This document shows, piece by piece, positions 1-34,460 of a DNA stretch of 34,460 bases. Origin of the DNA: Paludibacteraceae bacterium (GTDB lineage: Bacteria; Bacteroidota; Bacteroidia; Bacteroidales; Paludibacteraceae). Position 1 is the stretch's first letter, and every line of letters starts with the position of its first letter. The stretch covers positions 1 to 34,460 of the forward strand of contig JAKSNT010000014.1 of NCBI GenBank assembly GCA_024399575.1. Direction: 5' to 3'. Made by a program: the position numbers and the translations under genes. Below the pieces are notes generated by a model. The model made no database searches. It was not told the DNA's origin and was given only the letters and a program-made list of their open reading frames with translations.

Positions 1-288
1 ATAAAATATATAGACGATGACAACTGTTTCCGAAAGTTTTTTGAATTCAATTTTTTTGAAACTATAGAAAAGGGGTTCGGGATTTCGTCAGAGATTATGG
101 GAGACACACGACGAGGTGTTTTTTGTCAACTCGATTTTCGCTCGTAAATATACGAAGAAAGTAAGGAGAGACACGAATAATATACGGGCGCAATTTTTTT
201 TGAAAAATTGTTGCACAGGTAAATTATTATTTGTACCTTTGCAGTCGAATTCGAATCAACAAGATTTATCAGTAATTATATTCAGCAA
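1..288. other. non-coding region upstream of rho
   Basis: No convincing gene is visible in these bases. They are AT-rich and stop-rich in all frames. The right part carries the rho promoter, listed separately. Around 145-152 the minus strand reads TATATTTA, a near match to the Bacteroidota -7 element TAnnTTTG. It could drive a gene leaving the window to the left, but the last base is wrong and no such gene can be seen, so this is only a possibility. Confidence 0.5.
211..241 (+). promoter_or_regulatory. Bacteroidota-type promoter for rho
   Basis: TTG at 211-213 (-33 element) is followed after 20 nt by TACCTTTG at 234-241 (-7 element), matching the primary sigma factor consensus of Bacteroidota (TTTG, 19-21 nt, TAnnTTTG). 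Transcription would start near 248, about 40 nt before the rho ATG. Confidence 0.75.
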
Positions 289-1731
289 ATGAAAAAAGTT
301 TCAAACGAAATCATGGATGATAAACTGGGTGAAAAAGCATCTGTGAATGAAAATGCAAAGAAGAGGAAGGTTAAGCGCGAAAGAGTTAAGAAAGACCAAG
401 TAAGTAACGAAAAATCAGAAAACAAAAAAGTTTCGAGAAGGAAAAAAATGCCGAGTGAACAGAACGTTCAGGTAATTCCTATAATTGACGACATACCAGT
501 GACACAAGATATGCCTGAAATACCTGAAGTGCCGCCTATGATTCAGGATATGCCTGCGGTACCTGACACGTCTGCAATGCCCGAAATTCCATTGGTGGAT
601 GAAAGTATGTTCGAGGACCGCGAAGGCGTGTTCGAGTTGGTGCAGGACCAGGGCTTCGGTTTTGTCAGATCTGCAGAATTCAATTTCCTTGCCTCAGACG
701 ATGACTGCTACATGGCAGTGCCTGAAGTGAAAAGATACCGACTCAAGACTGGCGATTACGTGAAAGTGCAAATCGACAAGAGCCGCCAATCGAGATATGC
801 CGCTGTAAGCCACGTATATTCAATAAATTTCAAGAAGCCTGAAGAGGTCAGGACACGAGTGCCTTTTGAAAGGCTTGTCCCTATTTTCCCTAACGAGAAA
901 TTCAACCTGATTGATGACAAGCATTTGGGCGAAAACCTCTCTAACCGAATAGTTGACCTCTTCTCGCCTATCGGCAAGGGTCAGCGTGGTCTCATCGTAG
1001 CTCAGCCAAAGACAGGCAAGACCATGTTGCTTAAGAGCATAGCCAATGCTATAAAGAAGCACAACCCAGAGGTATATATGATAATCCTGCTCATAGATGA
1101 ACGTCCCGAAGAGGTGACCGACATGAAAAGAGCTGTCAAGGATACTGTCGTCGTGTCGTCAACTTTCGACGAATCGGCTGAACATCACATCAAGGTTTCG
1201 CAGATGGTCTATGAACATTCACGACGGATGGTGGAATGCGGGCATGATGTGGTAATCCTCATGGACTCGTTGACGAGACTTGCGAGAGCATACAACACGG
1301 TGGAACCTTCGTCGGGCAAAGTGCTGTCGGGAGGTGTCGATCCGAGAGCTCTCTACCGGCCTAAACAGTTCTTCGGAGCTGCAAGAAACGTCGAGAACGG
1401 CGGCTCGCTCACCATCATAGCCACTGCCCTGATCGAGACAGGCTCGAAGATGGACGACTTCATTTTCGAGGAGTTCAAGGGAACAGGCAACATGGAGTTG
1501 CAACTCAACAGAATCTTGGCAAACAGAAGGATATTCCCTGCCGTTGACCTCGCAGCTTCATCGACAAGACGCGACGACCTGTTGCTGCCGCCACTGACGT
1601 TGAAGAACATGTGGGGACTGAGAAGCATGCTTTCGACAATGAATCCTGCTGAAGCAATGAACCTCGTCCTGCAGCAGATGGACCTTTACAAAACAAACGA
1701 GAAATTCATAGAAAACATTAACAAGGGATGA
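289..1731 (+). CDS. rho: transcription termination factor Rho
   Basis: Rho is a hexameric RNA-dependent ATPase/translocase that ends transcription at Rho-dependent sites. Residues about 113-175 form the cold-shock-like RNA-binding domain (GVFELVQDQGFGFVRS). The Walker A motif GLIVAQPKTGKT lies at about 234-245. Walker B VVILMDSLTRLARAYN and the Rho signature SGGVDPRALYRPKQFFGAAR follow. The 480 residues exceed the roughly 420 of E. coli Rho. The excess is an N-terminal extension of about 105 residues, first Lys/Arg-rich and then Pro/Glu/Met-rich with repeated DMPxxP-like units, probably disordered. Extended Rho N-termini are known in Bacteroidota. A good promoter lies just upstream. The stop codon overlaps the def start as ATGA, which suggests coupled translation. 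Confidence 0.97.
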   Translation: MKKVSNEIMDDKLGEKASVNENAKKRKVKRERVKKDQVSNEKSENKKVSRRKKMPSEQNVQVIPIIDDIPVTQDMPEIPEVPPMIQDMPAVPDTSAMPEIPLVDESMFEDREGVFELVQDQGFGFVRSAEFNFLASDDDCYMAVPEVKRYRLKTGDYVKVQIDKSRQSRYAAVSHVYSINFKKPEEVRTRVPFERLVPIFPNEKFNLIDDKHLGENLSNRIVDLFSPIGKGQRGLIVAQPKTGKTMLLKSIANAIKKHNPEVYMIILLIDERPEEVTDMKRAVKDTVVVSSTFDESAEHHIKVSQMVYEHSRRMVECGHDVVILMDSLTRLARAYNTVEPSSGKVLSGGVDPRALYRPKQFFGAARNVENGGSLTIIATALIETGSKMDDFIFEEFKGTGNMELQLNRILANRRIFPAVDLAASSTRRDDLLLPPLTLKNMWGLRSMLSTMNPAEAMNLVLQQMDLYKTNEKFIENINKG

Positions 1732-2273
1732 TATTACCAATATACACATTAGGACAGTCTGTGCTGAGACATGAGACTGAGGAGGTGACTGAAGACTACC
1801 CTGAACTCGGGGCATTGATTGACAATATGTTCCAAACTATGTACCACGCCGAGGGTATAGGACTCGCAGCACCACAGGTGGGATTGTCGCTCAGACTGTT
1901 CGTGGTTGATGGGACAGTACTGAAAGAAGACATGCCAGACATGATAGAAGGAAAGAGGGTGTTCATCAACCCCGAAATCACCGATGAGAGCGAAGAGGAA
2001 GTCTCATACGAAGAGGGATGTCTGTCAGTTCCAGGAATTCACGAAAAGGTGAAGAGACCGAAGAGGATAACAATACACTACTTCGATGAGAACTGGAACG
2101 AACACGAAGATACGTTCGACGGATTCTTCGCCAGAATGCTGCAGCACGAATACGACCATTTAGAGGGACACGTATTCACCGACCACATCTCGCCTATAAG
2201 AAAACAGATGATTTCGTCACGCTTAGGCAAGATAGCCAAAGGCAAGGTGAACGTCAGTTACAAGACAAAATGA
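1728..2273 (+). CDS. def: peptide deformylase
   Basis: This cytoplasmic metalloenzyme removes the N-formyl group from the initiator methionine of new proteins. All three family motifs are visible: EGIGLAAPQVG (residues about 42-52), EEGCLSVPG (around 95-103, supplying the metal-binding Cys), and QHEYDHLEG with metal ligands H140 and H144 and catalytic E141. The length of 181 residues is normal for the family. The start codon overlaps the rho stop by 4 nt, and folB begins 3 nt after the stop, so def appears to be the middle gene of a rho-def-folB transcript. Confidence 0.97.
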   Translation: MILPIYTLGQSVLRHETEEVTEDYPELGALIDNMFQTMYHAEGIGLAAPQVGLSLRLFVVDGTVLKEDMPDMIEGKRVFINPEITDESEEEVSYEEGCLSVPGIHEKVKRPKRITIHYFDENWNEHEDTFDGFFARMLQHEYDHLEGHVFTDHISPIRKQMISSRLGKIAKGKVNVSYKTK

Positions 2274-2276
2274 GCA

Positions 2277-2618
2277 ATGGAGATACTGGTAGAAGGCATC
2301 GAGTTGTGGGGATATCACGGAGTCTATGAAGAGGAAAACCGGATAGGCGGGAAATACACCGTTGACGTAAGGTTGAAAGTGGCTGACAACTTTGGTGAGG
2401 ACGACAGGATTGAGAGCACCGTAAACTACGAGACGGTTTACGGAATCGTAAGGCAGGAGATGGAAAAACGGTCGAAACTGATAGAGGACGTGGCACGGAG
2501 GATAGCCAAGGAAATCAAGGCTATGAAAGGGGTCGAAGGAGCGGAAGTCGCCGTATATAAATACAACCCAGCAATGGGCGGTAAGGTGTGGAGGACAGGC
2601 GTGAAGATTGAGATATAA
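2277..2618 (+). CDS. folB: dihydroneopterin aldolase
   Basis: FolB converts 7,8-dihydroneopterin to 6-hydroxymethyl-dihydropterin and glycolaldehyde in tetrahydrofolate synthesis. The protein has the family's N-terminal signature GYHGVYEEE (residues about 13-21), the central VNYETVYGIV segment, SKLIEDVARRIA, and the C-terminal YKYNPAMGG stretch that carries the catalytic lysine region. The 113 residues fit the family, which is about 115-125 and forms a cytoplasmic octamer. It follows def by 3 nt. The next gene starts 33 nt downstream and belongs to an unrelated cassette. I see no terminator in that gap, so read-through into the cassette is possible. Confidence 0.93.
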   Translation: MEILVEGIELWGYHGVYEEENRIGGKYTVDVRLKVADNFGEDDRIESTVNYETVYGIVRQEMEKRSKLIEDVARRIAKEIKAMKGVEGAEVAVYKYNPAMGGKVWRTGVKIEI

Positions 2619-2651
2619 AATTATGCATAACAATTCATAAACAAGGCAACC

Positions 2652-4424
2652 ATGTCAGATTATGTTTTCAGCGATTGGAAAAAATCGCTTGAGGATTTCC
2701 AGAACTGCGTAGAAAAGAACCTGGAAGAGGTGAGAAAGGAAAAAGCCGAAGTGCAAAGGCTGAAAGCCGAGATTTTCAGTCTCGTCGAGAGCGGACATTA
2801 CGTGAGGGATGACCATAAAATAATTGTATCGGCACCTGAAATCGTGATAGGCAACGTCGATAAGGACGGAACACTGAAATCTGGCTGTTTCTCGAAAGTG
2901 ACTATAAGGGCAAATCGCGTGGACATCGAAGGAACAGGGAGTCCTGATATAGGTGGGGCGATAGTGAACCGTGCTGCAAGCATCAGGAACATTGCCGTGG
3001 ACCCAGGTCCCGATGGTGAAGAAAACGTAGTCTGCAAGAGAAGCGAGATAATCAGTCAGGCTAAAGGCATAGTGCTGAACAGCTACGATGAAGAGGGCTG
3101 TTTCCATACCTTGGCTGGCTGCGGCGGCTCGGGAATAAAGATTGCTTCTGATTCGACAGTCGCAATCAAGGCGATAAAGGGGAATGAGACCCTGAAAAAG
3201 TCGATTGATGATAGGAAGAGCAATCTGAACACTTTGAAAGGCAATCTCAAGCAGGAAGCAAGCAACGCAAAGAAAACACTCACAGACATAATCGACAAGC
3301 TCGAAGAGATTTTGACTGAGCGCGACAAACTGAACGAAGACGAAATATCAGTAAGACTGAATATTGAGGAAATCATCGAGAAGCACCGCAGTTTCGAACA
3401 TGAATTGCCTGCACTTTATGCAGCGATGAACACATATACCAGCTCTGTGGCAAGACTTGCCGAGGCAAACAGACAGATAAGCGAGCTTGACAAACAGGGT
3501 CAGGAGGTGGACAAGGCGAAAGGCGATTTCAAGACCAAGAGCACCGAGACAATGGTCAGCATCATAGGTGAAACCATCTCCAACATATCTGCCGATGGTG
3601 ACGGAAACCTCAGAGACAACGATGAGGCAGGATTCTCGGTGCAGGCTAAGCATTCGTCGTTCATGGCATACGACGACAAGAGCGCACTTATGCCGAAAGG
3701 CTCATTCAACGTTGGGGCGGAGAATATAAACCTGAACACTTCGAACGGCAACGTCAAGGATGAGAAAAACGCCGAATACAAGGCTGACGGGTCAGTCAAC
3801 ATCGTCACCAAGCAGATGAACATCGAGGGTGTGGATTACGACCTGAAAAACGAAAAAATAGAAGAGAACAACATCGCCAAGGACGGACAGCTCAACATCA
3901 GAATCGAGAGCATCGACGTCAGGAGCACAGACAAGGATGGAAAGGCGACAGGTGCAATAAAACTCAACGCAAAGGAAATTGAAATAAAAGCTAAAGACAC
4001 CGACAAGGATAAGAAGAGCGACAAAGAGTTGGCAAAAGAGGGCAAGATAACCATCACCGCCGAGAAAATGTATGAAGGCGAAGAAAAGTCGCTCAGGATA
4101 GAGAAACACGCAAAATGGGCAGGAATCATAGGCGAGGAGGTCGGAATATTCGCCAAGAAAACTGCTGAAATCCAGCAGCAGGGAGCGCTCGTGCAACTCG
4201 ATGGAGGAAACCTCACCGAAGGTGGCAGCGCTGTCAAGATTTGCGGTGATACGACCATAGGAGGCAAAGCCGATATCAAGGGCGATGTCACTGCTCCGAA
4301 GATTACCGGCAAGAACATCGAGGCTTCAAGCTCGTTCAAGTCAACCAACATAAGCGACGGAATAGCAGTGCCGGCACCTGCTGCTCCAGAGAAGGCAAAT
4401 GCAAAACTTAAGGAAAAGGAATAA
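2652..4424 (+). CDS. beta-rich/coiled-coil protein of the VgrG cassette
   Basis: I do not recognise a named family. Residues about 1-50 are charged and helical. Residues about 56-178 and 315-575 consist of short alternating hydrophobic strands of the kind IEIKAKD, KITITAEKM and INLNTSNGNV, resembling the C-terminal beta-prism of VgrG spikes. Residues about 179-300 are rich in Lys/Glu/Leu and look like a long coiled coil. The end is Pro/Ala/Lys-rich. No signal peptide or membrane segment is visible, so it is predicted cytoplasmic or carried by the apparatus. It starts the cassette and is followed by four genes at 4-7 bp gaps. By inference it is a fibre, a spike extension or a scaffold used with the three VgrG proteins. 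No catalytic motif is seen. Confidence 0.6.
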   Translation: MSDYVFSDWKKSLEDFQNCVEKNLEEVRKEKAEVQRLKAEIFSLVESGHYVRDDHKIIVSAPEIVIGNVDKDGTLKSGCFSKVTIRANRVDIEGTGSPDIGGAIVNRAASIRNIAVDPGPDGEENVVCKRSEIISQAKGIVLNSYDEEGCFHTLAGCGGSGIKIASDSTVAIKAIKGNETLKKSIDDRKSNLNTLKGNLKQEASNAKKTLTDIIDKLEEILTERDKLNEDEISVRLNIEEIIEKHRSFEHELPALYAAMNTYTSSVARLAEANRQISELDKQGQEVDKAKGDFKTKSTETMVSIIGETISNISADGDGNLRDNDEAGFSVQAKHSSFMAYDDKSALMPKGSFNVGAENINLNTSNGNVKDEKNAEYKADGSVNIVTKQMNIEGVDYDLKNEKIEENNIAKDGQLNIRIESIDVRSTDKDGKATGAIKLNAKEIEIKAKDTDKDKKSDKELAKEGKITITAEKMYEGEEKSLRIEKHAKWAGIIGEEVGIFAKKTAEIQQQGALVQLDGGNLTEGGSAVKICGDTTIGGKADIKGDVTAPKITGKNIEASSSFKSTNISDGIAVPAPAAPEKANAKLKEKE

Positions 4425-4428
4425 AGTC

Positions 4429-5121
4429 ATGAATAAACAGGTAAGCAACAAACTCGCGGAGTTGAAATCGAAGTTAGGTGGATACGTGATGCTGATGCAA
4501 TACAGGTATATGAACATCTGCGTCAAGGCGGAGCCAATATCCATGCTGTCAATATCAGTTGATATTGATGGAACAAGCAGAAGTATTGAGGACGTGGCAC
4601 TCATAGTGATGGATCAGGAAGACGAGAAGAAGATGAAGGTGATAGCCAAGGATATGGAGGACATTCCGCAGATTGGCAAGGGAATACTCTTCACCCATCC
4701 TGAATTCAAGCAGGAAGTCAAGGAACTGCTGATGGATGGACAGGAGAGCAAAGACGTGCCTATGGACCAGAAAATGTTCTACATAGAGCTGACAATGCCC
4801 GAAATGGACAAGAAACGTCACGAAGACATGACAAAACTCATCAAGACACTGCACGGCGAATGCTCCACCAAAATGGAGGCTACTCATAAGTTGATAGCTG
4901 CCGAAGTGGCTGCCATGCTGCTGACAGGTGGAACACCCGAAGAGGCTGAGGAGGCTGCAAAAGCCATGGACGATGTCTATAACTGGCATAAGGACCTCAT
5001 GGAGAAATACACCCAGGCTAAGACAGATGAGATAGACAACGCATTTGCAAATAACCAGAGCAAAGAAAAAGAAGAAGACAATGACAATGACAACAACATT
5101 ACACAATCAATGAAACTATAA
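4429..5121 (+). CDS. hypothetical protein between cassette scaffold and VgrG1
   Basis: The family is not recognised. The product is 230 residues if translated from the ATG at 4429, chosen because it lies 4 nt after the preceding stop with AAAAGGA before it. An in-frame ATG at 4399 would add 10 residues but overlap the upstream gene. The N-terminal half is mixed alpha/beta and includes DIDGTSRSIEDVA and GKGILFTHPEF. The second half is helical (TKLIKTLHGECSTKMEATHK; TPEEAEEAAKAMDDVYN), and the tail is Lys/Glu/Asp/Asn-rich. There is no signal peptide or membrane segment. Its place directly before three VgrG genes suggests an adaptor, chaperone or structural partner. That is inference from position only. 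Confidence 0.6.
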   Translation: MNKQVSNKLAELKSKLGGYVMLMQYRYMNICVKAEPISMLSISVDIDGTSRSIEDVALIVMDQEDEKKMKVIAKDMEDIPQIGKGILFTHPEFKQEVKELLMDGQESKDVPMDQKMFYIELTMPEMDKKRHEDMTKLIKTLHGECSTKMEATHKLIAAEVAAMLLTGGTPEEAEEAAKAMDDVYNWHKDLMEKYTQAKTDEIDNAFANNQSKEKEEDNDNDNNITQSMKL

Positions 5122-5127
5122 CTCAAG

Positions 5128-8100
5128 ATGGCCACCTGCGAATTACTGATAAAAATTGGCAAAGACAAAACGACATACTCATTCAGCACAGGTAAGAAAA
5201 CCGAGTTTGTCGTAAAGGACGCAAATGATAAAGACATTAAGCTGAATGGTACAATGACGAAACTCGATGTCGTCAAGGTCATGGGAAAGCCAAACAGCAT
5301 AGAGGCAAACATTGACATCACTGGCAATACGCTACCTATAATGGCAGAATTGAACAGTGCGTTCCAAAACGTTGTCGTCTCTCTCAAATTTACATCTGTC
5401 AAAACATATACCGGATTCACAGTTTTCAATGTCGGAATCACTACCAAATACAAGGCCGGGGAAGTTAAAGGCATGAAAGCAAGACTTGACATTTACAGCA
5501 ACGACAAATTTGCAGACCTCACATACACATCGAAAGCATTCACAGCCAAGAAATTGTTCGGTGACATAGTAGAACCTAAAATAAAAGAAATAGAAAATAG
5601 CCAGTTCAATGAAAAAATAAAACCGAAAGTCGATGAAATACAGAAGGATATTGATAAAAAACAGTCCGAACTGGATAAAGAAAAAGATGAAGAAAAAAGA
5701 AAAAAACTCCAAAAAGAAATAGACAACCTCGTTAATAAAAAAGACAGCCTCAAAAAAGATTTACTCATCAATCCGATAAAGGGAAGCATAAACCTCAAGG
5801 ACGACCAAGACCTGATACACCCATTTCTCGTGCAGTACGAAGAAACATTCTACTCGTTTCTGCTCAGGACAGTCAACAGGTGTGGGGGATACCTTTATTT
5901 CGAAGATGGAAAACTGCATATCGGACATGCTGGAGGAACAGAAAGAAAAATAGATGAACTTTTCACTACAAATGAGATAACAAAGATTGGAAATTGCGAC
6001 AATACGGTTTTCAGCACGGCGGCAAATAAAAAAGATACTGACTATCAGGAAGGCGCATACGAAAACGAATTGTCGCTGAGAAGCCCAAAAGATGCATCCG
6101 ACAAGGAGGCGCTGAGTGCATACGTGACCGAAATAGGTAAAGACGATTACCTGCAGGACATTGAAAAGGATAAATACGATTCGGCAAACGACCAAGTGAA
6201 CAAAGACCAGTCGATAAGCATGCCAGTGACCAATCTGCTCTGTTCGCAAAATCTTATGGAGTTCGTAACCAAGACAGCGGCAGACGAAATTAAGACATGG
6301 GCATCATCAGCATCGTTTGCTGCGGCAAACAACAAGAAATTCAACAAAAAATATTTCGAAAATATCACTGATAAGTCTAAATACAGCTCAGATAAAAAAA
6401 CATACAGAGAGTTCGGGACATACACTACAGGCAAGGAGTGGAATGCAAATCTTTACAATAAGTTCTATTCCTGCATAAGGAGAGTGCAGGATACACCAGA
6501 CAGACGCAAAATAGCCATAAGCCACACGGGAGAATACAAAGAAATAATGTTAGGCGATACGGCAAAAATTGACAACAAAACGAATTACATAGTGACCGGT
6601 GTACGCTATACCGAGACGTACAGCAGCTTGTTAGGTGCAAAACAGAAACAGACAGTAGAACTCACAGAAGAGGTAAATATTAAAAATAGCGCAGGGAAAA
6701 ATGAAAATTATTTCATAGCCGAAAGGATGTGCGAACCGATAAGACGCGTCGAGGGAGGCATGAGAGCTGTCGTCACTGACAACATGGACCCTATCTGGGC
6801 AGGAAGGGTGAGGGCAAGGTTTGATTGGGGAGACGGGGATAATGCCACACCATGGATAGCCGTAAGGTCGCTGTCGTCAAAGGGTGAATGTGGAGTGTAT
6901 TTTCAGCCGGAGGAAAAAGATACAGTGATGTTGGGTTTCGAAGGGGGAAACATCGAACGTCCGTATGTAGAGGGTGCACTGTTCACAAGCGATGTCAGCC
7001 CAAGATGGGGAGGAAGGACCTACGATGATGTCATTTCGTGCAGGAACGGTCACAGCATAAAATTCAACACGATAGCCACTGCTGGGCAAGTTGGCGGAGT
7101 TTTCGGTTTCCCAGGTGCTATATTCACGTCACTCTTGTCTGTCCCTGTTCCGAATGACAACAATTTGATAAAAACGACAGGAGGTATCGAGATAGGCGAC
7201 GACAATGGCTGGTATCAGATAGCAATGTCGTCGAACAACAGGTCGGTCACGATACAGTCGATGTTCGGTAATGTAGATATCAACGCATTCACAGGAATAA
7301 AGATTTCGGCACCTAACGGGTCTGTAAAGATATCCGGACAGAACGTGAACATCACTGCAGGCGACAAACTCACGATGACCTCAGGAAAGAACATCATGGA
7401 GAGTATCGGTGGAGCAGGATTTGGATTTCAGGCAGGAAAGGCAATGGCTTCGTTTCTGGAAAGCAAGACGGTTGACATGAACCTGCTCAGACACATATTG
7501 GACGCATTCATACGTCCTGTGGATGGCTCTATGGAGATTGTTTCGTTCAACAATATATTGATGGAGAGCGGAGGAAGCCATGTCAATATCAATCCGGAAA
7601 TAAAACCCGATATAGATAAAATGCTCGACATTACGGCTGGTGAAGCCCAAAAGTTACATTCAACAGACAGAAAAAATAGCAACATCTTCATGCGACTAAT
7701 TTATTGGCTGTATGATATGCGCGATTATGAGTTCACTGAAACGATACTTTACTACAACATCAAACTGTTGAAAAACCTGATGTCGGCAATCGTCGATGAA
7801 ACATTCAGTATAAAAACAAGTGATGTTGATAACAACGTGATAGACGAAGGTGCAATAAGGGAAGCGTTCAAAAATGAATTGAGTGCAAAAATTGATAGCG
7901 TAATAAATGGAAAAGATTTAAGTACCTCGTTAGTTGGCAAAATAAAGAATCTGGATTTCCAAATTCGATTTGAAAATGTGGAAACAGAAATAGAAGAAGA
8001 AGGAAAATACAAAAATGCATCTATTGACAATAAAAATTTATGGGTACGGCATGTGCTGTATGAATACCTGCAGGAACTGAGGAGCAAACATTCAATAATA

Positions 8101-8439
8101 GAGGGAAGGGCAGACAGCGAGCCTTGGATGGATGTACAGAGATGGCACGACTATGTCGATGAACTGACTGCAAACAACACCCAATTCAAGTCGTGGTACT
8201 CGCGAATATTAGCTACAGCGGTTTCTGACTTTAGCAAAGGGCTGGACTCTGTAAAAAAATTCTTCACCTGGAGCAAGGAATGGTCGAACACTACGAACAA
8301 GGGCAATCTGTATATGACCGACGAACCTGGATTGACATACAAGATAAGCGATTTGAATTCGGACAAGGAAGATCTGAAAGGAGACTTGATTTCCGACCCA
8401 GAATACGCATGGAGAAACGAATTGAAAAACTTCAAATGA
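5128..8439 (+). CDS. vgrG: VgrG-like type VI spike protein 1 (1103 aa)
   Basis: The gp27-like part contains HPFLVQYEETFYSFLLRTVN followed by a YLYFEDGKL stretch (about 231-262), the usual VgrG signature of a QY-E-F-R segment leading to YFE. The gp5-like OB-fold at about 541-625 shows DNMDPIWAGRVRARFDW, TPWIAV and GGNIERPYVEGALF. After NGHSIKF (about 641-647) comes a hydrophobic segment, then a beta-prism (about 687-757) with strands such as VDINAFTGIKISAP and VNITAGDKLTM. The last 345 residues are mostly helical and of unknown function. Residues 148-212 are a Lys/Glu coiled-coil-like insertion missing from the two paralogues. By family knowledge, VgrG trimers form the puncturing tip of type VI systems. 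No secretion signal is seen. It is far longer than a basic VgrG of about 600 residues. Confidence 0.85.
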   Translation: MATCELLIKIGKDKTTYSFSTGKKTEFVVKDANDKDIKLNGTMTKLDVVKVMGKPNSIEANIDITGNTLPIMAELNSAFQNVVVSLKFTSVKTYTGFTVFNVGITTKYKAGEVKGMKARLDIYSNDKFADLTYTSKAFTAKKLFGDIVEPKIKEIENSQFNEKIKPKVDEIQKDIDKKQSELDKEKDEEKRKKLQKEIDNLVNKKDSLKKDLLINPIKGSINLKDDQDLIHPFLVQYEETFYSFLLRTVNRCGGYLYFEDGKLHIGHAGGTERKIDELFTTNEITKIGNCDNTVFSTAANKKDTDYQEGAYENELSLRSPKDASDKEALSAYVTEIGKDDYLQDIEKDKYDSANDQVNKDQSISMPVTNLLCSQNLMEFVTKTAADEIKTWASSASFAAANNKKFNKKYFENITDKSKYSSDKKTYREFGTYTTGKEWNANLYNKFYSCIRRVQDTPDRRKIAISHTGEYKEIMLGDTAKIDNKTNYIVTGVRYTETYSSLLGAKQKQTVELTEEVNIKNSAGKNENYFIAERMCEPIRRVEGGMRAVVTDNMDPIWAGRVRARFDWGDGDNATPWIAVRSLSSKGECGVYFQPEEKDTVMLGFEGGNIERPYVEGALFTSDVSPRWGGRTYDDVISCRNGHSIKFNTIATAGQVGGVFGFPGAIFTSLLSVPVPNDNNLIKTTGGIEIGDDNGWYQIAMSSNNRSVTIQSMFGNVDINAFTGIKISAPNGSVKISGQNVNITAGDKLTMTSGKNIMESIGGAGFGFQAGKAMASFLESKTVDMNLLRHILDAFIRPVDGSMEIVSFNNILMESGGSHVNINPEIKPDIDKMLDITAGEAQKLHSTDRKNSNIFMRLIYWLYDMRDYEFTETILYYNIKLLKNLMSAIVDETFSIKTSDVDNNVIDEGAIREAFKNELSAKIDSVINGKDLSTSLVGKIKNLDFQIRFENVETEIEEEGKYKNASIDNKNLWVRHVLYEYLQELRSKHSIIEGRADSEPWMDVQRWHDYVDELTANNTQFKSWYSRILATAVSDFSKGLDSVKKFFTWSKEWSNTTNKGNLYMTDEPGLTYKISDLNSDKEDLKGDLISDPEYAWRNELKNFK

Positions 8440-8443
8440 GAAA

Positions 8444-11400
8444 ATGGCAAGTTACAATATAAAAAATGGGACAGATACAGTAGCCGATTTCACCATTGAG
8501 ACTATCGGACTGAAAAAGACTATATGCGGCATATCGTGGTGCAAGATAACAGGAACGTCTAAAAATGGTTTGAAAGCTGATGATTTCAAAGGCAAAGACA
8601 TTTCACTTGTATTTTGCGATGAAGAAAAAAAAGAAAGCACCATATTCTCAAGATTCAAGGTGAGCAGCATAGAAACAGGCAAGAATGTGACAATCAATAT
8701 GTACAGTCCGGAAGCTGCGCTGGCAAGGGAGAAAGAATCAAAATCGTACACGGCTGTAAACTTTGCAAGCGGCATATTCGAGCCGACAATGAATGATGCT
8801 GGAATAAAAAATGATGTCAAGAGCAACAATACAATATTCGGCACTATAGGAGATGTCAAAAAAGAGTACATGAGTGCATATCTGGTGCAATTCAACGAGA
8901 CAAAGTATGATTTCCTGATGCGTACGACCAACAGGAGCGGTGTGCCGATGTATTTCGAAAACGGACAAATGATATTTGGGAAAATAGGTACAGAATATTC
9001 AATAGAAGACACATCCAAAGAAGACTACAACGATGTATATTTCGGAAATGACGACACAATCGGAAACAGGGACGACAAGACATATTCGACAGAGATAACC
9101 GACAACGAATTTTACGAAAGCATAGAAAAGGGGAAATACAACGAGTACTCCAAGGAACGCGAGACTGGCGACAGAGAATGGATGGTTGCCCTGCGTTCGC
9201 TCAACGAACACAGTTCGCTGATGGACGGAGTGCTGGAAGCGGGAGTCAAGGTCGCACAGACAGCATCGGCATATAAGACAAACGTCAACAAGGAGAACAA
9301 AAAATATGACGAAGGTTATTTCAAAGACGCAGACATAAAAGACGCAAAAGAGCGACAATACAACACGAATAAGAATTCATATACCCAGTTTGCAAACTAC
9401 AGCGAAAAGTCATCCGAGTCACGTTTTTCGGACGATCACTACAAAAGCGTAAGGAAAGCGCAGCAGGAGATGGTAAAGAAATGCATCTGGGTAAGATACA
9501 AAACTTCGAAAGAAAAATATTTCTTAGGCGACATCCTGAAAATAAATTCCTGGGGAGGGGAATACATAGTGGTTCGTGTGGAGATGACTGCAAGCGTAAA
9601 GAATAATTTATGGGACAACACATGGCAGTATATGCTGATGGCAAAGTGCTCATACGGTACAGGCGACCAATCATACGTTGTCACGCCAGCAGCAGACCTC
9701 CTTGCAGCAAGCGAAAGAGAGAATACACTCCTTGAGAAATATGAGGATATGGAGATATGGGATGGCAGCACATACGACGAAGTGAGGAGATTCAACGGGG
9801 TGCAGCAGGCGACAATAGATGACAACCAAGACCCGAAGAGATTAGGCAGGGTGAGGGTGAAATACGGTTGGCAAGACGGAAATAGCGCTGCAACACCATG
9901 GCTGAAGGTCCTTACCCCTTTGGCCACGGTAAACGGCGGAATATGTTTCGTGCCTCAGAAAGGTGACAAATGTCTTGTAGGGTACAGGAACGGCAATATC
10001 GAACAGCCATATATAGCCGGTGCAACATTCACAAAGGACTCAACACCAAAATGGGGTGCGAGAGGATGCGAGAACATAATATCATGTAAGAATGGACACA
10101 GCATACGGTTCTGGACACCAAAAGATTTTCTTGCAAGCATAGCAAGCGCCATTCCTATGTTATCATGGGTGACAGACTTTATACCAGGATTTGCTCACGC
10201 TGATACACCAGATCCAACAAAAGACTCAGGCGGAAGGATGTCGTATATCGGGGGAATAGATATATCGGACGATGCATGTCTATACGAGATTTCTGCATCA
10301 TCTACGTCAAGAAGTGTAACGATATCCTCAAACCTCGGCAAGGTTGGCGTTAATGCCTTTTCGGCAATTGACATCTCGGCACCTGTAGGAGACATCAACA
10401 TAACTGGAAAGAACGTAAGCATTATTGCAGGAAACAACCTGAAAGTCAGGGCAGGTGAAGAATCGGGTAAAGATTCCGACTCGATTATGTCGATGATAGG
10501 TGCATCCATAAAACCTGCAATAGTACAGCAGGTGTTGTTCTCTGACCTCATATTGGATTTAAGACCATTGGTGGCATTGAAAAACCTGATATACAAACCA
10601 AGCGATGGCAATATGTGTTTTTCGTCAGAACAATTCATAACCATGGAAGCTGGTGATGGAAAGGTCAGTCTGCCAAGCAAGGACTGCACGATAGGCAACA
10701 CCAGCGACAGAGAAGCGAAGACAGATTGCATATTCTATATTGCAATGATAGTTCAGGAAATGGACAGGATTTTCGAGAACTCGTTGCTGAAGATTTCCAC
10801 AGGAGAAATATTAATCAAAGATGCTATAGAGGAAGTTGCCGAATTTATCAAGCAAAACGAAAGCAAAAGTAAAAATAAAAATTCTACGAGTTTATACCAT
10901 GATCTTGTAAAGAAATTGAATCAGCCAATGAATTTATTTCCTGTTGATGTCAATACACTAATAAGCGAGTTGGGAATGGACTGGGTAAGACCCCAAAGGC
11001 CATCTTCATCGACTAAATACTATGCAAAGACAGGACGTGTAAAATCAGTCTATTCGCATTATCAAAGCCTAAAGGAATACCTGACTATATTCAGAAATAA
11101 AATGTTTGCAACAACCGAAAACGACACATCAAATATCAACAAGATGATAGAACAATGCAAGGAACATAATAAAGAAGCAGACATTGCATTTGATAAATAC
11201 ATATTCATTGGTAGAGTAAATGGCTCTATTGATAAAGCGACAGGTAATAAAATAGGGAATATAGAATTTGTTGCTGATAATAAAATTGTAAAGATTAAAG
11301 AACCAATTTCGATTAACAGAAATGATTTCGTTGAACTTAAGAGAGAATGCATTTATAATTTCATCAAGAATAATAAAAAATTAATCTTGGGTTCATCAGA

Positions 11401-11710
11401 TTATAAATTTTCAGATTCTATCAATAACAACGACGGATGGAATGATTTTATTACCAAGTTCAGTGATGAATTATCCGGTAAAATATGGGATGACAATGAT
11501 AAAAAGACCCCTTTTATTGCTAAAATAGAAGAAACTATGATGAATAACATCCTTATTGACGACAACTTAAAGGACAAATGGGTAAGCCCAAGGGTGGGAG
11601 GAATCTACTATTCAGACAAGGAAAATGTCACTCATAAATTGGGATTGAGAGAGGCAAGTATAAATACTCCTGCCGAACTTATGAGACAGATATTAACCAC
11701 AATAAGATGA
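8444..11710 (+). CDS. vgrG: VgrG-like type VI spike protein 2 (1088 aa)
   Basis: Paralogue of the preceding gene, starting 4 nt after its stop. The gp27-like core holds AYLVQFNETKYDFLMRTTNR and MYFENGQM (about 145-175). The OB-fold is at about 450-535 (DDNQDPKRLGRVRVKYGW, TPWLKV, GNIEQPYIAGATF), followed by NGHSIRF and a hydrophobic stretch with PMLSWVTDFIPGFA. The beta-prism is at about 603-673 (VGVNAFSAIDISAP, INITGKNVSIIAG). About 400 C-terminal residues form a diverged helical extension that ends in a segment resembling the end of VgrG1 (GGIYYSDKENVTHKLGL). The 3' third is visibly richer in A and T than the core. The function of the extension is unknown. It may carry cargo or act as a docking domain, but no enzyme motif was recognised. 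Confidence 0.85.
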   Translation: MASYNIKNGTDTVADFTIETIGLKKTICGISWCKITGTSKNGLKADDFKGKDISLVFCDEEKKESTIFSRFKVSSIETGKNVTINMYSPEAALAREKESKSYTAVNFASGIFEPTMNDAGIKNDVKSNNTIFGTIGDVKKEYMSAYLVQFNETKYDFLMRTTNRSGVPMYFENGQMIFGKIGTEYSIEDTSKEDYNDVYFGNDDTIGNRDDKTYSTEITDNEFYESIEKGKYNEYSKERETGDREWMVALRSLNEHSSLMDGVLEAGVKVAQTASAYKTNVNKENKKYDEGYFKDADIKDAKERQYNTNKNSYTQFANYSEKSSESRFSDDHYKSVRKAQQEMVKKCIWVRYKTSKEKYFLGDILKINSWGGEYIVVRVEMTASVKNNLWDNTWQYMLMAKCSYGTGDQSYVVTPAADLLAASERENTLLEKYEDMEIWDGSTYDEVRRFNGVQQATIDDNQDPKRLGRVRVKYGWQDGNSAATPWLKVLTPLATVNGGICFVPQKGDKCLVGYRNGNIEQPYIAGATFTKDSTPKWGARGCENIISCKNGHSIRFWTPKDFLASIASAIPMLSWVTDFIPGFAHADTPDPTKDSGGRMSYIGGIDISDDACLYEISASSTSRSVTISSNLGKVGVNAFSAIDISAPVGDINITGKNVSIIAGNNLKVRAGEESGKDSDSIMSMIGASIKPAIVQQVLFSDLILDLRPLVALKNLIYKPSDGNMCFSSEQFITMEAGDGKVSLPSKDCTIGNTSDREAKTDCIFYIAMIVQEMDRIFENSLLKISTGEILIKDAIEEVAEFIKQNESKSKNKNSTSLYHDLVKKLNQPMNLFPVDVNTLISELGMDWVRPQRPSSSTKYYAKTGRVKSVYSHYQSLKEYLTIFRNKMFATTENDTSNINKMIEQCKEHNKEADIAFDKYIFIGRVNGSIDKATGNKIGNIEFVADNKIVKIKEPISINRNDFVELKRECIYNFIKNNKKLILGSSDYKFSDSINNNDGWNDFITKFSDELSGKIWDDNDKKTPFIAKIEETMMNNILIDDNLKDKWVSPRVGGIYYSDKENVTHKLGLREASINTPAELMRQILTTIR

Positions 11711-11717
11711 TACGACC

Positions 11718-14447
11718 ATGAGCACTTACGCAGTAAAAGTTGATTCAAAAGAATATATATTGGGGCTCAGAAAAACGACAAGCAACATTTTGTTGCAGAA
11801 AATTGTCATTAATAGGCATGTGAGCGACCACGGCAAAGCGATATTGGAGTTCACAATAGCAAATACCGATAAACCCCAAAAAGGAGATGAAATCATAGAA
11901 AAGGACAAATCGGTATCAATCTATTATGGTGATTTATCAATAGATAAGGACCCAAAAAAAGATCCGGTATTTATTGAAAAAGATAAAATAATCGACTGCT
12001 ATTATCTCTTTAAGGTCAGAAAACGAATAATAAAGAACAAGACAAACTGCACTCTGGCTGTTGAAGTGGAACTGCGAAGTGCTGATATGTATATAGACAA
12101 GGAGAAAGGGAATAGTTGCTATACCGCAGGAAAACTGCTGAATGATATAATAAATCCGGCATGTGGAACTACTGGCGTGAAAGTCGCTGTAAACTCTGGA
12201 TTGAAACAACTGTTGAGTTACGAGGGTTCAGGAACCCCATATACAGAGCTCAGACACCCATACCTCGTGCGGCACAACGAGACGATGTATGAGTTCATCA
12301 GGCGAACAGCCAACAAAAGCGGTGAATATCTGTATTTCGAAGGAGGTAAACTCTGTTTGGGACTGTCAAGCCATCCAATCGGCGACTGGTCAACATCTGG
12401 CGAGATAGAAGTAAAGAAATGGGATAGCATAAGCACTGAATACACAAGCGAAACATTATATAGCGACAGCAGTAACGGAAGTGGAATCACAAGAGACGAG
12501 TACAGCAACACGATAGAAAAGGACAAGTACGATTCCGAATCAGATGAAAGAGGTGTTCTCACGCCTTTCTACTATGAATTTGTCAATACAATCACCCATG
12601 CCGAAACAATAGGAGCAATGATAGTAGGCTTGCTGGCGACTGAGTATAAATATTTCGGAATACCAGGCGCAATATCAACCGTATTGGGATATGCCAAAGC
12701 AGCCAATAAAAAATACAATTCAAATTATTTTCCTGACAAAATTGAGGAAAACCGCAAAGATCAGTACGGAAGCAGCAACAATAAATTCACACAGTTCGCT
12801 ACAAACTCCGAAAAATATTCCGGCAAGGTAAACGAGATATTAAATAAAGGCGTAACTTCGACATATTACAATAATATTGCGCAGATGCAGGCTGCGGTAA
12901 GCAGGGAACTGCTCGTAGCAGAAGCGACAGGAAAGCACAACCATATAGCTTTGGGCAAGGCGTTCAGATGGGGAGATAAAAGCTGGATATCAGTTGGCTC
13001 TGAAATAGAAGTGGTTTTAAACAATCAGACCAGCACTGAGTTCAAGATGAAAGAAAAAGCGATCTTTGCACCAATGCTTGCAATTTCAGGAACAAAACAG
13101 GAAATTGCCGTAGCGCCAGTATGCTGCAAGCATGTGCTGAGAGTCAGAGGTGGTGACACAGCAAAAGTAGAAGATAGTGCAGACCCTCAGCGTATGGGAC
13201 GAGTAAGGGTGAAATTCCCATGGTCAGATACGGCAACTCCGTGGATACCAAACCTGTCGCTTCATGCAACCAAAGGCGGAGGGACACACTTCATGCCACA
13301 GAAGGGAGACACAGTCATGATAGAATATGAAGAGGGAAATGTCGAGAAGCCTTACATAGCTGGCAGCCTGTTCACGAGCGATCGTCCTCCTAAATACGGT
13401 ACAAGGAAATATCAAGGGGTGATATCCAACCATCACGGACATTGCATAAGATTTTTCAGTCCTGACAATACTCTGAACTACTTGAACGGAGCATTCCCCG
13501 CTGTAGGATTCATCAGAGGATTTGCACCTCAGGTGATGGGCAACGCAGCAGGGAAAGACAGTCCAATAGGCAAAGCATTGGGGGGAATAGAGTTCACTGA
13601 CGAATATGGGCTGTTCAAGGTGGCAGCGTCAAGCGACAATAGGGAAGTCGTTATAGATTCGCCAGTCGGGTCTGTATCAATCAATGCTTATACTGGCATA
13701 AACATCAATGCACCAAACGGTGATGTGGTGATTGAAGGGATGGATGTAGAGATAAGGGCAAGAAATGCTGTGAATATCAATTCTGGTGCTGACACGAAAA
13801 AAGCTGGTGTCGGTACACTAAAGAATCTGACTGACGCATTGTCAAAACCAATACTTGATTCTTTTGACATGCCACTTCTTAGGTCATTAGTAGTTCAGAT
13901 TGCAACGTTATTAAGATTTTTCAGGGCAGAAAATAACATTGCATTGAAATCGGCTGGAGATATGAAAATAGAAGTGGGAAAATGGAAAAAAGCAAAAAGC
14001 GGAACTTTTGCTGACGGCTTCAAAGGTGTATGGAAAAATGGCATGTGGTCAAAGGTGTTTAATTCGGAGCGTTACGATTTGACGAAAATGTTTGGAAGAG
14101 CTGAACCCTCAAGAATTTCTTTCAAAACATACAATGCAGAAGGCGTACAGACTGAAAAATTTAACAAAAATCCTATCGACAACAATAATGAAGATGACAA
14201 TAACATGGAAGAATTAAATGAAAAATCTAATATTTTAATATTTGATATAAAAGATAATTTTGACAATGGAAGTAGAAATGACAAAAATATCAATAATGAA
14301 GAAGATAATAAATCTATAAAGAAGAATAACTCTGAAAAAGATAAAAACGAAATGGGAGAAAAAGATAACCCGATATTTAAACAACATGAATTGATAATAC
14401 AAAATAAAAATATAAATGATAATATAATTTCAAATGAAATAGAATGA
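11718..14447 (+). CDS. vgrG: VgrG-like type VI spike protein 3 (909 aa)
   Basis: Third paralogue, 7 nt after VgrG2 and last in the cassette. The gp27-like core has HPYLVRHNETMYEFIRRTAN and YLYFEGGKL (about 180-210). The OB-fold is at about 474-555 (SADPQRMGRVRVKFPW, TPWIPNL, GNVEKPYIAGSLF). It is followed by HGHCIRF, a hydrophobic segment and a beta-prism at about 622-693 (VSINAYTGININAP). A DMPLLRSL segment after the prism matches the other two copies, but the long helical extension is replaced. The last 90 or so residues (from about 818) are low-complexity Asn/Asp/Lys/Glu encoded by very AT-rich DNA. This could be a flexible linker, a diverging tail or a truncated form. A terminator follows the stop. 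Confidence 0.84.
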   Translation: MSTYAVKVDSKEYILGLRKTTSNILLQKIVINRHVSDHGKAILEFTIANTDKPQKGDEIIEKDKSVSIYYGDLSIDKDPKKDPVFIEKDKIIDCYYLFKVRKRIIKNKTNCTLAVEVELRSADMYIDKEKGNSCYTAGKLLNDIINPACGTTGVKVAVNSGLKQLLSYEGSGTPYTELRHPYLVRHNETMYEFIRRTANKSGEYLYFEGGKLCLGLSSHPIGDWSTSGEIEVKKWDSISTEYTSETLYSDSSNGSGITRDEYSNTIEKDKYDSESDERGVLTPFYYEFVNTITHAETIGAMIVGLLATEYKYFGIPGAISTVLGYAKAANKKYNSNYFPDKIEENRKDQYGSSNNKFTQFATNSEKYSGKVNEILNKGVTSTYYNNIAQMQAAVSRELLVAEATGKHNHIALGKAFRWGDKSWISVGSEIEVVLNNQTSTEFKMKEKAIFAPMLAISGTKQEIAVAPVCCKHVLRVRGGDTAKVEDSADPQRMGRVRVKFPWSDTATPWIPNLSLHATKGGGTHFMPQKGDTVMIEYEEGNVEKPYIAGSLFTSDRPPKYGTRKYQGVISNHHGHCIRFFSPDNTLNYLNGAFPAVGFIRGFAPQVMGNAAGKDSPIGKALGGIEFTDEYGLFKVAASSDNREVVIDSPVGSVSINAYTGININAPNGDVVIEGMDVEIRARNAVNINSGADTKKAGVGTLKNLTDALSKPILDSFDMPLLRSLVVQIATLLRFFRAENNIALKSAGDMKIEVGKWKKAKSGTFADGFKGVWKNGMWSKVFNSERYDLTKMFGRAEPSRISFKTYNAEGVQTEKFNKNPIDNNNEDDNNMEELNEKSNILIFDIKDNFDNGSRNDKNINNEEDNKSIKKNNSEKDKNEMGEKDNPIFKQHELIIQNKNINDNIISNEIE

Positions 14448-14470
14448 TATTAATCATAAAATAAAAAAAA

Positions 14471-14520
14471 CGAGAATCCCTTCCACTTATTTGATGGAAG
14501 GGATTCTCTCGTTGATTTTT
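14471..14520. terminator. bidirectional hairpin terminator
   Basis: The left arm CGAGAATCCCTTCCA (14471-14485) pairs with TGGAAGGGATTCTCTCG (14495-14511) apart from a 2-nt bulge, with a 9-nt loop. A T-rich stretch follows on the plus strand and an A-run precedes it. It therefore can end both the VgrG cassette and the convergent ridA transcript. Confidence 0.88.
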
Positions 14521-14531
14521 CAATGGCAAAA

Positions 14532-14909
14532 TCATTTGCCTGCAATAGTCTCAATCTCGACCAAAGCACCCATAGGGAGTGATTTTACAGCAAATGCAGA
14601 ACGTGCTGGACAATCAGAGAGGTAATACTGTTTATAGACCTCGTTCATGGCACCGAAATCAGCAATGTCGCTGAGGAACACAGTAGTCTTGACTACATCC
14701 TGGAAATCGTAACCAGCCTCGTTGAGAATGGCACGGACGTTGCGGAGCGACTGGTGAGTCTGCTCAGCGACACCACCTTCAGCAAATTTGCCTGTAGCAG
14801 GGTCGATTGGAAGTTGACCGGAAATGAAAAGCATTCCGTTGACCTGCGTAGCCTGGCTGTATGGACCGATTGCTGCAGGAGCATTTTTTGTTGCAATGAT
14901 TTTCTTCAT
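14532..14909 (-). CDS. ridA: RidA/YjgF/Rid-family reactive intermediate deaminase
   Basis: RidA hydrolyses reactive enamine/imine intermediates (for example 2-aminoacrylate) released by PLP enzymes. It is a small cytoplasmic trimer. The 125 residues match the family. The N-terminus contains APAAIGPYSQA, then LFISGQLPIDPATG, and the C-terminal signature CPARSAF and LVEIE supplies R103 and E118, equivalent to the active-site Arg and Glu of E. coli RidA. It lies 13 nt downstream of the TPR gene on the minus strand and is the last gene of that apparent operon, facing the VgrG cassette. A PLP aminotransferase is nearby but on the opposite strand. Confidence 0.95.
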   Translation of the reverse strand: MKKIIATKNAPAAIGPYSQATQVNGMLFISGQLPIDPATGKFAEGGVAEQTHQSLRNVRAILNEAGYDFQDVVKTTVFLSDIADFGAMNEVYKQYYLSDCPARSAFAVKSLPMGALVEIETIAGK

Positions 14910-14922
14910 TATCGTATATTTT

Positions 14923-16875
14923 TTAATTGTGGTCTTTTAGGATAATAGCATTGATGCGTCGCAGGATTTCAGGAGTGAGGTGAGGAACTATGTCAGTATC
15001 GCGAAGGAGTTGCACAAAGTCGGACATGCCAATCAATGCTATCAGGTTTGGAATGACATTGTCGAGAAGTTCAGGTTTACAAAATGCACGAAGGAGCATA
15101 TTGCGCGGAACGTCTTCAGATTTTGACAGATACTTGCAAGCCTCGTCACATTCGCCAAGCAACAGCAGACAACGTCCGAGCAGGTATGAATATTCATCAT
15201 TGTCGGGATGTTGATATACAAGTTTGTAGGCAAGTTGTTTCGCCTTGTCTGGATGCCCATGCGAGAGATGCAGTGATGACAGGCGCAGCAATGCCTCATC
15301 GTTGTCAGGCGATACGGAAAGCAAATGTTCGTATGTATGTATCGTAGATGTCGTATCACCTGCGAGATATTCTGCATTGGCAAGATGGCTTAGTGTCCAT
15401 GGGTCGTCAGGCGATATGATGTCATATTTATTGTATTCCTCGGCAGCTTCGTCGTATCTGCTGCATTGTTCGAGACAATAGCCTGTCTTGCGGTATATTT
15501 CAGGGTCAGAATCCAGAAGCGAGTCAGAAATGTCATGCCAGAAACGTGTGGCATATTCCCAAACGTCAGCTTCATATAGCATTAAGGCTATGGCATTCCT
15601 GTCGGGAATGGGAAGAAGCGACGTGAGGTCAGAATTTACCGACGACAGATAATCAAAAGGCGAAACAGCACCCATTGTATTGCCGGAAAGGTGAAAGAAA
15701 CGGAAAAGATTCATCACTGAGAATCTTATGAGCTCTTTCGTGGAGACAGTGCCGCGACCTTGCCAATCCTCACGGTCATCAATCTGTTCTGTCAACTCAT
15801 CGACATTGGCGATGCCATAACTGTTAAGCGTGGAATACAGTAAATTAGAGTCAGTTCCCTTCATCGAGAACAGGAGTGAGTAGCGATCAGAGTCGCAAAT
15901 AGAGGTATGGGTAAGCGAACGGCTAATATTCTCGATATCTGAAGAAAGTTCACCGGCAATGAGATGATATCGAAAATCGAGAGGGAAAAACCAGTGCGCA
16001 GGCTCGGCGAAGAAAGGGAAGAATTTCATCTGTCGGAAAGTGTCGTAATACACGTCAATGCCTTTTTTGTTCATTTCGTTGAACCGTTCCATATATTTTA
16101 TTATGCCGCTGCCTTCCAAATCTGCAAGATTGTGATTTTTCAATATCTCCATGTTTTGCCTCAGTAGTTTCGGCAGAAGATTGTTATGGAAATCGTCAGC
16201 AATGGGCAATGTACGGCTTGAAATGAAGAAGCAGGACAATGCGTAGGCGAACAATGGGTCGGCATTCAGGGATTTCAGTTCCTCTGTTAATTTCTCATCG
16301 ATAGATATACGTTCAGCATACACTATGCAAAGTGCAGCTGTCGAGACATACGCTATTGATGTGCGCATTTCGATAAAGAGCGAGAATACCTCAGAATCAA
16401 ATGAACGCAGCAATCGTATGAGCAAAGCGTATGTCAGCACATCTCGGTGAAAGACATCAAGCCCAGAACCGTTGTCAAGGAGGTCGCTGATGTTTTTAAG
16501 GTTTGAATGAGAAAACGGACGGGAAAAAGCAAGAGCTGAGAACAATTCTGACAGAGCAGCATCATCTGATGCAGAGCCAACGGTACGGAATTTGTCAGGT
16601 TCAAGAAGCAAGTCCAGAGCGTCAGCTTCAAGCGACTTGGGGTGGAATGTACCGACAGAAGCATCGTCGGCAAGCGAAAGGATTAGATGGATAATATTCG
16701 GACGGAATGATGTATCAGAATAGGAATAATACTGTTTGCACAAATAACAAAGGTCAGCAAACCGTTTCTTGAGATCGTGGTGCGCAGGGTCAATGTTCTG
16801 TTCGACCATCAGCAGTGCAGGCGCTATCATATCCGATTGAAGTAGCGAATATAAATTTTTCAGCCAAGGTTGCAT
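14923..16875 (-). CDS. TPR-repeat protein of unknown function
   Basis: The C-terminal part, about residues 455-600, contains at least three tetratricopeptide-like units: YDEAAEEYNKYDIISPDDPW, TIHTYEHLLSVSPDNDEALL and KAKQLAYKLVYQHPDNDEYS. TPRs mediate protein-protein contacts. The first 450 residues are helical and I recognise no family or enzyme motif there. No signal peptide or membrane segment is visible, so it is probably cytoplasmic. Its start overlaps the end of the Crp/Fnr-type gene by 16 nt, and ridA follows after 13 nt. Translational coupling with the regulator suggests a shared regulatory or stress role, but this is inference. Confidence 0.8.
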   Translation of the reverse strand: MQPWLKNLYSLLQSDMIAPALLMVEQNIDPAHHDLKKRFADLCYLCKQYYSYSDTSFRPNIIHLILSLADDASVGTFHPKSLEADALDLLLEPDKFRTVGSASDDAALSELFSALAFSRPFSHSNLKNISDLLDNGSGLDVFHRDVLTYALLIRLLRSFDSEVFSLFIEMRTSIAYVSTAALCIVYAERISIDEKLTEELKSLNADPLFAYALSCFFISSRTLPIADDFHNNLLPKLLRQNMEILKNHNLADLEGSGIIKYMERFNEMNKKGIDVYYDTFRQMKFFPFFAEPAHWFFPLDFRYHLIAGELSSDIENISRSLTHTSICDSDRYSLLFSMKGTDSNLLYSTLNSYGIANVDELTEQIDDREDWQGRGTVSTKELIRFSVMNLFRFFHLSGNTMGAVSPFDYLSSVNSDLTSLLPIPDRNAIALMLYEADVWEYATRFWHDISDSLLDSDPEIYRKTGYCLEQCSRYDEAAEEYNKYDIISPDDPWTLSHLANAEYLAGDTTSTIHTYEHLLSVSPDNDEALLRLSSLHLSHGHPDKAKQLAYKLVYQHPDNDEYSYLLGRCLLLLGECDEACKYLSKSEDVPRNMLLRAFCKPELLDNVIPNLIALIGMSDFVQLLRDTDIVPHLTPEILRRINAIILKDHN

Positions 16876-17531
16876 ATTCGGCGTAATGATTTTTCGTCAA
16901 GAATTGAAATCTGCCTGCCATTTAGCGAGATGATACCCTCTGCGACGAAATCCGAGAGAGTCCTGATGGCATTGGCAGTGGTCATATTGGCATAGCAGGC
17001 TATTTCCTCACGCGTCAGCAGGCAGCATATTGCCCCAGTGTTGAAGTTGCGTCCGAAACGTGACGAAATGTCGAGCAAAGCCTCAGCAAGACGGCCACGG
17101 GTATGTTTCTGCGTGAGCGAGACAAGCCGTTTGTCGATTGTGCCGAGACAGGCAGCAAGATCTGACGCCACAGCAGCCGAGATTGACGGATATGTTGCGA
17201 GAAGCCTGGAAAACAGAGATGCGGGAATACAGCGTATTTTCACATCTGACACAGCAAAAGCAGACAACACATAACGCTCGCGGGCGAGCAAAGGTCGCAA
17301 TCCGAAGAACTCACCTGGACATACGAAACGGACTATCTGACATCTGTCAAGACCCGTAACACATATTTTGACATTGCCTTCGACAACACAAAGCAGATGG
17401 GACGGACGGTCACCGACATTATAGATGACGTCGCCACGCATGAATGACATCTCAGTCTCGGAAGCGGAAATCAGCTTCTTATCCTCAGCTGAAATACCGC
17501 GAAATATGGTGCCACAACTATAAATATGCAC
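16860..17531 (-). CDS. Crp/Fnr-family transcriptional regulator
   Basis: The protein has a cyclic-nucleotide-binding-like beta-barrel at about residues 8-105 (MRGDVIYNVGDRPSHLLCVV, VCPGEFFGL, RERYVLSAFA), a dimer helix, and a C-terminal winged helix with the recognition region TREEIACYANMTTANAIRTL (about 173-192). The residues that bind cAMP in E. coli Crp (GE-ALL then PRxA) are not present, so the ligand is unknown and may be absent. The start is a GTG codon at 17531. No in-frame ATG lies between the -7 element and this codon, and the next Met (residue 28) would cut into the barrel. It heads the minus-strand set with the TPR protein and ridA. Confidence 0.88.
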   Translation of the reverse strand: MHIYSCGTIFRGISAEDKKLISASETEMSFMRGDVIYNVGDRPSHLLCVVEGNVKICVTGLDRCQIVRFVCPGEFFGLRPLLARERYVLSAFAVSDVKIRCIPASLFSRLLATYPSISAAVASDLAACLGTIDKRLVSLTQKHTRGRLAEALLDISSRFGRNFNTGAICCLLTREEIACYANMTTANAIRTLSDFVAEGIISLNGRQISILDEKSLRRICNLG

Positions 17532-17558
17532 GATACGACATGATAAATATTACGACTG

Positions 17559-17590
17559 CAAAGGTACAAAAATAATCGGGAACTGTAAAG
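17559..17590 (-). promoter_or_regulatory. promoter for the Crp/Fnr-type gene
   Basis: The minus strand reads TACCTTTG at 17566-17559, a perfect -7 element, about 28 nt before the GTG start. A weak TTTA-type -33 match lies at about 17590-17587, roughly 20 nt upstream of it. Confidence 0.6.
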
Positions 17591-17646
17591 AAAAGAGCGA
17601 AAATATTTTTTTTGCCGAAAAGATGGCTGATGTCAGAAAAAGTTTG

Positions 17647-17654
17647 TAACTTTG
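17647..17654 (+). promoter_or_regulatory. -7 element for the aminotransferase gene
   Basis: TAACTTTG fits the Bacteroidota -7 consensus TAnnTTTG and lies 33 nt before the ATG. No TTTG is found at the right -33 distance. The nearest, at 17611, is too far away. Confidence 0.55.
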
Positions 17655-17687
17655 CAGCCAGTTTTGAAACATATAAAACATTAGAAT

Positions 17688-18884
17688 ATGCCACAGTTAT
17701 CAGAAAAGGGAAAGACGATGCCTGCATCGCCTATCCGCAAATTGGTTCCGTTCGCTGACGCTGCGAAACAGCGCGGAGTGAAAGTTTATCACCTCAACAT
17801 CGGTCAGCCAGACATCAAGACTCCAGATTGCGCACTCGAAGCAGTGAGAGCTTACGACGGAAAGGTCATTGAGTACAGCCATTCAGCAGGTAATCTGTCG
17901 TACCGCAAAGGTCTGACCGGTTACTACAAGTCAATCGGTATTGATATTACCGAGAACGAGATTATCGTGACAAACGGTGGTTCTGAGGCTATCACCATCG
18001 CCATGATGGCATGTCTCAACCCTGGTGACGAAATCATCATTCCAGAACCTTTCTATACGAACTACAATTCGTTCGCATTGCAGGCTGGAGTTAAGGTTGT
18101 TCCAATCCGCACTTCTATCAAGAACGATTTCGCATTGCCTGCAATCGACGAGTTCGAGAAAATCATCACTCCTCGCACAAAGGCAATCATGATATGCAAC
18201 CCTAACAACCCTACAGGTTACCTCTATTCGGCAGACGAACTTGAGACTTTGCGCCAGATAGTTTTGAAACACGACCTGTTTCTCTTCGCAGACGAGGTAT
18301 ATCGCGAGTTCTGCTATGACGGAAACAAGCACATCTCGTGCATGACGCTCAAGGGGTTGGAGAACAATGTGATACTGATGGATTCTGTATCAAAGAGATA
18401 TTCCATGTGCGGTGTACGTGTGGGAGCAATCATTTCGCACAACAAGGAGGTCATCAATGCAGCATTGCGTTTCGGTCAGGCACGTCTCTGCCCTCCATTC
18501 TACGGACAGCTGGCAGCCGAGGCAGCTTTGAAGGCACCCCAGGACTATTTCGATGGTGTATATAATGAGTATATCGCACGTCGCAACTACATGGTCAAGG
18601 CATTGAACGAGATTCCAGGAGTTTATTGTCCTAAGCCAAAGGGTGCTTTCTATACAGTAGTGAAATTGCCAATCGACGATTCTGAGCGTTTTGCAAAATG
18701 GTTGCTCGAAGAGTTTGAGTTTGAAGGCAAGACAGTCATGGTTGCTCCAGCTGCTGGTTTCTACTCAACACAAGGTTGTGGCAAGGACGAGGTGCGTATA
18801 GCATACGTACTGAAGATTGATGACCTCAAAGAGGCTATCAGATGTCTTGGCGAAGCTCTGAAAGTATATCCAGGAAGAGTATAA
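17688..18884 (+). CDS. PLP-dependent aminotransferase, class I/II (aspartate aminotransferase-like)
   Basis: A fold-type I aminotransferase that moves an amino group between an amino acid and a 2-oxoacid, using PLP in the cytoplasm. Visible motifs are LNIGQPDIKTP (substrate loop), VTNGGSEAI (cofactor phosphate contact), ICNPNNPTGYLYS, FADEVYREF (Asp for the pyridine nitrogen), SVSKRYSMCGVRVG with PLP lysine K236, and DEVRIAYV with the carboxylate-binding Arg. The length of 398 residues is normal. The gene is monocistronic, with a -7 element upstream and a hairpin terminator downstream. Substrate specificity cannot be told from sequence. An aspartate- or aromatic-type enzyme is likely. Confidence 0.92.
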   Translation: MPQLSEKGKTMPASPIRKLVPFADAAKQRGVKVYHLNIGQPDIKTPDCALEAVRAYDGKVIEYSHSAGNLSYRKGLTGYYKSIGIDITENEIIVTNGGSEAITIAMMACLNPGDEIIIPEPFYTNYNSFALQAGVKVVPIRTSIKNDFALPAIDEFEKIITPRTKAIMICNPNNPTGYLYSADELETLRQIVLKHDLFLFADEVYREFCYDGNKHISCMTLKGLENNVILMDSVSKRYSMCGVRVGAIISHNKEVINAALRFGQARLCPPFYGQLAAEAALKAPQDYFDGVYNEYIARRNYMVKALNEIPGVYCPKPKGAFYTVVKLPIDDSERFAKWLLEEFEFEGKTVMVAPAAGFYSTQGCGKDEVRIAYVLKIDDLKEAIRCLGEALKVYPGRV

Positions 18885-18909
18885 ATTTCAATCGTAATAA
18901 CAAAAGAAT

Positions 18910-18946
18910 GAGGTCCACAGATATCAAGTCTGTGGACCTCTTTTTA
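18910..18946 (+). terminator. intrinsic terminator after the aminotransferase gene
   Basis: GAGGTCCACAGA (18910-18921) pairs perfectly with TCTGTGGACCTC (18929-18940) around a 7-nt loop, and TTTTT follows at 18941-18945. On the other strand it may also stop the convergent protease transcript, whose gene ends at 18964. Confidence 0.9.
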
Positions 18947-18963
18947 CTATAGTAGTGGTCAAA

Positions 18964-21108
18964 TTATCTGTTCACTATGAACCTTGCAGTGGCGGTTGAT
19001 GTTGGGGTGGTGAGACGGAGAAAATAGATGCCAGTGGCAAGGTCAGATGTATTGAGCGAGGTTTCAATGCCTGGGAGAACATCCCCAAGCGATGTAGAAA
19101 TAATAATTCGTCCGCTCATGTCGATTACAGATGCCTGAACATCGTTTTCTGCATTCAGAAATGCTATATTTAGCATCGAAGAGGCAGGGTCGATATATAC
19201 GATAAACTCTTTTGAAATATCGTCAGAGAGTGGATTCTCGACGCCTTCGAGAGAGATATTCAGTATCTTGAGGATGCCGTGCCAGGCATCAATCTTGCCA
19301 TAACCCCAAGTGTTGTTTGGGAGGTCAGAACCTGTATATTGGTCGCGTATGGAGGTCTCTGCAAAGATTTCGAGAACCTCGTCACGAGTCAGGTCTGGTT
19401 TAGCCTGCAGCCAAGTGGCAAGCACGCCTGTTGCGTATGGTGATGACATTGAAGTGCCCTGCATTGAGCCATAATAGTATTTTTTGCCATCGACTTTAGT
19501 GCTGTACTCCTGATAATAGCTGACACCACGACTGTCAGGAATGGCTGAGACTATCACCTCGCCAGGAGCTGTGATTTCAGGTTTCATAGTGCCGTCAATA
19601 AGAGGACCGCGTGACGAAAAGTCGGAAATATGCTTTATGGCTGACGAACCATCAGACGATGAGGCATACGAGCCAACTGAAATCACATCCTTGCCTGTAG
19701 CCACTCCAGTACCTATCGAATATTCGCCATCGCCGTCCACCCAGCCATGACTGGAAAGTCCGTTGTCGGAAAATTCTGAAAGATATTCGAGTGTCCACAA
19801 ATGCACCGTGCAGTCGTGCGAACGAATGCAGATACCTGGATAATAGCCGTACGGAAGATCATCCTCGCTATATTCCAGATAGACATTTGGACGGTTGTTG
19901 TCAAGACTAACACCCATTGCCATAGTGCCCTCAACGTTTATTTCGTTCCATCGGGAGATGGTGGAATCGAAATCAAAAGAAACCGTAGTATCGCATGATG
20001 CCGAAAACCATGGAGTGGAAAAGACTGTATCGTTGTTGGATTTGTCGTAAACGATGAAAGATATTTCGTAATCCTTGCCTGCTTCGCCCCAGATGTCGGC
20101 AGCAGTCATGTTTCCATAATAGTATGAATAGTATGAGCCGGACAAATCAATGAATGTGCCGAGAGACGAGTCGTTTTCTGGGAATGTGAGTGCTGCATGT
20201 GCCTTGACGTCACCGCTGTTGCTTGCTGCTGCTACGACCAGATGTCCAGGTTTGACAAGCGAGCTCAGTATTCGCGAGCTTGCGTCCGTTCCGTCATGTG
20301 AACCGAGCGAACCTCCCATACTGATATTCACAACGCATGGACGATGCACAGAATCGGCATAGTTCATTATATACGTTGCACCGTCAGTGAGGTCAGCATC
20401 TTCACCCGTAGTACCTACAAGCACAAGGTCGGCATCGCCTGCAATGCCGTAATATTCAGTCGTATGGTCGGCTCCTGCTGCAATGCCGGTGACGTGAGTT
20501 GCATGACCTGACTCCATATTGCGTGTGTCGTACTTTGCAGCAATTATTGAAGCGGAATCGGCATACAGACGACCAGTGTTCTGGTTGAGGAAACGTTTCA
20601 CACGGTAGCGTGTACGTTCAGCATTCCAGAAATCAACATGATTGACCTGAAACTCCTGGTCCACGACACCTACCAATACTCCTGTTCCGAGGAACGGATG
20701 AGGCAGGGGTGGACAGCCGTCAATCACCACATAGGCATTGCTCGTCTTGCGTGCAAGGTGCATGTCGTGGGAGAGTGTGGATGATAGTTCAATACGCTTG
20801 ATGTCTGACACTGATGCCATAGCATTGAGAGCATCGACAGGCAGTGTGGCTGTGGCAAGGCATAAAGAGGGATAGACATTCCTGACCGTACCACCATGTT
20901 TTGCAACGAGAGAAGTGATGTCTGTACTGGCAGCAAACGAAATGAATGCAGATACAGTCTGGTCAGATTTCGAAAGCCGTGCAACTGCTGAATGAGGTCG
21001 TTTCATCAGCAATGTACGTGCACGAGGCGAAAGTTTCGAAGATGGGTTGACACAAAAGGCTGAGGCAACAAAAACGATAGCCAGAGTCAGAAGACAAATA
21101 CGTTTCAT
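18964..21108 (-). CDS. secreted S8 (subtilisin-like) serine protease with type IX sorting tail
   Basis: The N-terminal signal peptide is about residues 1-19. A propeptide-like region reaches about residue 125. The peptidase domain has catalytic D150 (VGVVDQEF), H202 (SGHATHVTGIAAG), oxyanion N297 (AAASNSGD) and S553 (GTSMSSPYATGV). About 150 residues of beta-rich sequence are inserted between N297 and the serine region. The last 75 or so residues form a Por-type sorting domain (VIDMSGRIII, TSDLATGIYFLRL, ARFIVNR), by which the type IX system takes proteins across the outer membrane. The triad surroundings are slightly unusual: HATH instead of HGTH, and DQEF after the Asp instead of the usual DTG. 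The start overlaps the stop of the upstream porin-like gene by 4 nt. Confidence 0.92.
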   Translation of the reverse strand: MKRICLLTLAIVFVASAFCVNPSSKLSPRARTLLMKRPHSAVARLSKSDQTVSAFISFAASTDITSLVAKHGGTVRNVYPSLCLATATLPVDALNAMASVSDIKRIELSSTLSHDMHLARKTSNAYVVIDGCPPLPHPFLGTGVLVGVVDQEFQVNHVDFWNAERTRYRVKRFLNQNTGRLYADSASIIAAKYDTRNMESGHATHVTGIAAGADHTTEYYGIAGDADLVLVGTTGEDADLTDGATYIMNYADSVHRPCVVNISMGGSLGSHDGTDASSRILSSLVKPGHLVVAAASNSGDVKAHAALTFPENDSSLGTFIDLSGSYYSYYYGNMTAADIWGEAGKDYEISFIVYDKSNNDTVFSTPWFSASCDTTVSFDFDSTISRWNEINVEGTMAMGVSLDNNRPNVYLEYSEDDLPYGYYPGICIRSHDCTVHLWTLEYLSEFSDNGLSSHGWVDGDGEYSIGTGVATGKDVISVGSYASSSDGSSAIKHISDFSSRGPLIDGTMKPEITAPGEVIVSAIPDSRGVSYYQEYSTKVDGKKYYYGSMQGTSMSSPYATGVLATWLQAKPDLTRDEVLEIFAETSIRDQYTGSDLPNNTWGYGKIDAWHGILKILNISLEGVENPLSDDISKEFIVYIDPASSMLNIAFLNAENDVQASVIDMSGRIIISTSLGDVLPGIETSLNTSDLATGIYFLRLTTPTSTATARFIVNR

Positions 21109-22412
21109 ATACTTTTGTTTTTTTGGATTTTCCAGTCAAACGAGAAATTATACATCACGATGAGATAGAGACGATGATTGTTGACAAGATGAGTATTCGT
21201 GACAGTGGCATCAGGGCGTACATCGCCATAGAGCACACCCGTATATTCATATTCTGCACCTACGTTCAATTCCCTGAAACGATACTGCAGCGAGGCAGAT
21301 GCACGGAACATCTGGTCGAGATTCTCTGGTCCACGGGTATAGAGACGTGACACCTCGGTGCCTGCTCCGAAGTTTTTGATATAACCACCAAGCACAGTGG
21401 CATATACGTTATGGCGGATATTGTTTGTGTGATATGTCAGTGTAAACCACGACGCAGACTGTAACAGTGGTGCGTAGAGCAAGGACCGTCCATCGTGCGC
21501 GATTCCGGATACACCATAGCCCGACATCATCAGCAGATGTCCGAGGTTCTGACCCACGACAGATTTCATACGGAAATCCCAGTTGGCATTCCCTGCATCA
21601 AGATAGAGCTGTGCAGCGAAGGAATGTACATGTTCGCTGACACGATACACATTGCCGTCAATCTCGGTAGATACACGTGGACGGACAGCCATATATTCTG
21701 CACCTGCACCAATCTTAAAATGTGGAATGTGGTATTCTGCACCGAGATAAGCTTCGGGAACTGCATTGTCGAACTGATACTGGTTCGAGTTGCCTTGAGG
21801 ACCAGGGGTTGTATATTGGAACTGCCATACCGCTGCTGCCGTCAGACGGACAGAAGTGAAATTGGCAGTATAGCGAATCTGTGGAGCACGGCTGAAAGGA
21901 TTGAACGGACAACCGGTGTTGAGAGAGACAATGTCGGGCAACAGTTCGGAAGTCATTGGATGGAAAGCCTGACCGACCATAAGCTTGTGGTGCATCACAT
22001 TATCGTTATTATACTTACGTTCCCAATCGAAAACCACATTGGCTCTGCGCAGACGGAAACAGGCTATAGCAGGTGAGGCGGCACCACAGAAATCAGCCTC
22101 GAAATTGGCAGAGAGACGAAAACCGTGAGAATAGAGAGGAGAATCGAAATTCATGCCGAGTCGGGTAGTTATGCCAAGGAATTTCAGTTGGTTCACCTCG
22201 TTTAGGTCATTGCCCTCGGCATCAAGCTGACGGTCGAAAGGGAGAAAATAGAAAAGTTCGTTCACAGCACCGAGCGAGCGGTGAGTGTCGAATGTCATGT
22301 CATTCCTTACAAAACCATATATGCCAAACGTATATGACGAATCATAATCCGAAGCAAACGCAACACACAGATTAACAATAAAAAAAAGGATAAAACAAGA
22401 AAGTTTTTTCAT
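21105..22412 (-). CDS. porin-like outer-membrane beta-barrel protein
   Basis: The product starts with a signal peptide (about residues 1-20, MKKLSCFILFFIVNLCVAFA). Then come many alternating aromatic/hydrophobic strands such as FGIYGFVRNDMTF, HGFRLSANFEADF and LNVGAEYEYTGVLYGD, typical of a 14-18-strand outer-membrane barrel. The opening YGFVRNDMTFDTHRS resembles porin-like proteins common in Bacteroidota, but the solute is unknown. The ATG at 22412 is preferred over an in-frame start at 22472, because the latter would lie upstream of the -7 element at 22431-22438 and would put 20 hydrophilic residues before the signal peptide. The length is 435 residues. It overlaps the downstream protease gene by 4 nt (ATGA). 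Confidence 0.82.
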   Translation of the reverse strand: MKKLSCFILFFIVNLCVAFASDYDSSYTFGIYGFVRNDMTFDTHRSLGAVNELFYFLPFDRQLDAEGNDLNEVNQLKFLGITTRLGMNFDSPLYSHGFRLSANFEADFCGAASPAIACFRLRRANVVFDWERKYNNDNVMHHKLMVGQAFHPMTSELLPDIVSLNTGCPFNPFSRAPQIRYTANFTSVRLTAAAVWQFQYTTPGPQGNSNQYQFDNAVPEAYLGAEYHIPHFKIGAGAEYMAVRPRVSTEIDGNVYRVSEHVHSFAAQLYLDAGNANWDFRMKSVVGQNLGHLLMMSGYGVSGIAHDGRSLLYAPLLQSASWFTLTYHTNNIRHNVYATVLGGYIKNFGAGTEVSRLYTRGPENLDQMFRASASLQYRFRELNVGAEYEYTGVLYGDVRPDATVTNTHLVNNHRLYLIVMYNFSFDWKIQKNKSI

Positions 22413-22430
22413 AACCCACGATTTTGGCTG

Positions 22431-22438
22431 CAAAGGTA
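22431..22438 (-). promoter_or_regulatory. -7 element for the porin-protease pair
   Basis: The minus strand reads TACCTTTG here, ending 19 nt before the ATG at 22412. No good -33 match sits at the standard distance. Confidence 0.55.
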
Positions 22439-22456
22439 CAATATTTTTTTTTGATT

Positions 22457-22491
22457 TTTGCTCTTTTTCCAAAGAAAAATTCGTACCTTTG
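22457..22491 (+). promoter_or_regulatory. promoter for trpS
   Basis: TACCTTTG at 22484-22491 is a perfect -7 element. TTTG at 22457-22460 is a possible -33 element, with a 23-nt gap that is slightly long. The ATG at 22518 follows 26 nt after the -7. Confidence 0.6.
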
Positions 22492-22517
22492 CACCCATTA
22501 ATGGAAATTTGAATTAT

Positions 22518-23498
22518 ATGCAGGTAATAAGCGGAATAAGACCTACGGGCAATCTACATTTGGGAAACTATTTCGGCGCAGTAAGGAGTTTCATCGATAT
22601 GCAGGACAAATATCAGTGTATGTTCTTCATAGCTGACTGGCACTCGCTGACCACACATCCCAAACCTGAAAACATCCAAGAGAGCGTAAGAACCATATTG
22701 GCAGAATACATGGCATGCGGCATTGACCCGCATAAAGCACCGATATACGTGCAGAGCGACGTTCCGGAAGTTCTTGAACTCTATCTGTACCTAAACATGA
22801 ATGCTTATCTCGGGGAGATGGAGCGTTGCACGACCTTCAAGGAAAAAGCGAGAAAACAGCCTGACAACGTAAATGCAGGACTGCTGACTTATCCTACCCT
22901 TATGGCGGCTGACGTGCTCGCACACAGGGCTGAAAAGGTGCCTGTAGGCAAGGATCAGGAACAGAACATGGAGATGATGAGACATTATGCAAGACGTTTC
23001 AACCAGATATATGGTGTGGAGTTCTTCCCTGAGCCACAGAACTTCTCGCTGGCAGAGAGAGCCGTTAAGGTGCCAGGTCTCGATGGCAGTGGCAAGATGG
23101 GAAAGTCAGAAGGAAACTGTATCTACCTCATCGACGAGCCTAACCAGATTAAGAAGAAAGTCATGAAGGCAGTCACAGATTCCGGACCTACCGAACCTAA
23201 TCAGGAGAAGCCTGAGGTGATACAGAACCTATTCACGTTCATGGAGATAGTGTCGTCTAAGGAGACTTACGATTTCTACAACGAACGTTGGAACGACTGC
23301 TCTATAAGATATGGCGACATGAAAAAGCAGTTGGTGGAAGACATAGTGAACTTCACCAATCCTATAAGGGAGAAAATCAAGGAATATTCTGCTGACAAGG
23401 CGTTGCTTGACAAGGTCGCTGCTGAAGGTGCCGCTGTGGCAAGAGAGTCGGCAAGAAAGACCATAGAGGAGGTCAGACACATCATAGGGTTCAGATAA
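22518..23498 (+). CDS. trpS: tryptophanyl-tRNA synthetase
   Basis: TrpS charges tRNA-Trp with tryptophan using ATP. It is a class I aminoacyl-tRNA synthetase, cytoplasmic and dimeric. The N-terminus has the HIGH-type motif in TGNLHLGNYFGA (residues 10-21), and the KMSKS-type loop is GKMGKS at about 192-197. VPVGKDQEQNMEM is the usual specificity/dimer segment. The length of 326 residues fits the bacterial enzyme. The ATG at 22518 is chosen over one at 22458, because the latter lies upstream of the -7 element and the family normally begins directly with the VISGIRPTG strand. A transporter gene follows after 2 nt. Confidence 0.96.
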   Translation: MQVISGIRPTGNLHLGNYFGAVRSFIDMQDKYQCMFFIADWHSLTTHPKPENIQESVRTILAEYMACGIDPHKAPIYVQSDVPEVLELYLYLNMNAYLGEMERCTTFKEKARKQPDNVNAGLLTYPTLMAADVLAHRAEKVPVGKDQEQNMEMMRHYARRFNQIYGVEFFPEPQNFSLAERAVKVPGLDGSGKMGKSEGNCIYLIDEPNQIKKKVMKAVTDSGPTEPNQEKPEVIQNLFTFMEIVSSKETYDFYNERWNDCSIRYGDMKKQLVEDIVNFTNPIREKIKEYSADKALLDKVAAEGAAVARESARKTIEEVRHIIGFR

Positions 23499-23500
23499 AA

Positions 23501-24442
23501 ATGAAAGGGAAGCAGGTGGCATATATAGGAGTTGTGTTTGCCGAGATTTTCTGGGCAGCATCATTTATCTTCACCAACGAAGCGCTGAAGGTGTTCACAC
23601 CAGTCTCTGTAGTGGTGATGAGGATAACTGTCGCCACGCTGTTGCTCCTGGCATTCTGCACCTTACGTCGCGAACTTGAGATTCCCACATGGAAAGAGAC
23701 ATGGCTTTTTGTACTGGCAGGAATATTCCAGCCGTTCATATATTTCATACTCGAAGCATACGGCTTGCAATATACCAACAGTCCAAACACCGCATCGCTC
23801 ATATTGGCACTTGGACCATTGCTTTCGCCATTCGTGGCGTGGTTGCTGATAAGGGAGAGAATAACCGTCCACACGGTTATCGGACTCTTTATCTGTGCCG
23901 GAGGAATAGCCATCATTGTAACCGTAGGACAGGAACTGAAACTGAATGTGACAGGTGTGGTCCTGTTGGCAATGGCGGCTATGACCACAATATTCTACAC
24001 TATATGCCTGCGAAAGGTCCATCCAAGGTTCAAGCCTGCGACAATAGTATTCTGGGTTGATGTCACTTCGCTTGTGTTTTTTCTCCCGGCATGGGCAATA
24101 ATGGACAGAGGGAAACCTTTCATCATGGGGCAAGTCATTGAGACAGTCAAGACAGGAGGAATAATGATGGCAGACGAGGGAAGGGCAATAGGAGCGATAG
24201 TGATATTGGCAGTGTTCTGCTCGGTGGTGAGCTACATCTGTTTCTGCAATGCGGTAAGATATATAGGAGTGGCAAAGGCAAATGCGTTCTCGAACCTCAT
24301 ACCCGCATTGACACCAGTATGCGTGTGGATATTCACCGGCGAGATGATGGAATGGAACAAGTATATGGGAATACTTGTAGTCATAGGAGGTTTGTTCCTG
24401 TCGCAGAATGGCAAAAAAGACAATGAAATAAAAACCACATAA
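23501..24442 (+). CDS. EamA-type (DMT superfamily) transporter 1
   Basis: An inner-membrane transporter of the drug/metabolite family. The 313 residues form about ten hydrophobic helices arranged as two EamA repeats. The first begins AYIGVVFAEIFWAASFIFTN and the second VTGVVLLAMAAMTTIFYTIC. The ends of both repeats carry the typical LILALGPLLSPFVAWLLIRE and NAFSNLIPALTPVCVWIFTG stretches. The substrate cannot be deduced; known members export amino acids or other metabolites. It follows trpS by 2 nt and so may be co-transcribed with it. A closely similar gene follows, separated by its own promoter. Confidence 0.88.
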   Translation: MKGKQVAYIGVVFAEIFWAASFIFTNEALKVFTPVSVVVMRITVATLLLLAFCTLRRELEIPTWKETWLFVLAGIFQPFIYFILEAYGLQYTNSPNTASLILALGPLLSPFVAWLLIRERITVHTVIGLFICAGGIAIIVTVGQELKLNVTGVVLLAMAAMTTIFYTICLRKVHPRFKPATIVFWVDVTSLVFFLPAWAIMDRGKPFIMGQVIETVKTGGIMMADEGRAIGAIVILAVFCSVVSYICFCNAVRYIGVAKANAFSNLIPALTPVCVWIFTGEMMEWNKYMGILVVIGGLFLSQNGKKDNEIKTT

Positions 24443-24445
24443 ATA

Positions 24446-24477
24446 TTTGCTGCATTCTGGATTTTTCAGTAACTTTG
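24446..24477 (+). promoter_or_regulatory. promoter for the second EamA gene and downstream genes
   Basis: TTTG at 24446-24449, a 20-nt gap, then TAACTTTG at 24470-24477: a full match to the Bacteroidota promoter consensus. The ATG follows 16 nt later. Confidence 0.78.
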
Positions 24478-24493
24478 CAGCGGTGAAAATTAT

Positions 24494-25405
24494 ATGAACA
24501 GTAAAGGCACGACAGCTGTAATAGCGTTGGTCATAGCGCAGATTTTCTGGGGGACGTCTTATGTATTGTCGGAATATGCGCTACACGTGTTCTCGCCCGC
24601 AACGTTAGTGACCATAAGACTGACCATAGCGGCACTCTTGTTGGGATTCATCACTGTTGCCACAGGCAATCTGGTACGCATTCCCTGGCGGCATTACAGA
24701 TGGTTCCTCGTGGCTGCGTTGTGCGAACCTTTCATTTACTTTCTCTGTGAGGTTCTTGCGCTCCAGCGTGTAAGTTCGATGGTGACTTCAGTGATTCTGG
24801 CTTTCATACCATTGATTACTCCGTTCCTTACCTATTTCTTCATCAAGGAGAAGATAACTGTTCCTGCCATATTAGGGGCAATAATATCCATAGTCGGAGT
24901 AATGATGGTGATAATTGACAAGGGAGGCGAAGTGAACGTGAACATGGTGGGAGTCATACTCTTAGTCATAGCCATGATTGTGGCAATAGGGTATGCGCTG
25001 ATAATAAGAAAGGTGCCTGACGAATACAATACGCTTTGCGTTGTGTTCTACATGTTCTGCACGGCATTGATATATTTCGTTCCTACAAGTCTCATCACCG
25101 AAAGGACGGAGATAGCAGGAGTTTTTGCAATGTTCAGGGAAGACCCTGAGACAGTGTTGAATGCGCTATATGCAATCATCTGCCTGGCAATCACTGCATC
25201 GTGCATTGCATTCCTGTTCTACTCATACGGAGTGAGGGTGTTAGGTCCAAACAAGGCAAGCGTGTATAATAGCATACAGCCAGCAATCACGGCATTGTTC
25301 GCATGGATGTTCCTTAGTCAGGAAATGACATGTATGAAGGTCGTAGGAATAGCAATAGTCGTCATAGGACTCTTCGTTAGCCAGATAAATACAGACAAGT
25401 TATGA
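24494..25405 (+). CDS. EamA-type (DMT superfamily) transporter 2
   Basis: Paralogue of the preceding transporter, with about ten predicted membrane helices in 303 residues. Matching positions include ALVIAQIFWGTSYVLSEYAL at the start, VILAFIPLITPFLTYFFIKE in the first repeat, and ASVYNSIQPAITALFAWMFL in the second. It is an inner-membrane metabolite exporter by family, with unknown substrate. It has a strong promoter of its own. Its stop overlaps the start of the DHH phosphoesterase gene (ATGA), so the two are probably translated together. The tandem pair most likely arose by duplication. Confidence 0.88.
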   Translation: MNSKGTTAVIALVIAQIFWGTSYVLSEYALHVFSPATLVTIRLTIAALLLGFITVATGNLVRIPWRHYRWFLVAALCEPFIYFLCEVLALQRVSSMVTSVILAFIPLITPFLTYFFIKEKITVPAILGAIISIVGVMMVIIDKGGEVNVNMVGVILLVIAMIVAIGYALIIRKVPDEYNTLCVVFYMFCTALIYFVPTSLITERTEIAGVFAMFREDPETVLNALYAIICLAITASCIAFLFYSYGVRVLGPNKASVYNSIQPAITALFAWMFLSQEMTCMKVVGIAIVVIGLFVSQINTDKL

Positions 25406-26382
25406 TACCAAATCCAGAGAATGCAAGAAAGATAATCGGACAGGCAACTGACGTAGTTATATTCACTCACATAAGGCCTGACGGAGATGCCATAGGGTCG
25501 TCATTGGCAATGTACAGGTATCTCATGCAGAAAGGCAAGAAAGTGCGTATGATAGTGCCGAACAGCTATCCAGTCTATTACGGATGGATAGACGGCATAA
25601 AGGAGATGATTGTTTTCGAGAAGAATGAGGCAGAGGCAATAAAAGCGATAAAAGAAGCAGACCTGTTCATACACTTAGACCATAACGAACTTGGGAGAAT
25701 CAGCGCTGCACGCCCGATAATGGAAAACCTCAAGACAAAGAGAATGGTCATCGACCACCACATCAACCAGCAGATACCATGCGACTATGAATATTCTGAC
25801 CCCAAGTCGCCTGCAACGTGCGAATTGGTATATCATTTCATACATGACCTTGACGGCGAACAGGCAATTGACAAGAAAATGGCAGAATACATCATGCTCG
25901 GAATAATAACCGACACTGGCGGACTTGCATTCTCGGCAAACAGCCCGGAACTCTATAGGGTCGTTGCTGCACTTATGGAGAAAGGCGTTGACAAGAACGA
26001 ACTGCAGATAAAAGCATTCCACACTTATACAAAAGAGCGTTTTGCCCTGATGACATACTGTCTGCAGAAAATGGAGATATTGCCTGACGGACACACTGCA
26101 TTGATGTCGCTGTCGCGTGAGGAACTCATGAGATTTGACTATCACGTAGGCGACCTCGACAGCTTTGTGAACCTCCCTTTACAGATGACAGACATCAACA
26201 GGACAGTGCTGCTCAGAGAAGATAAGGACGGCATCAACATCTCGTTCAGGTCTGAGGGCGACAACCCTGTGAACACTATTGCAGGACTTTTCGGAGGTGG
26301 AGGGCATAAGAATGCAGCAGGATGCGAGATGGAAGTATCATTGAAAGAAGCAGTAGAAAGAATAAAAAAAGTAATGAGATAG
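25402..26382 (+). CDS. nrnA: DHH/DHHA1 phosphoesterase, NrnA-like oligoribonuclease
   Basis: NrnA-type enzymes degrade 2-5-nt RNA fragments and often dephosphorylate 3'-phosphoadenosine 5'-phosphate. They are cytoplasmic and manganese-dependent. The metal-binding motifs are HIRPDGDAIGSS (residues 23-34), HLDHNELGR, and VIDHHIN with D118-H119-H120. ITDTGGL follows. The DHHA1 domain ends with FGGGGHKNAAG (about 296-306), which binds the nucleotide. The 326 residues match the family. The start overlaps the upstream transporter by 4 nt, and the cyclophilin gene starts 4 nt after the stop. Confidence 0.92.
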   Translation: MIPNPENARKIIGQATDVVIFTHIRPDGDAIGSSLAMYRYLMQKGKKVRMIVPNSYPVYYGWIDGIKEMIVFEKNEAEAIKAIKEADLFIHLDHNELGRISAARPIMENLKTKRMVIDHHINQQIPCDYEYSDPKSPATCELVYHFIHDLDGEQAIDKKMAEYIMLGIITDTGGLAFSANSPELYRVVAALMEKGVDKNELQIKAFHTYTKERFALMTYCLQKMEILPDGHTALMSLSREELMRFDYHVGDLDSFVNLPLQMTDINRTVLLREDKDGINISFRSEGDNPVNTIAGLFGGGGHKNAAGCEMEVSLKEAVERIKKVMR

Positions 26383-26386
26383 AAAT

Positions 26387-27091
26387 ATGAAAAAATTAGC
26401 AACGTTGCTTTTGACAGCAGCAATCAGCATGACAATGTTCGGACAGGACCAGAAAGACCTGTCTAAATGTGCAGTAGTCAAGATACTCACGAACTACGGC
26501 ACGATGAAAGTGGCACTTTACAACGAGACTCCACAACACAGGGACAACTTCATAAAACTCGTTAAGAGCAATTTCTACGAGGATGTGCTGTTCCACAGGG
26601 TAATTAAGGAATTCATGATACAGGCGGGCGACCCTCAGTCCAAGGACTCTACGTTCACAGGCAGACTTGGCGGTGGGGGAGTAGGATATACGATACCTGC
26701 GGAATTCGTGTCTGAACTGTTTCACAAAAAAGGTGCACTTGCCGCAGCAAGACAAGGCGATGACGTCAATCCCGAAAAAGCATCAAGCGGCTGTCAGTTC
26801 TATATCGTAACAGGACGTCAGTTTGATCGTAAAGAGATTGACATGCTCGAACGGAGACTTAAAACTATGTACGACAACCCTGAATTTCATTATAATGAAA
26901 ACCAGAGACTGACCTACATGACTTTCGGAGGTGCACCGCACCTCGACGGGGCATACACAGTCTTCGGAGAACTGATTGACGGGTTTGAGGTCTTGGACTC
27001 TATAGAAAGTGTAAAGACTGACCCAACCGACAGACCTGTCGAACCAGTCAGGATAATCTCGATGAGCATAATCAAAAACTACAGGAAATGA
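26387..27091 (+). CDS. periplasmic cyclophilin-type peptidyl-prolyl isomerase
   Basis: This enzyme catalyses cis-trans isomerisation of prolyl bonds during protein folding. The N-terminus is a signal peptide (about residues 1-20), so it acts in the periplasm or is membrane-associated. Cyclophilin signatures are YEDVLFHRVIKEFMIQAGDP with catalytic R71, GGGGVGYTIPAEF, SGCQFYIVTG, and APHLDGAYTVFGELIDG. Between the last two is a 40-residue insertion (about 145-185) common to the Bacteroidota forms. The length is 234 residues. The stop overlaps the ftsE start by 4 nt. Confidence 0.94.
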   Translation: MKKLATLLLTAAISMTMFGQDQKDLSKCAVVKILTNYGTMKVALYNETPQHRDNFIKLVKSNFYEDVLFHRVIKEFMIQAGDPQSKDSTFTGRLGGGGVGYTIPAEFVSELFHKKGALAAARQGDDVNPEKASSGCQFYIVTGRQFDRKEIDMLERRLKTMYDNPEFHYNENQRLTYMTFGGAPHLDGAYTVFGELIDGFEVLDSIESVKTDPTDRPVEPVRIISMSIIKNYRK

Positions 27092-27759
27092 GCATATTGG
27101 AATATAATAATGTTGAAATAAAGCATTCAGAAATGACTGTGCTGAAAGATGTTACATTCAACATAGAGAAGGGTGAGTTTATCTATTTCTGCGGCAAGGT
27201 GGGCTCAGGCAAGAGTTCTGTAATGAAGACAATGTATGCAGAATTGCCTATTACATCTGGCGAAGCGAGGATATTCGATTTCGATTTGAGAAAGTTGAAA
27301 AGGTCAGACATACCGATGCTCAGACGGCAGATAGGAATAGTGTTCCAGGATTTCAAATTGCTGTCCGACAGAAGTGTCAGGGACAATCTTGAATTTGTAC
27401 TGAAAGCCACAGGATGGAAAAACAGGCATCAGATAGACGAACAGATTAAATTAGTGCTTGAGACAGTCGGAATGTCAACAAAAGGTTATAAATGGCCACA
27501 CCAGCTGTCGGGAGGAGAGCAACAGCGAATAGTTATTGCAAGAGCCTTGCTAAACTCGCCTCAACTCATCATAGCCGACGAACCTACTGGCAATCTCGAC
27601 CCTGAGACAGGCGATGAAATCATGCAACTGCTACACTCAATTTCGGCTGGAGGGACGGCTGTTGTCATGGCTACGCACAACGAACGTTTTGTAAACAGAT
27701 ACCCTGCCAAGACATATTACTGCAACTCTACAGACCAGACATTCACACTCAAGGCATGA
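27088..27759 (+). CDS. ftsE: cell division ATP-binding protein FtsE
   Basis: FtsE is the cytoplasmic ATPase that partners the membrane protein FtsX. Together they control peptidoglycan hydrolases at the division site. Walker A is GKVGSGKSS (residues 36-44), followed by the Q-loop GIVFQDFKLL, signature LSGGEQQRI (about 140-148), Walker B LIIADEPTGNLD (about 163-174) and the H-loop ATHNERF. The size of 223 residues and the VGSGKSS form of the P-loop fit Bacteroidota FtsE better than lipoprotein exporters such as LolD, though this cannot be excluded. No FtsX gene is next to it, which fits the separated location usual in this phylum. It overlaps both neighbours by 4 nt. Confidence 0.88.
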   Translation: MSILEYNNVEIKHSEMTVLKDVTFNIEKGEFIYFCGKVGSGKSSVMKTMYAELPITSGEARIFDFDLRKLKRSDIPMLRRQIGIVFQDFKLLSDRSVRDNLEFVLKATGWKNRHQIDEQIKLVLETVGMSTKGYKWPHQLSGGEQQRIVIARALLNSPQLIIADEPTGNLDPETGDEIMQLLHSISAGGTAVVMATHNERFVNRYPAKTYYCNSTDQTFTLKA

Positions 27760-28730
27760 ATAGATGGATTATTCTGGCTGTTGCAATAGTTGCCATGTCG
27801 TTGTCATGCAGGAGAGCATTGACCGATGACGAAAAGACATGGTACAGAGACACAGTCAACGAAGAGCTGACAGACGTATTCTATATTGTCTCGACCAACA
27901 TCGGACATTCTGAAAATGCAGACGGCACTTCAGCATACAATGCAGTGCTGACAGATGCCGAGGTGGCAGCGTTGAGAAGGGAGGCAGAATACATCAAGCA
28001 GAACTTTGCAGACTCGTTCAATCTGTTTGCACCTATATACCATCAATGCACGATGGAGGCATACCTGCACGAAAACAATGATTCTGTCCTTATGTTCAGA
28101 AAACGTTCTGAAAGTGAATGCTGCAAGGCTTTCGATTACTACATGGAACATTTCAACAATGGACGACCATTCATTGTTGCAGGTTTCAGCCAGGGGGCAA
28201 TGAACGTCGTCGCACTGTTGAAACACATGACCGATGAGCAGTACAGACGTTGCAAGGCTGCATACGTAATGGGCTACAGGCTTAGCAGTGAAGACCTGGA
28301 GCACCATCATATCGAGGCTGCCACAGGCGAGACTGAAGGGAAAGTGGTCTCGTTCAATACAGTTGCATCGAGCGACGGGATATGGTCATTGGTCGCTAAT
28401 GAGGCAGCGACATGCATTAATCCGTTAAACTGGATGACCGACACTACTCCTGCCACAGGATGGATAGTGTATGACGGACAGATTGACCATTACGCAATCT
28501 ACGACAGTGCGTTTGCGGCAGAAGCTAAGGCTGGCGACACAATATATGTAAACGTGAAACTCGATGTGGCGACCAATGTGCTGGCAGCCACTGCACCAGT
28601 GTTGCCATTGAGTTACGCGATGAACGCACCTGCATTTGGCCTCAACGACAACAAGAACTTGCATTTGGCAGATTTGTTTTTCTATCTGCCGAGGCTTAGA
28701 GAAAACGCAATAAAAAGGGCATATAAATAA
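27756..28730 (+). CDS. DUF3089-type alpha/beta hydrolase, exported
   Basis: The N-terminus is a hydrophobic export signal with Cys at residue 18 (AMSLSC), a poor lipobox that could still be used, so it may be a lipoprotein or a periplasmic protein. The DUF3089 features are DVFYIVSTN, FDYYMEHFNNGRPFIVAGFS with the nucleophile elbow GFSQG (S145), VMGYRL, and a late DHYAIYD supplying a possible catalytic His. The fold is that of lipases/esterases, but the substrate is unknown. The length is 324 residues. It overlaps ftsE by 4 nt and ends the cluster begun at 24494. The next gene has its own promoter. Confidence 0.82.
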   Translation: MNRWIILAVAIVAMSLSCRRALTDDEKTWYRDTVNEELTDVFYIVSTNIGHSENADGTSAYNAVLTDAEVAALRREAEYIKQNFADSFNLFAPIYHQCTMEAYLHENNDSVLMFRKRSESECCKAFDYYMEHFNNGRPFIVAGFSQGAMNVVALLKHMTDEQYRRCKAAYVMGYRLSSEDLEHHHIEAATGETEGKVVSFNTVASSDGIWSLVANEAATCINPLNWMTDTTPATGWIVYDGQIDHYAIYDSAFAAEAKAGDTIYVNVKLDVATNVLAATAPVLPLSYAMNAPAFGLNDNKNLHLADLFFYLPRLRENAIKRAYK

Positions 28731-28745
28731 ATTACTGGCAAAGCA

Positions 28746-28775
28746 TTGTATTTTCAAAAAATAAGCGTAAATTTG
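28746..28775 (+). promoter_or_regulatory. promoter for the glycosyltransferase gene
   Basis: TTG at 28746-28748, a 19-nt gap, then TAAATTTG at 28768-28775 match the Bacteroidota consensus. The ATG is 22 nt beyond. Confidence 0.7.
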
Positions 28776-28797
28776 CGGAATTATTTGTAATAAAGTG

Positions 28798-29955
28798 ATG
28801 GAGAATATTATATATCTGATTTATGGGTGTTTGGGGGTGATGACAATTGCACTCCTCGGAGAATTGATACATTGTTTTGCGATAAGGATGAGGATTGTAT
28901 GGCACAACATCCGCGTTGGGAAGAGAGTCTTGGATGACGGAGATGGCAAAAAACCATCGGTGTCAGTTATTGTATATGCGAAAAATGACGATGACAATAT
29001 GGAATCCTTTCTCCCTTTGGTGCTTGAGCAGGAGTATGAGGATTTCGAGATAATAGTGGTGGATGACGCATCGTGGGATAACACCAATGACGTAATAAAG
29101 AAGTTCCAGGAGACTTACCCATTCCTGCGTACTACACACGTACCGGAAGGCACACAGGTTGTTTCGCATAAGAAACTCGCACTGACATTAGGTGCAAAGG
29201 CTGCGCAGAAGGACATTCTCATATTCACAGATGCTGACTGCCGCCCATTCTCGAGACATTGGATTGAAGATATAGCAAGGAGTTTCAGGCATCAGACAGA
29301 GTTTGTCATAGGATATACGTCATCCTTCGACGACAAGAAATGCCTGAACCATTGGATGGCTTTCGACACATTGATGGAAAATACGGAGGCTCTCGGGTGG
29401 GCTCTCGCCTATAAGCCTGTCACAGGCTTCGGAAGCAACATTGCCTACAGGAAAGACACATTCTTCAGATACAAAGGCTTCGCAGGATTCCTGCACAGGG
29501 AGGCTGGCGAAGATGAACTGATGATAAACGCATACGGCAATTCTGTCAATACCGTAGTGCAATCTGGGAAAATGGCACATGTGGTGGCTGTGCGGAAATT
29601 CAATTACCGCGAATGGAAATACACCAAGATGAAGCAATACATAGCCGAAAGGGATTTCAAGGCTGACACAAAGGTTTTATTGATGGCGGAACCTGTATGC
29701 AAATGGCTGTTCCTGCTGTCGGCAATAGCAGTCATCGTGCTGTCAGCTGTATTTATGCCTAAACGCTGGATTGAGATGATAGAGATTGCAGGAGGTGCCA
29801 TATTGCTTAGGCTCGCTGTCATCACAGTCGCAGTGAACATGGTGGCAAGGCAATACCGACAACCGACATTCTGGATAGGGATGATATTCTTTGATTTGAT
29901 ACATCCTTTCGTCAAGTTGTCGTGGAAGGTGACAAGCCTGATAAAAAAATTGTAA
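28798..29955 (+). CDS. membrane glycosyltransferase, family 2
   Basis: GT2 enzymes transfer a sugar from a nucleotide-sugar to an acceptor such as a polysaccharide or lipid. A first membrane helix covers about residues 4-28. The GT-A domain follows with PSVSVIVYAKNDDDN, FEIIVVDDASWDNT, and the DxD motif in IFTDADCRPFS. GEDELMI is the likely catalytic-acid region. Three hydrophobic segments close the protein (WLFLLSAIAVIVLSAVF, ILLRLAVITVAVNMVA, FWIGMIFFDLIHPFV). The active site would face the cytoplasm at the inner membrane. The ATG at 28798 is preferred over a GTG one codon earlier. The product is unknown. Confidence 0.87.
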   Translation: MENIIYLIYGCLGVMTIALLGELIHCFAIRMRIVWHNIRVGKRVLDDGDGKKPSVSVIVYAKNDDDNMESFLPLVLEQEYEDFEIIVVDDASWDNTNDVIKKFQETYPFLRTTHVPEGTQVVSHKKLALTLGAKAAQKDILIFTDADCRPFSRHWIEDIARSFRHQTEFVIGYTSSFDDKKCLNHWMAFDTLMENTEALGWALAYKPVTGFGSNIAYRKDTFFRYKGFAGFLHREAGEDELMINAYGNSVNTVVQSGKMAHVVAVRKFNYREWKYTKMKQYIAERDFKADTKVLLMAEPVCKWLFLLSAIAVIVLSAVFMPKRWIEMIEIAGGAILLRLAVITVAVNMVARQYRQPTFWIGMIFFDLIHPFVKLSWKVTSLIKKL

Positions 29956-29996
29956 GGAACATATTAACAAAATAATTAATAAATTTTTAATTTTGT

Positions 29997-31733
29997 ATGG
30001 AGACTAATCGTATTTACGAGAATTTAAATCGTAAGGAACTGGCAGCTGCATTGAAAGAGTTGCTCGACAACAACGCAGATGTATCAGAGATTAAGACAGA
30101 TGTAGAGGTCATTAAACAACTATTCTACACTCAGAAGGAAGAACCCATAAAGGTAATTCCTGTCGAGGAAGAGGCTCAGGAGCAAACCGAAGAGCCAACT
30201 CAGGAAACAACAGAAGAACAGAAAGCACAGGAAGAGCCTAAGGAAGAACCAGATGCAGTGCAAGAACCGACAACCGAACAGGTGTTTAAAGAGTTACTGG
30301 CAGAGTACAGAAAGAGAAAAGCTGAACTGCAGGCAAAGATAGAGGCAGAACAGCAGGAAAATCTGAGGAAAAAGAAAGAGATACTCGAAAAACTCGAAAA
30401 ACTCGCTGAACCATCTGACAACTTGGGAGATGTAATCAATACATTCCACGAATTGCAGAACCAATGGAAAGAGATAGGCAATATTCCTGCACAAGATACA
30501 AACGAGATATATACGGCATACAAGAAATATCAGGAACAGTTCTACGACCTGATTAAAATTAATGCGGCACTCCGTGATTACGATTTCAAGCGCAACCTTG
30601 AACAGAAACAGTCAATCATTGCACAGGCTGAGGAACTGCTCAGTATAGAGGATGTAGTGAAGGCATTCCAGTCGTTGCAGAACCTGCATATCCAGTGGCG
30701 TGAAATAGGACCAGTCGCCAAAGAACTCAGAGAGGAGATCTGGAACAAGTTCAAGGATATAACTACTGAAATCAACAAACGCCATCAGGAGTTCTTCGAG
30801 AAAATCAAAGAGGCAGAGAAAGCGCTCACAGAAGAGAAAGATGCGCTCTGCCGTATAGTCGAGGATATCGACCTCGAATCGCTCAAGACTGCAAAAGAGT
30901 GGGATGAAAAGACCAAACAGGTTGTCGAGTTGAACGACAAATTCCAGTCGAACACACCATACGAGCATAGAGTGAACTCAAAGATGTATCATAGATATCG
31001 TGAAGCGTGCGACAAGTTCTTCGAGGCAAAGAAGAAATTCTTTGAGCAGATAAATGCTGTCTATGAAGAGAATCTGGCAAAGAAAACCAAACTCGTTGAA
31101 TTGGCTGAACAGCTGCGCAACTCGACAGAATGGCAATCCACAGCATCAAAACTGCAGAGGATCCAGAAAGAGTGGAAGGAGATAGGTCCTGTCCCTCGTA
31201 AATATTCAAACGAATTGTGGGAGAGATTCACAAAAGCCTGCGATGAGTTCTTCGCTGCACGCAAGGAGGCAAACCGCGAAAGAGATGCTGAAGAACAGGC
31301 TAACAAGGAGGCAAAACTTGCTGTTATCGAGAAGATAAAAGCTTTCGAGCCATCGGGCGACGACAGTAAGGATCAGGAAACCTTGCAGGCTCTGCAAGAT
31401 GAGTTTTCCAATATCGGTCATATTCCTTTCAAGGACAAAGACAAGGTATATAACATGTTCCGCGAGGCTATCAACCCTCTGCTGAAGAATATACGCATCA
31501 TCCGCCGTACAGCGCAGCTCAACCTCCAGAAGGACAAGGCATCGCTCTACAAGCAGCTCGATACGCTCCGTCAGCAGCTCGCCACATACGAGAACAACAT
31601 GGGATTCTTCCACAACTATCCTAAGGACAACCCTATAATCAAGGATTTGGAGAAGAAGATCGAAAATCTCAGACAGGACATCGAGATATTGAAACAGGCA
31701 ATTGCCAACAAGGAAAAAGAAGAACAGGAATAA
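29997..31733 (+). CDS. DUF349-repeat protein
   Basis: The 578-residue protein is almost wholly helical and carries about five DUF349 units. They are recognisable by WKEIGNIP, WREIGPV, a degenerate middle copy, WKEIGPVPRKYSNELWERF and FSNIGHIPFKDKD. Before them lies a Glu/Gln/Pro/Thr-rich acidic linker (about residues 48-90), probably disordered. The C-terminus is a coiled coil. There is no signal peptide or membrane segment, so it is cytoplasmic. The molecular role of DUF349 is not established. It starts 41 nt after the glycosyltransferase and is followed by panB after 3 nt. No clear promoter of its own was found. Confidence 0.88.
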   Translation: METNRIYENLNRKELAAALKELLDNNADVSEIKTDVEVIKQLFYTQKEEPIKVIPVEEEAQEQTEEPTQETTEEQKAQEEPKEEPDAVQEPTTEQVFKELLAEYRKRKAELQAKIEAEQQENLRKKKEILEKLEKLAEPSDNLGDVINTFHELQNQWKEIGNIPAQDTNEIYTAYKKYQEQFYDLIKINAALRDYDFKRNLEQKQSIIAQAEELLSIEDVVKAFQSLQNLHIQWREIGPVAKELREEIWNKFKDITTEINKRHQEFFEKIKEAEKALTEEKDALCRIVEDIDLESLKTAKEWDEKTKQVVELNDKFQSNTPYEHRVNSKMYHRYREACDKFFEAKKKFFEQINAVYEENLAKKTKLVELAEQLRNSTEWQSTASKLQRIQKEWKEIGPVPRKYSNELWERFTKACDEFFAARKEANRERDAEEQANKEAKLAVIEKIKAFEPSGDDSKDQETLQALQDEFSNIGHIPFKDKDKVYNMFREAINPLLKNIRIIRRTAQLNLQKDKASLYKQLDTLRQQLATYENNMGFFHNYPKDNPIIKDLEKKIENLRQDIEILKQAIANKEKEEQE

Positions 31734-31736
31734 GTT

Positions 31737-32558
31737 ATGTCAGTCAACCAGGCAGAAGACCCACGCAAGGTTACTACGCACCGCCTTCAGCAGATGAAGG
31801 AACGTGGGGAGAAAATCTCAATGATAACTTCGTATGACTATACGATGGCGTCAATCGTTGACGAGGCAGGTGTAGATGTCATACTGGTGGGTGATTCAGC
31901 ATCGAACGTGGTGGCAGGGAACATGACGACCCTGCCTATCTCGCTCGAACAGATGATATACCATGGCAAGTCGGTGGTCAAAGCCGTTAACCGTGCATTG
32001 GTAGTCGTTGACATGCCATTCGGGTCGTACCAGATTTCGCCTACCGAGGCAGTCCGCAATGCCATCCAGATGATGAAGGTGACTCATGCCGACGCACTGA
32101 AACTCGAAGGTGGAATAGAGATAATAGATGCTGTGAAGCAGATACTTGCAGCAGGAATACCAATCATGGGACACCTTGGGCTCATGCCTCAGTCCATCAA
32201 CAAGTACGGCACCTACAATGTACGTGCCAAGGAAGATTCAGAAGCTGAAAAACTCCTTAGCGATGCACTCGAACTGGAGAAGGCTGGCTGTTTCGCACTT
32301 GTACTTGAGAAGATACCGGCTGCACTCGCACGAAAGGTTGCCGAGGCTGTCCGTATCCCAGTGATAGGCATTGGTGCAGGTGGCAATGTCGATGGTCAGG
32401 TGCTCGTGCTTCACGACATGCTCGGAATGACCAAAGGCTTCTCGCCACGCTTCCTGAGACGCTATGCCGACCTCAACAGCATCATCAACGATGCCGTCAG
32501 CCGTTATGTCCAGGATGTTAAGAGCAGCGATTTTCCTAACGAGACAGAACAATACTGA
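31737..32558 (+). CDS. panB: 3-methyl-2-oxobutanoate hydroxymethyltransferase
   Basis: PanB makes ketopantoate from 2-oxoisovalerate and 5,10-methylenetetrahydrofolate, the first committed step to pantothenate and CoA. Family motifs are [29 protein letters not shown] (metal ligand D53), [10 protein letters not shown] (D92), ALKLEGG (E124), [10 protein letters not shown], and [20 protein letters not shown]. The 273 residues fit the cytoplasmic decameric enzyme. It follows the DUF349 gene by 3 nt and precedes an Omp28-like gene by 2 nt, so it appears to be co-transcribed with functionally unrelated neighbours. Confidence 0.97.
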
Positions 32559-32560
32559 CT

Positions 32561-33454
32561 ATGAAAAAGATTCTATTCATTTTAGTGACACTCATTTTTA
32601 TGATGAGCAGTTGCGGAACCAAGCAGGATCCGCAGCAACCGGCTGAAGGACAGAAGGAAGAGCAGCAGGGCGAGGAGCCTGAGGAAGATGTGTTCGAGCC
32701 TTCGCAGAAAGTCGAGAAGCGCAAGGCTGTCATCGAGGAATACACAGGTGTAGCCTGCAAGAACTGTCCTGACGGACATGCGGTGGTCGATAATATCATA
32801 ACGCTCCACCCAAACAAGGTCTTCGCCATTAATGTCCATACTGGCAAATATTCGAGCGACACATATACCACCCAGTATGGCGCAGCTCTCGAACAGCAGG
32901 CGCAGGTTTATGGCTATCCTTCAGCGTCAGTAAGCCGTCATATCTTCCCTGATTATTCCACTCAGGGTGGAACTTCAATGCACAGGAGTGACTTCTCTTC
33001 AGCAGCGAACCAGATACTCAAGATGGAAACACCAGTCAACATCGTTGCACGTGCGACTATCGAAAAATCAACGAGACATCTGACAGTCGAGGTCAAGGGA
33101 TACTATACGGCAAATTCGCCAGAATCAACCAACAAACTCAACATAGCACTGTTGCAGGACAGCGTCTATGGCTATCAGAGCGGAATGGAGAACAACCCGA
33201 GTCAGGTGGAAGGCAGTCAGTACCGTCACATGAACATGCTTCGTGAACTGATAACCGGGCAGTGGGGCGAGGACCTCACCCCTACAACCCAGGGCTCATC
33301 GTTCAGCAAGACGTACGAATACGACATACCAGCGGAAATCGGAACTCCGAATGCCATCAAGGCAGTCCTCAACCATCTGCGCGTACTTGTATTCATTGCA
33401 GAAGGAAAGGAAGAGATATACACTGTTTGTCAAGCACCAATAATATTTAAATAA
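32561..33454 (+). CDS. Omp28-like lipoprotein with CxxC motif, copy 1
   Basis: A probable lipoprotein: the signal peptide ends at Cys18 (MMSSCGTK) and is followed by an acidic, Gln/Glu-rich linker to about residue 50. The conserved segment IEEYTGVACKNCPDGHAVVD (C66 and C69) is typical of Omp28-related proteins of Bacteroidota and recalls a thioredoxin-like active site. GYPSASVSRHIF supplies a region like the cis-Pro loop. The C-terminal half is beta-rich with NKLNIALLQDSVYGYQSGM and YRHMNMLRELITGQWGE. The role is not established; it may be surface-exposed redox or adhesion. It lies 2 nt after panB and is paralogous to the next gene. Confidence 0.83.
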   Translation: MKKILFILVTLIFMMSSCGTKQDPQQPAEGQKEEQQGEEPEEDVFEPSQKVEKRKAVIEEYTGVACKNCPDGHAVVDNIITLHPNKVFAINVHTGKYSSDTYTTQYGAALEQQAQVYGYPSASVSRHIFPDYSTQGGTSMHRSDFSSAANQILKMETPVNIVARATIEKSTRHLTVEVKGYYTANSPESTNKLNIALLQDSVYGYQSGMENNPSQVEGSQYRHMNMLRELITGQWGEDLTPTTQGSSFSKTYEYDIPAEIGTPNAIKAVLNHLRVLVFIAEGKEEIYTVCQAPIIFK

Positions 33455-33456
33455 TT

Positions 33457-34347
33457 ATGAAAAAGATACTCATATCGCTGCTCGCAATGGCAGCAATGGC
33501 AACGGCATGCAAAGGTCCTGCCAACGGTGAACCTCAGAGCGCCAATGGGGGAGGAGACAACACTGAAGAAGTCATAGGCGATTCAATCATAGTAAACGTC
33601 AGCAAGGAGGTCAGCAACAAGAACGTCCTCATCGAGGAATTTACAGGCATATATTGTTCTAACTGCCCTGCCGGGCACAAGGTCGTGAGCGAAATTTGCT
33701 CGGAATACCCAGGTAGAATCATTCCTATCAACATTCATTGCACAGAATATGCCAGGGATACATATACGACCAAGTATGGCAACAACATTGCTGCACTCTC
33801 GGGGCTTACTGGTGTACCTTCTGCTGCAATCAACAGGCATCTCTTCTCTGGCAAATCAGACATAGCAGTCGGCAGGGGCGATTTCAGGAGATGTTCGCAG
33901 GAAATCATGAACCAGAAAGCACCGCTGAACATAGCTGCAAAGGCAGTCATCGACAAGGCGAGCCGTCACATGTCAGTGGCAGTCCGTATGTATTATACCG
34001 AAAATTCCGCAAAGGCAAAGAACAAGATAAACATTGCCATACTGCAGGATAACGTATATGGACAGCAGTCGAACATGAATAACAATCCAGATCAGGTGGT
34101 CAACGGTAAATACAGACACATGCACATGCTGCGCGATCTCATTCTCGGTCAGTGGGGCAAGGAGAGCAGTCCGACGAAGGCAGGTACCGAAATATACCAG
34201 AGATACGAATACGACATACCTGAAAAACTCGGTTCTCCAAACGCCATAAAGGCTGTCCTGGAAGATTTGAGTGTCGTGGTGTTCGTGACGGAATCAACCA
34301 ACAAAGAGGTGCTGAACTGCTGCAAGGCAGAGGTCATATTCAAATAA
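33457..34347 (+). CDS. Omp28-like lipoprotein with CxxC motif, copy 2
   Basis: Paralogue of the preceding gene over nearly its whole length. The signal peptide ends at Cys18 (MATACKG), followed by a Gly/Asn/Ser-rich linker. The hallmark is IEEFTGIYCSNCPAGHKVVS (C67 and C70). Shared blocks include DTYTTKYG, GVPSAAINRHLF, NKINIAILQDNVYGQQSNM, YRHMHMLRDLILGQWGK and RYEYDIPEKLGSPNAIKAVL. The N-terminal linker differs most between the copies. It is probably anchored in the outer membrane. Function is unknown apart from family membership. It is the last gene in the window, followed by a repeat-rich stretch at 34356-34460. Confidence 0.83.
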   Translation: MKKILISLLAMAAMATACKGPANGEPQSANGGGDNTEEVIGDSIIVNVSKEVSNKNVLIEEFTGIYCSNCPAGHKVVSEICSEYPGRIIPINIHCTEYARDTYTTKYGNNIAALSGLTGVPSAAINRHLFSGKSDIAVGRGDFRRCSQEIMNQKAPLNIAAKAVIDKASRHMSVAVRMYYTENSAKAKNKINIAILQDNVYGQQSNMNNNPDQVVNGKYRHMHMLRDLILGQWGKESSPTKAGTEIYQRYEYDIPEKLGSPNAIKAVLEDLSVVVFVTESTNKEVLNCCKAEVIFK

Positions 34348-34366
34348 AGACTGGGTTTATCTCACG

Positions 34367-34411
34367 TTCTTTATCTCACGCAGAATGCATTTTCTTTATC
34401 TCACGCAGAAT
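34367..34411 (+). repeat. tandem direct repeat, 20-bp unit with 25-bp period
   Basis: TTCTTTATCTCACGCAGAAT occurs identically at 34367-34386 and 34392-34411. A shorter copy of its core, TTTATCTCACG, lies at 34356-34366. The units sit directly after the last gene and overlap the inverted repeat that follows. Confidence 0.9.
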
Positions 34412-34460
34412 ACGCAGAATTCGCAGAATGGAAATTCCCATAATTCTGCGTATTCTGCGT
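34403..34460. repeat. perfect 19-bp inverted repeat of CGCAGAAT units
   Basis: ACGCAGAATACGCAGAATT (34403-34421) is the exact reverse complement of AATTCTGCGTATTCTGCGT (34442-34460), with a 20-nt spacer containing one further CGCAGAAT. The right arm reaches the window end, so the element may continue. It could fold as a large hairpin at the 3' end of the operon, or be a dispersed intergenic repeat. Confidence 0.85.

Follow-up and report, generated by a model that had tools for sequence, protein, structure and literature searches.

A spike-gene cassette in a Paludibacteraceae genome probably serves a type VI secretion system linked to a ubiquitin-like gene set

Five genes between folB and ridA

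The window analyzed here, a 34,460-nt contig stretch from the genome of a Paludibacteraceae bacterium (G000), carries five consecutive genes encoding two accessory proteins, P1 and P2, and three VgrG paralogues (Table 1). As the first-pass annotation had described, the five share one orientation with gaps of 4 to 7 bp; its ORFs hold apart from the start of P2. The ORF list gives 590, 240, 1103, 1088, and 909 aa in gene order, and P2 shortens from 240 to 230 aa when it is started at ATG 4429, most likely the true start since its relatives begin there (gaps are then 4, 6, 4, and 7 bp). The position between folB and ridA was likewise borne out, with both flanks confirmed by Pfam, and no further type VI gene was found among the window proteins scanned, a set that left out several ORFs at 26387-34347. 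The minus strand at 18964-21108 encodes a subtilase whose C-terminus carries a Por sorting domain.

Table 1. Features of the window, numbered from its first nucleotide
Feature	Position	Strand	Description
TACCTTTG	234..241	+	Fits the Bacteroidota -7 element; lies ahead of rho
rho	289-1731	+	Identity confirmed by Pfam
def	1728-2273	+	Named from its sequence only
folB	2277-2618	+	Left flank; identity confirmed by Pfam
P1	2652..4424	+	590 aa; candidate spike-module accessory protein; no Pfam match above cut-off
P2	4429..5121	+	230 aa; ribosome-recycling-factor-like protein
VgrG-A	5128..8439	+	1103 aa; PF04717, 51.7 bits; DUF2345, 25.5 bits, below cut-off
VgrG-B	8444..11710	+	1088 aa; PF04717, 64.3 bits
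VgrG-C	11718..14447	+	909 aa; Asn/Asp-rich tail; PF04717, 62.5 bits
Hairpin, 15 pairs	14472-14508		In the interval between vgrG-C and ridA; minus-strand T-run
ridA	14532..14909	-	Right flank; PF01042, 145 bits; convergent with vgrG-C

Upstream of the cassette, rho and def overlap by 4 bp, def and folB are separated by 3 bp, and folB and P1 by 33 bp. On the plus strand, the motif TAnnTTTG, which we take to be the Bacteroidota -7 element, is absent from 242 to 12945; the sole match before 12946 is the one ahead of rho, which is shared with G116, another species of this genus. It is possible that rho-def-folB (289..2618) forms the head of a transcript continuing into the cassette, which would then be read from the rho promoter; the count of the motif in the window (20 matches) is not above the 22 expected by chance. 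The strong terminator proposed to close the set stood in part: a hairpin far more stable than shuffled sequence (z -6.7) does follow vgrG-C, but since its T-run lies on the minus strand, it best serves ridA.

The three VgrG-like genes called from the letters alone were upheld, as the OB domain (PF04717) scored above its curated cut-off in 3/3, while the hub (PF05954) and DUF2345 models gave matches below cut-off only. In a VgrG homologue from G014, a third species of the genus, PF05954 was above cut-off (41.1 bits). The VgrG family profile aligned with canonical T6SSiii VgrG (hhalign 99.9%, E 3.8e-33), and residues 454-556 of VgrG-B matched a solved T6SS VgrG spike (E 2.6e-14). Identity to the G116 orthologues was 74, 74, and 71% for VgrG-A, -B, and -C, dropping to 42-43% at residues 901-1000 of VgrG-A and -B and to just 30% at residues 801-900 of VgrG-C. 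A C-terminal domain common to VgrG-A, -B, and relatives had been suspected by eye and was discarded after a leave-one-out HMM found nothing. No toxin family was matched above cut-off in any of the five cassette proteins in Pfam and NCBIfam scans.

The first two genes had been listed as unrecognised, which holds for P1 but not for P2. Pfam and NCBIfam scans found no recognised domain in P1. The protein is nevertheless conserved, with orthologues in G116 (89% identity), G014 (46%), G131 (40%), and G153 (31%) among 12 genomes searched, and its sequence suggests a coiled-coil-like center, strand-rich stretches, and a conserved C-terminal stretch; in several loci its gene adjoins one for a DUF4280 protein. 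The idea that P1 is a VgrG relative received no hhalign support (0.1%), and a strand-pattern count of 7 against 2.7 expected was set aside as not diagnostic (32/1000 shuffles scored as high; the three VgrGs, serving as controls, had no excess). Profile comparisons place the P2 family, by contrast, as a relative of ribosome recycling factor (RRF): 7/10 members match the Pfam RRF model (best E 4.5e-15), and the profile of the family, over most of its extent, aligns with solved RRFs (E 3.8e-11). The window protein itself falls below the RRF cut-off (19.3 versus 29.7 bits). The ordinary frr of G000 lies on contig C31 (208.7 bits).

A type VI apparatus with a ubiquitin-like set on contig C14

The first-pass annotation had read the cassette as supplying spike and cargo parts to an apparatus whose genes lie elsewhere, or as a variant injection machine, and had proposed a search for TssB/TssC, Hcp, and baseplate genes outside the window. 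In the G000 assembly (1.66 Mb, 75 contigs, 86% complete), that search led to a single TssC match (PF17541) on contig C14. The C14 locus encodes, in order, a ClpV-like AAA+ protein, TssB, TssC, three TssD/Hcp proteins and a fourth below cut-off, a DUF4280 protein (a PAAR-like tip protein), a ThiF-family E1, a 252-aa protein placed as TssG by position, a 380-aa TssK, gp25/TssE, a 559-aa TssF, a 105-aa ubiquitin-like protein (Ubl), a 172-aa E2, two proteins, p373 (373 aa) and p281 (281 aa), each hydrophobic near its N terminus, and a 789-aa RING-like/FHA membrane protein. TssF and TssK were supported by profile comparison with the canonical T6SSiii locus of G068 (hhalign); further support came through G638, whose own TssF is above its Pfam cut-off and whose TssK match is below. 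The Pfam match of TssB was below cut-off (19.9 bits), and for TssG no Pfam match was found in the C14 protein or two relatives, with hhalign under 1%. In locus L006, four Hcp-type genes stand in a row (4633-6429), and the fourth, a weak TssD match (E 0.011), may differ in role.

No VgrG match was found in the first 20 kb of the C14 locus, and when 12 genomes were searched with VgrG-B, the only matches in G000 were the three window genes. With the sole TssC match on C14 and VgrG matches only in the window, the first of the two suggestions is supported, and the second fits the apparatus found. A further vgrG may exist, since the genome is 86% complete and C14 begins about 0.5 kb before clpV.

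The membrane complex is where the C14 locus departs from the canonical one. None of TssN, TssO, TssR, or PKD was matched at E 0.05 in 18 proteins of the locus (for ClpV, among the best 25 of 45 matches), whereas the same model library does match all four in the canonical locus of G068. That p373, p281, and the RING/FHA protein are diverged forms of TssO, TssP, or TssR found no hhalign support, in what was a weak test with single sequences and one locus.

The C14 E1 matched PF00899 (ThiF) at E 9.3e-55, and the E1 of a related locus (L018) matched SUMO E1 at E 2.6e-20; the motifs GCGALGNE and CYAC were kept in 12/12 nearer loci, the E1 proteins of distant families standing outside this alignment. 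For Ubl, all rows (15/15) end in DPFPG, and the terminal glycine is also present in 4/4 distant loci. The G000 Ubl alone gave a Rad60-SLD match below cut-off (E 0.0012). A wide Ubl profile matched designed ubiquitin variants (E 8.2e-6), natural di-ubiquitin (1.9e-5, two copies), and natural single ubiquitin (0.0075 or weaker), in each case over the last third only and with the strong polyubiquitin E-values inflated by tandem repeats. A beta-grasp fold is therefore likely on profile evidence.

For E2, the WHPN motif and the following cysteine were invariant in 13/13 full rows (one partial row was left out), and HPN and Cys were kept in 4/4 distant loci. Alone, the G000 E2 gave a Pfam UQ_con match below cut-off (E 2.7e-4). 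Searched against the PDB, a narrow E2 profile ranked an unrelated entry first (0.0021), ahead of E2 enzymes (0.0063), and a wide profile with the distant loci added matched UBE2K (E 2.9e-5). In the 789-aa protein, one hydrophobic stretch is N-terminal and a second lies near residue 364, followed by a RING-like region (match below cut-off), more hydrophobic stretches, and an FHA end (21.1 bits versus a cut-off of 20.7); candidate zinc ligands are kept in 13/13 rows of the family. Pfam found a VWA domain in a stand-alone homologue and in the G638 protein, and not in the C14 protein itself. No JAB protein was found among the C14 locus proteins. In G971 (L132, 5608-7707), the RING/FHA gene has as its neighbor a gene for a 700-aa protein that matches Prok-JAB weakly (E 0.002) and could be a deconjugase.

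Spike-gene placement and distribution of the Ubl-linked loci

The first-pass annotation had also proposed a comparison of the folB-ridA interval among relatives, which showed the cassette in G000 and G116, its absence from that interval in G014 and G097, and vgrG copy numbers of one to three. In G116 the island is identical in order (folB-P1-P2-VgrGA-B-C-ridA), and the type VI locus of this species has DUF4280 followed directly by E1, without vgrG. In G014, P1, DUF4280, P2, and one VgrG lie within the apparatus locus, between the Hcp/PEGA genes and E1, at the place matching the C14 locus, and in G131 two VgrGs and P1 follow the Hcp genes. Relatives thus do not always have these genes inside a type VI locus of a described kind: that of G014 does contain them, in G000 and G116 they are detached, and no published description of such a locus type was found. 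In G014 and G097, ridA and folB are adjacent and in the same orientation rather than convergent, so the arrival of the island went with a rearrangement, and a plain insertion between the two genes was rejected. No ridA match was found in the stretches taken from G044, G083, G066, and G108.

P2 was present in 11 loci, neither P1 nor P2 was found in the 20 kb of L021, and neither was convincingly matched in the four distant-family loci (G638, G766, G830, G971). A PEGA-like gene is present in the spike region of L007 (7328-8149), L021, L022, L025, L027, and L028, and was unmatched in the G000 and G116 loci. In L021, a third and a fourth Hcp-type gene (18895-19828) lie about 3.5 kb beyond the end of the RING/FHA gene, as another displaced piece. 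A phage origin was rejected: matches in 10 phage records were to the OB region alone, no Ubl relative was found in IMG/VR, and the window has no tRNA gene.

The same comparison bears on whether VgrG-A, -B, and -C together make a single obligate heterotrimer instead of three alternative spikes. The three genes have the same order in G000 and G116, and the orthologues (71-74% identical) are far closer than the paralogues inside G000 (29-32%). In the VgrG tree each G000 paralogue groups with its G116 orthologue (support 100/100), so the paralogues split before the two species parted; as one group, the six proteins are weakly supported (73/86, long branches). With one VgrG match in G014 and two in G131, however, such an apparatus does not need a heterotrimer, and we regard an obligate one as rather unlikely.

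A profile search of genome contigs yielded 13 loci, all labelled as Bacteroidales, 10/13 of them with a gut source given and two from one MAG. Wherever the span was covered, the order was E1-TssG?-TssK-TssE-TssF-Ubl-E2-p373, followed by p281 and the RING/FHA protein; p281 was not seen in L021 and L023, and L019, L020, L023, L026, and L029 end at contig ends. Counts that join Ubl and TssC searches take both draws as the same genomes. In the family sample (200 genomes), Ubl was matched in eight, including a weak G036 match (37 residues, E 8.6e-4) dropped as chance, and TssC in 26, of which seven scored 335-355 bits, 16 were full-length at 743-777 bits, and three were fragments. Six of the seven in the lower range have Ubl, the exception being G059, whose Ubl-type TssC lies on a 5.8-kb contig, and none of the other 19 had a strong Ubl match. 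Ubl was found without a TssC match in G097, where the contig begins just before Ubl. In a TssC tree, the seven Ubl-type rows together with G059 stood apart from the 16 canonical rows (100/100, with long branches).

In the order sample (393 genomes), Ubl was matched in five genomes and TssC in 18. In all five Ubl-positive genomes, TssC shares a contig with Ubl at a distance of about 12 kb or less (Fisher 1.1e-7, uncorrected for relatedness), and these genomes represent five families, four of them beyond the source family. In these four (G638, G766, G830, G971), the terminal glycine of Ubl and the E2 motifs are preserved. G638, G971, and G766 also have E1 and the RING/FHA protein (E1 of the last is cut by the stretch end), and neither was seen in G830, whose contig ends a few genes past E2. 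G550, also in this sample, had a middling TssC score and no Ubl match. Its locus (L136, 1047-3108) contains a protein kinase plus FHA gene, with a further weak FHA match, and is perhaps a phospho-control variant.

A proposed licensing mechanism and its place among known systems

Taken together, we consider it probable (about 0.8) that the cassette is a detached spike module of the Ubl-linked T6SS on C14, the only one detected in the genome; as the most likely mechanism, Ubl conjugation would license docking or loading in that system. Sequence shows the gene identities, co-conservation, conserved catalytic signatures, and the differing placement of the spike genes among species; we infer that the machine functions and conjugates Ubl, which kind of protein receives it, and what P1 and P2 do. 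The three VgrG paralogues would form the spike, or alternative spikes, under the DUF4280 tip encoded on C14, with P1 and the RRF-like P2 assisting spike assembly or loading. The place of the unrecognised TssNQOPR anchor would be taken by other envelope proteins, including the RING-like/FHA protein, together with E1, Ubl, and E2. E1 would charge the C-terminal glycine of Ubl and pass Ubl to the E2 cysteine, after which the membrane RING, facing the baseplate, would direct Ubl onto a baseplate, spike, or anchor protein, and this tag would license docking or spike loading at the membrane. We hold more tentatively, at a little below even odds, that a distinct, old Bacteroidales T6SS lineage is built or licensed by E1-E2-RING/FHA conjugation to a baseplate or spike component in place of TssNQOPR and that an RRF-derived protein serves its spike.

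The main rival to the conjugation model is a purely structural replacement, in which Ubl, E1, and E2 act without conjugation and Ubl takes over the baseplate-docking role of the ubiquitin-like TssN domain. A T6SSiii study describes the cytoplasmic domain of TssN as ubiquitin-like and proposes that it docks the baseplate (PMC10781749), and C14 has no TssN match. Against this, the Ubl C-terminal glycine and the E2 HPN and Cys are kept across five families, in addition to the two E1 motifs in the nearer loci, and we judge a role without conjugation quite unlikely.

The Ubl genes could also belong to a separate defence or housekeeping pathway that is merely housed in the type VI locus. In the phylum sample (395 genomes), E2 was matched in three, namely G000 and two genomes of one other genus in the class (G263 and G357), and these two carry an E1-E2-FHA operon (L079-L082) with no match to the type VI profiles used here in 40 kb. 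The G263 operon encodes an nSTAND NTPase, E1, Ubl, E2, JAB, a vWA/FHA membrane protein, and an ion channel, and in the FHA membrane protein of this stand-alone type the RING-like zinc ligands are partly lost. Within the type VI loci, on the other hand, E1 lies between the tip/spike and baseplate genes and Ubl-E2 follows TssF wherever covered (the genes are also together in G638, in another order), and none of the 375 genomes in the order sample that lack a TssC match had a Ubl match, the same draw being assumed. Mere co-housing thus appears improbable; perhaps a stand-alone-type Ubl operon joined a T6SS early in the order. Finally, that P2 and the VgrG C-terminal regions are cargo, with P2 as a recycling-factor mimic jamming target ribosomes, would suit the presence in a spike operon of a divergent RRF relative, in a cell with its own frr, and the faster divergence of those C-terminal regions between G000 and G116. 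Polymorphic effectors, however, differ from P2, a stable partner in its 11 loci, and an immunity gene would not fit in the five-gene cassette, making this decidedly improbable.

Should the preferred reading of a licensed, Ubl-linked apparatus be true, a contractile injection system would own its E1-E2-Ubl-RING pathway, and bacterial Ubl conjugation would gain a directly testable output in sheath assembly and Hcp release. It would also suggest that a T6SS can be anchored by another route where neither TssJLM nor TssNQOPR is recognised, and the spike genes would be separated from their own machine, possibly under a housekeeping promoter. Every ingredient is already known, and the combination was not found in the open-access literature searched: preprints aside, no paper among the matches listed paired a T6SS with an E1/E2/Ubl set, or RRF with a T6SS.

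In Proteobacteria, orphan or auxiliary vgrG islands place spike genes off the main cluster, and vgrG copy number is variable. The present cassette is alike in both respects, but differs in going with a Ubl-linked T6SS, in its RRF-like partner, and in having no recognised effector/immunity pair. Control through FHA domains also has a precedent in the PpkA/Fha pathway, a post-translational regulation of T6SS. The related locus of G550 has kinase and FHA genes, and the Ubl set stands where G550 has the kinase.

In the Tvp complexes, accessory proteins are encoded with VgrG and PAAR, and TvpC is a VgrG-like beta-prism protein (PMC13373197). The likeness lies in dedicated accessories beside VgrG and a PAAR protein, and P1 might, as a guess by analogy, play a role like that of TvpC, a VgrG-like accessory in VgrG-PAAR assembly. 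As a difference, the Pfam matches of P1 and P2 do not include DUF2169 (TvpA), and P2 is RRF-like. The E1, E2, and FHA protein match by profile those of bacterial Ubl operons, as represented by Iyer et al. 2006 (PMC1779556) and by G263 and G357. Those operons have no nearby type VI matches, and JAB is present in that of G263, whereas the C14 set lies inside a type VI locus and JAB among such loci was matched in G971 only, weakly.

With T6SSiii of the Bacteroides fragilis type, the C14 locus and its cassette have in common TssC, Hcp/TssD, a ClpV-like protein, TssB, TssE, TssF, TssK, VgrG, and DUF4280. In contrast to T6SSiii, the C14 locus has no TssN, TssO, or TssR matches, its TssC falls in a separate clade, and it adds E1, Ubl, E2, and the RING-like/FHA protein. 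Its gene content thus suggests a system that works like a T6SS and that, by its membrane complex, would not be an ordinary T6SSiii.
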